44,629 bases of DNA from a virus: positions 1 through 44,629 of IMG/VR virus record IMGVR_UViG_3300044609_001915; one strand, 5' to 3'. Under the pieces are notes generated by a model that made no database searches, was not told the DNA's origin, and saw nothing but the letters and a program-made list of their open reading frames with translations. A program made the position numbers and the translations under genes. Of the stretch, positions 1 to 44,629 are shown in pieces. How positions within the stretch are numbered: the stretch's first letter is position 1; each line of letters opens with the position of its first letter.

Positions 1-127
1 GAACATCGGAGCCGGCCACTGACCTGAGCTGCAGGTGGTTTCAGCCCGGGTGATCGCCACGTAGCGGAGGTTGATCTCCTCCACCGGCAGCAACACCCCA
101 CCCCGGAAGCCCTGCTCATCCCAGAAC
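1..127. repeat. Terminal direct repeat, copy 1 (circular contig overlap)
   Basis: These 127 bases are identical to bases 44503-44629. The repeat lies inside one continuous leftward helicase reading frame, which stays in frame when the two copies are merged. The molecule is therefore circular with 44,502 unique bases, and the repeat is most simply an assembly overlap rather than a biological terminal repeat. A true terminally redundant linear form cannot be excluded from sequence alone. Confidence 0.95.
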
Positions 128-1434
128 TCGGGGTGGGTTTCGCGGCTGTACTTCACCGGGTTGGCCAGTTCGGCCTCCGGGAAGTCATCAGCCAGCTCCA
201 CGCTTCCGAATTCGAGACCCTTGGATTTGTGGGCTGTGGCGAGCGCCAGCGTGGCGCTCTCCGGCTGGGCAACGGAGGAGCTCCGGACCAAGGCGATCTC
301 CTCCGGGATCGTTTGCCAGCGCGTGTGGCCTTCAATCACCCGGATCCAAGCTTTGAGATCACGCTCGTCCTGGGCGGCGGCATAGCCCTGCAGCGCGTCG
401 AAGTCTTGAAAGCCGGCCACGAAGCGATCCCTGATGTCTGAGCGACGCCCGGCCTTGAGGAGCCAGATGTCGTTCAGAAGATCCAGGCGATAGCCGTCGA
501 TCCCCCCAACCCAGCAGACGGTGCCGCCCTGCTGCACCATCTGCGCAGCGCGCCGGTACAGGAACGCGTTACCGCGAGCGATGCAAGCTTTGGTGGATGA
601 AGGCGGCACCCTTCGGCCACCCCTGACGCGATTGCGCTCCCGCTTCACAGCCAATAAGCGGTTGGCGGCCGCGGCCACCTCCTCGCCAAAGCGAAAGCTT
701 TCGGTGAGGAACAATTCGTCGGTGAGCGATGGATCCGCCATCGCGTTTTCGGCGTAGCGGAACTGATAGATCTGCTGGTGGGGATCACCCACGAAGACCT
801 TGGCGCAGCTCTGCTGCCTGACGATGGCCAGGGTGACTGGATTGGCGTCCTGGGCCTCATCAAAAAGGATCGTGTCGTAGTCAAGCCGGGGGGCTGAGAG
901 CTGAAAGAGCTTGAGGTAGCCGTCGTGCAGCATCGGCATCGCCTCATTGGCGGGATCGCACATCGCTTGCCACAGCCGAGCCGCCCCATCAATCGCGGCG
1001 GCTTGATGCTTTCGCTCACCTGCGACGAGAGCCGCGAACGCATGGAGGTCTGCGCAGCTGGTGCTCAGGAAGTGCTTGAGCGCCCGCAGCGACTGGTTTG
1101 CATGGGCAAATCCTGAGGAATCACCGGGATTGAGCCCTAATGCCTGGGCAACCTGATTGGCGCGGATGTTGTTGGCCAGCTTGTGGCGGTATGTATGCCC
1201 AACAGCTCGAAACGCCAGGGAGTGGGTGGTGAGGCAGGTGACATTGGGCGTGAACCTGCCGGCCGCCTCGCGCGCGATGGCGTTGTTGAAGGCCAGGTAG
1301 AGCATCCGCCGCTCGGGCCTGGCCTGGGCATAAGCGCGCAGGGTGGAGGTCTTGCCTGCTCCCGCGAAGGCAACGACCTTCAGCGCCTCCGAACCTGAGG
1401 AAACGACGGCCTGCTGCTCCTCGGTCAGGGGCAT
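1..1434 (-). CDS. UvrD/FBH1-like superfamily I DNA helicase, N-terminal part (gene crosses contig join)
   Basis: This is the first 478 codons of a 702-residue protein; the rest is at 43828-44629. It is an ATP-driven 3'-5' DNA helicase of superfamily 1A, probably acting in replication or recombination of the element. Visible motifs are Walker A AFAGAGKTST (K28), Walker B DEAQD, motif III VGDPHQQIYQFR, motif V ATAHKSKGLEF and, at about residues 457-464, motif VI YVAITRA. The short N-terminus and compact motif spacing resemble the FBH1/phage recombination helicase group more than full-length UvrD. The start is the ATG at 1434, just before the EEQQAVV Q-motif-like segment. It is transcribed leftward against the surrounding head genes and is divergent from the scaffold gene at 1565. 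Confidence 0.92.
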   Translation of the reverse strand, partial: MPLTEEQQAVVSSGSEALKVVAFAGAGKTSTLRAYAQARPERRMLYLAFNNAIAREAAGRFTPNVTCLTTHSLAFRAVGHTYRHKLANNIRANQVAQALGLNPGDSSGFAHANQSLRALKHFLSTSCADLHAFAALVAGERKHQAAAIDGAARLWQAMCDPANEAMPMLHDGYLKLFQLSAPRLDYDTILFDEAQDANPVTLAIVRQQSCAKVFVGDPHQQIYQFRYAENAMADPSLTDELFLTESFRFGEEVAAAANRLLAVKRERNRVRGGRRVPPSSTKACIARGNAFLYRRAAQMVQQGGTVCWVGGIDGYRLDLLNDIWLLKAGRRSDIRDRFVAGFQDFDALQGYAAAQDERDLKAWIRVIEGHTRWQTIPEEIALVRSSSVAQPESATLALATAHKSKGLEFGSVELADDFPEAELANPVKYSRETHPEFWDEQGFRGGVLLPVEEINLRYVAITRAETTCSSGQWPAPMF

Positions 1435-1500
1435 GGGCGACACACCGCTGGCATCGACAGTCCGCTGAGAACCGTAGGCCGGCCTTCACCACAGCACCGC

Positions 1501-1511
1501 TCGGCAATAGG
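1501..1511 (+). promoter_or_regulatory. Repeated motif TCGGCAATAGG, candidate late promoter before scaffold gene
   Basis: One of four near-identical sites (1501, 3612 and 41252 on +, and 21606 on -). It lies in the 130-base divergent gap between helicase and scaffold, 53 bases before the scaffold ATG. The three head-gene copies share TCGGCAATAGGNRGT. It resembles a -10 element; only a weak TTCA/TCAC match is seen about 12-16 bases upstream. Role as a promoter is inference. Confidence 0.6.
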
Positions 1512-1564
1512 GAGTGAGCACAGCCCGGATGGGGTGCTCGCTCCACTGACAGCCGCGACGGGTC

Positions 1565-2425
1565 ATGGCCACCACTTCCAACAGCAACCACTCCGCTCCT
1601 GCAGCCCCCCAAGGAAGCGAGAGCGACCACAGCCCTGCTCATGCAGAAGGGTCTGCCGAATCCAGGGCTGAGCACGCCAACCTGGCTGCCGGCCACGGCT
1701 ATGGGGAGAGCCTGGAGAACGACGGCACCCCCACCAGCGACAACGAGCTGCCTACCGTGCCTGATGCCCTGAAGGCCGAGCGGCGCCGCAGCAACCAGCT
1801 GGAGAAGGAGATCCGCTCCCTGAAGCAGCAGCTGAACCGCTTCTCGGAGATCAACCCGGAGGAGTACACGCGGCTGCAGGAGGCAGAGAGGCAGAAGCAG
1901 AAGCTCGAACAGCAGCTGGAGCTCAGGGAACGCCAGATGGAGGAGGCCAGCGCCCGCAAGGTGGCGGCCGTCGCCGCCGAACGTGACGCCGCGGCCGAGC
2001 GGGTGCTGCAACTGCGTAAGGAACGCCTGCTGGAGCGTGCCTTCTCAGAAGCTGAGGGCCGCACAGGCGGTGATGGCCGCGGCACCTTCTTCGATGTGTT
2101 CAAGGGCCAGCTGTGGGAAAGCTTCCGGCTGGTGCCCGGCAAGGACGGCAGCGACAACCTGGAACCCCTGGATGCCCAGGGCCAGCCGTTGCTGGGCGAC
2201 GACGGCAGGCCGCTGACCGCCTCGGAGTTCCTGGAAGACCTGCGGGTCCACCCCGTGTACGGCTTCCTGTTCCAGCAGCGGGGCGCCATGGGCGGACCTG
2301 CCGCCGTGAGCTACGGCACCGGCACCGTGGGCGCCAACGGCGAGCTGATCAATCCGCAGGCCATGAGTGCCGCAGAGCTGTACCGGGCAGGGTTCTCAAA
2401 AGCATGGACCAACTCAAGGGCGTAA
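1565..2425 (+). CDS. Putative head scaffolding / capsid assembly protein
   Basis: 286 residues. The first about 60 residues are Ser/Ala/His-rich and disordered. Residues about 75-165 form a long charged coiled coil rich in Gln, Glu and Arg. The tail is Gly-rich and ends near a short conserved-looking AAELYRAGFSKAW segment. A soluble coiled-coil protein just before the major capsid gene is the usual place and shape of a phage scaffold, which fills the procapsid and leaves during maturation. No protease domain is visible. The original partner, the capsid gene, is now separated from it by a toxin pair. Identification rests on composition and position, not on a sequence signature. Confidence 0.65.
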   Translation: MATTSNSNHSAPAAPQGSESDHSPAHAEGSAESRAEHANLAAGHGYGESLENDGTPTSDNELPTVPDALKAERRRSNQLEKEIRSLKQQLNRFSEINPEEYTRLQEAERQKQKLEQQLELRERQMEEASARKVAAVAAERDAAAERVLQLRKERLLERAFSEAEGRTGGDGRGTFFDVFKGQLWESFRLVPGKDGSDNLEPLDAQGQPLLGDDGRPLTASEFLEDLRVHPVYGFLFQQRGAMGGPAAVSYGTGTVGANGELINPQAMSAAELYRAGFSKAWTNSRA

Positions 2426-2508
2426 CTGCACGGCACCTCTCAGCCAGGTGGCACCCCAGCCATTTATTGGTAGGGTTTGCAGACGCTTCCAGTCGGCGCC
2501 CAACCACC

Positions 2509-3204
2509 ATGACAGCGCCTTCTCTTCTAGGGAGAGGAATCTATACCCCAGGATTTGCATCCAAACTCACGAAAGTCAATGCACAGTCGATAACAAGATG
2601 GTGCGCTGGAAGCCGCAAAGGACAAACAAGGGATTCCATCCAAAACCCAGTATTCGCATCCGACTTTATTGCCAGCGACAGGCAATCACTTTCATTCGAG
2701 GACCTGTCGGAGATTTATATCATCTCTGGCTTTCGCAAAAAAGGCATAAGTCTCCAAACAATTAGAGCCGCTCAGGCCCGTGCTCGCTCAATCCTTGGAG
2801 ACAATCACCCCTTCTCAAATAGTCAATTCCTAACAGACGGCAAATCCATTCTTCTCGAAATAGAAGAACCAGAATCCGGCCCAGCGTTAATAGACCTCAA
2901 AAACATGCAGCGCAGCTTTCGGAACGTTGTGCGCCCTTATCTTTCGGCTGTCTTTGACTACTCAAACCAAGGCAATCGACCTTCGCGAATTCATCCGTCT
3001 AAGCAAATCCATTCAGTGGTCATGGATCCCTGCAGGCAGTTTGGGCAACCCATCCTCCAAGAAGAAGGCGTTCCCACCTCGGCCCTTTACCAAGCCTTCA
3101 AAGTCGAGAAGTCAGAGACAGTCGTAGCAGAGTGGTTTGGAGTCAGCGAAGAAGCGGTTCGCAAAGCAGTTCGGTTTGAGCTCGACCTAATTGCAAAGAT
3201 GTGA
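2509..3204 (+). CDS. VapB45-like antitoxin with DUF433 domain
   Basis: 231 residues from the ATG at 2509; the open frame continues upstream, but this start places GRGIYTP at the N-terminus, as is usual for the family. The N-terminal half looks like a DNA-binding antitoxin domain (GIYTPGFASKL, then an SITRWCAG helix). The C-terminal part carries the DUF433-type segment (GVPTSALYQAF...WFGVSEEAVRKAVRFE), which in VapB45 neutralises the toxin. The last codons overlap the toxin start (ATGTGA), so the two are translationally coupled. The gene is visibly richer in A/T than scaffold and capsid on either side, a sign of separate acquisition. It probably represses its own promoter in the gap after 2425. 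Confidence 0.78.
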   Translation: MTAPSLLGRGIYTPGFASKLTKVNAQSITRWCAGSRKGQTRDSIQNPVFASDFIASDRQSLSFEDLSEIYIISGFRKKGISLQTIRAAQARARSILGDNHPFSNSQFLTDGKSILLEIEEPESGPALIDLKNMQRSFRNVVRPYLSAVFDYSNQGNRPSRIHPSKQIHSVVMDPCRQFGQPILQEEGVPTSALYQAFKVEKSETVVAEWFGVSEEAVRKAVRFELDLIAKM

Positions 3205-3605
3205 AAATCTTTGTAGACAATAACCTGCCTGAAAAGCTGGCAAAAATTCTTGACATCCTTGACGACAACACCGAAGTCAAGCACATCAAAGAAATGTTTC
3301 CGCCAGACACCAAAGACATTCAATGGATACAGGCACTCTCGAACGATGGGAAGTGGCTAATTCTAACCCAGGATATTCACATCACCAAACGGCGCGTAGA
3401 ACTTTGCGCACTTCGCGAATCGGGGCTCTCTATTATTTGCCTTGAAAAAGGATGGGGCAGCATGTCACTTCACGTGAAAGCGTCAAAGCTCATCAATAAC
3501 TGGCCAAACATCGTTAGCACGACCTCAAAAGCGCAGAAGCAAACTATTTGGTCTATCTCTGCAAAGAACTGCAAGATCGAAGACTTGACGAGCAAATTCA
3601 TCTAG
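3201..3605 (+). CDS. VapC45-like PIN-domain toxin
   Basis: 134 residues, starting at GTG 3201 inside the antitoxin stop. The opening MKIFVDNNLPEKLAKIL, then HIKEMFPPDTKDIQWI and LILTQDIHITKR, follow the PIN-like fold of the VapC45/DUF5615 group, with acidic residues (D6, the D of TKDIQW, the D of TQDIHI) in the positions of the metal-binding cluster. PIN toxins are Mg-dependent ribonucleases that cut RNA and halt growth when the antitoxin is lost. The gene ends 6 bases before the candidate late promoter at 3612. It forms a unit with the DUF433 protein and would act as an addiction or abortive-infection module. Confidence 0.8.
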   Translation: MKIFVDNNLPEKLAKILDILDDNTEVKHIKEMFPPDTKDIQWIQALSNDGKWLILTQDIHITKRRVELCALRESGLSIICLEKGWGSMSLHVKASKLINNWPNIVSTTSKAQKQTIWSISAKNCKIEDLTSKFI

Positions 3606-3611
3606 GCCCCC

Positions 3612-3622
3612 TCGGCAATAGG
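3612..3622 (+). promoter_or_regulatory. Repeated motif TCGGCAATAGG, candidate late promoter before capsid gene
   Basis: Second copy of the 11-base motif, 36 bases before the capsid ATG and 6 bases after the VapC45 stop. It would let the capsid gene be transcribed independently of the toxin pair inserted upstream. The next bases (AGGAGGT) look like a ribosome site but lie too far from the capsid start to serve it. Confidence 0.6.
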
Positions 3623-3658
3623 AGGTGACGTTGCTGGGGTCAGGCCCCGGGAGTGGCA

Positions 3659-4567
3659 ATGGGCCTCACGCTGATCGAGGCGGCCAAGTACGAGAACCGG
3701 CTGGAGCACCTGGCCGTTCTCAAGACCTTTGCGGAAGGGGAACTGCTGAGCCGCCTCCCCTTCATGAACATCGCCGGCAGCGGCATCTTCTATGCCCAGG
3801 AAGCCGAGCTGCCCACCGTGGGCTTCCGGGCCGTGAACGAGGGCTACACCCAGAGCTACGGCGTCGCTGACCAGCGCGCGGAGGCCGTACACCTCTTCGG
3901 GGGGGACGTGGATGTGGACCGCTCGATCGTGGACCTGATGGGCCCAGAGGCCCGTGCCAGCCAGATCGAGATGAAGATCCGCTCGATGCGGCTGACGCTG
4001 GAGGCCACGATCGTGAAAGGCGACACGGCCTCCAACCCCCGCGGGTTCGATGGGCTGCAGAAACGCCTGCCCCTGGGCGGCGGCAACGTGGTGGACAACG
4101 GTGGCCGCACCGTGAACCTCGACGCCCTCGACGCCCTAGTGGACAGCGTGGATGGCATGGGCAGGCCCAAGTACCTGCTGATGAGCAAAGCGGTGCGCCG
4201 CCAGCTCAATGCCCTGGCCCGCGCCGGCGGTTGCTGCGCCTACACCGCCGAGACCAACAGCCTCGGCGCCGTGGTGCACCGCTACCAGGAGTGCGAAATC
4301 CTCACGGTGGACCGTGACGCCCAAGGCCGCGAAATCCTCGGCTTCTCGGAAGCTGGTGACACCACCTCGATCTATTGCCTGGCCTTCGGGGATCAGGGAG
4401 TGACGGGCCTGCAAGGACCCTTTCAGGGGCGCTACGGCATCTCCGTGCGCGACCTGGGCGAGGTGCCCGATGCCCCTGTGTTCCGCACCCGCGTCGATTG
4501 GTACGTGGGCTTTGCCGTGCTGCACGACCGCAGCGCCGGCCGCCTGTTCAACATCACCGCCGCCTGA
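3659..4567 (+). CDS. Major capsid protein, HK97-like
   Basis: 302 residues from ATG 3659, which has GGGAG five bases upstream; GTG 3653 is an in-frame alternative. The N-terminus (LTLIEAAKYEN), the E-loop-like region (FYAQEAELPTVGFRAVNEG), the long spine-helix-like stretch around residues 85-120 and the C-terminal RVDWYVGFAVLHDRSAGRL, which resembles the end of the P-domain/A-domain, are typical of a family of HK97-fold major capsid proteins found in phages and prophages. It assembles the icosahedral head with the portal and scaffold of this element. There is no long N-terminal delta domain, consistent with a separate scaffold protein. Confidence 0.85.
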   Translation: MGLTLIEAAKYENRLEHLAVLKTFAEGELLSRLPFMNIAGSGIFYAQEAELPTVGFRAVNEGYTQSYGVADQRAEAVHLFGGDVDVDRSIVDLMGPEARASQIEMKIRSMRLTLEATIVKGDTASNPRGFDGLQKRLPLGGGNVVDNGGRTVNLDALDALVDSVDGMGRPKYLLMSKAVRRQLNALARAGGCCAYTAETNSLGAVVHRYQECEILTVDRDAQGREILGFSEAGDTTSIYCLAFGDQGVTGLQGPFQGRYGISVRDLGEVPDAPVFRTRVDWYVGFAVLHDRSAGRLFNITAA

Positions 4568-4582
4568 GGCAGGAGAGCACCA

Positions 4583-5020
4583 ATGTTCCGACACTCCTCC
4601 AACCCCCTGCTCGATGCCGAAACCGTGCTGGTGGGCGCTATACAGCACGGGGCCACACGACCCCTTCCGCTGAGCCGCGCCAGCGGCGAGGTGGTGCAGC
4701 TGAACACCAAACTCGATGCCGCCACAAGCTTTTCATTTGTGGTGAGCCACCCCGGAGCGCCAAAAACAATCGAAGCCGAGCTGTTCGTTGCACCCTTACG
4801 GCCAGATGGAAGCAGCGGCAAATTTGTGAGCGTCTGCAAGGTGGCCGTCCCCGCCCAGGGAGGGCTGGTGGAAGCGCGCGTTAGCGGACACGACATCCCC
4901 ATCGACCCAGCCGACCAACCGCTGGTGCGATTCCCTGCAGTGGCCTTGGCCAAGGCGGTGATCACACCTTCAACGCCAGCCGGGCTCCTGGCCGGGCTCA
5001 CCGCCACAGTCCCGGCCTGA
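4583..5020 (+). CDS. Small structural candidate after capsid (possible head decoration)
   Basis: 145 residues, start ATG 4583 with CAGGAGAG upstream, 15 bases after the capsid stop and clearly in the same transcript. The protein is predicted all-beta (alternating hydrophobic strands, few helices, many Gly, Pro and Val) with no recognisable signature. Size and position directly after the capsid gene fit a decoration or head-stabilising protein. I do not recognise the family. Confidence 0.6.
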   Translation: MFRHSSNPLLDAETVLVGAIQHGATRPLPLSRASGEVVQLNTKLDAATSFSFVVSHPGAPKTIEAELFVAPLRPDGSSGKFVSVCKVAVPAQGGLVEARVSGHDIPIDPADQPLVRFPAVALAKAVITPSTPAGLLAGLTATVPA

Positions 5021-5031
5021 GGAGTGAAGTG

Positions 5032-5370
5032 ATGGCACGACCAAGAAACACGACTATCAATCAAACGGAAACGGTTGAAGCCACCGATGCCGCACCCGAA
5101 CTGCTCCCGGTCCCAGCTGAGGTAGTTGTCCCACCTCCCCCAGCGGCCAGCCAGGCTCCGTCTACTGACCCGGGCCCGACACCAGCTTCTGGCTCAGTGC
5201 CACCGCCTCAAGGCATAGCCCAACCAAGATGGAGCACAGACTCGGCCACCAAAGCCGGGCTGCGACGGATCGGAAAGGGTGACCAGGTCAGGCACGTGTA
5301 TCCCGTGGATGTGGCCGATTGGAGAGCCCTGGGCTGGCAGCTGCTGACGACCGACAGCCAAGAAGACTGA
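5032..5370 (+). CDS. Pro-rich small protein at end of head operon
   Basis: 112 residues from ATG 5032 (GTG 5029 is also in frame), preceded by GAGGAGTGAAG. The first about 65 residues are low-complexity Pro/Ala/Val; the C-terminal 45 form a compact segment (GLRRIGKGDQVRHVYPVDVADWRALGWQL) that resembles short head-associated proteins. Last gene of the capsid transcript, followed by a strong hairpin. Function unknown; a minor head or connector protein is a guess. Confidence 0.55.
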   Translation: MARPRNTTINQTETVEATDAAPELLPVPAEVVVPPPPAASQAPSTDPGPTPASGSVPPPQGIAQPRWSTDSATKAGLRRIGKGDQVRHVYPVDVADWRALGWQLLTTDSQED

Positions 5371-5407
5371 ATCCGGCTTGAGCATGGGTGCGCATCCACG
5401 CATCCGA

Positions 5408-5425
5408 AGGGGGCCGAAGCCCCCT
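5408..5425. terminator. Strong GC hairpin between convergent genes
   Basis: AGGGGGC-CGAA-GCCCCCT: a 7-bp perfect stem with a four-base loop in the gap between the last head gene (+) and a small leftward gene. No U-run follows, so it could work as a bidirectional attenuating hairpin. Confidence 0.6.
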
Positions 5426-5431
5426 CCTCGC

Positions 5432-5635
5432 TCAAAAGGGCAACAGTGCCTCCAGCTGTGGATCTGACAGTGGCTCAGGCTGCTCGGCCTGACGCTCCGT
5501 GAGCAGATCATCGAGGAGCCCAGCCAGGCGGATCAGGCCCCGGCCCCAGCATTCCTCGCTGAGGAAGAGCAGCAGGCCATCGCTGCTTGCGGCGAAGTGG
5601 AACCGACGAGCGGCGTGGACGTGAGCGAGGGCCAT
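5432..5635 (-). CDS. Small hypothetical protein
   Basis: 67 residues from ATG 5635; the frame is open to TTG 5680. The sequence (HAARRFHFAASSDGLLLFLSEECWGRGLIRLAGLLDDLL) is amphipathic, with a plausible globular pattern and an acidic, Gln-rich tail. It faces the head operon across the 5408 hairpin. No family recognised. Confidence 0.4.
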   Translation of the reverse strand: MALAHVHAARRFHFAASSDGLLLFLSEECWGRGLIRLAGLLDDLLTERQAEQPEPLSDPQLEALLPF

Positions 5636-5676
5636 GGTGGGCGCAGCGCAGGACACCAGCTCCAAGCGGGGCGGGG

Positions 5677-5775
5677 TCAAGGACCCGCGCCCTTCGCCTG
5701 ATGTGCCGCGTCATGCGGCACCACCGTCAGCCAGCCGCGGGCATGGCTCCGATCCTTGACGCCGCCCCGCACCAT
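5677..5775 (-). CDS. Possible very small basic protein
   Basis: 32 codons from ATG 5775; the stop overlaps a TTG that could open the next leftward frame (TTGA). A basic, His-rich peptide with no known signature. The 5636-6039 stretch otherwise holds only an 8-bp inverted repeat (5793-5812) and the leader of the operon at 6040. Real coding status is uncertain. Confidence 0.22.
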   Translation of the reverse strand: MVRGGVKDRSHARGWLTVVPHDAAHQAKGAGP

Positions 5776-5792
5776 GAAGAGGCCTGCGCAGC

Positions 5793-5812
5793 GCTCCTGA
5801 GGACTCAGGAGC
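5793..5812. repeat. Inverted repeat GCTCCTGA-GGAC-TCAGGAGC
   Basis: Perfect 8-bp arms with a 4-base loop, in the 400-base region before the defence operon. It may be a terminator-like hairpin insulating that operon, or an operator. Nothing else in the stretch gives it away. Confidence 0.35.
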
Positions 5813-6039
5813 CCCTCCGCAAGCCAACCAACGGAGGAGCTGAACCAAGGAGAAGGAAAGCCGCAAATACGCCCCGATAAGACAGCACAGGGCTTTAATG
5901 GACCTGCGGCTGAGCCCTTGCCCCACCTGCCATGAGCGGCCCTGAGCCCCCAAGCCACCGCGCGACAGACCCAGGGCTTGATCTATGCAGCCAGCGCATA
6001 AATCACGCCTATCCCAACAAATAAGGGGCGATTCTTTCT

Positions 6040-9000
6040 ATGGCCCTCAAAGACCTCTGCACCCCACGCCCCTCGGTCTTCGCGGCGGATCGGCGCGCGA
6101 CGGTGCTCAGCCTCGACACCTTCCTCAAGGGCTCGGTGGATGGGACGGCCTTCTTTGAGGAGAACTACTTCACCGGGGGGATGCTCACCCTGGTGGATCG
6201 GGCCTTCCGCCATTTGAGTGGATCAGGAGCTGGCTCTTCGGTGTTTCAGCTCTCCCAGGCCATGGGAGGGGGTAAGACCCACAGCATGATTTCCCTGGGC
6301 CTACTGGCCAGGGATCCCAATCTCCGTCAGCAGGTCTTTACCCAGATCGAAGGCGGCAATCCAGCCCCAAGCCTGGGTGCCTGCCAGGTGGTGGGTTTCA
6401 ACGGCCGCAGCACTGACGCCGCCGGAGGGATTTGGGGTTCGATCGCAGAGCAGCTGGGCAAAGAAGGCCAGTTCGCCAAGTACGTCGCCCCTCTGCTCAG
6501 CGCACCAGGCCCTGAAGCATGGAAGGAGCTGCTGGGCGAGCAGCCGCTGGTGATCTTTCTGGACGAGTTGCCGCCATACCTGGAATACGCGGTGGCGGTG
6601 CCGGTGGGCAACGGCAACCTGGCCACGGTGACGACAGCGGCGCTGGCGAATCTGTTCGTGGCGGTCACGGAGATGCCGAACGTTTGCCTGGTGCTCTCTG
6701 ATCTCGGCGGCACGAACTATGCCGGCGGTCAGGACAACATCAACCAGGCGGTTGATAAGGCGATTCAGCAGCTGAGCGGGGAGTCGCGGCGGATTGCGGT
6801 GCCGATCACGCCCGTGAACCCCAATGGCGATGAGCTGTATCACATCCTGCGCAAACGCCTGTTCGCCGAGGTGGCTCCCGCGAGCGCCATAGATGGCGTT
6901 GCCGGCTCCTACCGGGAAGCGCTGCGCGACGCAGTGAACATGGGGCTCACCACCACCACCCCGGAATCCCTCTACACCCGGATTCAAGACTCCTACCCCT
7001 TCCATCCCGACCTGCGGGAGCTGGTGGGCAAGTTCAAGGAGAACGAGGGCTTCCAGCAGACCCGGGGCGTGATCCGGTTGATGCAGATGGTCGTTTCCGA
7101 CCTCTGGAACTCCGGCAAGGCCGGCGCCCTGGATTTGATCCACCCCTACGACCTCGACCTCAACCAGGACGAGCTCGCCTCCGAGGTGCGCACGATCAAC
7201 CCCAGCCTCAGTGAGGCAATTGCCCACGACATCGCCCATGGCGGCGATGCCGAGGTGGAGGAGATCGACAAGGCCAACGGCAACACCGACGCCTCCGATG
7301 CCGCCCGGCTGATCCTGGTGGCGTCCCTCTCCACCACCCCTGGCGCCATCCATGGGATGCGCGAGTTCCAACTGGTGGACTGCCTGCAGCGCCCCGGCCG
7401 CGACCTGTCTGCGTTCAAGAACAACGTTCTCGACAAGCTGGCGACGCGGGCCTGGTACCTGCACAACTCGCCAGACGGCCGGCTGTTCTTCAAGAACCAG
7501 CAGAACCTGGCAGCCAAGCTGCGCTCGACTGCCCAGTCGCTCCATAACGAAACCGTGGAGCGGATGCTGCGGGAGCACCTGGAGGACTACTTCACGCCCA
7601 GCCTGCGCGATTGCTTCCAAGTGGTGAAGGTGCTGCCTCCTCCGGATGAGGTGCAACTTGACCAGGAGAAGACCACGCTGGTGATCACCCGCCCGGGCGG
7701 CCAGGCCAACGGACTACCGGTGTCGCAGGACTGGCAGGACTGGTGGCAGCAGCAACCGTTCAAGAACCGGGTGCTGTTCCTGAGCGGCTCCAAGGACACC
7801 TACATGAAGATCCTCGATGCCGCCCGCCAGTCACGGGCCCTGGTGAGCATCGAGGACGACCTCAAAGGCGAGAACACCCCGCCTGACGATCCGCAGTGGC
7901 GGGCGCTCGACAGCCTGCGGGACCGGATCGGCCTGCAGTTCACATCCGCTCTCAAGGAGACGTTCGACCAGCTCGTCTACCCGTCGGTGAACTCCGCCCT
8001 GCGGGCCAGCGCCATTGATCTGGCCTTTGCCGGCAACACCAACGGCGAGGCCACGATCAAACAGACCCTGATCACCGTTCGCAAGTTCACGACCGAGATC
8101 AGCGAGGACTCGTTCCGCAGCTACGCGGAAGCCAAGCTCTTTGGCTCCGCCGACAGCGCCGTGGTGCTTTGGGCCGATGTGAAGCGCGCGGCCGCGACGC
8201 GTACCGATTGGCCGCTGCACAAGCCGTCAGCCTTGGATGACCTGAAAGCCGACGCGATGCAGCGCGATCGCTGGCGGCCTGAGGGCAACTACGTGCGCAA
8301 GGGCCCCTTCCCGCCGCCGACGCCCAACATCGAGATCCGAGAAGGCGCCCGTGATGAAGATGGCGATGGCCGCACCTATCTGCAGCTGGTGCCGCTCCAT
8401 TGCGACAGCATCGTGTTCGAGAGCGGTGAGAGCGAGCCCACCACCGCCTCATCGCCCGTGCCTTCCGCGGCGAAGTTTGAGGCCAAGGGCCTGCAATACA
8501 AGTTCCTGGCTTTCGACAGCGAGAACCCGGAGCGGCAAAGCGAGGTGAAGACCTGGACCGCAACCCTGCGGCTCAAGAAGCAGCTGCATGACCGCGGCGA
8601 CCATTACGAGGTGGAGCTGCTGGCCTTCCCGCGAGTCAATGGCGTGAGCATCCACTACACAACGGATGGCTCCTCGCCGATCGGCACCAATGCGGCGGTG
8701 TACGACGGACCGATCCGGGTGCCGGACAACTGCCGCAAGGTCTGCGCCGTGGCTCAGGCCCCGGCTTACTCGCTGACCTCCCAGGGGATCGTGCAGGACA
8801 TCCCCAAACGGGGGGAAGAGGCCCGCACCATTGACCCCACACGGCCGGCGCGCTGGCAGAAGGTGTGCAAGCTCGACGACTCGGGGGCGGTGTGGGACCT
8901 GATCACCCGGCTTGAGCAGAACCCAGGTGTGCTGGCCTACGACGTGCAGCTCTCAGCCCAGAGCAGCGATGGCGAGCAGATCGTGGACTACAGCGGCTCG

Positions 9001-9183
9001 TTGGCCAATGGCTACGGCGGTACCGACCTGAAGACGGTGGCTGCCAAGCTCCAGGACATCGTGCAGGACGGGACACTGCGGATGGAGATCGGCGAGCTGG
9101 GCTTCCCCACGGGCCAGGCCCTGATCGACTGGCTGAACGTGGTGAAGGAAGCGTTCAACCTCAGCTACGTGAGCCAGGACTGA
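6040..9183 (+). CDS. Anti-phage-associated DUF499 AAA+ ATPase
   Basis: 1047 residues. Walker A AMGGGKTHSM (K79) and Walker B VIFLDELPPYL (D175, E176) define the P-loop ATPase; the N-terminus SVFAADRRATVLSLDTF and the FNGRSTDAAGGIWG segment are typical of DUF499. The C-terminal half is long and alpha/beta, with an immunoglobulin-like or bacterial chitobiase-like patch around residues 860-900 (VSIHYTTDGSSP). First gene of a four-gene rightward operon with 3 bases to the next gene. In this gene set the ATPase is expected to couple DNA sensing or translocation to the methylase and helicase. A leader of about 80 bases contains AT-rich stretches (CATAAATC, AACAAATAA) that may hold the promoter. Confidence 0.88.
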   Translation: MALKDLCTPRPSVFAADRRATVLSLDTFLKGSVDGTAFFEENYFTGGMLTLVDRAFRHLSGSGAGSSVFQLSQAMGGGKTHSMISLGLLARDPNLRQQVFTQIEGGNPAPSLGACQVVGFNGRSTDAAGGIWGSIAEQLGKEGQFAKYVAPLLSAPGPEAWKELLGEQPLVIFLDELPPYLEYAVAVPVGNGNLATVTTAALANLFVAVTEMPNVCLVLSDLGGTNYAGGQDNINQAVDKAIQQLSGESRRIAVPITPVNPNGDELYHILRKRLFAEVAPASAIDGVAGSYREALRDAVNMGLTTTTPESLYTRIQDSYPFHPDLRELVGKFKENEGFQQTRGVIRLMQMVVSDLWNSGKAGALDLIHPYDLDLNQDELASEVRTINPSLSEAIAHDIAHGGDAEVEEIDKANGNTDASDAARLILVASLSTTPGAIHGMREFQLVDCLQRPGRDLSAFKNNVLDKLATRAWYLHNSPDGRLFFKNQQNLAAKLRSTAQSLHNETVERMLREHLEDYFTPSLRDCFQVVKVLPPPDEVQLDQEKTTLVITRPGGQANGLPVSQDWQDWWQQQPFKNRVLFLSGSKDTYMKILDAARQSRALVSIEDDLKGENTPPDDPQWRALDSLRDRIGLQFTSALKETFDQLVYPSVNSALRASAIDLAFAGNTNGEATIKQTLITVRKFTTEISEDSFRSYAEAKLFGSADSAVVLWADVKRAAATRTDWPLHKPSALDDLKADAMQRDRWRPEGNYVRKGPFPPPTPNIEIREGARDEDGDGRTYLQLVPLHCDSIVFESGESEPTTASSPVPSAAKFEAKGLQYKFLAFDSENPERQSEVKTWTATLRLKKQLHDRGDHYEVELLAFPRVNGVSIHYTTDGSSPIGTNAAVYDGPIRVPDNCRKVCAVAQAPAYSLTSQGIVQDIPKRGEEARTIDPTRPARWQKVCKLDDSGAVWDLITRLEQNPGVLAYDVQLSAQSSDGEQIVDYSGSLANGYGGTDLKTVAAKLQDIVQDGTLRMEIGELGFPTGQALIDWLNVVKEAFNLSYVSQD

Positions 9184-9186
9184 GCC

Positions 9187-9810
9187 ATGGCCAGAACCCC
9201 CGTGGCGACGCGCAAGAGCATCGGACTGGGCTTTGTGCCGGAGGAGAGCCGCCATGGCTTTCTGATCCACATCCCCAAGGGCACCGCCAAAGGCGACCTG
9301 ATCTCGATCAGCGAGTACCGCGGCGATCGCTTCAGCGGAGCGGAGGTGACCTCTCTGCCGGCTCCGCCACCATCGGACCCTGCCCTGCGGGTGTCGCTGG
9401 ACCGGGGACGCTGGGCGGCGCTGGCGCCGGCGTTCTGGGAGGAGGCCAACCGGCGGCTCCGGGCCAATGGCCTTGCAACCGCCAAGCTCACCAAGAGCCC
9501 TACCAAACCAATCCCCGTGCATCCGTCGCTGGGCAAGGAACTGTGCGTGCTGTGCTGGGCGGTGGAAGAAGCCTCGATCGACGACATCCCCAATGCCCTG
9601 CGCAACTGGGAGGCGTTGGCACCGGAAGAGCGTTGGTGGCTCTACACGATGACGGTGGCCACCACAGGACAGGCGATGAAGAAGGGGGTTGGATGGCGCA
9701 AGGCCCTCCGCGCCGCCATCGCCGACAACCCCTTCGTGAAGGGCGAGGGGATGTCACCCAAAGCGCGCCGTGAGCTGCTCGGCCACTCGCAACTGACTCT
9801 GGAAATCTGA
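9187..9810 (+). CDS. Anti-phage-associated DUF3780 protein
   Basis: 207 residues. N-terminal IGLGFVPEESRHGFLIHIPKG and C-terminal PEERWWLYTMTVATTGQA...GWRKALRAAIADNP match the DUF3780 pattern as I know it. No catalytic motif is visible. It lies between the DUF499 ATPase and the DUF1156 methylase with gaps of 3 and 1 bases, so all are made from one mRNA. Probably an adaptor or specificity subunit of the complex; its molecular role is unknown. Confidence 0.82.
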   Translation: MARTPVATRKSIGLGFVPEESRHGFLIHIPKGTAKGDLISISEYRGDRFSGAEVTSLPAPPPSDPALRVSLDRGRWAALAPAFWEEANRRLRANGLATAKLTKSPTKPIPVHPSLGKELCVLCWAVEEASIDDIPNALRNWEALAPEERWWLYTMTVATTGQAMKKGVGWRKALRAAIADNPFVKGEGMSPKARRELLGHSQLTLEI

Positions 9811-9811
9811 G

Positions 9812-12805
9812 ATGCAGAAAGCTTTTATCGAAACGCAGTTCCCGATCGCACGGCTCTCTGCAGAGTCATATAAAGAACGTAAGGCTGGAGCCAGCCAAAC
9901 GCTGACAGGCTTGGGCAAGTGGTGGGGACGAAAGCCGCTGATCCTTGTACGAGCCTGCATCCTCGGGATGCTGATGCCGGCGTCTGACGATCCCAAGAAA
10001 GACCGCGAGATCTTCCTGAAGGTCCTCACAATGGACGATGAAGGTGCATGGCAGCGCCAGAAGGGAGAAATCCCGGTCAAAGCCTGGAGGGAAGCCGCCC
10101 CTTCAAAGATTCAGGAGAAGTACTTTAGCGCACGTGGCTTTCAAAGAGGAATCAACGACGAAGAAAAGGAATTCATACTGGCAGAAATCTGGGAAGGACT
10201 GGACGACAATCAGCGACATCATCTTGACAATCAACGCAGGCGCCCAATCAATGATCGAACAGCATTTAACGCATTGCCTTATGCCGAGCGCATTGCCAAC
10301 TGCGAACGGCCAGAGAACGTACCGGGCCCGAATGCTTCTGCCTGGGAAGAAATAAATAAACATCTCAGCACAACCGCTTACACCATCCCTGAACTCATCA
10401 GACAATTAAGCCAACGATCGTTTGGTCACACACTCCAATTAGGAGACTGCTTTTGTGGCGGAGGGTCGATTCCATTTGAAGCCGCTCGGATTGGCTGTGA
10501 AGTTCATGCATCTGACCTCAGTCCTGTGGCAGCCCTGCTCACCTGGGCAAGCTTAAATCTACTGAGCGAATCCGAAGGTGCGCTGCAGGAAGTCCACCAA
10601 ACGCAGGAAGCCGTTTTTCAGGAGGCCGACAAGCAGATCACTGAGTGGGGCATTGAGCACAACAACAAAGGCGAGAGGGCGGAAGCATTTCTTTATTGCG
10701 TGGAAGCAAAGCCACCAGGTTGCGACTATTACATCCCGCTAGCACCAACCTGGGTTCTTTCAGAAAAGCATCGAATCGTAGTCGCCTGGAACAGGCAAAA
10801 AGGAGCAGACCAGCTTCAGCCAATAATCAAAGAAGTTTCAGATGCCGAGCTCAAGCTCTATAAAGCTAAAAAAGGAGCCACTATCGTAGACGGCAGAGTA
10901 ATTGACCCGCTTGACAACAACCGTTCTTGGTCAGTAGAAGCCCTTCGCGGCAGAGAGGGACTTCGGCGCTGGAGAAAAGATGATGTCCTGCCGCAGGATA
11001 ACGATATTTTCCAGGAACGCCTGTATTGCATTCGCTGGATAGATCACTCAGCAGGCAGGCGCTACGCAGCTCCTGATGCCGCAGACCTTGCTCGAGAGAA
11101 AGAGGTGCTACGCCTTCTTCAAGAACACCTTGACGAGTGGCAAAAGAAAGGGTTCATTCCCTCTACACCAATTCCCGAAGATGGCGAGAAGACTGATGAA
11201 CCCATCCGAACACGCGGGTGGACACATTGGCACCACTTGTTCACGCCACGCCAACTTCTGGTGCATGGCTTATTTGCCCAACTATGGGACTCCCGTGCAG
11301 CCTCTACACCTCATCACTTTGCATCCCTGACCGTCTCTCTATCAACAACAATCGACAACAATTCGAGACTATGCAGATGGACCTCGCATCCGAACAGGTC
11401 ATCACCTGCGTCTACTTTTTCAAACCAGGCACTGAACACACTTTATAACTATCCAACAAGAGCACTGCACTGGATTAAGCCATTCCTAGTCCCAGGGCTG
11501 AATCGTGTTGAGATGGCTGGCGAAGGGAGAGTAGCAGTTATTGACGCGAGAGACATCACGGATACTTGTGATATTTGGATTACCGATCCCCCATACGCTG
11601 ACGCGGTTAACTACCACGAACTTGGCGACTTCTTCCTGTCATGGTATCGCGAGAAAATGAAGAAGCACTTTCCATCTTGGGGAGCTGATTCTCGCGCAGA
11701 GCTCGCAGTGAAAGGCGACGGCGAAGAGTTTAGTCGCTCCATGGTTGAAATCTACAGCAACCTTGCCAAGCACATGCCTGAAAATGGCATGCAAATAGTC
11801 ATGTTCACCCACCAAAACCCCGCGGTTTGGGCCGGTCTTGGCATGATTCTCTGGGCAGCTGGCCTTAAAGCCACTGCCGCCTGGACTATTAGCACAGAAA
11901 CCGAAGCGGCGGGCATTAAAAAAGGCAACTACGTTCAGGGAACTGTCTGCCTGGTATTGCGCAAACGCAAGGGAGACGAACCTGGATTCCTTTTTGATAT
12001 TTACCCCATGGTCGAAGATGAAGTTCGCCTGCAAATTGCCTCAATGCAAGCCCTAGACGAAAACGGTGAGCCCAATTTCAACGATTCCGACTACCAACTA
12101 GCAGCATACGCAGCGGCGCTGAAGGTTCTAACTCAGTATTCAAGCCTCGACGGGAAGGACGTAGCCAACGAAGTCTTCGCCATTCGTGGCAAAAATGAGA
12201 AGAGCGACTTCGAGCAAGTCATCGAACGTGCCATCACCATCGCCTGCGATGCCCTCATCCCCAAAGGTCTCAGCGACTCTTGGCGCGACCTCAACCTGAT
12301 CGAGCGCTACTACCTTCGCGCCGTTGATATTGAATCCCGCGGTGAGCGCCGAAAAGGCATGTACGAAGAACTCGCCCGCGGCTTCGGCGTCACCGATATC
12401 AAGCCTTTGCTCAAGAGCGACAAGGCCAACGGCACCCGCGTGCACACCCCTTCAGGATTTGGCACCAGCCTTCTGGCCCCGATCGACAGAGCTGTTGCAA
12501 CAGCCGCTGCCCTGCCACGCCGAGGACGTGCCAGCAGCAGCGGTCCGCATCCTTTCGCGGCAACTCCACTCCGCCACCTGCTGTTCGCCGTTTGCGAAAC
12601 CGCTGCAGCCGACAACGATCCCAACCAGGGGCGCCAGTACCTGCGCGACACCTTCGGGCAGACCTACTGGGGCCGCCGGGAAGGAATGGTGCGCCTGCTG
12701 GATTGGCTCGCCGCCCTCGGCAACTCAGAGGACACCGCCGACTGGGCCAAAGACTCAGAAGCCGCACGCATCCTGGCCGGCCGCCTGAGAAACGATGACG
12801 CCTGA
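9812..12805 (+). CDS. DUF1156 adenine-type DNA methyltransferase of the defence operon
   Basis: 997 residues. The N-terminus (FPIARLSAESYKERKAG...LGKWWGRKPLILVR) is the DUF1156 signature. SAM-binding motif I is GDCFCGGGSIPFEA (about residues 211-224) followed by VHASDLSPVA; the catalytic motif IV DPPY starts at D592. This pattern belongs to amino-methylases acting on exocyclic amines (N6-adenine or N4-cytosine). It would mark host DNA so that the system spares it. The stop overlaps the start of the next gene (TGATG). Base use is odd: about 10100-12150 is visibly richer in A/T than both ends of the same gene, suggesting that the middle, which includes the catalytic and likely target-recognition region, was exchanged by recombination. 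Confidence 0.88.
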   Translation: MQKAFIETQFPIARLSAESYKERKAGASQTLTGLGKWWGRKPLILVRACILGMLMPASDDPKKDREIFLKVLTMDDEGAWQRQKGEIPVKAWREAAPSKIQEKYFSARGFQRGINDEEKEFILAEIWEGLDDNQRHHLDNQRRRPINDRTAFNALPYAERIANCERPENVPGPNASAWEEINKHLSTTAYTIPELIRQLSQRSFGHTLQLGDCFCGGGSIPFEAARIGCEVHASDLSPVAALLTWASLNLLSESEGALQEVHQTQEAVFQEADKQITEWGIEHNNKGERAEAFLYCVEAKPPGCDYYIPLAPTWVLSEKHRIVVAWNRQKGADQLQPIIKEVSDAELKLYKAKKGATIVDGRVIDPLDNNRSWSVEALRGREGLRRWRKDDVLPQDNDIFQERLYCIRWIDHSAGRRYAAPDAADLAREKEVLRLLQEHLDEWQKKGFIPSTPIPEDGEKTDEPIRTRGWTHWHHLFTPRQLLVHGLFAQLWDSRAASTPHHFASLTVSLSTTIDNNSRLCRWTSHPNRSSPASTFSNQALNTLYNYPTRALHWIKPFLVPGLNRVEMAGEGRVAVIDARDITDTCDIWITDPPYADAVNYHELGDFFLSWYREKMKKHFPSWGADSRAELAVKGDGEEFSRSMVEIYSNLAKHMPENGMQIVMFTHQNPAVWAGLGMILWAAGLKATAAWTISTETEAAGIKKGNYVQGTVCLVLRKRKGDEPGFLFDIYPMVEDEVRLQIASMQALDENGEPNFNDSDYQLAAYAAALKVLTQYSSLDGKDVANEVFAIRGKNEKSDFEQVIERAITIACDALIPKGLSDSWRDLNLIERYYLRAVDIESRGERRKGMYEELARGFGVTDIKPLLKSDKANGTRVHTPSGFGTSLLAPIDRAVATAAALPRRGRASSSGPHPFAATPLRHLLFAVCETAAADNDPNQGRQYLRDTFGQTYWGRREGMVRLLDWLAALGNSEDTADWAKDSEAARILAGRLRNDDA

Positions 12806-15606
12806 TGCTCAAGCACCACTCCAGTCGTCGTAGCCGGCTCGATCAAGGCGTTCTCAACGAGCGCCTGCAAGGGGCGGTGAGCTACGACCGCATCGCCGGG
12901 TACTTCCGCTCCAGCCTGCTGGAAGTGGCCGGTGAGGCGATCACTGGGGTGAGCGGCAAGGTGCGGATCATCTGCAACTCCGACCTGGATCCTGACGACC
13001 TGGCCACCGCCACTGCAGCCCAGGCTGCGCTGCGCCGCAGTTGGTGCGCCGGCCAACCCGAGCTGGCGCCTCCCAAGGCACTGCCCCGCTACAAGGCGCT
13101 CTACGACGCCTTGCTCAGCGACAAGATCGAAATCCGCGTGTTGCCCGACACGGCCTTCGGGTTGATCCACGGCAAGGCCGGTGTGATCCGTTACGCCAAC
13201 GGCAGCAGCACCGCCTTTCTGGGCAGCGTTAACGAAAGCGCCAGCGCCTGGAAGCTCAACTACGAGCTGCTCTGGGAGAGCGATGAGCCAGACACGATCG
13301 ACTGGGTGCAGGAGGAGTTCGACGCCCTCTGGAACGATCACCGAGCACGGGCCCTGGCCGACTGCCCGTTCATCCAGAACGACGTGCAGCGGATCATCCA
13401 CCGCCAGGTGGTGGAACCCGAGGCGCTGCAGAAAGTTGATGTGATGGAAGCCGCCGCCGCGGCTGCGGTGGAAACCCCGATCTACCGGCGGGAGCAGGGG
13501 CTCTGGCCCCATCAGAAATACTTCGCCAGCCTGGCGCTGGAACGCCATCGCCTTGGCGGCGCTCGGCTGGTGCTGGCCGACCAGGTGGGCCTGGGCAAGA
13601 CCATCCAGTTGGCCATGGCCGCGCTGTTGATGGGCCTGGAAGATCCGGAGGGTGGCCCGATCCTGGTGTTGGCGCCCAAGCCCCTGCTGCAGCAATGGCG
13701 CGATGAGCTGATGGAGCTCTTGCAGCTGCCATCGGCTTATTGGAACGGCCGCAGCTGGGTGGATGAAAACGATGTGGAGCACCCATCAGAAGGGGTGACT
13801 TCGCTGAGCAAATGCCCGCGCCGCATCGGCCTGGTTTCGCAGGGCCTGATCGTGCGCGGGATGCCGCAGGCGATCCGCCAACTGCTGAACCAGCGCTACA
13901 CCTGCGTGATCGTCGACGAGGCCCATCGGGCGAGGCGCCGTAACCGACCCAAGATGGACGCCGGCCAACCCGAGGTGGACGAAAAGGCAGAGCCCAACAA
14001 GCTCATGAGCTTCCTCTGCCAGATCGGCGCGAAGACCAAGAGCATGCTGCTGGCTACCGCCACCCCGGTGCAGTTGCATCCGGTGGAGGCATGGGACCTG
14101 CTCTCAATCCTCTCCAACGGCAACGAGGGCGTACTGGGCGGCATCACCAAGACCAGTCGCTGGTTCAGTGCCTACCGCACCATCCAGGTCGCCACCGGTG
14201 AGCAAACCGTTCCTGCCGACGACGAGGTGGAGGGTTGGGAGTTCGTTCGCGACCCGCTGCCGGCCTCCACGGAAGACCCCGCCATCGAAAAGATCCGGCG
14301 GCAATTGCGGGCTCCAGAGAAGAAGTGGCAGTTCACACCAGAAACGCTCGACCGGTTACCCAATGCCATTCGCCGCGTTCAGCTGAAGAACAAGCTGCTG
14401 CCGGAGTATGGCGAGCGCTTCAACCCGCTCCTGCGCTGCATCGTGCGCCGCACCCGCAGCTACCTGGAGCAGGAGATCAACCCAGCCACCGGCAGCTACT
14501 ACCTCCCCAAGGTGGAGGTGAAGCTCTTCGGGGAAGACGACAACGACGCCATCAACCTCGGCGGCTACCTCAAGGAGGCGTACGAAGAAGCCGAACAATT
14601 CAGTGAGCTACTGCAGAAGCGGATGCGTGGGGCTGGGTTTTTCAAGACCCTGCTACTGCGCCGCCTGGGCAGCTCGATGGAGGCCGGCCGCAACACCGTG
14701 GGCAAGCTGCTGAACATTTCGCCAGATACCGGCGACGACGAAGACGAGGACGATGCCGACGAAGACCTCTTCGGCAACGACGGGCAGCCACAGGGCTACA
14801 GCGAGTTCCGCAACTTCTCCACCGACGAGATTTCGTCCCTTGAGCGCTGCCTGAACCTGCTTAAGCAGGGCGGCAACCGCGATCCCAAGCTCGAAGCCAT
14901 CCTTGGCTACCTGCTCGGCACCAACCCCAATGCCACTGAGCGCTGGGTGGATCGGGGCTGCATCCTCTTCTCGCAGTACTACGACACGGTGCGCTGGGTT
15001 GGTGAGCAGCTCGCCAAACACCCCGACATCCCCAGCGATCTGACCATCGGCCTCTACGCCGGCAGCAACCGTTCCGGCTTCTGGCTGGGCGGCCGCTTCC
15101 AACGCTGCGACCGCACCCTGCTGAAAGACCGGGTGCGCAAGGGCGAGATCAAGCTGCTGCTCGGCACCGATGCCGCCTCCGAGGGCCTCAACCTGCAGCG
15201 GCTGGGCACGCTGATCAACATTGACCTTCCCTGGAATCCAACCCGCCTGGAGCAACGCAAGGGCCGTATCCAGCGCATCGGCCAGGCCCGCAACCAGGTG
15301 TGGATCGCCAACCTGCGCTACCGCGACTCGGTGGAAGACAAGGTGCATCGCGTGCTGGCCGAGCGCCTGCAGGCCATCCATGAACTCTTCGGCCAGATCC
15401 CCGACACCCTGGAAGACGTGTGGGTGAAGGTGGCCCTCAACGACGAAGCCGAGATCGCCGAACTGATTGATCAGACCACCGCCACTCGCAACCCCTTCGA
15501 CAAGAAGTACAGCAAAGTCGAAGATGCAGCCTGGGAGACCTGCGCGTCAGTGCTGAACCCGATCAGCGTTAGGGAGTTGATGGAGGCGGGGTGGAATGAA
15601 GCCTAA
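12805..15606 (+). CDS. PLD-like SNF2-family helicase/nuclease of the defence operon
   Basis: 933 residues. An N-terminal phospholipase-D-like domain (residues about 1-200) has LIHGKAGVI (H122, K124) and GSVNESASAW, one HKD-type half site. It is followed by a SNF2 superfamily II motor: Walker A DQVGLGKTIQ (K265), DEAH box (D371-H374), LLLATATPVQL motif III, and C-terminal GTDAASEGLNLQ with QRKGRIQRIGQ (motifs V and VI). Between them is an acidic insert around residues 640-660 (run of Asp/Glu). PLD nucleases normally dimerise to build a full active site. The protein is the likely DNA translocase and effector of the system. Start ATG 12805 overlaps the methylase stop. Confidence 0.88.
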   Translation: MLKHHSSRRSRLDQGVLNERLQGAVSYDRIAGYFRSSLLEVAGEAITGVSGKVRIICNSDLDPDDLATATAAQAALRRSWCAGQPELAPPKALPRYKALYDALLSDKIEIRVLPDTAFGLIHGKAGVIRYANGSSTAFLGSVNESASAWKLNYELLWESDEPDTIDWVQEEFDALWNDHRARALADCPFIQNDVQRIIHRQVVEPEALQKVDVMEAAAAAAVETPIYRREQGLWPHQKYFASLALERHRLGGARLVLADQVGLGKTIQLAMAALLMGLEDPEGGPILVLAPKPLLQQWRDELMELLQLPSAYWNGRSWVDENDVEHPSEGVTSLSKCPRRIGLVSQGLIVRGMPQAIRQLLNQRYTCVIVDEAHRARRRNRPKMDAGQPEVDEKAEPNKLMSFLCQIGAKTKSMLLATATPVQLHPVEAWDLLSILSNGNEGVLGGITKTSRWFSAYRTIQVATGEQTVPADDEVEGWEFVRDPLPASTEDPAIEKIRRQLRAPEKKWQFTPETLDRLPNAIRRVQLKNKLLPEYGERFNPLLRCIVRRTRSYLEQEINPATGSYYLPKVEVKLFGEDDNDAINLGGYLKEAYEEAEQFSELLQKRMRGAGFFKTLLLRRLGSSMEAGRNTVGKLLNISPDTGDDEDEDDADEDLFGNDGQPQGYSEFRNFSTDEISSLERCLNLLKQGGNRDPKLEAILGYLLGTNPNATERWVDRGCILFSQYYDTVRWVGEQLAKHPDIPSDLTIGLYAGSNRSGFWLGGRFQRCDRTLLKDRVRKGEIKLLLGTDAASEGLNLQRLGTLINIDLPWNPTRLEQRKGRIQRIGQARNQVWIANLRYRDSVEDKVHRVLAERLQAIHELFGQIPDTLEDVWVKVALNDEAEIAELIDQTTATRNPFDKKYSKVEDAAWETCASVLNPISVRELMEAGWNEA

Positions 15607-15655
15607 AGAGACAAACAAAAAGCCGGCGCATGCAGTTAAAATACCCCTAAATTCA

Positions 15656-16315
15656 TCATACTGCCCTCCCCAGAAAGATGCCATAGACATTGACCTCCGG
15701 ATAGCAGGACAACAGCAAGTCCTTGCAGGCCCGAAAATGAGCACCAGAGGCAATTACGTCATCGAAGACAAAAACATTCGGGCGGAGAGTCATATCAACG
15801 AGTCGATAGATTTTCTTTAGGTCCTCGGGAGTTCTGCGCGCGGAGCCCTCCTTTGAAGCCAAATGCGAACTTGCATAGCTTTGAGACTGAACTATAATCT
15901 CATCAACCCTCATGCTCGTTCCTTGCGATATGCCAGATACCAGTTTCAATAGTCGGTCGTCGTAATCTGGGTCATCCCTTGACCTTGACGGAGGAACCGG
16001 ACAAAGGCTTATCGAAGAATGTCCAATTTGCTCGGTCTTGGGAATTATTATATTCCTTAGGGCATCAACCAGGCTGTTAATGGCAGTAATCTTGTGCCGC
16101 GCCAAATCAGCCCGGGAGGGCTGGATCTTAAAGTTGCAAATCAGCTGATTAGCGTCACTCCTTTTCCAGGAGGGAAGATCCCCGCCAACTTTGTACTCAT
16201 GCAAATAAAAACAGATATCATCCGGCCTTAAATAATAATGGCTATCAAGAGCAAGTTTGTCAAACTTGAGAAGCCTGTCCATCCAACGCTCCAAGAATGT
16301 CATCCACGCTGTCAA
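15656..16315 (-). CDS. ComF/PRTase-like phosphoribosyltransferase-fold protein
   Basis: 219 residues from ATG 16315; ATGs at 16303 and 16282 are alternatives. Residues 182-196 (FVFDDVIASGAHFRA) fit the PRPP-binding loop of type I phosphoribosyltransferases, and CPVPPSRSRDD (105-115) resembles the ComF strand with its conserved prolines. The start lies 22-56 bases inside the end of the upstream DprA-like gene, so translation is coupled. DprA-like SLOG and PRTase-like pairs are described in predicted nucleotide-centred conflict systems; competence ComF/DprA is the other known context. Whether it binds PRPP or a nucleotide signal is not visible. The A/T-rich sequence contrasts with the helicase gene on its 3' side. 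Confidence 0.7.
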   Translation of the reverse strand: MTAWMTFLERWMDRLLKFDKLALDSHYYLRPDDICFYLHEYKVGGDLPSWKRSDANQLICNFKIQPSRADLARHKITAINSLVDALRNIIIPKTEQIGHSSISLCPVPPSRSRDDPDYDDRLLKLVSGISQGTSMRVDEIIVQSQSYASSHLASKEGSARRTPEDLKKIYRLVDMTLRPNVFVFDDVIASGAHFRACKDLLLSCYPEVNVYGIFLGRAV

Positions 16316-17189
16316 CCTTTATGGCCCCTTTGGCTAAGTACTTTGCAGGCCAGGTGACTGATGGATTGTGAAAGTTGCTCGCCAAAATAAAAACTTTTCT
16401 ACCCTGCTTTAGTGCAGCACGTGCTTGTATCAGAGTTCCCGATGTTTCGCCAGCTTCAACAATCACCGTGGCATCAGAAAGCGCAGACATCGTGACATTC
16501 CTATCAGGGAAGAACATTCGATTCCAGCGCCAGTCCCGCTGCGCATAAAACAGGAATGGCACATGACTAACCACAATTCCTTTATTAGATATTTCAGCTT
16601 GAAGGCTGGCATTCTCCTTGGGATAAGACTCGGTTATTGGAGTGCCAAGGACGGCCATAGTTGGTGCTCCCATGGAGAGCGCTGTCTCATGAGCAACCGT
16701 ATCAATTCCTCTTGCAAGACCAGAGACTATCGTGTAGTCATGCTCAATCAGCTTCTTGCACAATGAGATAGTGCGTTTTCTTCCCAATTCAGATGGCCGC
16801 CTTGTGCCAACAATGGATATACGCCTAGGCTTCCATATCAGGTCCCACAAGCCCTTAAAATAGATTATCGGAAGTTGATGATTTGCCGACTCAAGCCAAG
16901 TCGGGTAGTCACTAACTCCACGAATGCGTATACCTAAATCCTTGAAACCACTCCGGAGTATCTGAGCGTAAACATTATTGGCGCATTCTGCTGCTTTTTC
17001 GCTGCTTACAAAGTCCGTAGGTATGGCCCCTGGGCGCGAGGCAAAAAGATCGACAATCGACTTGGTGCTAGGCGACTTATTCCCCGGATAGTTTAGCCAG
17101 AGGTACTCATATGCACCCATCTCGCGAAGCGGCGAGACAGCATCAAGAAACTCATTTTCAGGACTCAATGGCAGGTTTAACTGACTCAC
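16260..17189 (-). CDS. DprA-like SLOG-domain protein
   Basis: 309 residues. The Rossmann-like DprA core is clear: ISIVGTRRPSELG (about 124-136), TIVSGLARGIDTVAHETAL (153-171), MAVLGTPITESYPKEN, and VIVEAGETSGTLIQARAALKQGR near residue 240-262. The N-terminal about 100 residues match neither the DprA SAM-like domain nor a clear HTH, and the C-terminal winged helix of housekeeping DprA is absent, so it is probably not the competence protein. It lies upstream of and overlaps a PRTase-like gene, as in predicted SLOG-PRTase defence pairs. It could bind single-stranded DNA or a nucleotide ligand. A/T-rich compared with neighbours. Confidence 0.82.
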   Translation of the reverse strand: MSQLNLPLSPENEFLDAVSPLREMGAYEYLWLNYPGNKSPSTKSIVDLFASRPGAIPTDFVSSEKAAECANNVYAQILRSGFKDLGIRIRGVSDYPTWLESANHQLPIIYFKGLWDLIWKPRRISIVGTRRPSELGRKRTISLCKKLIEHDYTIVSGLARGIDTVAHETALSMGAPTMAVLGTPITESYPKENASLQAEISNKGIVVSHVPFLFYAQRDWRWNRMFFPDRNVTMSALSDATVIVEAGETSGTLIQARAALKQGRKVFILASNFHNPSVTWPAKYLAKGAIKVDSVDDILGALDGQASQV

Positions 17190-17413
17190 TGCAGACAGCC
17201 ATATTCTCGATCATAGCGCAGACAGGGCTCCGAATCACGGGAGCCGCCAATTCGTCAGGATGTCGCAACCTCGACCAACCATTGACCAGCAACAGATTAT
17301 GCATACCGATTGACAGCTATATCGGATGCACTAAGTCAATACCTTGCAGGCCAGATCTTTCGGCTACCGAGCAAAAGGCATCATAGATTGATTCGCTTTC
17401 GTGATTAATTAAC

Positions 17414-17698
17414 TCAGGCCACCTCCGGCGCCCAGCCCTGCTGCCGGGCCAAGTCATCCGTCCAGCCCTGGCAGCGGCTGGTGAGGTGCTCGCCGTGGGC
17501 GATCAGTCCCTGGTGCAGCTGGCAGGTCAGCACCGGGATGCAGTTCACCCCGGCGCGGCGCCTGAACCAGTGGCAGGTCATGCAGACCTTGCGGCTGCGG
17601 GTCCTGAGCAGCACGTCGCTGTCGAGGTAAGGCCAGTCCTCGACGGGGATATCGGGCCTGGCGACCCGGCCCCCCGACCGGGGGAGGGGGACGCCCAT
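17414..17698 (-). CDS. Small Cys-rich protein, intact copy of a duplicated gene
   Basis: 94 residues from ATG 17698. Cysteines in KVCMTCHW, NCIPVLTC and SRCQGW could hold a zinc ion. The C-terminus (LTCQLHQGLIAHGEHL, then SRCQGWTDDLARQQGWAPEVA in two adjoining pieces) is repeated almost exactly in a second, frameshifted copy at 23542-23780. The family is unknown to me. A perfect match to the cyanobacterial LexA box (17714-17727) ends 16 bases before the ATG, so the gene may be induced on DNA damage. Confidence 0.6.
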   Translation of the reverse strand: MGVPLPRSGGRVARPDIPVEDWPYLDSDVLLRTRSRKVCMTCHWFRRRAGVNCIPVLTCQLHQGLIAHGEHLTSRCQGWTDDLARQQGWAPEVA

Positions 17699-17713
17699 GC
17701 ACTGCCTCTTATG

Positions 17714-17727
17714 CGTACACCTGTACT
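17714..17727 (-). promoter_or_regulatory. Putative LexA (SOS) box
   Basis: Read leftward the site is AGTACAGGTGTACG, which fits the published cyanobacterial LexA consensus RGTACNNNDGTWCB at every position. It lies just upstream of the 17698 start, where a repressor would block transcription. I scanned the GTAC sites of the window and found no other full match. Confidence 0.6.
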
Positions 17728-17748
17728 AGCAGGGTTGCCCTGGTCTTG

Positions 17749-17780
17749 CCCGGGCTACCCGGGCTACCCGGGCTACCCGG
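17749..17780. repeat. Tandem 9-bp repeat CCCGGGCTA, about 3.6 copies
   Basis: Three full units and part of a fourth lie between the LexA-like box and the stop of the next leftward gene. Each unit contains the palindrome CCCGGG, so the stretch can fold in several registers. It may act as a terminator for the gene ending at 17784 or be a slippage-prone microsatellite. Confidence 0.7.
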
Positions 17781-17783
17781 TGC

Positions 17784-18065
17784 TCAGTAGTCCTCGGGGA
17801 ACAGCACGGTGGTGATCGGGCCGCCACCCTCGCCGCGCAGGTCTTCTGTGATCACCCAGATGGTTCCGTGCTCCTCGGTTTCGTAGCTGGAGAACAGGCG
17901 CCCTTCTGCGTGGCTGTGATCGGAGTCATTGGCCGCCTTGTCCTCGGCATCGAGGTCGCCCCAGTCGCGGCCTGCATGGCGATCCAGCAGGCCGACGAAC
18001 ACCTCATGGGGTACGGCAGCGGCGACAGCGGCCGTGGCGACGACCTTGCCGAGGGAGTGGCGCAT
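17784..18065 (-). CDS. Small mobile-element-associated protein of unknown function
   Basis: 93 residues from ATG 18065 (ATG 18107 gives 107). It carries the pattern GDWGDLDxEDKxxN...LSSY...IWVITEDLR...TTVLFPEDY (here RDWGDLDAEDKAAN), which I know from a widespread family of short proteins on plasmids, ICEs and phages. No catalytic motif and no established function; it is often near anti-restriction or conjugation genes. It is the middle of a leftward series of small genes. Confidence 0.7.
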   Translation of the reverse strand: MRHSLGKVVATAAVAAAVPHEVFVGLLDRHAGRDWGDLDAEDKAANDSDHSHAEGRLFSSYETEEHGTIWVITEDLRGEGGGPITTVLFPEDY

Positions 18066-18138
18066 GGGGGAGAAGGCGGCGAGGGTGACGTATGGGGCCA
18101 AGGTCATGGCCCCTTCGGTGGATTGAAGTCTGATCTGC

Positions 18139-18405
18139 TCAGCTGGCCTGGGCTGCAGCGCTAGCGGCTATGGCGGGAGTCCTGCCGCCGGTGTGCTGCA
18201 CGAGGAAGGTCTCGATCCAGTAGTGATGCCTGCGTTCACAGATCCGATCAGCAATCGTGTGGACCTCTGGCGGCACCTGGAACCGCTTGCGGAACGCCTT
18301 GGTGAACCCCTCCAGAGCAGGGCGGGGAAGAGCACGGATCGTGTCGCAGAGCTGGTGGATGATGGCTGGATCGAGGGACGCCAGGCCTGGATCTACTGGT
18401 GGCAC
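18139..18405 (-). CDS. Small hypothetical protein
   Basis: 88 residues. The central part (ALEGFTKAFRKRFQVP, then ADRICERRHHYWIETFLVQH) is a charged, helix-rich segment with the look of a real conserved domain; the tail is Ala-rich and may be disordered. An opposing frame on the + strand (18193-18459) is of similar length but has a poorer composition. Unknown function; probably in the same leftward transcript as the Mrr-like nuclease upstream, after a gap of 99 bases. Confidence 0.5.
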   Translation of the reverse strand: MPPVDPGLASLDPAIIHQLCDTIRALPRPALEGFTKAFRKRFQVPPEVHTIADRICERRHHYWIETFLVQHTGGRTPAIAASAAAQAS

Positions 18406-18504
18406 TGGCGGCGCAGCCTGGCTTTTGGAGCTGTTGCGGACGCGATTAGAACTATGTAGTCAGTGCATCAATCCGGTCTTTGGCAATAACTGACGGCTGC
18501 CAGC

Positions 18505-19560
18505 TCAATCCATCTCTTGGCCAGCGACCATCCAGACCCGCTTCAAGGGCAGTGCAAGACGCATCTCCTCAGGGAGCTTGTCGTAGTGAGCAAACAATTT
18601 CTCCAGCAGCTCCTTTCGACTCCATAACCGCACTCGGAAAAAGTCTCGTGCCAACTCTTTCTGCACATTGCTCTTGAACCCTGCCCAACTCACAAAGAGG
18701 CAGGTTTCCGCGTTGAACTTCTGACCAGCCCCAATCAGCTTGTCGACCATTGGGCGATCCGCCGGGGTGTCGCCAGACTTCACCTCAACGCAGATCGACG
18801 GCGCCCCAAAACCAAGTTCTCCCCCTGCGGCAAGGATGTCGGCCCCACCATCGGCACCTTCTGGGCTGCGGTAGGTGGTGTAACCCTCCGCTTGGAGGAT
18901 CGCCTCCACCAGCTCGGCCAGGCCATGCCCTTTGAAACGGGCTTCGATCAACCGCACGATGCGGTCAGCTGCGAGTTCCTCCAAATCGACGTTATTGACT
19001 TCTGCCTCATCTGCGGTCACGCCGGAAGCAGGATCAGCCGTCGGTCGTGCCCCAATGGCTGAAATACCCTCTGGCTGCCAATGCCGTGCCGCCATTGCCC
19101 GAACCCGGGCCTCGGCATCGTTGCGCTGAACCTTGCAGATCGTGAGGAAGGCGCCAAAGGAATAGAGCAAGTCCTGGGGGAAGACGCTCCTGGGAATCAG
19201 ACCGCTGAACCAGTTGATCTCACGCCAGTGGAAATAGGGATCAGGCCCTGAGGCTGCGTAGTTGTACGAGCCTTTCAGCTCCCCGAAGTAGAGCCCGGAC
19301 TGGATCTTTGACGGCATCACCACCCAGTCGCCTGCCGCCATCTCTCGCCCGAATGACCAGACCTGAGACGACCAGTTGATCAGTGCCTTGGGCTTCTCAT
19401 CGGGGTAGCGCTGCTCCATGGCCTGAATCAGCGCCTGCCGATCAGCCAGCTGCATCAGATCGACATTCAGCCCGTCCCAGGCGACGTACACCTTCCCCTC
19501 ATCGAGGAATTTCTGCTCGTGCTCGCCACGCGATCCAGCGCGGATCAACCAAAGGGTCAT
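18505..19560 (-). CDS. Mrr-like restriction endonuclease
   Basis: 351 residues. The C-terminal half has the PD-(D/E)xK site of Mrr enzymes: LVEAILQAEGYTTYRSPEGADG, then GGAD (D241) and VEVKSG (E259, K261). The N-terminal 150 residues form a separate domain (MTLWLIRAGSRGEHEQKFLDEG...VAWDGLNVDL) common in Mrr-family proteins, which may read the modified base or regulate cutting. Mrr enzymes are type IV nucleases that cut DNA with foreign methylation, so this may limit competing phages. The start overlaps the stop of the upstream gene (ATGA), showing a two-gene unit. It must tolerate the methylation laid down by the DUF1156 enzyme of the same element. Confidence 0.85.
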   Translation of the reverse strand: MTLWLIRAGSRGEHEQKFLDEGKVYVAWDGLNVDLMQLADRQALIQAMEQRYPDEKPKALINWSSQVWSFGREMAAGDWVVMPSKIQSGLYFGELKGSYNYAASGPDPYFHWREINWFSGLIPRSVFPQDLLYSFGAFLTICKVQRNDAEARVRAMAARHWQPEGISAIGARPTADPASGVTADEAEVNNVDLEELAADRIVRLIEARFKGHGLAELVEAILQAEGYTTYRSPEGADGGADILAAGGELGFGAPSICVEVKSGDTPADRPMVDKLIGAGQKFNAETCLFVSWAGFKSNVQKELARDFFRVRLWSRKELLEKLFAHYDKLPEEMRLALPLKRVWMVAGQEMD

Positions 19561-20222
19561 GGCATGGACGACGGCACGCTTGGTCTAGCTGCAGCCGGCT
19601 CCGTGCGCTCCAGCAGCAGCTCCAGCTTCCTGTCCTGTCGCTCCAACACCGACAGGAAACCAGCCACCGTGACCCCCAGCACTGCAAGCCAGGCGAGTGA
19701 CGTCCAGGCCACCAACCGCCATGGGTTGCCCTGCCCTGATGGCCTGACGGATGGGACGACACCGGTGCGAGGAACAGAGCTTTCCTGAGCCGACTCCAGA
19801 TCCAGCACCAGCCGCAGAAGGGCTTCTGGGGTGACCGGTACCAGCGCTGAGCAGGCTTCCGCATCGCTGACCTGGCCGGCCAGCAGGTCGCGGCAGTGCT
19901 GCAAGCCGCCCCCAGCCCAGAACAGCCCCCAGGCGTGTTTGTCGAACTGCAGGGCAACCCAGCGATGGGGGCGCGCATCGTTGCGGATCAGCTGTGCCGC
20001 CTTGGCCAGGCTCCAGCTGCGCCCTGCCGCCACCGACGGCTGGGCCTCCAGCAACAGACGCCCCTGGGGATCACGGGTGTAGCCCGTGGCCACCTGCAGG
20101 GCAAAGACATCCACGATCTGCACCCGGGCACTGGGCTTGCGCTGGGTGGTCTTCGGGGACCAGAAGACGAGGGCACCGCGCTCGCTGGCAACGCAGCTCT
20201 CCATCTGAATGTTGGTGGGCAT
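19557..20222 (-). CDS. Hypothetical protein with one C-terminal membrane segment, coupled to Mrr
   Basis: 221 residues from ATG 20222; the frame is open to 20270. Most of the protein is a soluble domain (a VQIVDVFALQVA strand, then LAKAAQLIRNDARPHRWVAL and FDKHAWGLFWAGGGLQHCRDLL). Near the C-terminus, about 20 hydrophobic residues (WTSLAWLAVLGVTVAGFLSV) form a likely membrane helix, followed by a charged, Arg/Glu-rich tail. It overlaps the Mrr-like gene by four bases, so the two are made together, and it may anchor or control the nuclease. Family not recognised. Confidence 0.6.
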   Translation of the reverse strand: MPTNIQMESCVASERGALVFWSPKTTQRKPSARVQIVDVFALQVATGYTRDPQGRLLLEAQPSVAAGRSWSLAKAAQLIRNDARPHRWVALQFDKHAWGLFWAGGGLQHCRDLLAGQVSDAEACSALVPVTPEALLRLVLDLESAQESSVPRTGVVPSVRPSGQGNPWRLVAWTSLAWLAVLGVTVAGFLSVLERQDRKLELLLERTEPAAARPSVPSSMP

Positions 20223-20311
20223 CGCGCTGGTTGCAGCCCTGCAAGTCTGCCGCCAGTGGGGTTGCACCACGCCTGATGACGGCTGATCGTTGGGGGCCCG
20301 AACCGGAGCTG

Positions 20312-20482
20312 ATGAGCCAGGCCAACCCAGCGGATGATCCCTACGTGCGCATCACCCTTGACCTGCGCCAATCCACCCTGGTCTGGCTCGATGGTCTGCG
20401 CGCAGAGATGGGTTTGCGCAGCCGGGGGGCCTTGATCAGCCGTCTGCTCGACGAACTTGCACGGCCTTCTGACGATGCTTAG
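20312..20482 (+). CDS. Ribbon-helix-helix DNA-binding protein
   Basis: 56 residues from ATG 20312, chosen because CCGGAG lies just upstream; ATG 20276 would add 12 residues. VRITLDLRQSTLVWLDGLRAEMGLRS followed by RGALISRLLDEL has the beta strand and two helices of the RHH fold, as in CopG/Arc-like repressors. It is divergent from the Mrr unit and overlaps the next gene by 8 bases. A likely local repressor or antitoxin-like regulator; no partner toxin is obvious. Confidence 0.65.
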   Translation: MSQANPADDPYVRITLDLRQSTLVWLDGLRAEMGLRSRGALISRLLDELARPSDDA

Positions 20483-20798
20483 AGCCCTGCTGTTCACCAG
20501 CGCCGCCCTGCTCACCGCCAGCTCAGCCCTGGCCCAACAGCCCGTGCGACCCCTCCCGAAAGTGGGAGGGTGTCCGCTCGGCTACTACAGCTCGGGCAAT
20601 TACTGCGTGCCCAGCACCAGTGGCAACGCCCGTGGCGCCATCGAAAAGACCGGCAGCAGCTGTCCCCTCGGTTTCTATTCATCCGGCAGCTACTGCCTCA
20701 GCAGCCCCAGCAACAACCGCGAAGCGATTGAGAAGACCGGCAACTCCTGCCCGCTGGGTTGGTACAGCTCCGGCAACTATTGCGTGAAGAACCGCTGA
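20475..20798 (+). CDS. Secreted Cys-rich protein with three CPLGxYSSGxYC repeats
   Basis: 107 residues from ATG 20475. Residues 1-21 are a classic signal peptide with an ALAQ cleavage site. The mature part consists of three copies of a motif of about 12 residues (CPLGYYSSGNYC, CPLGFYSSGSYC, CPLGWYSSGNYC) separated by linkers with a shared AIEKTG segment. The paired cysteines in each copy probably form a disulphide in the periplasm. Such repeats occur in small secreted cyanobacterial proteins of unknown function. Its start overlaps the RHH gene, so both share an mRNA. Confidence 0.7.
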   Translation: MLRALLFTSAALLTASSALAQQPVRPLPKVGGCPLGYYSSGNYCVPSTSGNARGAIEKTGSSCPLGFYSSGSYCLSSPSNNREAIEKTGNSCPLGWYSSGNYCVKNR

Positions 20799-20801
20799 AC
20801 C

Positions 20802-21368
20802 ATGAGCTTCCGCTTCCGCCGCTCCGCCCGCCTGGGTCCCCTGCGCTTCAACTTCAGCAAGGGCGGCCTGAGCTCAATCTCAGTGGGCGGCCGGGGTGCT
20901 TCGTTCAACATCCCGGTGGCCCGCAGCGGCAGTCCGCGCAGCACCGTGGGGCTTCCTGGCACTGGCCTGAGCTGGAGCGTGGAGAACACCCCATCCCAGG
21001 GCCTGCCCAACAGCCGGCGCCTGCGCCCGGGACAGCTCGATGCCTTTCGGCAGAGCGTGCACGCGGTGCTGATGCAGCAGCTGTTTACGCCGGGCTCCAG
21101 CGCTGCGCAGCTGTGGGAACTGGGGCTGGTGAGCCACCTGCTCGGTGATGGCTCCATCGGCCCCCGCCAGGCTGGCCTGTTGGCGCTGATCGAAACGCCG
21201 GAAGCCCTGGAGGGTTATCTGCAGCGTTCCCAAAGCCAGGACGACGCCAAGCGCCGCGGCCGGCGCTGCATCGAAGCCAGCCAACTCGCTCTGCAGCTGG
21301 CGGCCACACGGGGGTGGCTCAGGGCTTCTCCTCCTCCTCCGCTCGCTGACGGCGCTCAGCAGTCCTGA
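20802..21368 (+). CDS. DUF4236-domain protein
   Basis: 188 residues, 3 bases after the previous stop. The first 60 residues (MSFRFRRSARLGPLRFNFSK, then GGLSSISVGGRGASFNI and TVGLPGTGLSWS) are the DUF4236 domain, a short beta-rich module found in phage and mobile-element proteins. The rest (residues 70-188) is helical and unassigned. Function of the domain is unknown. The last 50 bases overlap the opposing membrane-protein gene. Confidence 0.82.
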   Translation: MSFRFRRSARLGPLRFNFSKGGLSSISVGGRGASFNIPVARSGSPRSTVGLPGTGLSWSVENTPSQGLPNSRRLRPGQLDAFRQSVHAVLMQQLFTPGSSAAQLWELGLVSHLLGDGSIGPRQAGLLALIETPEALEGYLQRSQSQDDAKRRGRRCIEASQLALQLAATRGWLRASPPPPLADGAQQS

Positions 21369-21573
21369 GCCCAGAGCTGCTCAGCAGCGCAAGCGCGGTG
21401 GCGAGAGCGGTTTCAAAGGCGATGTCCAACCCCTCTAACGCATCCCCACAGGCCTTGCGGCTGGCACTCCAGCCACCAAGACACACCACAATCACCGCCA
21501 ACGAGGCCAATAGCCGCACACCGATCACAGCGGCAACGCAGCGCAGCAGGAAACGTTCGCGTTGAAAGGCCAT
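21319..21573 (-). CDS. Small two-helix membrane protein with late-motif upstream (holin candidate)
   Basis: 84 residues from ATG 21573. One clear membrane segment at about 11-35 (CVAAVIGVRLLASLAVIVVC) and a second, weaker hydrophobic stretch at about 51-67, followed by a highly charged Arg/Glu tail. Size and layout would suit a small holin, but there is no family signature and no endolysin nearby. It is the only gene outside the head module with the TCGGCAATAG motif upstream (motif end 22 bases before the ATG), which suggests late expression. The 3' end is antisense to the DUF4236 gene. Confidence 0.5.
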   Translation of the reverse strand: MAFQRERFLLRCVAAVIGVRLLASLAVIVVCLGGWSASRKACGDALEGLDIAFETALATALALLSSSGLRTAERRQRAEEEEKP

Positions 21574-21595
21574 CACCCGCCATGCGGGGCCAATG

Positions 21596-21606
21596 GCTAT
21601 TGCCGA
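21596..21606 (-). promoter_or_regulatory. Repeated motif TCGGCAATAGC, candidate late promoter
   Basis: Fourth copy of the head-module motif, here with C as last base, reading leftward toward the small membrane protein at 21573. No -35-like match is seen upstream. Confidence 0.45.
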
Positions 21607-21689
21607 GGCGTACCTCCCGACAGCAGCCATCTGGGCCACAGTGGGGGTGCCACCGCCAGAGCGGCTCCTTCGACACGACGCCGGGCGTC

Positions 21690-22631
21690 ATGAATGAGCA
21701 GTTGCCCCCGGGCTACTTCCTGCAGACCACCCCAGAGGGTGGGCGCTGGCGCCTGTACGACATACGCGAGCAGGGCGAGTGCCGCATCTGCGAGATCAAC
21801 ACCTCCGCCGACGGTCTGGAAATCCAGGTGCTCTCAGGCCCCTATGAAGCGGCTCTTGAGCACTGGAGCGCCGGCGTTCAGGAACAGCTGATCTCCACAC
21901 ACCGCATCATTGAGCTCCTCTGGCAGCAGGAAGCTCCGCAGGCCGTTTCAGATCAGCTGGCCGCCTGGCACCGGGAAGACGAGGCGAGGGAGTTTGCGGC
22001 GCTGCAGAGCGGCACCACCGCCGCGGCCTTCACAGCTGCCGACCAGGAACGGGACTTCAGGGAGTGGGTGGATGCGCTGAACGAACAGCGCGATGACGAG
22101 GCAGCGCTCAGCGCCGAGGAGCACCCTGATGACGGGCTGGAGGATTTCTATGCCCAGGAAGCGGAGATGGAACGCCAGCTCGGGGCTGAAGCCGAGTGGA
22201 AATGGATTGGGTCTGCAGATGACTACCCAATCAACCTGAAGAAGTGCCTATCCGATGACGAGCTCATTGAGGAATACGACTCCGACTACCACCTAACCCA
22301 GGCAGAACGAACCCTCGAACTTCGCTTCGAGAGGCTCTCGATCCACCCAGCCAGATTCTTGATTCGCGCAGAACCCAAACCCCACATTCCGCTCGACCTG
22401 GCTCAACTTCTCGCACAGATCAAACATGGGCATGTCAGTGAAGACGAGGCGCTGGAGACGTTTTCCGTCCTGAGAAGTCAAGGCTTCAAGCGCGCGGACC
22501 CGCCAAGACGGCGCACGCGATCGTTCCAGGACTTTGAAGAACCCGCCGACTATGCCTACGACCCATGGGAAAGCAACCGCGATGACGGCGTGGACTATGG
22601 CTACAGGGACGACTGGGATTACTCGGAATAA
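21690..22631 (+). CDS. Acidic hypothetical protein
   Basis: 313 residues from ATG 21690; a longer open frame upstream has non-native composition. The N-terminus is a small beta domain (GYFLQTTPEGGRWRLYDIRE, then CRICEINTSADGLEIQVLSG), with the rest acidic and helical and an Asp/Tyr-rich C-terminal tail. No known motif. It stands alone, divergent from the small membrane gene and followed by a terminator-like hairpin. Base use becomes less GC-rich in the second half. A DNA mimic is conceivable given the acidity, but this is only a guess. Confidence 0.55.
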   Translation: MNEQLPPGYFLQTTPEGGRWRLYDIREQGECRICEINTSADGLEIQVLSGPYEAALEHWSAGVQEQLISTHRIIELLWQQEAPQAVSDQLAAWHREDEAREFAALQSGTTAAAFTAADQERDFREWVDALNEQRDDEAALSAEEHPDDGLEDFYAQEAEMERQLGAEAEWKWIGSADDYPINLKKCLSDDELIEEYDSDYHLTQAERTLELRFERLSIHPARFLIRAEPKPHIPLDLAQLLAQIKHGHVSEDEALETFSVLRSQGFKRADPPRRRTRSFQDFEEPADYAYDPWESNRDDGVDYGYRDDWDYSE

Positions 22632-22736
22632 CTTCACCGACTCGCATGATCACAAGGACCCAACGGCATCCGATCATTTTGCTTCCAAACAAGAGAGCCA
22701 CCAAAACATTCAGCCATAGCCAGGCAAGAACAATGA

Positions 22737-22759
22737 CACCCAGGGCAGCGGTCTGGGTG
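22737..22759. terminator. Hairpin CACCCAG...CTGGGTG between convergent genes
   Basis: A 7-bp perfect stem with a 9-base loop followed by ATTTATC on the + strand, in the gap between the genes ending at 22631 (+) and 22765 (-). Plausible terminator for the + gene. Confidence 0.5.
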
Positions 22760-22764
22760 ATTTA

Positions 22765-23253
22765 TCAATAGGGACTGCCCTCAAAGGGATCCCTGAGGGA
22801 GCTTTCCTCGTGACGGCCAGCTTCGACATCGGCAAGCCCATCTTCGAAACATTCGCTCCCTACTGCTGGACTTTGACCAGAGAGATCGAACGGCACCTCG
22901 AACTCGCAGACATGGCGATGTTCTCTCTTGGCCAAAAATTCTCTCATGAGCTCAGGACTAAGCGACTCGGCCTGCCTCAAGACTTCAGCCATCCTGTAGA
23001 AATCACCACGATTCTGCCAAATAGCACTGATTGTCATCTCACCTCTTTGCATGGCCCTTCGCGTAGAGACCGAGAAGATGCCGCGCGGGCAAATCGAGGG
23101 AGTCTCAAAGTATTTCCTATCGACGAACTCCCAGAAGAAGGAATACAGATATTCTTCTCGTGCTGCTTCAGCCGCCTTCGATTCCCAGTTTATGCACTCC
23201 TCTTCCGAGTCGAAGCAAGTGCCGTCAAACGCCTGCCAAACCTGCTTGGCCAT
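22765..23253 (-). CDS. Hypothetical protein with C2-like N-terminus
   Basis: 162 residues. MAKQVWQAFDGTCFDSEEECINWE is the kind of N-terminus seen in phage-borne small proteins that begin with a short Cys-containing beta hairpin; the remainder is charged and helical (FYRMAEVLRQAESLSPELMR). The C-terminal 40 residues are acidic. Function unknown. The sequence is less GC-rich than the core. No clear operon partner. Confidence 0.55.
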   Translation of the reverse strand: MAKQVWQAFDGTCFDSEEECINWESKAAEAAREEYLYSFFWEFVDRKYFETPSICPRGIFSVSTRRAMQRGEMTISAIWQNRGDFYRMAEVLRQAESLSPELMREFLAKREHRHVCEFEVPFDLSGQSPAVGSECFEDGLADVEAGRHEESSLRDPFEGSPY

Positions 23254-23541
23254 AGCAACAAGATAGCTGAGACCAAATGCTAATCACGAGAATATCTGCC
23301 TAATCGACGCCTTGCCCTGCAGGGAACCTCTTGGTGGCCCCATGGCAGGCTCAGGCACTTCAAACCAAAAGCTCAGCAGCGACACCGACTGGTGGCGCAG
23401 CAGCACGCCCACGATCAGCTCCAGGGTCTGGCTCCAGATTCGTAGCGGCCAGGAAGATATTGCAGGACATGGCGGCCACGGAACCTGCGACCAGGCTTGT
23501 GCGGTTGTCACCCCAGCAGGGCTGGCTCAGCGATGGTCCGC

Positions 23542-23780
23542 TCAGGCCACCTCGGGGGCCCACCGCTGCTGTCGCACGAGGTCATCGGACCAACCCTGGC
23601 AGCGGCTGGCCAGATGGACACCTTGCGCAATCAGTCCGCGGTGGAGCTCACAGGTGAGCTCAGGGAAGCCATCCGCGGCGACCCAGTGACGGAAGTAGGG
23701 CGGGTTATGCAGGCCTTACGACTGCGGCTGCTGCTCAACACCGGCTCCCTGAACTGGAGCCAGGCCTCGACGGACTCCAT
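23542..23780 (-). pseudogene. Frameshifted second copy of the small Cys-rich gene at 17414
   Basis: From ATG 23780 the first frame reads VEAWLQFREPVLSSSRSRKAC, matching VEDWPYLDSDVLL...RSRKVC of the intact copy. The match then continues in another frame as PPYFRHWV, ELTCELHRGLIAQGVHL and SRCQGWSDDLVRQQRWAPEVA to the stop at 23542. One base is missing near the CMTC motif, which destroys its second cysteine. The upstream LexA-like box is conserved but has one mismatch. It could be a dead duplicate, a sequencing error or a phase-variable site; the first is most likely. Confidence 0.65.
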
Positions 23781-23794
23781 GCACCCCTCCATTG

Positions 23795-23808
23795 CGTACA
23801 CCTGCACT
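23795..23808 (-). promoter_or_regulatory. Degenerate LexA-like box before the pseudogene
   Basis: Leftward sequence AGTGCAGGTGTACG: same place relative to the ATG as the intact box at 17714, with one change in the first GTAC half site (GTGC). The flanking bases TGCGTACACCTG and ACTAGCAGG are also shared between the two loci. Confidence 0.4.
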
Positions 23809-23883
23809 AGCAGGCTTCGTGATGACTGTCAGCTCGGTGGGCCCATGGCGGCAAAGAGGCCAGAAGCGCGCAGGCCATTAAGA

Positions 23884-23913
23884 GTGTCAGAAAATTGCGT
23901 GTGCTTCTGACAC
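23884..23913. promoter_or_regulatory. Inverted repeat GTGTCAGAA-N12-TTCTGACAC, candidate AbiEi operator
   Basis: Perfect 9-bp arms with a 12-base spacer, ending 31 bases before the ATG of the AbiEi-like gene. AbiEi-type antitoxins repress their own promoter by binding inverted repeats in this position, so this is the likely operator. It could also fold as a leader hairpin. Confidence 0.55.
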
Positions 23914-23944
23914 GCCAGCGCACGAGACGACACCCGAAACCGCC

Positions 23945-24559
23945 ATGACCGCCCTCAGCGCCCAGATCCTTGAAGCAGCGAGCCGCCGGCCCGAGGGAAG
24001 CCTGCTGGCTGCCAAGGAGTTCCTGGCGCTGGGCAAGCGGGATGCCGTGGATCAGGCCCTGCGCCGCCTGGTGAACCGCGGCCAGCTGGTGAAGATCACC
24101 CACGGCCGCTACGCCCTGCCGGTGCGCAGCCGCTTCGGCACACGCCCTCCGGCGCCTGAACTGGTGATGGCCCGCCTGCAGGAGGAGCAGGGCGAACAGC
24201 TGCTGAGCAGCGGTGTGGCCGCTGCCAACGCCCTGGGCCTCACCACCCAGATGCCTGTGCAACAGACCTTCTTGAGCCGCACCAGGAGCCGCAGGCGCTA
24301 TCGCTTCGGCAACCAGGAGGTGACGCTGCGCCAGGCACCCCGCTGGCAGTTCCTGCTGGCCGATCGCCCTGCCGGCCAGGCGATTCGTGCCCTGGCCTGG
24401 CTGGGCCCCGATCAGGCCGGTGCCGCGCTGCCGCAGCTCCGTCAGATCCTGCCGCAGCTGGAATGGGACGCCCTGTTAGCGGTGCGCGCCGAGCTGCCCA
24501 GCTGGCTGGTGGAGCTGTTGAAGGAGCAGGAAGTGGTGGTGCGCAACCCTCACGCTTGA
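23945..24559 (+). CDS. AbiEi-like antitoxin / DUF6088 transcriptional regulator
   Basis: 204 residues. The N-terminal winged helix (LLAAKEFLALGKRDAVDQALRR, then LVNRGQLVKITHGRYALP) is the typical AbiEi N-terminal HTH, where GRY(A/Y)LP ends the wing. The C-terminal half (SGVAAANALGLTTQMP, then TFLSRTRSRRRYRFGNQEV) is the DUF6088/AbiEi_C-like domain. In type IV toxin pairs this protein blocks the AbiEii nucleotidyltransferase and represses the operon. No AbiEii gene follows; the next gene pair is a PARP-like toxin with its own small partner. It is either an orphan regulator or has been recruited to control the genes downstream. Confidence 0.8.
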   Translation: MTALSAQILEAASRRPEGSLLAAKEFLALGKRDAVDQALRRLVNRGQLVKITHGRYALPVRSRFGTRPPAPELVMARLQEEQGEQLLSSGVAAANALGLTTQMPVQQTFLSRTRSRRRYRFGNQEVTLRQAPRWQFLLADRPAGQAIRALAWLGPDQAGAALPQLRQILPQLEWDALLAVRAELPSWLVELLKEQEVVVRNPHA

Positions 24560-24671
24560 GAACAGCCCTGGCGAGGAAGCCGTTGAGCATTCATGATGAA
24601 AGTCGCAGCGCCGACCAAAAGCCGCGCCGCCAAGCGCTTACCCTCAAGAACCGCCATCGCCCACAACCCGC

Positions 24672-24869
24672 ATGGCACTGACCGCCCCCAGCAAAAGCAC
24701 TCCTGACCAAAGCTCAGGGCAGTTGACCCAAAAGCAGGTCGACGCTCTCGTCAAGAGGCTGCAAGACCCGCGTCGGGCTCGCCAATTCTTGATGGATGCC
24801 GGGTTGATCGACGCAGACGGTCAGCTCGCTCGTCCATATCGAAGCCAGGATGCCCAGACGGCCACATAA
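24672..24869 (+). CDS. Putative small antitoxin of the PARP-like toxin
   Basis: 65 residues. The sequence LTQKQVDALVKRLQDPRRARQ then FLMDAGLIDADGQLARPYR has two helices followed by a short GLID..G.L..PYR motif that I associate with small partners of ADP-ribosyltransferase-like toxins. It overlaps the toxin gene by 20 bases, giving tight coupling. It has no DNA-binding motif, so regulation may come from the AbiEi-like protein upstream. Confidence 0.55.
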   Translation: MALTAPSKSTPDQSSGQLTQKQVDALVKRLQDPRRARQFLMDAGLIDADGQLARPYRSQDAQTAT

Positions 24870-25425
24870 CAGCCTTGGGCCCTTGGTCCTATACCACGGC
24901 TGCGATAAAGAAGTAGCTGAATCGGTACTTCTCGGCAAGGAACCGTTAAAGCCGAGTGAAAACGACTACGACTGGCTTGGACATGGAATCTACTTCTGGG
25001 TAGACAGCCCAGAAAGAGCGTTGGACTGGGCCAAAGTAAGGAGAAAGACCCCATCCGTTGTAGGAGCCTTTGCCTACCCGGGTCATTGCCTCAACTTGAC
25101 TGATTACGGGGTAATGAACGAACTTGCCCTTGCCTACCAAGCCACCAAAAAGATCTCAGAGGCTGCAGGCACGCCCATCCCCGAGAACTCTTCAAGGCAA
25201 AACGGCATTTTCATGAAGCGACAACTGGATTGCGCTGTCATTGAAATGGTCCACGAAATCCGCAAGGCAGAAAGAATGGATGCCTATGACACCGTCTATG
25301 GCGTCTTTGAAGAAGGGAACTTTGTCTACCCAGGTGCAGCATTCAAGGACAAAACCCATGTACAGATCGCCATTCGCAGCCCAGCGATGATCTTGGGTTA
25401 CTTCCGAGTAGAGGGAATGACCTGA
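24850..25425 (+). CDS. PARP-like ADP-ribosyltransferase toxin candidate
   Basis: 191 residues. LVLYHGCDKEVAE (H16) and DWLGHGIYFWVDSPERALDWA (Y48) match the H and Y blocks of H-Y-[EDQ] ADP-ribosyltransferases, where PARPs show HG(S/T/C) and GxGIYF. Near the C-terminus, HVQIAIRSPAMILGYF supplies a Gln in the position of the third catalytic residue. The predicted reaction is transfer of ADP-ribose from NAD to a nucleic acid or protein. It overlaps its small upstream partner by 20 bases, the layout of a toxin pair. The exact target and family are not visible, and base use is less GC-rich than the replication genes next to it. Confidence 0.68.
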   Translation: MPRRPHNSLGPLVLYHGCDKEVAESVLLGKEPLKPSENDYDWLGHGIYFWVDSPERALDWAKVRRKTPSVVGAFAYPGHCLNLTDYGVMNELALAYQATKKISEAAGTPIPENSSRQNGIFMKRQLDCAVIEMVHEIRKAERMDAYDTVYGVFEEGNFVYPGAAFKDKTHVQIAIRSPAMILGYFRVEGMT

Positions 25426-25428
25426 AGG

Positions 25429-25443
25429 CGGTCTTCGAGACCG
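25429..25443. terminator. Hairpin CGGTCT-TCG-AGACCG
   Basis: 6-bp perfect stem immediately after the toxin stop, followed by TTCAATC. Likely weak terminator. The rest of the 25426-25697 gap holds GC-rich inverted segments and a possible end of the leftward primase transcript, but no convincing gene. Confidence 0.4.
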
Positions 25444-25697
25444 TTCAATCAAGCAGGGAGAAACGAGGGAGAGCCGCTTATCCCCCGCTGAATCCCTGCC
25501 CACAGCAGCGGGGTGGGCCTGCGGGGGACTGGGGGCGCAGGGGAACTCTGTTTTTCCTGGTGATGCCCACCGGGAAGCGGAGCTGCGGTGAAGAAGAGAA
25601 AAGCCAGTCCCCCTCTCCCCCCTTCCTTCTCATCCCTGTTCGTCACAGGGTTGATGTGGGGGAAACGAGCGGCTCCCCCAGGGATGTCCCCGCTCCC

Positions 25698-28496
25698 TCA
25701 GGAACCGAGCTCTGCCGTGGCCCGGTACAGCAGGCCACCACGGGGGCCCTGCGTGACCTCTCCGACACCCAGCTGGCCCAGGGCCTGCATGGCCTGTTCG
25801 GCCAGAGCCGCGCTGATGCCCTTCTTCTCGCGGCTGTTCATCTGCTGGCGCAACTGCGCCCAGCTCACAGCTCCCTTGGCTTTCCGCGCGAGGGTGTGGA
25901 TACGGCGCATCAAGGACGACACCCCACCCGCATCGGCATCGGCTGCCGCCTGCTCGTGGAAGCCAAGCGCCCAGGCATCGAGCTGATCGACCAGATCAAT
26001 CGCCAGCTGCAACGTGGTGGCCGGCACCTCCAGCGCTTCCTCCACACGGGCCACCACCAGCTGAAGCAGGTGGAGCAGCAACGCCACCCGCAGCACCTTG
26101 CCCGCTGACTTGCCGTACAACGCCCCTTGCGCGTCAAGCCGGGCCTGCTGAGCCTGGATCTGTTTGCTGTGCTCGTAGGCACTGAAGGCTTCGATCGCCT
26201 CGGCATCGAGCTGGTATTGCTTGGCAGGGAGCGTGTAGATCCGCCTGGCGTACACCTCCAGCGACTGCATCGCCGCGTTCACCGCCGCCACCCCTTCGTG
26301 GCTGACGACCGTGGGCAGCGGCAGCGTGCTCTCCGGCAGAGGCGAGAACAGAAAACGGGCCCACTTGCCTGACGGATCGCCCCCTTTGATCAGCTCCCGC
26401 AGCACGCCGGGCTGGATGGCGCCGTAGATGCTCACCTGGCAGCGCTCGTAGCTGCGATCACCCGCCGTCACCCGCAGGGAGGTGAAGGCATGGCCATCGA
26501 ACAGCTCCAGCAGCTGTTGTTCATCGGCGCCCTTGCCGGATCGGTAGGCATTCATCGCCCCGAACAGGCCCGACAACTCATCGCGCAGCACCAGCACGCT
26601 CAGCCCGCGCTTGTCGAGCTCATGCAGCAGTGCCACCAGGGCTTCGCCGGTGTAGTCCTGGATCTGGATGTGGATCGGAACCGGCTTCGGGGGGCGCTCG
26701 TCCTTGCGCTTGGACTCCTTGCACTGATCTCGCCAGTGCTCCATCACCCTGCTGTTCTCAGCCGCCATCTCCCGGATCAGCTCCCGCGCCGGTCGGCGCA
26801 CCAGCAGCTTCTCCAGCGGGGTCTTCTTCTGGCCGGAGCGGCCCACCGTGGCCACGTAGAGGTTTGCCGGCGTGACGAAGTCGGTGTAAGGGTTGCCGCA
26901 GAGGCTCGTGCCCAGCTTCACCAAGCCGCTGATGCCGGCCAGGTAGGTGGTGGCCACCACGTGATCGCAGTACGGCAGATGCTCGGTGACCCGGCGCAGG
27001 GCCAGAGCCAGAGGCTCTGGAAACAGCCGGTCCAACGCAATCGGCGGCCGCGCCTTCTGCCGAGCCAGGTCAAGCTCGATCGCACTTGCCTCCTGCAGCA
27101 GCACCTCCTGTTGCTCCGCCTCCAGCCGCACCGCGGTGAGCAGCTGACGCAACTCGACCGGATGGAGTTCGGACGCATCTGCCAGCTCACCCAGCAGCAG
27201 CTCCTGTTCGGTGGGCGACTGATGCTTTGCGACAGCGTCCTGCAACCGGTCGCGGCATTCCTCACGGCTCAGCAGCGGAGGTTCGCCCGGATCGGCAGGG
27301 TCTGCCTCCGCTGAGGCGCTGGTGCTGGCCCGCCGGCTGTCTCCGCGACGCCCCCAGCGCCTGGTGCGATCTCCTGCCAACCACTGGTAACGGCCCAGCG
27401 CCCACTCGGGATTGGCATGACAGCACCTGCCGGATTCAATGCCGCTCAGCACCCGCTCGGCCTTGTCTTCGATGCCGAGGGCGCTGATCGCCTGCAGCAG
27501 CAGTTGCTCGGCATCCCCCTCGAAGCGCAGCCCCTGCTGTTGCAGCAGGTTGAGCCAGCTGTAGATCTCCTTGGCAAAGCCCGTGAGCTGCAGGCTGCGA
27601 TCCCCTACAGCGGCTTCACCGGTGCCGTAGGGGCGCTCTCCATTCAGCACCGCCTTCGCTTTCTCGCCGATCAGCTCGATCAGACGCGGCACCTTGGCAG
27701 CAGGACTGTTCTGGGCAGGCATCCGCTGTTCAACCGGCTCTGTCGTGGGTGAAGCAGCAGGCGGAACCGCAGGCTCATGCCTGACCACCGGGAAAATCCC
27801 GATCGACTCCAGGTCTGCCACCTCCACAAAGCGGTGGGCCGCCTCGTGGTTGATCAGCTCATAGGGGCCGCTTCCGTTCTGCGTAGGCGCACAGACCGAC
27901 ACCCGGGTGCCGGCCAGCACCTCACCGCGATGCAAGCCACCCTTTTCAGTACTGAAGTTGCAGTACAGACCTCCCCCTGGGCGCTGCCAGCTGGCCATGG
28001 CATCAGCCACCCGCACGTAGATGTGCACCCCGCCAGTGGGGGTTCGCTCCATCCGGGTTTCAGTGAGCACCGGATAGCGATCCAGAAGCGCCATCCAGTC
28101 AGCCTCCAGATCCTGGACACTGCCGTAGTTCTTGGTGTCGAAATCAATCGACACCACTTCTGTCGACGGGATGATCGCCAGCCCCAGCTCCTTCCCCAGT
28201 TGCTCGGCGACCGCGATCCGCTCCAGAAGCTCCTCCCGGCCAGCGCGCATGGCATGGCTGATGGCGCGGGGCTTGCCATCCGGCCGCCAGCAGGAGGGGT
28301 TCTTGCCCACGAAGGCCGGCACAGGCTGGCCGTTCTTGAGCACCGGCTCCCAGCGCCCCGAGTCCTTGTTCCTCTGACGCTTGGGATAGAGCTCAGCCGG
28401 CAGAGCCAACGGGATGACCGTCTGCAGCTGCAGGCCCAGCCCCGTGAGAGCACAGACCTCTGAGCGCAGGACCTCGTAGTAGGAGGGATCAATCAT
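25698..28496 (-). CDS. Primase-polymerase / DUF3987 replication protein
   Basis: 932 residues from ATG 28496, chosen because GGAGGG lies four bases before it; ATG 28508 would add four residues. The N-terminal third is a prim-pol-like domain: VSIDFDTKNYGSVQ (about residue 117) with the Asp pair expected at the metal site, and ERTPTGGVHIYVRV. A linker with HTH-like helices follows. The C-terminal half is a DUF3987 helicase-like ATPase with a P-loop variant VGRSGQKKTPLEKLL (about 552-566) and later IQDYTGEALVALL and LSVLVLRDELSGL segments. Such fused primase-helicases start replication of satellites, plasmids and tycheposon-like elements. The start codon lies inside a 25-bp palindrome, suggesting tight control. 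Confidence 0.85.
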   Translation of the reverse strand: MIDPSYYEVLRSEVCALTGLGLQLQTVIPLALPAELYPKRQRNKDSGRWEPVLKNGQPVPAFVGKNPSCWRPDGKPRAISHAMRAGREELLERIAVAEQLGKELGLAIIPSTEVVSIDFDTKNYGSVQDLEADWMALLDRYPVLTETRMERTPTGGVHIYVRVADAMASWQRPGGGLYCNFSTEKGGLHRGEVLAGTRVSVCAPTQNGSGPYELINHEAAHRFVEVADLESIGIFPVVRHEPAVPPAASPTTEPVEQRMPAQNSPAAKVPRLIELIGEKAKAVLNGERPYGTGEAAVGDRSLQLTGFAKEIYSWLNLLQQQGLRFEGDAEQLLLQAISALGIEDKAERVLSGIESGRCCHANPEWALGRYQWLAGDRTRRWGRRGDSRRASTSASAEADPADPGEPPLLSREECRDRLQDAVAKHQSPTEQELLLGELADASELHPVELRQLLTAVRLEAEQQEVLLQEASAIELDLARQKARPPIALDRLFPEPLALALRRVTEHLPYCDHVVATTYLAGISGLVKLGTSLCGNPYTDFVTPANLYVATVGRSGQKKTPLEKLLVRRPARELIREMAAENSRVMEHWRDQCKESKRKDERPPKPVPIHIQIQDYTGEALVALLHELDKRGLSVLVLRDELSGLFGAMNAYRSGKGADEQQLLELFDGHAFTSLRVTAGDRSYERCQVSIYGAIQPGVLRELIKGGDPSGKWARFLFSPLPESTLPLPTVVSHEGVAAVNAAMQSLEVYARRIYTLPAKQYQLDAEAIEAFSAYEHSKQIQAQQARLDAQGALYGKSAGKVLRVALLLHLLQLVVARVEEALEVPATTLQLAIDLVDQLDAWALGFHEQAAADADAGGVSSLMRRIHTLARKAKGAVSWAQLRQQMNSREKKGISAALAEQAMQALGQLGVGEVTQGPRGGLLYRATAELGS

Positions 28497-28506
28497 TGAT
28501 CCCTCC
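28482..28506. promoter_or_regulatory. 25-bp perfect palindrome covering ribosome site and start of the primase
   Basis: Arms GGAGGGATCAAT and ATTGATCCCTCC flank a single centre base. On the leftward mRNA the palindrome contains both the ribosome site (GGAGGG) and the ATG, so it can fold into a hairpin that hides them. On DNA it could equally be the operator of a dimeric repressor. Confidence 0.75.
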
Positions 28507-28589
28507 AAAAACAGATCTGGCTGCCTTGATGTAACAGCGGCTGCAGCGCTGCCTTGCGTTGCGATAATTTCATGGCTTCGCTTCCTGTT

Positions 28590-28620
28590 CCCCGTTGCCC
28601 TGCCAGGCGCGGGGATTTTT
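28590..28620 (+). terminator. Rho-independent terminator reading rightward, in the primase leader
   Basis: CCCCG...CGGGG stem with an inner GCC/GGC pairing, followed by ATTTTTATT on the + strand. There is no rightward gene upstream of it, only a GATAAT -10-like hexamer at 28563-28568. It therefore may end a short RNA of about 50 bases that is antisense to the leader of the primase mRNA. Confidence 0.5.
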
Positions 28621-28852
28621 ATTGCCCCTCCCCTTGCTCGAAACAGCGCAGCTGGTCCAGGCCGGAATCAAGCAGAGCCCTTGCCACAGCTGAGCGCGTG
28701 GTCGCAAGACGCACGGCCATACGGTCGATCTCTGCAATCACATCTGGCTGAACTTTGACGTTCAGCTGCTCAGTCGGCCGCGGCTGAATCCTGAACACGT
28801 GAGGAATCCGAGGGGACTCATAAAGTCTTCTCAGAAAGCCGAAAGTATCCAC
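28619..28852 (-). CDS. Ribbon-helix-helix regulator upstream of the primase
   Basis: 77 residues from GTG 28852; a later GTG near 28803 would give a 59-residue form. LNVKVQPDVIAEIDRMAVRL followed by ATTRSAVARALLDSGLDQL is a typical RHH of the CopG/plasmid copy-control kind. It is transcribed toward the primase with a 122-base leader between them, and the gap to the divergent excisionase-like gene contains an 11-bp inverted repeat that overlaps its start. It probably represses both itself and replication, setting copy number. Confidence 0.7.
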   Translation of the reverse strand: MDTFGFLRRLYESPRIPHVFRIQPRPTEQLNVKVQPDVIAEIDRMAVRLATTRSAVARALLDSGLDQLRCFEQGEGQ

Positions 28853-28896
28853 TCCCAGCTTGCCCCCCAGTTTTGGGAGGGAAGTTGGGAGTGGAT
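28847..28896. promoter_or_regulatory. 11-bp inverted repeat, operator for divergent genes
   Basis: ATCCACTCCCA (28847-28857) and TGGGAGTGGAT (28886-28896) are perfectly complementary, and a further TTGGGAG half site lies between them in direct orientation. The repeat sits in the divergent gap between the RHH regulator and the excisionase-like gene, and overlaps the RHH start. Likely RHH operator; part of a replication origin is an alternative. Confidence 0.6.
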
Positions 28897-28947
28897 TGAA
28901 TCTTTCGCCACGGGCAATCTTTCAGCAACGCCACATCAGGGCACAAG

Positions 28948-29232
28948 ATGGACAACGTGGTCACTGAACTGACGGCTCAGCTGCAACAGCTCTCAGCCCA
29001 GCTCAAACTGCTCAATGCCCAAAGCCAGCCGCAGCAGGCCACCAAGGCAAGCCCTTGGCTACCCCTGCGCGAGGCGGCCCCACTGCTGCACTGCAAATCG
29101 CCAAGGGCACTGAAGGCCAGGATCCTGCGCGGGGGCTTCCCTCCGGACTGCTACCGCCAACTGCCCTCCCCCACTGGCAAGCGACACACCTACCTGGTGA
29201 ACGTGGAGCGCTATCTCAAGACGCTGCGCTGA
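28948..29232 (+). CDS. Excisionase-like small DNA-binding protein
   Basis: 94 residues. A coiled N-terminus of about 25 residues (LTAQLQQLSAQLKLLNAQ) is followed by a winged-helix-like domain: WLPLREAAPLLHCKSPRALK, then ARILRGGFP and a basic wing GKRHTYLVNVERYL. This layout is common for MerR-like excisionases and helper DNA-binders. It is divergent from the RHH regulator and close to the integrase, so it may steer integration versus excision. Assignment is by fold pattern and context. Confidence 0.6.
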   Translation: MDNVVTELTAQLQQLSAQLKLLNAQSQPQQATKASPWLPLREAAPLLHCKSPRALKARILRGGFPPDCYRQLPSPTGKRHTYLVNVERYLKTLR

Positions 29233-29261
29233 GCCCCTGAAGGCCGATCGACAGCGGGGCC

Positions 29262-30602
29262 ATGATGAGGGGCGTTCAGCCCACAGACTCGATGGCTCGA
29301 CATAGACGCCTTGGGGCTCTCGCTATAGCGACCTGCGCAGTCCTCGGGATCAGCAGCTCCACCCTGGCCCAGACGGCCGACAACAAAGCCGACACCCCCA
29401 AGCCCGCTCCAGGGGAGGTGATTGAACGGGAGTCCGATCTGGACTGGAAGAACCCAAGAGCAGGGGGGATCGAGTGGTCCAAGCTGATCAAGGTGACCTC
29501 GAAGCTATCCGGCAGCTCTTATTACGTCGTTCTTGATCGTGATTACAAGAAAGACGGAAACAACGGTCTGACTGAGGGGATGATCACCCGCTGGAGCAGC
29601 GACTCAGTCACCGGCTACGAATACATGCATGGAGGCTGTGGCTTCTGGACCTGCACCGGCGGATCAGACTTCCGCGAATTTTCTGGAACGGTCGAACTCT
29701 TCTATGCAGGCGAATCGTTCCTGCTCTACGGCAACGATGGCGAATATTCCCTGCCGCAGAAATTCATTGACGCCGTCATCGCAGGCAAAGGCGATCAACC
29801 GCTCTCGATCAAGCTTTCCAAAGGCCGGCGCTCCAGCGTGGTGTTTCCGATTGGCAAGGAAACCCTTCAATCACTATCAAGACTCTTCCAGATGGAGACC
29901 AAGAGCTGGACAAAACCTCAGCTCTCCATCGCTGTTGGACGTGCAAGCAAATCGAATCTCGCCGCTGAGGACCTGATTCCCCGCGTCATCCCATCTGTTG
30001 TCTCCATCAGAAGCGACAAGGCTCTTGGCAGTGGCTTTGTCTTCTCGCCTGACGGCCTGATCATGACCAACAGGCATGTCATCGCCGGCAGCGGCGTGGG
30101 CAAGTATCAGGTCACTGCCGACAACGGTGCCAAGACAGAAGCCGTCCTTGTCTATGTGGACAAGAAGCTCGACTTTGCCCTGCTGAAGACCGATTCCAAG
30201 ATCTCAGCACCACCGATTCCCGTCTGCTACATGGCCTATCCGAAGGCCGGGCAGGATGTGATTGCCATTGGATCTCCAGACGGAATCGCTGGAACAGTCA
30301 CCAAAGGCGTGGTGAGTGCAGTCCGTAAACCTGTTGATCAACTCAAGGGACTTGCCCCCGAAAACGTCCTGTTGATTCAGCACGATGCGGCGATCAGCCC
30401 CGGCAACAGTGGCGGCCCATTGGTGAACGCCCGCGGGGAGCTGCTTGGGGTCAACACCTATGGAATAGCGGGCTCTGATCGCTTGAATCAGAACATCAAC
30501 TTTGCAATTTCGATCATCGACATCCTCAAGGCACTGGAACTGCGGGCACCGGCAACAGTGAAGGGAGCTCCACTCACAGCCTGCGGGAACCTCAGCAGCT
30601 GA
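29262..30602 (+). CDS. HtrA/Deg-like trypsin-family serine protease, secreted
   Basis: 446 residues. A signal peptide (RHRR then ALAIATCAVLGISSSTLAQ) sends it to the periplasm. Residues about 55-240 are a domain not found in common HtrA. The protease domain has the full triad: H272 in MTNRHVI, D304 in LDFALLK, and S383 in SPGNSGGPLV. No PDZ domain follows, so it differs from DegP. The role on the element is unknown: it may remove misfolded periplasmic proteins, shed host receptors or be plain cargo. It ends 1 base before the convergent integrase gene. Start alternatives ATG 29265 and 29292. Confidence 0.85.
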   Translation: MMRGVQPTDSMARHRRLGALAIATCAVLGISSSTLAQTADNKADTPKPAPGEVIERESDLDWKNPRAGGIEWSKLIKVTSKLSGSSYYVVLDRDYKKDGNNGLTEGMITRWSSDSVTGYEYMHGGCGFWTCTGGSDFREFSGTVELFYAGESFLLYGNDGEYSLPQKFIDAVIAGKGDQPLSIKLSKGRRSSVVFPIGKETLQSLSRLFQMETKSWTKPQLSIAVGRASKSNLAAEDLIPRVIPSVVSIRSDKALGSGFVFSPDGLIMTNRHVIAGSGVGKYQVTADNGAKTEAVLVYVDKKLDFALLKTDSKISAPPIPVCYMAYPKAGQDVIAIGSPDGIAGTVTKGVVSAVRKPVDQLKGLAPENVLLIQHDAAISPGNSGGPLVNARGELLGVNTYGIAGSDRLNQNINFAISIIDILKALELRAPATVKGAPLTACGNLSS

Positions 30603-30603
30603 A

Positions 30604-31743
30604 TCAGGACGCTGCCCTGAGCACCGCCTGGAGCGACTCCATCTCGTGGGCGTCAAACCAGCGCTGGTAGACGCTGCTGTGCACCGCAAGGCTGTGGCCC
30701 ATCGACTTGGCCGCCAGCGAGGGGGAGATCTTCGGGTTGTGAATCGCCCGCACCGCCCAGGCGTGGCGCAGGTCGTAGGGCTGGAACTCTGCTCCGGCCC
30801 GGCGGAATGCCTGCCCCATCAGTGCACCCACGTCACGGTGGCTTCGCTCCGGATTGAACCCCGGCAGCCGCTTGTTGTGCAGGGACCAACGCTCGATCCA
30901 TTCGGGGGGCAGAGCCAGCGACTGGCGGGCCCCGGTCTTGCCATCGGCAATGCGCAGCAGTCCGGACGGTTGCACCTCAGCGAACAACAGCGCTTCATGG
31001 GGCCGGCAGCCGTACACAGCGGCAACCGCAACAGGCCACTGCCACGCGGCTGAGAGTCGATCGATCAAGGCTTCGATCGCCTCATCCTTGGGCAGATCAC
31101 GGGGCGCCTGGCTGCGGGACGCGCTGTAACCCTTGCCAAGTTCCCGCAGTTGGGACACCAGTGCATCGGGCCAATCGAGCGCACGGGCAACGGTGGCCGC
31201 GGCCTGGGATGACCGCCGTCGTGAGCGGCTGCCGGATGGCGTTGCTTCCACCAAGGCCACCAGGTGCTCAGGCAACAGAGGGCCGATGTCCAGCAGCGGC
31301 GCCAAGGGAGCGTCGTAATCCACCTTCCAGCTGTCGTCCGCTGAGGGGCCTCTGCGGCGTTGCTTTCTCCACCACTGATGGGTGATCCGGATGGCCTGCC
31401 GGCCGCTGATCCCCTCAGGCTGGTCTGGAACGGCCGCCGGCTTCCTCTGACGCCCTCTGGGCATCCAGGGAGCCCAATCGAATGCCTCCAGCCCGAGGCG
31501 ATGGCGCTCCAGTGCATTGCCCAGCTGCTCAGCCAGCTGCAGCGACTCCGTGGCCTGATCCGGGTAGGCAAGACCGGTGCTGATGCGGTGCTGCCTGGGC
31601 TCAGAGCCGGGCGGGTCTGTCGGCCGCGGCGGCATGGTCGCCCGCAGGCGCACCCGACCACCCGCCACATCGAGGGTGACCCCGTGACCTTTCAGCTTCA
31701 GAGCAGCGTTCTGGCGGGCCAGCCAGGGGTCGGAGGGGGGCAC
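30604..31743 (-). CDS. int: Tyrosine recombinase (integrase)
   Basis: 379 residues from GTG 31743. Catalytic residues are visible: R247 (YGCRPHEAL), K269 (DGKTG), R326 in YDLRHAW, H350 in KSMGH and nucleophile Y359 (SSVYQRWF). The N-terminal half holds an arm-binding region (GGRVRLRATMPPRP) and a core-binding helix bundle. It joins attP at 31887-31935 to a host tRNA-Arg(CCU) gene and cuts it out again. The arm sites at 31748-31809 lie directly upstream of its start and so probably also regulate its promoter. Closest in style to cyanobacterial prophage and tycheposon-type integrases. Confidence 0.92.
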   Translation of the reverse strand: MPPSDPWLARQNAALKLKGHGVTLDVAGGRVRLRATMPPRPTDPPGSEPRQHRISTGLAYPDQATESLQLAEQLGNALERHRLGLEAFDWAPWMPRGRQRKPAAVPDQPEGISGRQAIRITHQWWRKQRRRGPSADDSWKVDYDAPLAPLLDIGPLLPEHLVALVEATPSGSRSRRRSSQAAATVARALDWPDALVSQLRELGKGYSASRSQAPRDLPKDEAIEALIDRLSAAWQWPVAVAAVYGCRPHEALLFAEVQPSGLLRIADGKTGARQSLALPPEWIERWSLHNKRLPGFNPERSHRDVGALMGQAFRRAGAEFQPYDLRHAWAVRAIHNPKISPSLAAKSMGHSLAVHSSVYQRWFDAHEMESLQAVLRAAS

Positions 31744-31747
31744 CGGA

Positions 31748-31809
31748 TTTGCCTAACCATTTGCCTAATCGTGGTCGATCCGGGCCGATTTGCCTAGTTT
31801 TTTGCCTAA
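31748..31809 (+). promoter_or_regulatory. attP left arm: four integrase arm-type sites in two pairs
   Basis: Direct repeats TTTGCCTA(A/G) start at 31748, 31760, 31789 and 31801. Within each pair the starts are exactly 12 bp apart. They lie between the integrase start and the core, the place for arm-binding sites. Confidence 0.8.
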
Positions 31810-31886
31810 CGCCAAAGCCTCGTGGAAGCGGCTTTTTCGGCCCTTGCTTCCCTGAAAACCCTTGCCGCAACTGGGCATTTGAAGCA

Positions 31887-31935
<49 letters not shown>

Positions 31936-31968
31936 GGGCCTGAATCCCCGACTGGCGTCCCAGGGGCT

Positions 31969-31989
31969 CTTGCCTAGCGGTTTGCCTAA
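31969..31989 (+). promoter_or_regulatory. attP right arm: one pair of integrase arm-type sites
   Basis: CTTGCCTAG (31969) and TTTGCCTAA (31981) again are spaced 12 bp apart, on the other side of the core. Together with the left arm they form a full P-core-P' arrangement with three pairs. Confidence 0.75.
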
Positions 31990-32045
31990 CGCTGGCTGGA
32001 AAAGGCTGATGCCCATAGGCTCAGCTCGACACAAAAGAGCCAGCC

Positions 32046-32555
32046 GTGGCGGCTGATGACCCCCTGACCCCGGCCGAAAGGCTCTTCGCGGAAGCCGGCT
32101 ACAGCAGGCTCCAGTACCTGGCATGGCGGGTTGGGTCGCTGCCCATGCTGGAGGTACAGGCCGCATTAAACGCCGTTGGCAGCGGCTGGCCCGCAGAGGT
32201 GCTGGCAAAGCAACGCAGCGAAGCCACCCTGGCGCGGCGATGGATTGAGCAGCAGCAACAGCGCGACCGCAAGGTGCCGCCTGAGCCGGTCTCAACCCAG
32301 AGCAGCGGCAAGGCGTATGGCCCTTCCATGCCCTCTCGAGAAGCCATCGAGCTTCTTGAGAGGGAAGCCCAGGATCTCGGCACACACCACAGCTTCAAGG
32401 CGTTTGAGAAAGCGCTGAATCGTGCAGCCAAACGGGCGCGTGAGAACCCTGATCTGCTGCCGGTCCCCCTGGGCGGTCAACACAACGATTGGGAGCTCGT
32501 CGCACTCGGTCCGGGAGGGCATGGCGGGGCACACGTCGTCAGAAGGCAGCTTTAG
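32046..32555 (+). CDS. Hypothetical protein, paralogue of the next gene
   Basis: 169 residues. N-terminal LTPAERLFAEAGYSRLQYLAW and C-terminal FEKALNRAAKRAREN...PVPLGGQHNDWELVALGPGG align with LTAESLFLQAGQSQIAYLNW and FNKALWRAAKAFRQK...PEPLGGAGEGWALAGLGDGG of the following protein. The two therefore share both ends and differ by an inserted middle. Helical, no known domain. Duplicated genes of this kind suggest a subunit pair or diverged immunity proteins. First gene after attP. Confidence 0.6.
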   Translation: MAADDPLTPAERLFAEAGYSRLQYLAWRVGSLPMLEVQAALNAVGSGWPAEVLAKQRSEATLARRWIEQQQQRDRKVPPEPVSTQSSGKAYGPSMPSREAIELLEREAQDLGTHHSFKAFEKALNRAAKRARENPDLLPVPLGGQHNDWELVALGPGGHGGAHVVRRQL

Positions 32556-32613
32556 AAGCACCACCAGTAGTGGTGGTAGCTGCTTGCACTCCAAATGCAG
32601 CGGCTAGCCTGAA

Positions 32614-33447
32614 ATGAACCCCATTCGACACCCGATGACACATCGGGCATCAGGCGACACACCCGATCGTCGTGATTCACAAGGGCCGATCGGCAGAGAA
32701 CCACCTCTGATCGGCATCAGCGCACCCTGGCGATGGCAAACCAAGCCGGCCGCAGAGGCTCAGCCGGATCCGGAGCTGAAGCAGCCTGGCACTGCCTTCA
32801 TACAGCTCGCGGAAGCACTGCGGCCCTACGGCTTTCGCTGGCCTCCTGAGCGCCCGACCAGCCAGCCAGCCGCACAGCTGACGGCAGAAAGCCTGTTTCT
32901 GCAGGCTGGGCAAAGCCAGATTGCCTACCTGAACTGGAAGACCGGGACGCAACCGAACCTCCGACTGGTGCGCCTCTTCTTGCTGATGCAGCGAGGCTGG
33001 AGCACGACTGCCATCCAGGAAGCCATCCATGAGCCAGCTCTGGCGAGCTGGTGGTTGAGCGGAGAAGCCACCGCATGGGGAGTGGATCCAACGACCAAGA
33101 AGGCCAGCCGAGCCCTCGTGTCGTTTCTGCACACCAAACCCGAACACATCGAAGCCGCCTGGCAGGAGCGTTTAGAGGCTGAGCAGCGCCGGCCATCGGC
33201 CCCGCAACCCAACCCGGAGCCGACGGAGCCAGCGATGCTGAGCTCAAGAGAGGTTGCCGCCACGCTTCAGCCTGCTGACAGACAGGCGTTCAACAAGGCC
33301 CTGTGGCGGGCGGCCAAAGCGTTTCGCCAGAAAGGGGGCCGGAAGCCAGAACCCCTTGGCGGCGCTGGTGAAGGTTGGGCCCTCGCCGGACTGGGGGATG
33401 GCGGGCATGGCCGCGGTCACCAACTCGTGAGGGCACAGGCTGAATAG
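32614..33447 (+). CDS. Hypothetical protein, larger paralogue
   Basis: 277 residues, 58 bases after its paralogue. It has a disordered, basic N-terminus (about 70 residues), then the two shared blocks described for 32046-32555, with extra helices between them (LRLVRLFLLMQRGWSTTAIQEAIH). The Gly-rich C-terminal GAGEGWALAGLGDGGHGRGH is the most conserved element of the pair. Unknown function; probable operon with the two following genes, since the gap is only 54 bases. Confidence 0.6.
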   Translation: MNPIRHPMTHRASGDTPDRRDSQGPIGREPPLIGISAPWRWQTKPAAEAQPDPELKQPGTAFIQLAEALRPYGFRWPPERPTSQPAAQLTAESLFLQAGQSQIAYLNWKTGTQPNLRLVRLFLLMQRGWSTTAIQEAIHEPALASWWLSGEATAWGVDPTTKKASRALVSFLHTKPEHIEAAWQERLEAEQRRPSAPQPNPEPTEPAMLSSREVAATLQPADRQAFNKALWRAAKAFRQKGGRKPEPLGGAGEGWALAGLGDGGHGRGHQLVRAQAE

Positions 33448-33501
33448 CCAAAACCCACCCGAGCAGGCCAGTCTGGATCTAGCTGTGCCACTGCCGTAGA
33501 G

Positions 33502-34971
33502 ATGGCCTACCTGGTCGACAAAGAGTTCCTGGAAGCAACTCAGGACTGCTTTGAAAACGCTGTGGCCACTGGAATTCTGCAACTCGCCAGCACCAACCCT
33601 GACCTGGATCAATTCAGCGGACACGCCTTCCTTGACAAGAAGAGGCTCTGGGTCAGGACCAACCAAGGGTTCTGCGTTCGCTTCTCACCGGAGATCACCT
33701 GTATGACGTCGGCGCTGGTTCGCAGCGATGTCGACGTGCCTCCATGGCTAGCAGAACAACTCCGCCAGATCTGCCAGAGCAGTATTCAGATTGCCCTGCA
33801 GTTTCAGAAAGCCTGCCTCAAGCAACACCTGTTTCAAGCGACTGAGGTGGATGAAGATGTTCTCGAGGTTCTTGACGATCAACAGCTGAGCCTGGAGCGA
33901 GGCGTAGCAGCAGGGATGGCTTACCACGCCGGAGCAGCTGCAGCTGAGCGATCCATCGCAGCCGAACGCATCCAGAACGACCCCACCTGGAACAAGACTC
34001 TTCAATCCACTGCATCACCTGGCAACGGATTGATCACGAACCAAGGCGAGCTCAGCGGCAACCCCAACTCCCAGGGCTTCGCTGCTGAATACAAGGTGAT
34101 CAACACCTTCAATGCCCAGGCCGCAGCCGCGGAAAGCCCCTATCGCGCGATCAGCACAGAATCGCTTGGCGGGAGCACATCACAGAACTCGCCTGACATC
34201 CAGATCGTCGACCTACGAACAGGTGATGTTGTCGATGAAATCCAGGTGAAATCCGGCAGCCATCAGTACGTCAGCAGCTCGATCAGCAACGACCGCTACG
34301 GGGAGATGCACAAGCTGCACAATCTGGAAGCAGGGTCGGTGGATGGTGGCAGCCGAAGCTACACCTCACCCGACCAGCGGGTGCAAGTTGGCTTTTCGCA
34401 GGAGGAAGCCCGCCAGATCGCACGGGATCCACAGGCATATGTCGATGACCAGCGAACGCATGTTCAGCAACAAGTCATTGGGGAGAAGATCGCCAGCGCT
34501 GCGCAAACACTGACGGCAGGAGCGATGGCGGGTGCCGGGATGAGCGCCGCTGGCGGTTTTGCCGAATGCCTTGGAGCCATTGCGCGCGGCGATTCCGCAC
34601 GCTCCGAAACCATCCTCAGATCGATTCCACAGCGCACCAAGGACGGCGCCCTCAGAAGCTTTGGTCGTGCTGGAGTCATTGCAGCGACTCAGGCGCTTCT
34701 CGGCGCCAACCCAGTGGCGGCAGGGGCTGGCGTGGTCGGCGTCGACATGGTGCGCTGCTTTGGCGCGGTCCTCAATGGTCAACAAACGCCGGAAGAAGCC
34801 TTTCGGGACGTGACGCCAAGAACCCTCGGAACGATGGCAACGGTGTCGCTCTGCATGGCCAATCCAGCCATTGCCGCCGGGATCATCGGATACCGCTTTG
34901 CCTATGGCTTCATCCGCAGCTACGCGAAGGCGACGCCTGGCGCAGCCTTGAGCTCTCGCACTGCTAATTGA
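33502..34971 (+). CDS. Putative Mrr-like (QxK) nuclease with membrane-active C-terminus
   Basis: 489 residues. The middle segment (about 195-260) has the pattern of the PD-(D/E)xK fold in its QxK form: EYKVINTFN (acidic helix), then D232 in SPDIQIVDL and Q248-V-K250 in EIQVKSGS. The N-terminal 170 residues form a helical domain. The C-terminal 150 residues are rich in Ala and Gly with three to four hydrophobic stretches (TAGAMAGAGMSAAGG, ANPVAAGAGVVGV, ANPAIAAGIIGYRFAYG) that could enter a membrane or oligomerise. Nuclease activity is inferred only from the motif. It is coupled to the zinc-ribbon gene downstream (3 bases). Confidence 0.5.
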   Translation: MAYLVDKEFLEATQDCFENAVATGILQLASTNPDLDQFSGHAFLDKKRLWVRTNQGFCVRFSPEITCMTSALVRSDVDVPPWLAEQLRQICQSSIQIALQFQKACLKQHLFQATEVDEDVLEVLDDQQLSLERGVAAGMAYHAGAAAAERSIAAERIQNDPTWNKTLQSTASPGNGLITNQGELSGNPNSQGFAAEYKVINTFNAQAAAAESPYRAISTESLGGSTSQNSPDIQIVDLRTGDVVDEIQVKSGSHQYVSSSISNDRYGEMHKLHNLEAGSVDGGSRSYTSPDQRVQVGFSQEEARQIARDPQAYVDDQRTHVQQQVIGEKIASAAQTLTAGAMAGAGMSAAGGFAECLGAIARGDSARSETILRSIPQRTKDGALRSFGRAGVIAATQALLGANPVAAGAGVVGVDMVRCFGAVLNGQQTPEEAFRDVTPRTLGTMATVSLCMANPAIAAGIIGYRFAYGFIRSYAKATPGAALSSRTAN

Positions 34972-34974
34972 ACC

Positions 34975-35898
34975 ATGTTTCTGAAATTCCTCGACTCAAT
35001 TCTCCCAGGCTCGGGAGCCATCATCAAGACCGCCGTTCGTGCCGTACAGCGGGGCGTCGCATCCCTTGTTCAGTCGCTGCGAGACGACTGGACCAAGGTG
35101 ACATCATCACAGGGAACGGCAACTCGCCCTTCCGAAGAAATCCGGCACGACATCAACGAGACCGATGAAGAAATCACCGACCTTGAAAGAAAATTAAGAC
35201 GCGACGGTCAACTCAATAGAAGCGACGAAGAGCAGCTTGAAGAACTCAGGCGACAGGCCATGGACCTGGCCGAGGAGCACCAACAAGCACGCGCAGAAGA
35301 GACAACCTCTGAGATTCTCCACGACACAAGCGAAGCATCCGCAACCTCACTATCTCAGGACTATCTGCACATTCTTGACTGGTCACGCGGCCCCGCTGTC
35401 CGCATGAAGCCCTGCCCGAAGTGCAGAGCTCCCATGTATCTCAATAGGCGAAATCAACCACAGAACGCCATCTTCACGATGAGGGACTATTTCTGGGCTT
35501 GCACAAACTTCTACATCCCCGAGGGAACACCAGGCCGCTGCAATGGGACCCTATCCTTCAGCGACCAGGACTTTGGCCTGCTTCACAAGGCCGGCATTCC
35601 CGAGCTCGAGATCACACGAGACCAGTTCACACTGATCACCTCGCAAAAACCCGCGCTCAAGGTGATCGAAAAGAAAATGAGCCAAGTTCTGGGAGCCCAG
35701 GACATCGACATCAACTGCCCAATTCACGGCCTTCCACTTGTGCTACAGGAAAAACAAACAGCCGAGGAAGGAAATGTTCTGGATTACTACTACCTATGCT
35801 GCCCGCACATCGGCTGTCGCCAAATACGAAAGCTCAAAGATGCAGCCCAACTCGCCTCATTCTTAAGCAGAAACACCGGGGAAGGCATCTTGCAATAG
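34975..35898 (+). CDS. Zinc-ribbon protein coupled to the nuclease-like gene
   Basis: 307 residues. N-terminal amphipathic helix (FLKFLDSILPGSGAIIKTAV), then a coiled coil (about 55-105, Glu/Arg-rich), then two zinc-binding units: KPCPKCRAPMYLNRR...WACTNF...GRCNGTL, like topoisomerase C4 fingers, and INCPIHGLPLVL...YLCCPHIGCRQIRK. Four or more Cys in each support zinc. It probably binds DNA or RNA and works with the QxK protein just upstream. The two-gene unit is not known to me. Confidence 0.6.
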   Translation: MFLKFLDSILPGSGAIIKTAVRAVQRGVASLVQSLRDDWTKVTSSQGTATRPSEEIRHDINETDEEITDLERKLRRDGQLNRSDEEQLEELRRQAMDLAEEHQQARAEETTSEILHDTSEASATSLSQDYLHILDWSRGPAVRMKPCPKCRAPMYLNRRNQPQNAIFTMRDYFWACTNFYIPEGTPGRCNGTLSFSDQDFGLLHKAGIPELEITRDQFTLITSQKPALKVIEKKMSQVLGAQDIDINCPIHGLPLVLQEKQTAEEGNVLDYYYLCCPHIGCRQIRKLKDAAQLASFLSRNTGEGILQ

Positions 35899-35906
35899 AG
35901 AGGGCA

Positions 35907-35931
35907 GCACCCAGGCGGCAGACCTGGGTGC
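35907..35931. terminator. Hairpin GCACCCAGG...CCTGGGTGC
   Basis: 9-bp perfect stem with a 7-base loop between convergent genes ending at 35898 (+) and 35941 (-). Similar in sequence to the hairpin at 22737 (CACCCAG). Bidirectional terminator candidate; no U-run. Confidence 0.6.
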
Positions 35932-35940
35932 AGTGGGTGA

Positions 35941-36156
35941 TCAGATCACAGAGACGGTGCCCAAGCGACGACCCTGAAGACGGCGAGCGATCACATAGGC
36001 CAGCTCAGCAGGCATCAGACGCATCTTCTTGACCGGGCGACCGCTGCGCCCGAAGAAGATCGTGACCCGTGAGTGCCCGGGCTGCTTGACGCCATCGGCA
36101 TAGCAGTGAACGGCGACGGCGCGGATCTCGCAGCGCTCTTGGGTGGTGACTGCCAT
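35941..36156 (-). CDS. Small basic hypothetical protein
   Basis: 71 residues from ATG 36156; a longer frame exists but its upstream part is antisense to the next gene and of poor composition. AVAVHCYADGVKQPGHSRVT, then IFFGRSGRPVKKMRL, looks like a short beta-rich DNA- or RNA-binding module with a basic helix (AYVIARRLQGRR). Unknown family. Confidence 0.45.
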   Translation of the reverse strand: MAVTTQERCEIRAVAVHCYADGVKQPGHSRVTIFFGRSGRPVKKMRLMPAELAYVIARRLQGRRLGTVSVI

Positions 36157-36205
36157 GGAAGGTGAAGCGAGGAACGACCAGCCGCAAGCCCGCCACCGCA
36201 GACAA

Positions 36206-36243
36206 GGCAAGGGCCGGCGCAGCCGGCTCGTGAAACCCTTGCC
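36206..36243. repeat. Bulged hairpin repeat, short copy
   Basis: GGCAAGGG and CCCTTGCC form the outer stem; inside is GCCGGC-GCA-GCCGGC plus an unpaired CTCGTGAAA. It shares the 3' arm layout GCCRGCTCGYGMARCCCTTGCC with the two long copies at 36974 and 37628. Lies in the divergent gap between 36156 (-) and 36314 (+). Confidence 0.6.
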
Positions 36244-36313
36244 GCCGCTGAGGAGGTGGGCATGCTGGGCCGTGCTGAGCTCAGCTTTCCAATGGCACTT
36301 CACCTTGGCGCGC

Positions 36314-36595
36314 ATGTGCAGAGTCTTTGAGCGCTTCAAGGCCAGCACCGCTAGCGCGACTGGCTTCGTGCTGATGTTGCTCGTCTGCACTGGTGAACCT
36401 GCTCGTGCGTTGACCGCCGATGAAGAGGCAGCTTTGAAAACCCTTTGCAGAGCCAGCCTCAGAGCCAACGGAGGCACCTGGGCTTCTGAGCGGATCAACG
36501 CTGCGATCGCCACCTTGGCTTTCGGGAGCGATTGGCCCGATGACGCCCAGGCCACGGCCTACAAGACCTGCACCACCAGGGGCTATCTGAACTGA
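36314..36595 (+). CDS. Small secreted or membrane-anchored protein
   Basis: 93 residues from ATG 36314. A hydrophobic stretch (ATGFVLMLLVCTGEPARA) after a basic N-terminus fits a signal peptide with cleavage near residue 30. The mature part of about 60 residues has two cysteines (TLCRAS and KTCTTR) likely to be disulphide-bonded. No family recognised. Divergent from the basic protein at 36156 and ends 16 bases before a strong hairpin. Confidence 0.5.
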   Translation: MCRVFERFKASTASATGFVLMLLVCTGEPARALTADEEAALKTLCRASLRANGGTWASERINAAIATLAFGSDWPDDAQATAYKTCTTRGYLN

Positions 36596-36611
36596 AGAGT
36601 CGGCAGGGAAA

Positions 36612-36632
36612 GGCCGGCCACTCAGGCCGGCC
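36612..36632. terminator. Hairpin GGCCGGCC-ACTCA-GGCCGGCC
   Basis: 8-bp perfect GC stem between convergent genes (36595 + and 36641 -). Each arm is itself a palindrome. Bidirectional terminator candidate without U-run. Confidence 0.55.
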
Positions 36633-36640
36633 AGGCTCCT

Positions 36641-36919
36641 TCAGGCCGATGGCAGCCATTGGGCCTCTGCCCTGGCGACATCAGCCTCGAACGAGAGAAA
36701 ACGCTCCATCGCGATCTCCCCAGTGCGAGCCAGGAAGAACTGCATCATCGGGATCAGCTCCTCCTCCAAGATCGCCACTTCCTCTTCACTGCAAGGTGTG
36801 CAACGGGGATCGATGGACTTGCCCTGGCGCTCCCAGCGCATCAGCAGCTGCAACTCCTTGAGTGCACTGCGAATCAAGGCACTGGGCTGATAACTGGCAA
36901 CCGAGATTCTGTAAGACAT
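36641..36919 (-). CDS. Small hypothetical protein
   Basis: 92 residues from ATG 36919. Helical and acidic (EEEVAILEEELIPMMQFFLARTGEIAMERF), with a short Cys pair DPRCTPCSEE. Its composition and single compact domain fit a real gene. Function unknown; the long repeat copy at 36974 lies just upstream of it. Confidence 0.5.
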   Translation of the reverse strand: MSYRISVASYQPSALIRSALKELQLLMRWERQGKSIDPRCTPCSEEEVAILEEELIPMMQFFLARTGEIAMERFLSFEADVARAEAQWLPSA

Positions 36920-36973
36920 GGCCGTAAACGCCTGCAGGCGCAGCGACGGGACGCCTCCAGGACCGCCCCGGCT

Positions 36974-37056
36974 GGCAAGGGCTGGCCAAGGACCGGGCTA
37001 CGGCAACCCTGACCGCCGGGATGAGCTCTTGGTGGCCAGCTCGCGAAGCCCTTGCC
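36974..37056. repeat. 83-bp bulged hairpin repeat, copy A
   Basis: 5' arm GGCAAGGGCTGGCC (36974-36987) and 3' arm at 37034-37056 (GGCCAGC, TCGCGA, AGCCCTTGCC) pair with a 10-bp outer stem and a 4- to 7-bp inner stem; the 3' arm has an unpaired TCGCGA-containing bulge. The flank CCGCCCC is shared with copy B. Copies A and B flank the SLOG gene at 37102-37587. Confidence 0.65.
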
Positions 37057-37101
37057 AGGGGCGGAGACTGGAGGTGCCCGGCGCGGAGCTCCCTGCGGCG
37101 C

Positions 37102-37587
37102 TCATAGAAGCCGAGGCTTGGGGCTGTGGCGCAGGCAAGCCAGTTCAACCGGAACCGCTCCGGCATCGCGGCACGCCAACCGGCGCAGCGAGGCGGTACC
37201 CACCCCTCCCGGGAACAGCAGCACCAGGACGCCAACGCGATGGGCTGCGGTGGAACGGCCTGCAGCCAGGGCGTACGCCTGCTGAAGCATCAATGCGTTG
37301 CGACGCGGACCAGCCGAGCGGCCATAACGAGCCCACTGCGCCGGAACTGCCTGCACGGGCAAACCCAGACGCCGCGCCGCCCGATCCACAAGGGCATCAG
37401 CGCCGCGGGCGGCGCCGTGAAACACCGCATGAACGAAAAGTGGACTCGAACACTGCAGCAAAGAAACCGCCACAGCCTCAACAGACCAATCGAGATGCCG
37501 ACTACCGGCAGCAACCACCACCAAGGAATGGACGCGACCTGAAGCGCGGATGCCACCAAGACGGCTCCGCTCCACAAGCACTGACAT
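37102..37587 (-). CDS. YspA/DUF2493-like SLOG-fold protein
   Basis: 161 residues from ATG 37587. HGAARGADALVDRAARRLGLP, then QAVPAQWARYGRSAGPRRN and VLLFPGGVGTASLRRLA, are the conserved blocks of the YspA/DUF2493 branch of the SLOG superfamily, which includes DprA and cytokinin-forming LOG. These proteins are thought to bind or make nucleotide signals; in conflict systems SLOG proteins act as sensors. The N-terminal 45 residues (SRLGGIRASGRVHSLVVVAAG) begin the Rossmann-like fold. It stands alone and is flanked by two 83-bp hairpin repeats, suggesting that the gene came as a cassette. Second SLOG protein of the element, after the DprA-like one. Confidence 0.72.
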   Translation of the reverse strand: MSVLVERSRLGGIRASGRVHSLVVVAAGSRHLDWSVEAVAVSLLQCSSPLFVHAVFHGAARGADALVDRAARRLGLPVQAVPAQWARYGRSAGPRRNALMLQQAYALAAGRSTAAHRVGVLVLLFPGGVGTASLRRLACRDAGAVPVELACLRHSPKPRLL

Positions 37588-37627
37588 GACCAGCCGACGA
37601 AGGACGCCGCAACGTCCGCCCCGCAAA

Positions 37628-37710
37628 GGCAAGGGCTGGCCGGATCTGATTGGCACCAGGCATGCCCTGGCTTCAAGAGCGTGCGGTGGCCAGCTCGCGC
37701 AGCCCTTGCC
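37628..37710. repeat. 83-bp bulged hairpin repeat, copy B
   Basis: Same length and arms as copy A: GGCAAGGGCTGGCC (37628-37641) and the 3' arm (GGCCAGC, TCGCGC, AGCCCTTGCC) at 37688-37710; the loop sequence differs. It lies between the SLOG gene start and the small-terminase gene, a usual place for a packaging site. Confidence 0.65.
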
Positions 37711-37857
37711 GCGGGGCGATCGTGAAGGTGGCCGAGCTCGGCGAGATCGCCCCATTCAGAGGCAAGTTCAGAGCACCAATCAGCACAAGAAAACAAAAGA
37801 ATACAGGCACTAAATCACCTCTAGAGCATTAGACTTGACCAAGCAAACTCTTGCGAC

Positions 37858-38409
37858 TTGGGCAGATCTGACGCCCATCAAGAAGACGCATCAAGCCCGG
37901 AGTTCATCGACGATCCGGTGAATGCACTGCGGGAAGCCGCGCCTTCAGAAGATGCCGACGGGAAGCCGATCTGGCCTCATCCAGCGAGACACGAGACATC
38001 CAGAAAACGACACCCAAACTGCAGCCAACCACCACGCCGCAGCAGCGAAAAACCCTTTGCACCCCGCCCGAGCCGCCAGGAAACCGAGCGTCGGATCGCC
38101 GAGGCCCAACTCTGGATTGCCCAGAGGCTTCCTCTGATCGAGATTCGGGACAATGCTGCCCGAAACTGGGGGATCACCAACACCAAAACCGTGAGCCGCT
38201 ACCTGGCTCTGGCACGGGAACGGATGGTGGAAGAATTGATCAGCAACCGGCTTCAACATCAAGCCGAGCAGATCTTTGCTCTCAATGAACTCGCCCGTCG
38301 GGCGATGGACAAGGAGCAATTCAATGCCGCCGTTGGTGCCTATCGGGTGATTGCCGAGATCGGCGGAATGCTGCGGGCTCCTTTGAAGGCGCCGGAGAAC
38401 AGGCCCTGA
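37858..38409 (+). CDS. Probable small terminase subunit
   Basis: 183 residues from TTG 37858; GTG 37918 is an alternative, and the frame is open further upstream, so the start is unsure. The first 75 residues are disordered and basic. Residues about 78-130 form an HTH-like domain (ETERRIAEAQLWIAQRLPLI, then RNWGITNTKTVSRYLALA) and the rest is helical (FALNELARRAMDKEQFNAAV, then GAYRVIAEIGG), the usual layout of small terminases: DNA binding, then oligomerisation. The stop overlaps the start of the large terminase (TGATG). It would recognise the packaging site, perhaps the hairpin repeats upstream. Confidence 0.68.
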   Translation: MGRSDAHQEDASSPEFIDDPVNALREAAPSEDADGKPIWPHPARHETSRKRHPNCSQPPRRSSEKPFAPRPSRQETERRIAEAQLWIAQRLPLIEIRDNAARNWGITNTKTVSRYLALARERMVEELISNRLQHQAEQIFALNELARRAMDKEQFNAAVGAYRVIAEIGGMLRAPLKAPENRP

Positions 38410-40034
38410 TGCCTGCCATCAACCCAGCAGGTTCTGCAGGATTGCTCCACGCGCTCGACGCCTGGGGCGACTGCGGCGTGCTGGGTGTACGTGCTCCCTC
38501 CCGGACCTCGGATGCCGATCCCAACACCGGGGACTTCCGCCATTTCATCGCCGCGGCCTACCCGGGCTACGCCTTTCACACCTGGGCTGAACGGCTGATT
38601 GCGCTTCTGCAGCAGGTCGCCGATGGAGAGCTGCAGCGCTTGATCGTCTGCTGCCCGCCACGACTCGGCAAGTCGCTGCTGGTCTCCAAGCTGTTCCCCG
38701 CCTACTGGGTGAGCCGCTACCCGCATCGCTTCTGCGCGATCGCCTCCTATTCAGCGGAGCTCGCCTACGCCCACAGCCGGGAGGCGCGCCACTTTTACCG
38801 CTCCTGCGGCCACCCCCTCTCGAAGGACTCGACGGCAGTGGGTAACTGGCTGACGCCCCAGCGCGGAGGGTGCATCGCTGCCGGGGTGCGGGGTCCGTTC
38901 ACAGGCAAGGGCTACGCCCTCGGCGTGATCGACGATCCCTACAAAGGCCCGGAGGACGCCGGCAGCGCCGCCCAGCGGCAGAAACTGATCGAGTGGTTCC
39001 AGTCCGTCTGGCTCACCCGCGCCGAACCCGGAGTGAACGGCGCAGTGGGAGCGGCCCAGGTGGTGGTGCTGACCCGATGGCATCAAGACGACCTGATCGG
39101 CTGGCTGCTGGAGCAGGAGGCAGGAGATGCACCGCAGCACTGGCATGTACTCAACCTGCCCGCCCTTGCGGAATCCCAGGAGATGCGCCTGAGCTTCCCG
39201 CCCACCTGCAGCGTGGAGCCGGAATGGCGTGAACCCGGTGCTCCGCTCTGCCCAGAGCGTTTCCCCCTCGCGGAGCTGGAGCAGATCCGCATTCGCACGG
39301 GCCGCTACTGGTGGGAAGCGCTGTACCAACAACGGCCTTCCCCCGCAGAGGGACTGCTCTTTCGCAGCGAGTGGTTACGGCCAGCGCACGTGCGCCTGCG
39401 CAGCAATGAAAGCAGGGCTTACGCCCCACTGGTGCTCTCCTGCGATCTGGCCTTCAAGGGTGGCGCCCACAACGATCCCTGCGGCTTTGTTCTGTTGGGG
39501 TTGGTGGAACAGAGCAGAACCCCGCAGTCGCTGAACCAGGCGCGAACCCAGGGCCTTCAGCTGCACCCGAGCGCCGCCGCCATGGACACGGAGCTGGAAC
39601 CACCGTTTCTGATCGAGGTGCTCTGGGCCCAGCGCCATCAGCTGGATCTGCCGGGCACGGTGCATTACTTGCTGCAGAGCCTGGATGCCCTGAAGCGTCA
39701 GGGCATGAACCCCGATGCCGTGTTGATCGAAGACGCCGCCAATGGCCCGGCGGTGTGTCAATTGCTCAGACGCCAGATCCCTGGGCTGATCGCCATCCGG
39801 CCGCAGGGAAGCAAGGTGAGCCGCGCCCATGCCGTGGCCCCATGGCTCGAAGCGAAGCAGGTGGGATTTCATCGCACCACGGAGGCGCTGCAGAGCGAAC
39901 TGCTCGGATTCCCCACCGGTGCGCATGACGACCTGGTGGATGCCTTCTGCCAGGGCGTGATCTGGCTGCAGCAACAGCACTGGCGCGGCAGAGGCAGAAG
40001 CGAGCCGCCGCGGCCGCTGCTGTTCTCCCACTGA
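38409..40034 (+). CDS. terL: Phage terminase large subunit
   Basis: 541 residues. ATPase: Walker A CCPPRLGKSLL (K88), Walker-B-like GVIDDPY (D175, D176), coupling motif VVLTRWHQDDLIGW. Nuclease of the RNase H fold: D346 in SCDLAFKG, D442 in IEDAANG, and D507/D508 in GAHDDLVDAF. It cuts concatemeric DNA and pumps it into the procapsid through the portal encoded at 41367. Complete and apparently functional. Overlaps the small subunit gene and is followed 19 bases later by the sigma factor gene. Confidence 0.93.
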   Translation: MPAINPAGSAGLLHALDAWGDCGVLGVRAPSRTSDADPNTGDFRHFIAAAYPGYAFHTWAERLIALLQQVADGELQRLIVCCPPRLGKSLLVSKLFPAYWVSRYPHRFCAIASYSAELAYAHSREARHFYRSCGHPLSKDSTAVGNWLTPQRGGCIAAGVRGPFTGKGYALGVIDDPYKGPEDAGSAAQRQKLIEWFQSVWLTRAEPGVNGAVGAAQVVVLTRWHQDDLIGWLLEQEAGDAPQHWHVLNLPALAESQEMRLSFPPTCSVEPEWREPGAPLCPERFPLAELEQIRIRTGRYWWEALYQQRPSPAEGLLFRSEWLRPAHVRLRSNESRAYAPLVLSCDLAFKGGAHNDPCGFVLLGLVEQSRTPQSLNQARTQGLQLHPSAAAMDTELEPPFLIEVLWAQRHQLDLPGTVHYLLQSLDALKRQGMNPDAVLIEDAANGPAVCQLLRRQIPGLIAIRPQGSKVSRAHAVAPWLEAKQVGFHRTTEALQSELLGFPTGAHDDLVDAFCQGVIWLQQQHWRGRGRSEPPRPLLFSH

Positions 40035-40053
40035 TCACCTGCATCCGATCCCC

Positions 40054-40569
40054 ATGAACTCCCATCGCCCGAAACCGAGCGGCCAGCTCGCCGTTCACGC
40101 ACCCCGCACCCGAGGGCCGCGGCCAAGACCATGTCCCCTTGCCCAGGCGGATGCCCTGGTGCTGGAGCATCTGGAGTTCGCTTACCGAGTGGCCGGGCAT
40201 TACGCCGCACGCACGCCGATCCCCCGGGATGACCTGCAGCAGGAGGCCGCCATCGGCCTGCTCAAGGCAGCCCGGCGCTACAACCCCGACCACGGCAGTC
40301 CCCGTCCCGGCCACTTCCGAGCCTTTGCCCGCCCGTTCATCAACGGCGAAATCCGTCACTACCTGCGCGACAAGGGATTCCCAATCGGCGTGCCCGGCCG
40401 CTGGCGGGAACTGCATGCACGTGGCCGCAAGCTGCTGGATCAAGGTCTGGCTCCAGCCAACGTGCCGACCCGACTGGGAATCAGCCTGGAGCGCTGGGCC
40501 GAGATCGTGCAAGCCTGCGCCGTACGGGTCGTGGCCTGGCCGGTGGAAGGACGCGAGCCGGAGTCTTGA
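40054..40569 (+). CDS. Short sigma-70 family factor without region 4
   Basis: 171 residues. Region 2 is clear: LEFAYRVAGHYAARTPIPRD, DLQQEAAIGLLKAARRYNP (core binding, 2.1-2.2), then FRAFARPFINGEIRHYLRDKG (2.3-2.4, -10 recognition), close to the group-3/SigF-like sigma factors of cyanobacteria. A shortened region-3-like helix pair follows (VPTRLGISLERWAEIVQACA). Region 4, which reads the -35 element, is missing. It lies between terminase and the MazEF-like pair, inside the late module. It may redirect host RNA polymerase to the TCGGCAATAGG sites, which show a -10-like box and no firm -35. Confidence 0.82.
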   Translation: MNSHRPKPSGQLAVHAPRTRGPRPRPCPLAQADALVLEHLEFAYRVAGHYAARTPIPRDDLQQEAAIGLLKAARRYNPDHGSPRPGHFRAFARPFINGEIRHYLRDKGFPIGVPGRWRELHARGRKLLDQGLAPANVPTRLGISLERWAEIVQACAVRVVAWPVEGREPES

Positions 40570-40624
40570 TCTGCCCTTACTGTTAACAAGGAAGCCGCTG
40601 CGCCTGGCGGTTCACGGTGGGGCC

Positions 40625-40855
40625 ATGACACCAGCCGATCAAGCCACCCCCAAAGCGGATCCTGCCTTTTCCATCCGCCGCCGCGAACGCCGAGGCCGGC
40701 GTGTTCTGCAGGTGAGCAGCTCGGTGAGCGCCATGGAGGCGCTGCGTGCTCGCATCAAGGCGCAGAGCAAGAAGGTTGCCGTTCACATCCAGACGGATTC
40801 AGCAGCCAAGACCTTCATCAGCGACTGGACCACACCTGACTCGCCGAATCTCTGA
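40625..40855 (+). CDS. Putative antitoxin of the MazF-like toxin
   Basis: 76 residues from ATG 40625. Basic N-terminus (IRRRERRGRRVLQVSSSVSA), then a helix (MEALRARIKAQSKKVAVHIQ) and an acidic, unstructured tail ending in DWTTPDSPNL. This fits a small antitoxin whose tail wraps the toxin. It is placed 8 bases before the toxin start. No clear AbrB or RHH motif, so the DNA-binding part is not identified. Confidence 0.6.
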   Translation: MTPADQATPKADPAFSIRRRERRGRRVLQVSSSVSAMEALRARIKAQSKKVAVHIQTDSAAKTFISDWTTPDSPNL

Positions 40856-40863
40856 TCTCAGGC

Positions 40864-41244
40864 GTGGAGCTCAAGGCAGGTCAGATCATCACCGTCGACT
40901 GGCGCAAGGATCCTGAGGATCCAGCACAGGATCCTCATCCGCCTGAGCCCAACAAGCTGAGACCGGCGGTCGTGGTGCAGGACACCGATCTTCTGGACCC
41001 CTCTTACCCAACGGTTCTGGCGGTGCCCATGACCGGAGACCGTGAACTGGTGATGGCCGATCTGACGGTGGTGCTGCAACCCACCGCCAGAAACGGGTGC
41101 AAGAAGGTGAGCTACCTGGTGCCACAGAACCTGACCTGTGTGGCCAAGACGCGCATCACGGAGGCGACCGACTCCCACATCACCCCAGAGCAGCTGCAGC
41201 AAATCCGCCAGCTGATCGTGCTGCTGATCGGCGCTCTCACCTGA
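40864..41244 (+). CDS. MazF/PemK-like mRNA interferase toxin
   Basis: 126 residues from GTG 40864. The PemK/MazF fold is evident: LKAGQIITVDW, KLRPAVVVQDTD, PTVLAVPMTGD, then KKVSYLVPQNLTCVAKTRI, the four blocks seen in the SH3-like barrel of MazF. The enzyme cuts single-stranded RNA at short sequences. An insert of about 15 residues after strand 1 (PEDPAQDPHPPEP) is unusual. It is followed 7 bases later by the candidate late promoter before the portal, exactly as the VapC45 gene is followed by one before the capsid. Confidence 0.8.
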   Translation: MELKAGQIITVDWRKDPEDPAQDPHPPEPNKLRPAVVVQDTDLLDPSYPTVLAVPMTGDRELVMADLTVVLQPTARNGCKKVSYLVPQNLTCVAKTRITEATDSHITPEQLQQIRQLIVLLIGALT

Positions 41245-41251
41245 ATGCCCA

Positions 41252-41262
41252 TCGGCAATAGG
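41252..41262 (+). promoter_or_regulatory. Repeated motif TCGGCAATAGG, candidate late promoter before portal gene
   Basis: Third head-module copy, 7 bases after the MazF-like stop. An upstream TCAC lies at the same distance as in the 1501 copy. It would give portal and head genes a promoter independent of the toxin pair. Confidence 0.6.
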
Positions 41263-41366
41263 CAGTAGCCGCCACCCCAGGTCTGGCCACTGAACGCTCA
41301 ATCAGCACGGCAGATCTGCTGCGGGAGGCGCCGGAACTGCAGCGCCGCCGCGGCCAGCTGCGACTC

Positions 41367-42728
41367 GTGGCCGACTGCTGGAACCTGTTGGAGGGGCGGC
41401 GGGAGCACTACCTGCCGCAGGGTGAGCGCGAACCGGAGCCCGCCTACCGCCGCAGGGTGGAGGCGGCTTTGCCCTCGGGGTTCTTCCGCGATGCGCTGCG
41501 CACCTTCGCGGGGATGCTGTCACGCGAAACCTGGACGGCCCTGCCCTCTGGGCTGGAGCTGGTGCTCAGCGATGTGGACGGTCGCGGCACGGACTTGGGT
41601 GCGTTTCTGGCCGCGGCCGACGTGGTGGTGCTGCGGGACGGCGGATGCCTGTTGCTGGTGCTGCCGCCGGATCACCTTTGGCCTTCAGAAGGGGACCGGC
41701 AACAGGCCCTGCGCCGTGGCGATCGGCTCTCGCTGCCCCGCCTGCAACTGATTCCTCGCACCGACCTGCTCCACTGGCAGCTCCCCCACTCCCATGGCCT
41801 ACCGGTGCAGATCACCTGGCGGGAGGCGATACCGAGCTGCGAGCCACTGCCCGCCGATGCCACTGGACTCTGGCCCGAGCAGCCCTGCCCCTGGCTGTAC
41901 CGCACGTTGCAGAGCCAAGCTCAGGGCGTTGGCATGCGCGCCGAAACGCTCGTGGCTGATCCGCAGCAGGCCTCGGGCTGGCGGGTGCAGCCGTTGGAGC
42001 ACCAGCTGTACCAGGGCCTCAAGCAACTCCCAGCCCTCTGGTACTCGAGCGACGGAGCCGGCTTCGGGGAAGGGGAGCTACCGCACCTGGGGCTGGCGCA
42101 TCAGTACTTGAACCAGTTCCGCTGCCAGAGCGACTACCAGGAATTGCTCAGCCGCTGCGCCTTGCCCGTCGGTGTGCGAACGGGCGTGGTGGGTGCCGTT
42201 GGCCAGCCATCTGGCAGCGAACCCGTCGTACTGGGTCCGAACACCGTGATGGACTTACCGGAAGGCGCGAGCTTTCAGTTCGCCGAGGTGCAGGCCCGCT
42301 CCCTGGCGGAGCACCGTGCCTGGCTGCAGGTGCTGGATACAGCCATGCGGCGTGATGCGCTGATCCCGAGCAGCAGCGGCGGCGTGGCGCGGACAGCCAT
42401 GGAAATCTCACTGGCCGCCAGTCAGTCCTACGCGCTGCTGCAGAGCCAGGCGATCCAGAAGGCCTCCCTCTTCAGCAGCTTGTTGCAGCACTGGTGCGCG
42501 ATCACGGGTGAACCGCTAAGCCCGCAGGCGGCGCTGCAAGTTTCAGTGAATCCGCTGGCTCCGCCAGCGCCGCCGCGGCCCACGGTGAGCGAATGGCTCC
42601 TGCTGGAGGAAAAGGGCATCGTGAGCCGCGAGGAGCTACGGCAACTGCTGGAACTGGCTGCACCGGTGCAGGTGAGCCAGAGCGTGACCACCAACAGCGC
42701 ACTTGTCTCCCCTGCTGATCCGACATGA
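41367..42728 (+). CDS. Portal protein, DUF4055-like
   Basis: 453 residues from GTG 41367, the first conventional start. In-frame codons upstream to 41283 (STADLLREAPELQRRRGQLR) look like native portal sequence, so the true start may be the CTG at 41283 or another rare codon. The fold pattern matches DUF4055-type portals: YLPQGEREPEPAYRRRV, RTFAGMLSRE (wing helix), VVLRDGGCLLLVLPP and RTAMEISLAASQSYALLQSQ in the stem region. It forms the dodecameric ring at one vertex of the head through which DNA enters. Ends in ATGA overlap with the next gene. Confidence 0.8.
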   Translation: MADCWNLLEGRREHYLPQGEREPEPAYRRRVEAALPSGFFRDALRTFAGMLSRETWTALPSGLELVLSDVDGRGTDLGAFLAAADVVVLRDGGCLLLVLPPDHLWPSEGDRQQALRRGDRLSLPRLQLIPRTDLLHWQLPHSHGLPVQITWREAIPSCEPLPADATGLWPEQPCPWLYRTLQSQAQGVGMRAETLVADPQQASGWRVQPLEHQLYQGLKQLPALWYSSDGAGFGEGELPHLGLAHQYLNQFRCQSDYQELLSRCALPVGVRTGVVGAVGQPSGSEPVVLGPNTVMDLPEGASFQFAEVQARSLAEHRAWLQVLDTAMRRDALIPSSSGGVARTAMEISLAASQSYALLQSQAIQKASLFSSLLQHWCAITGEPLSPQAALQVSVNPLAPPAPPRPTVSEWLLLEEKGIVSREELRQLLELAAPVQVSQSVTTNSALVSPADPT

Positions 42729-43228
42729 GCCTGCAGCCCTCCATTGGTTGGCAACGCACCGATCTGGAGGCGATCCGGATCGCACTGGGTATCAACACGA
42801 CCAGGCCAGCCCTGGACGCCATCAGCCGGGCGATGCAGCAGTTGGAACAGGGCTATCCGGATGCGATTCCATCCGCTCGGCTGCTGCTCGATCAGATCAG
42901 CGGCCTCGATGCTCAGCAGCTACGGCTGAATCCAAGCGATCACCAGCGCTGGAGCCAGCAACAGCGCAAAGGACCTCTGCCGGGCAGCAGCGCAGCCGCC
43001 GGTGTGGCGCCCGCCAGTCAGGTGGACGTGGTGCACTACGCCACTGATCTCCTCCAGGTGGAGGAGCGCCTTGTGGCCAGCCTCCCGATCAGCACCGCAG
43101 AAGCACTCCAACAGCAGCGACGGGATCTGGGCCGCCAACTGCTGCAGATCCTGCCGAGCCTCCAGAGCTGGAGCAGCCTCAGCACAAACACCCTGCCCCC
43201 GTTCACCGCAGCGCTCCTGAGGGGATGA
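42725..43228 (+). CDS. Head module protein of unknown function
   Basis: 167 residues; start overlaps the portal stop. Mostly helical (DLEAIRIALGINTTRPALDA, then LDQISGLDAQQL, LQVEERLVASLPISTAEALQ). Position after the portal fits a head-completion or connector protein, but no signature is present. It has a Gln-rich, flexible middle and a helix-rich end. Confidence 0.55.
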   Translation: MSLQPSIGWQRTDLEAIRIALGINTTRPALDAISRAMQQLEQGYPDAIPSARLLLDQISGLDAQQLRLNPSDHQRWSQQQRKGPLPGSSAAAGVAPASQVDVVHYATDLLQVEERLVASLPISTAEALQQQRRDLGRQLLQILPSLQSWSSLSTNTLPPFTAALLRG

Positions 43229-43231
43229 GTG

Positions 43232-43822
43232 ATGAGCGATCCATGGCCCTCACCGGTGATGCAGGCCACGAATGCCACAGCCGGCGCCAACCCCCTTAGC
43301 TCCTACGCCAATGCCCGGCTCCTGCAGTTCCAGAACCTGATCCCCGGTGATGTCGACTCACCACGCCTATGGCGCCACGTTTTTGAATGTTTTCTCAGGC
43401 GAGGCAAATACGTCACCGCCAAGGAGAACGGGCCTGGCGTTGACACCGGTGACTTCACCTACAGCGGCTTCATCTGCCGAGCCAGCCGCCTGCCTATGGA
43501 GAGCGCCGACCCGCTCGATTGGCTGAGTGCCTCACTGCCTTGGCAGCAGGACAACCTGCGCATCGCGACCCGCCTTGAAGCAACCGTTCAAGCGCCCTGC
43601 ACGGGACTGATCTGGCTGGGAGACCTGAGCCAGCTCAGTGACCCACCTGACAGCGAGGGGGATCCACGGCGGGTCTACACAGCCTTCGAGGTGATCGAAT
43701 TCGGGGCGCCCTATGGCTCTGGCGGCATCGGCAGCATCACCCAACCGCTGGTGGGCGAGCGGATCTACGGAACGATGAAGCCTCACCAACTACCAGGAGC
43801 CACCACCAGCAAAAGGAGGTGA
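43232..43822 (+). CDS. Head module protein of unknown function (possible head-closure or stopper)
   Basis: 196 residues from ATG 43232 (GTG 43229 is also in frame). Beta-rich with many aromatic residues (FECFLRRGKYVTAKENGP, FTYSGFICRAS, NLRIATRLEATVQAPCTGLI) and a C-terminus GGIGSITQPLVGERIYGTMK. This could be a connector or a small head protein. It is the last rightward gene before the convergent helicase; no tail gene follows on the circle. Confidence 0.55.
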   Translation: MSDPWPSPVMQATNATAGANPLSSYANARLLQFQNLIPGDVDSPRLWRHVFECFLRRGKYVTAKENGPGVDTGDFTYSGFICRASRLPMESADPLDWLSASLPWQQDNLRIATRLEATVQAPCTGLIWLGDLSQLSDPPDSEGDPRRVYTAFEVIEFGAPYGSGGIGSITQPLVGERIYGTMKPHQLPGATTSKRR

Positions 43823-43827
43823 GGCGT

Positions 43828-44629
43828 TCAGGACCTGCCTGAGCGGATCACAGCCATGACCTCCGGCCCGCCGCGGTGTGGCTTGTGCAGCCTGAGCTGC
43901 TGTGGGTCCGCTGCTTCGCTGAGCAAGGCGCAGTTCGCGCAGAACAACGCCCAGTCGTGGCGGTACCACTGATCCAGTGTCTGCGTCGTCCGCGGACGGT
44001 TGAACGCCACCAAAGGCTTGGTGGCGCAACGAGCGCAAGCGATCTGGATCCGACCCGCCTCTGTCCAACCTGTGCCGTTGAAGCGCTTCTGCATCACCAC
44101 TGGCGCCAGCCCGTACTCAGCGCTGATCAATTCCGGCAGAGCTGGGCTGAAGGGTTTCTGTGCAGGCGCCGAGGCGGCCTGGGCGGGGCGCTCTGGTGCC
44201 GGTGCGGGCAGACAGGCCGCGAGAGCCTCCACAAAGGCCTCAACCAACCCGAGGGCCGACTGCAGGGGATGACCACTCAGCAAAACCTGCGGGTCCGCGA
44301 TGCCCCGCTGCCAGCGCTGCGCCAGAAGCCCCCAGTTCAACAAGGGATAGTTCTTCGCGTAGGCAGACACGACCGCAGCCACATCGAACGTGGCCTCTGT
44401 CTGTGGTGATGCCGGTGGGGCCGGAGCAGCCGCCTGCAGCTCCGCTGCCTCCTCCAGGGTTAGGAAGCGGGGGTGGCGCCGGATGTAGTCAGCCAGGCCG
44501 CTGAACATCGGAGCCGGCCACTGACCTGAGCTGCAGGTGGTTTCAGCCCGGGTGATCGCCACGTAGCGGAGGTTGATCTCCTCCACCGGCAGCAACACCC
44601 CACCCCGGAAGCCCTGCTCATCCCAGAAC
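43828..44629 (-). CDS. UvrD/FBH1-like DNA helicase, C-terminal part with zinc-ribbon tail
   Basis: Continuation of the helicase that begins at 1434 on the circle. This part holds motif VI (RYVAITRA), which completes the helicase core, then a linker rich in Ala and Pro, and a C-terminal domain with two CxxC pairs (C634/C637 and C666/C669 of the full protein) spaced like a zinc ribbon. The extension of over 200 residues after motif VI is unusual for the family and may contact DNA or a partner. The stop at 43828 is 5 bases from the convergent stop of the last rightward head gene, so transcripts of the two genes must collide or overlap here. Confidence 0.9.
   Translation of the reverse strand, partial: FWDEQGFRGGVLLPVEEINLRYVAITRAETTCSSGQWPAPMFSGLADYIRRHPRFLTLEEAAELQAAAPAPPASPQTEATFDVAAVVSAYAKNYPLLNWGLLAQRWQRGIADPQVLLSGHPLQSALGLVEAFVEALAACLPAPAPERPAQAASAPAQKPFSPALPELISAEYGLAPVVMQKRFNGTGWTEAGRIQIACARCATKPLVAFNRPRTTQTLDQWYRHDWALFCANCALLSEAADPQQLRLHKPHRGGPEVMAVIRSGRS
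44503..44629. repeat. Terminal direct repeat, copy 2 (circular contig overlap)
   Basis: Exact second copy of bases 1-127. Position 44503 equals position 1 of the circle. The helicase frame that enters from base 1 continues here without interruption. Confidence 0.95.

Follow-up and report, generated by a model that had tools for sequence, protein, structure and literature searches.

Beside the attachment site of a temperate cyanophage lie four rightward open reading frames, which raises the question of whether they act together as one system and what such a system would do. A preliminary description of this DNA had taken them as a single unit of defence cargo. In analyzing the window, by which we mean the whole 44,629-nucleotide stretch of viral DNA, we observed that the four genes (P1 to P4) instead fall into two parts: P1-P2 (32046-33447) are backbone genes of the phage, and P3-P4 are a separate, portable two-gene module that is foreign to it. 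The features concerned, in window coordinates, are as follows.

30604..31743, minus strand: tyrosine integrase (phrog_1, 1.3e-07), on the opposite side of attP from P1
about 31886..31940, unstranded: attP with a tRNA-Arg(CCT)-like 3' half-sequence; same core in L117-L120
32046..32555, plus strand: P1, 169 aa, att-adjoining backbone gene outside the P3-P4 module
32614..33447, plus strand: P2, 277 aa, P1 paralogue, phage backbone
33480..35892, plus strand: portable P3-P4 module, the sole stretch common to the window and the G328 chromosome (L072)
33502..34971, plus strand: P3, 489 aa, nuclease-like core between helical N- and C-terminal parts
34975..35898, plus strand: P4, 307 aa, two zinc-ribbon-like clusters
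36398..36595, plus strand: right side of the slot, directly 3' of P2 in empty-site prophages
37858..40034, plus strand: terminase-like small and large subunits, backbone anchors, named by sequence and by conservation in other virus contigs

The four frames are separated by only 58, 54 and 3 nt, as had been described, and their position next to attP was likewise confirmed: homology between the window and two related records (L001 and L119) starts at or just before the tRNA-Arg-like half-sequence. We assigned it to tRNA-Arg by visual inspection of the anticodon stem-loop, and ARAGORN found no complete tRNA. The integrase is 99% identical in G002. P1 and P2 gave no match in Pfam, PHROGs, NCBIfam or PADLOC; they are paralogues, as had been proposed, with P1 matching the P2 region of related phages at 30-31% (E values of 1e-11 to 1e-13).

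The assignment of P1-P2 to the backbone follows from related phages. P1 or fragments of it adjoin the same att core in L117-L120, and both L117 and L118 contain P1-P2 and lack P3-P4, the match after P2 resuming at window position 36398 in L117 and 36495 in L118. In the prophages of G500 and G596, P2 is followed by sequence matching window 36398-36595 and then by the terminase, so that the P3-P4 slot is empty. Related prophages with P1-P2 that are devoid of P3-P4 use the same tRNA-Arg att site. Conversely, the cyanobacterial chromosome G328 carries P3-P4 without P1-P2 and without other parts of this phage around them. It shares with the window only positions 33480-35892, that is, P3-P4 plus 22 bp upstream, at 82-82.5% DNA identity with unrelated flanks, and it is this restricted match that marks the pair as portable. 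Since P1-P2 occur without P3-P4 in two prophages and P3-P4 without P1-P2 in one chromosome, we reject the single four-gene system. The corrected boundary matters for anyone cloning the candidate system. In G328, the pair adjoins a gene resembling a serine recombinase.

The P3-P4 pair is found in four known places only. Its synonymous divergence is about twice the backbone value (dS between L001 and L002 of 0.39 for P3 and 0.76 for P4, against 0.13-0.20 for TerL, P1 and P2), and its GC3 is lower (0.65 for P3 and 0.62 for P4, compared with about 0.79 in the backbone), which indicates a history distinct from that of the backbone. Purifying selection on P3-P4 is strong in all three phage copies, with dN/dS ratios of 0.06-0.10 for P3 and 0.04-0.07 for P4. 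A promoter scan, which cyanobacterial promoters may not fit, returned no consensus promoter, and terminator-like sites were not in excess.

P3 consists of a helical N-terminal part, a PD-QxK nuclease-like core (residues ∼187-305) and a helical Gly/Ala-rich C-terminal part. The D-(x)n-QVK motif reported previously is indeed present (D232...Q248-V-K250). In an alignment of 32 family sequences, 10 residues are invariant, among them E196, D232 and K250, while Q248 is found in 28 of the 32 and is replaced by S or G in the other 4. The family thus contains the residues that characterize PD-(D/E)xK enzymes, namely, the helix glutamate E196, D232 and (Q)xK. Structure prediction, suggested earlier as a check on the nuclease fold, was informative mainly for a relative. 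The AlphaFold2 model of P3 itself was poor (mean pLDDT of 44.9), with the order of nuclease elements partly present, whereas the model of a P3 homologue showed an αβββαβ nuclease core at a core pLDDT of about 70-91. This core matched mostly proteins of the restriction-endonuclease fold (such as BsaWI, AgeI, Can2, Hjc, VRR_NUC, RecU and EndoMS) at Z scores of 3.0-4.9, none above 5 and therefore in the range where the tool warns of chance. On its own, Foldseek returned nothing significant from the PDB or a viral library, and P3 had no match in Pfam, PHROGs, NCBIfam, PADLOC or a PDB sequence search.

Mrr-type enzymes, MspJI and the BisI family among them, use PD-QxK as their catalytic site. P3 has no sequence-level match to the Mrr, MspJI or BisI families and, unlike them, has no recognised modified-base-reading domain, has an extra helical C-terminal part and contains an invariant helix Glu together with a G-x-x-A-E...F-N-x-x-A motif. 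The hydrophobic character previously ascribed to the Gly/Ala-rich C-terminus proved weaker than claimed, with modest Kyte-Doolittle peaks of 1.45 and 1.55 (19 residues). GxxxGxxxG is absent from P3 and the G328 copy, compared with six to nine such motifs in AAA-linked homologues. Membrane action of P3 is weakly supported, and the abortive or membrane-active mechanism suggested earlier is still conjecture.

Judged from sequence comparison, P3 belongs to a broad family without a name, with 33 loci in genomes spanning several phyla. P3 gave one weak match in a phage collection (E = 0.02) and none in a plasmid collection; the wider family was reached from this weak phage match and then via plasmids. 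Scans of viral contigs yielded no relatives with the gut and Klebsiella homologues as queries and only the two known phage copies with the P3 family profile. Most low-scoring cyanobacterial matches to the profile were confined to the glycine-rich C-terminal stretch, and we dropped them as compositional, as were weak matches in six G328-family genomes. Two stand-alone cyanobacterial relatives were retained.

L073 8417-9589, minus strand: stand-alone P3 relative
L057 1315-2736: stand-alone P3 relative

Both resemble P3 in having a G-x-x-x-E ... D ... Q-A-K-V-G core and a hydrophobic C-terminus, but unlike the P3-P4 pair they have no P4. Next to the L073 copy are a Gly-rich gene and one with weak similarity to DUF4145.

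The neighbourhoods of P3 relatives, chromosomal as well as plasmid borne, are those of defence genes and include WYL regulators, BREX genes, DNA methylases and TerY-P/CARF operons. A CDC48/SpoVK-like AAA+ ATPase was present at 18 of the 22 loci examined and a gene for an ∼310-aa 'IKFNL...RWL' protein at 16 of them. Among 90 other neighbours, we observed WYL domains in seven, cytosine methylases in two and single matches to BrxC, BrxL, PglZ or Sir2. The Klebsiella homologue lies inside a VWA / AAA+ / CARF-nuclease / PP2C / kinase operon. The idea of defence cargo with a nuclease fold gains support from these surroundings and from a slot that is empty in related phages, although its extent is two genes, not the four proposed.

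The preliminary description had found no known system of this composition. However, a nuclease fold in the 'glycine-zipper' extension of Type III-A CoCoNuTs has been called an inactivated PD-(D/E)xK, and its glycine zippers have been termed bacteriocin-like (Bell et al. 2024, PMC11090510); this was the only paper that a literature search for stand-alone glycine-zipper defence systems brought up. The CoCoNuT glycine-zipper protein and P3 very probably belong to the same family. P3 is homologous, within a single family alignment, to a Klebsiella-plasmid protein (38% identity over 77 core residues, with intermediates linking more of the length). Encoded alongside the latter, in agreement with the CoCoNuT paper, are a CARF-nuclease, a TerY-P-like set and a CDC48-like AAA+ ATPase whose end is biotin-lipoyl-like, and on our reading of the comparison this operon, with its glycine-zipper, REase-fold protein, is of the type described there. 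P3-P4 differ from this extension in that they adjoin no AAA+ ATPase, VWA, kinase or phosphatase gene, reside in a phage and combine a P3 free of glycine zippers with a double zinc-ribbon partner. No AAA+ ATPase was detected among the window neighbours (P2 and P4) or near the G328 copy, and McrBC-type CnuB/CnuC and TerY-P were absent among the neighbouring window genes scanned. The family-typical WYL regulator is also missing, and P4 replaces the family-typical ATPase at this locus.

P4 has an amphipathic N-terminus and a charged coiled-coil-like middle, followed by the two zinc ribbons noted earlier. Their ligand clusters (C147/C150/C176/C189 and C248/H251/C276/H278/C281) do not vary among six homologues whose identities range over 33-88%, and we regard P4 as a double zinc-ribbon, coiled-coil protein with putative zinc binding. 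In PADLOC-DB 2.0.0, only weak matches were obtained (LmuB, JetC and PbeC; best, 5e-5), lying in or overlapping the coiled coil, and no P4 relatives were found in the phage collection. Five other cyanobacteria have P4 homologues but no P3 beside them. Two P4 homologues adjoin small hydrophobic Gly-rich proteins.

What, then, does the module do? P3-P4 are probably a defence cassette, a function that we infer from the evidence above. We give about an even chance to the more specific reading that they are two-gene defence or superinfection-exclusion cargo, with P3 as nuclease effector and P4 as zinc-ribbon partner or sensor. Weighing against it are the poor P3 model and the low Z scores, the lack of library matches for P3, the missing ATPase and WYL regulator, the P4 homologues that occur without P3, the weak membrane segment, the inactive-fold view of Bell et al. 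(PMC11090510) and the small number of places with the pair. It is unlikely, in our estimate, that P3 is instead a catalytically dead nuclease fold which only binds nucleic acid or protein, the pair serving as sensor or scaffold in the way proposed for the CoCoNuT-associated relatives. Such a role would agree with the view of Bell et al. (PMC11090510) that a related protein is inactivated and with the replacement of Q248 in some members, but E196, D232 and K250 remain constant across phyla while most of P3 is variable, and Mrr-type enzymes are active with a PD-QxK site. With E-D-(Q)xK invariant in the family, the inactive-fold call for the CoCoNuT relative may or may not hold.

A benefit to the phage itself, such as counter-defence or action against host DNA or a rival phage during lytic growth, in place of a defence expressed from the prophage, appears improbable: P3-P4 do lie between att and the terminase and read in the direction of the latter, and all three phage copies are strongly constrained, yet an intact pair resides on a chromosome where nothing else of this phage surrounds it, and P3 relatives populate chromosomal and plasmid defence neighbourhoods. 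We consider it more improbable still that the pair is toxin or bacteriocin-like, the P3 C-terminus damaging competitors or membranes and P4 being accessory or conferring immunity. While the long glycine zippers of relatives, bacteriocin-like according to Bell et al. (PMC11090510), and the Gly-rich proteins beside two P4 homologues would suit a toxin, P3 has no GxxxGxxxG and only modest hydropathy, and no secretion gene was seen beside P3-P4.

For the preferred reading, in which P3-P4 are defence cargo that entered a temperate cyanophage at the slot separating P1-P2, near att, from the terminase, we propose the following sequence of events. P4, whose probable binding target is nucleic acid or P3, would recognise invading or abnormal nucleic acid and then release or recruit P3. 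In relatives, the partner role would fall to the CDC48/SpoVK-like AAA+ ATPase and the ∼310-aa protein. P3, the putative effector with its Mrr-type PD-QxK core flanked by helical parts (the C-terminal one a glycine zipper in relatives), would, as fold and conserved residues suggest, cut DNA or, abortively, the cell's own nucleic acid, and its C-terminal part might act as a membrane anchor. It is more doubtful whether P3-P4 represent a new minimal anti-phage system, borne by cyanophages and exchanged with hosts, in which a double zinc-ribbon sensor controls an Mrr-type nuclease whose helical tail is directed to the membrane.

If this last reading is true, the many P3 relatives that are accompanied by a CDC48-like ATPase would be active nuclease systems rather than inactivated ones. 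The family had been known solely as an accessory of very large defence operons; in temperate cyanophages it moves as a cassette of two genes as well, a zinc-ribbon protein taking the place of the ATPase. At about 2.4 kb, P3-P4 offer a small testable unit for studying catalysis and defence in a widespread nuclease-fold family.

The four rightward ORFs beside the attachment (att) site of this temperate cyanophage are indeed separated by short gaps, as had been described from the sequence alone (58 nt between P1 and P2, 54 nt between P2 and P3, and 3 nt between P3 and P4).

~31886-31940, strand not given, att site, 3' half of a tRNA-Arg(CCT)-like sequence
32046-32555, plus strand, ORF P1
32614-33447, plus strand, ORF P2
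33502-34971, plus strand, ORF P3
34975-35898, plus strand, ORF P4

Read by eye from the anticodon arm, the att sequence appears to be the 3' half of tRNA-Arg(CCT), and ARAGORN detected no complete tRNA. Since homology of the close phage record L001 to the window begins at att and different DNA lies on its left, L001 is probably an integrated copy of the phage. The window, an IMG/VR virus record, carries an exact 127-bp repeat at its two ends, which would fit a phage genome that is circular or circularly permuted.

The proposed paralogy of P1 and P2 was confirmed by comparison of P1 with the P2 region of related phages (30-31% identity; E, 1e-11 to 1e-13). However, the boundary of the supposed four-gene unit proved to be wrong, since its parts occur separately in unrelated contexts. 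Prophages L117 and L118, found in two cyanobacterial genomes of the same family as cyanobacterial genome G328, carry the same att core and P1-P2 and then lead directly to the terminase side, with P3-P4 absent between P2 and terminase. Only a short stretch, matching window positions 36398-36595 in L117 and 36495-36595 in L118, precedes the terminase genes, and the large terminase subunit (TerL) of these two empty-site prophages is 61% and 88% identical to that of the window. P1 or its start adjoins the same att core in two further genomes. Conversely, the G328 chromosome carries P3-P4 with none of the rest of the phage around it, the shared DNA being exactly window 33480-35892 (82.5% identity). 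Among terminase-bearing relatives in the viral collection, P1-P4 are missing from as much of the sequence upstream of terminase as the records include, two close phages excepted. GC3 is 0.65 for P3 and 0.62 for P4, versus 0.78 to 0.81 for the terminase, integrase, and 25698-28508 genes, and dS between close phage records L001 and L002 is 0.39 for P3 and 0.76 for P4, versus 0.13 to 0.20 for TerL, P1, and P2. We thus conclude that P3-P4 is a portable module with a separate history and that P1-P2 are backbone genes; the original idea of cargo beside att is supported for the former pair. Purifying selection on P3 and on P4 is strong (dN/dS, 0.04 to 0.10). In window 35941-36595, a plus-strand and a minus-strand ORF overlap; relatives of the minus-strand ORF lie ~5 to 8 kb downstream of terminase in other phages, so this segment may be a transposed one.

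P3 had no match in family libraries or the PDB. A weak phage match led to a gut homologue (26% identity over 362 aa) and next to homologues on Klebsiella and Enterobacter plasmids; a family pattern picked out 33 loci, spread over genomes from Firmicutes, Gammaproteobacteria, Synergistota, Spirochaetes, and Sericytochromatia. Ten residues are invariant in the 32-member alignment (G192, A195, E196, F203, N204, A207, A216, S230, D232, and K250), and Q248 is conserved in 28 members, bearing out the D-QxK motif noticed earlier. In the alignment, these residues have the Mrr-type PD-QxK nuclease-site layout, extended by a helix glutamate. Enzymes with PD-QxK form an established catalytic subgroup (BisI family, MspJI, and EcoKMrr). 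The AlphaFold2 model of P3 itself was poor (mean pLDDT, 44.9), with a helix-strand-strand-strand core at residues 190-249 (pLDDT near 70). Structural matches to the corresponding stretch in the model of a homologue were mostly restriction-endonuclease-fold proteins, including BsaWI, AgeI, BstEII, Can2, Hjc, VRR_NUC, RecU, EndoMS, and HindIII; at Z scores of 3.0 to 4.9 they are singly weak, and it is their agreement that argues for the suspected nuclease fold. A P3 relative that has the N- and C-terminal helical parts without the nuclease core, a natural core-less variant, lies at L074 8819-9943 (plus strand; = L054 871-1995) and is followed by the ~310-aa partner gene described below. At L073 6581-9589 (minus strand), a P3 relative that stands alone and the gene beside it encode a common C-terminal tail, ...WD(L/I)FGAS...AMQ.ELDSLLE; an LRAT-like H...NCEHW motif, together with a Gly-rich stretch, occurs in the gene that comes next.

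The neighbourhoods of the P3 family are suggestive of defence, although the following are counts without a random-locus baseline and not an enrichment: a CDC48/SpoVK-like AAA+ ATPase gene is close to the P3-like gene, mostly adjoining it, at 18 of the 22 loci examined; a ~310-aa gene starting like MAKTIKFNL... is present at 16 of the 22; and 90 other neighbours include seven with WYL domains, two that are DNA cytosine methylases, and individual matches to BREX proteins, to Sir2, or to other models of defence genes. The plasmid homologues share an operon with genes for VWA, AAA+ (biotin-lipoyl-like end), CARF-nuclease, PP2C, and kinase proteins. Bell et al. 2024 (PMC11090510) describe this setting as an extension of Type III-A CoCoNuTs in which a SpoVK AAA+ ATPase neighbours a protein that they call a "bacteriocin-like glycine zipper", its PD-(D/E)xK fold being "inactivated". 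From gene content, we infer that this protein and P3 belong to the same family, although P3 contains no glycine zipper; the composition, for which no known system had been recognised, is thus not entirely new. The "inactivated" label seems doubtful, because E-D-K is invariant across phyla. Locus L029 contains two successive AAA+ ATPase/P3-like pairs (6439-9509 and 11309-14364), the second more divergent.

P4 has two zinc-ligand sets, with every ligand invariant in six homologues (33 to 88% identity). It too occurs singly: no P3-like gene adjoins its homologues in five other cyanobacterial genomes. Two homologues adjoin small hydrophobic glycine-rich proteins, which hints, in small numbers, that P4 partners a glycine-rich helical domain. 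P4 resembles neither the AAA+ ATPase nor the product of the ~310-aa gene at a detectable level.

Elsewhere in the window, three large adjacent plus-strand genes (6040-15606) match DUF499 (1e-19), a methyltransferase-like DUF1156 family (6e-23), and PLDc together with an SNF2 helicase. This trio may be a second defence cargo, because it resembles DISARM-related defence arrays. A trypsin-like protease gene (29262-30602, plus strand; Trypsin_2, 5e-31) lies beside the integrase and is 99.8% identical in record L080 despite flanking identity of ~81 to 87%, which points to recent exchange of the protease-integrase block.

With portability, constraint, family, neighbourhoods, and motif conservation observed for P3-P4, our best guess is that the pair is a defence or exclusion cassette. 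Its action might include a membrane role of P3 and an abortive outcome, the membrane part being the weakest since P3 is of modest hydropathy and lacks the zipper. P3 would serve as the nuclease effector, and P4, through its zinc ribbons, as a nucleic-acid-binding partner or sensor.
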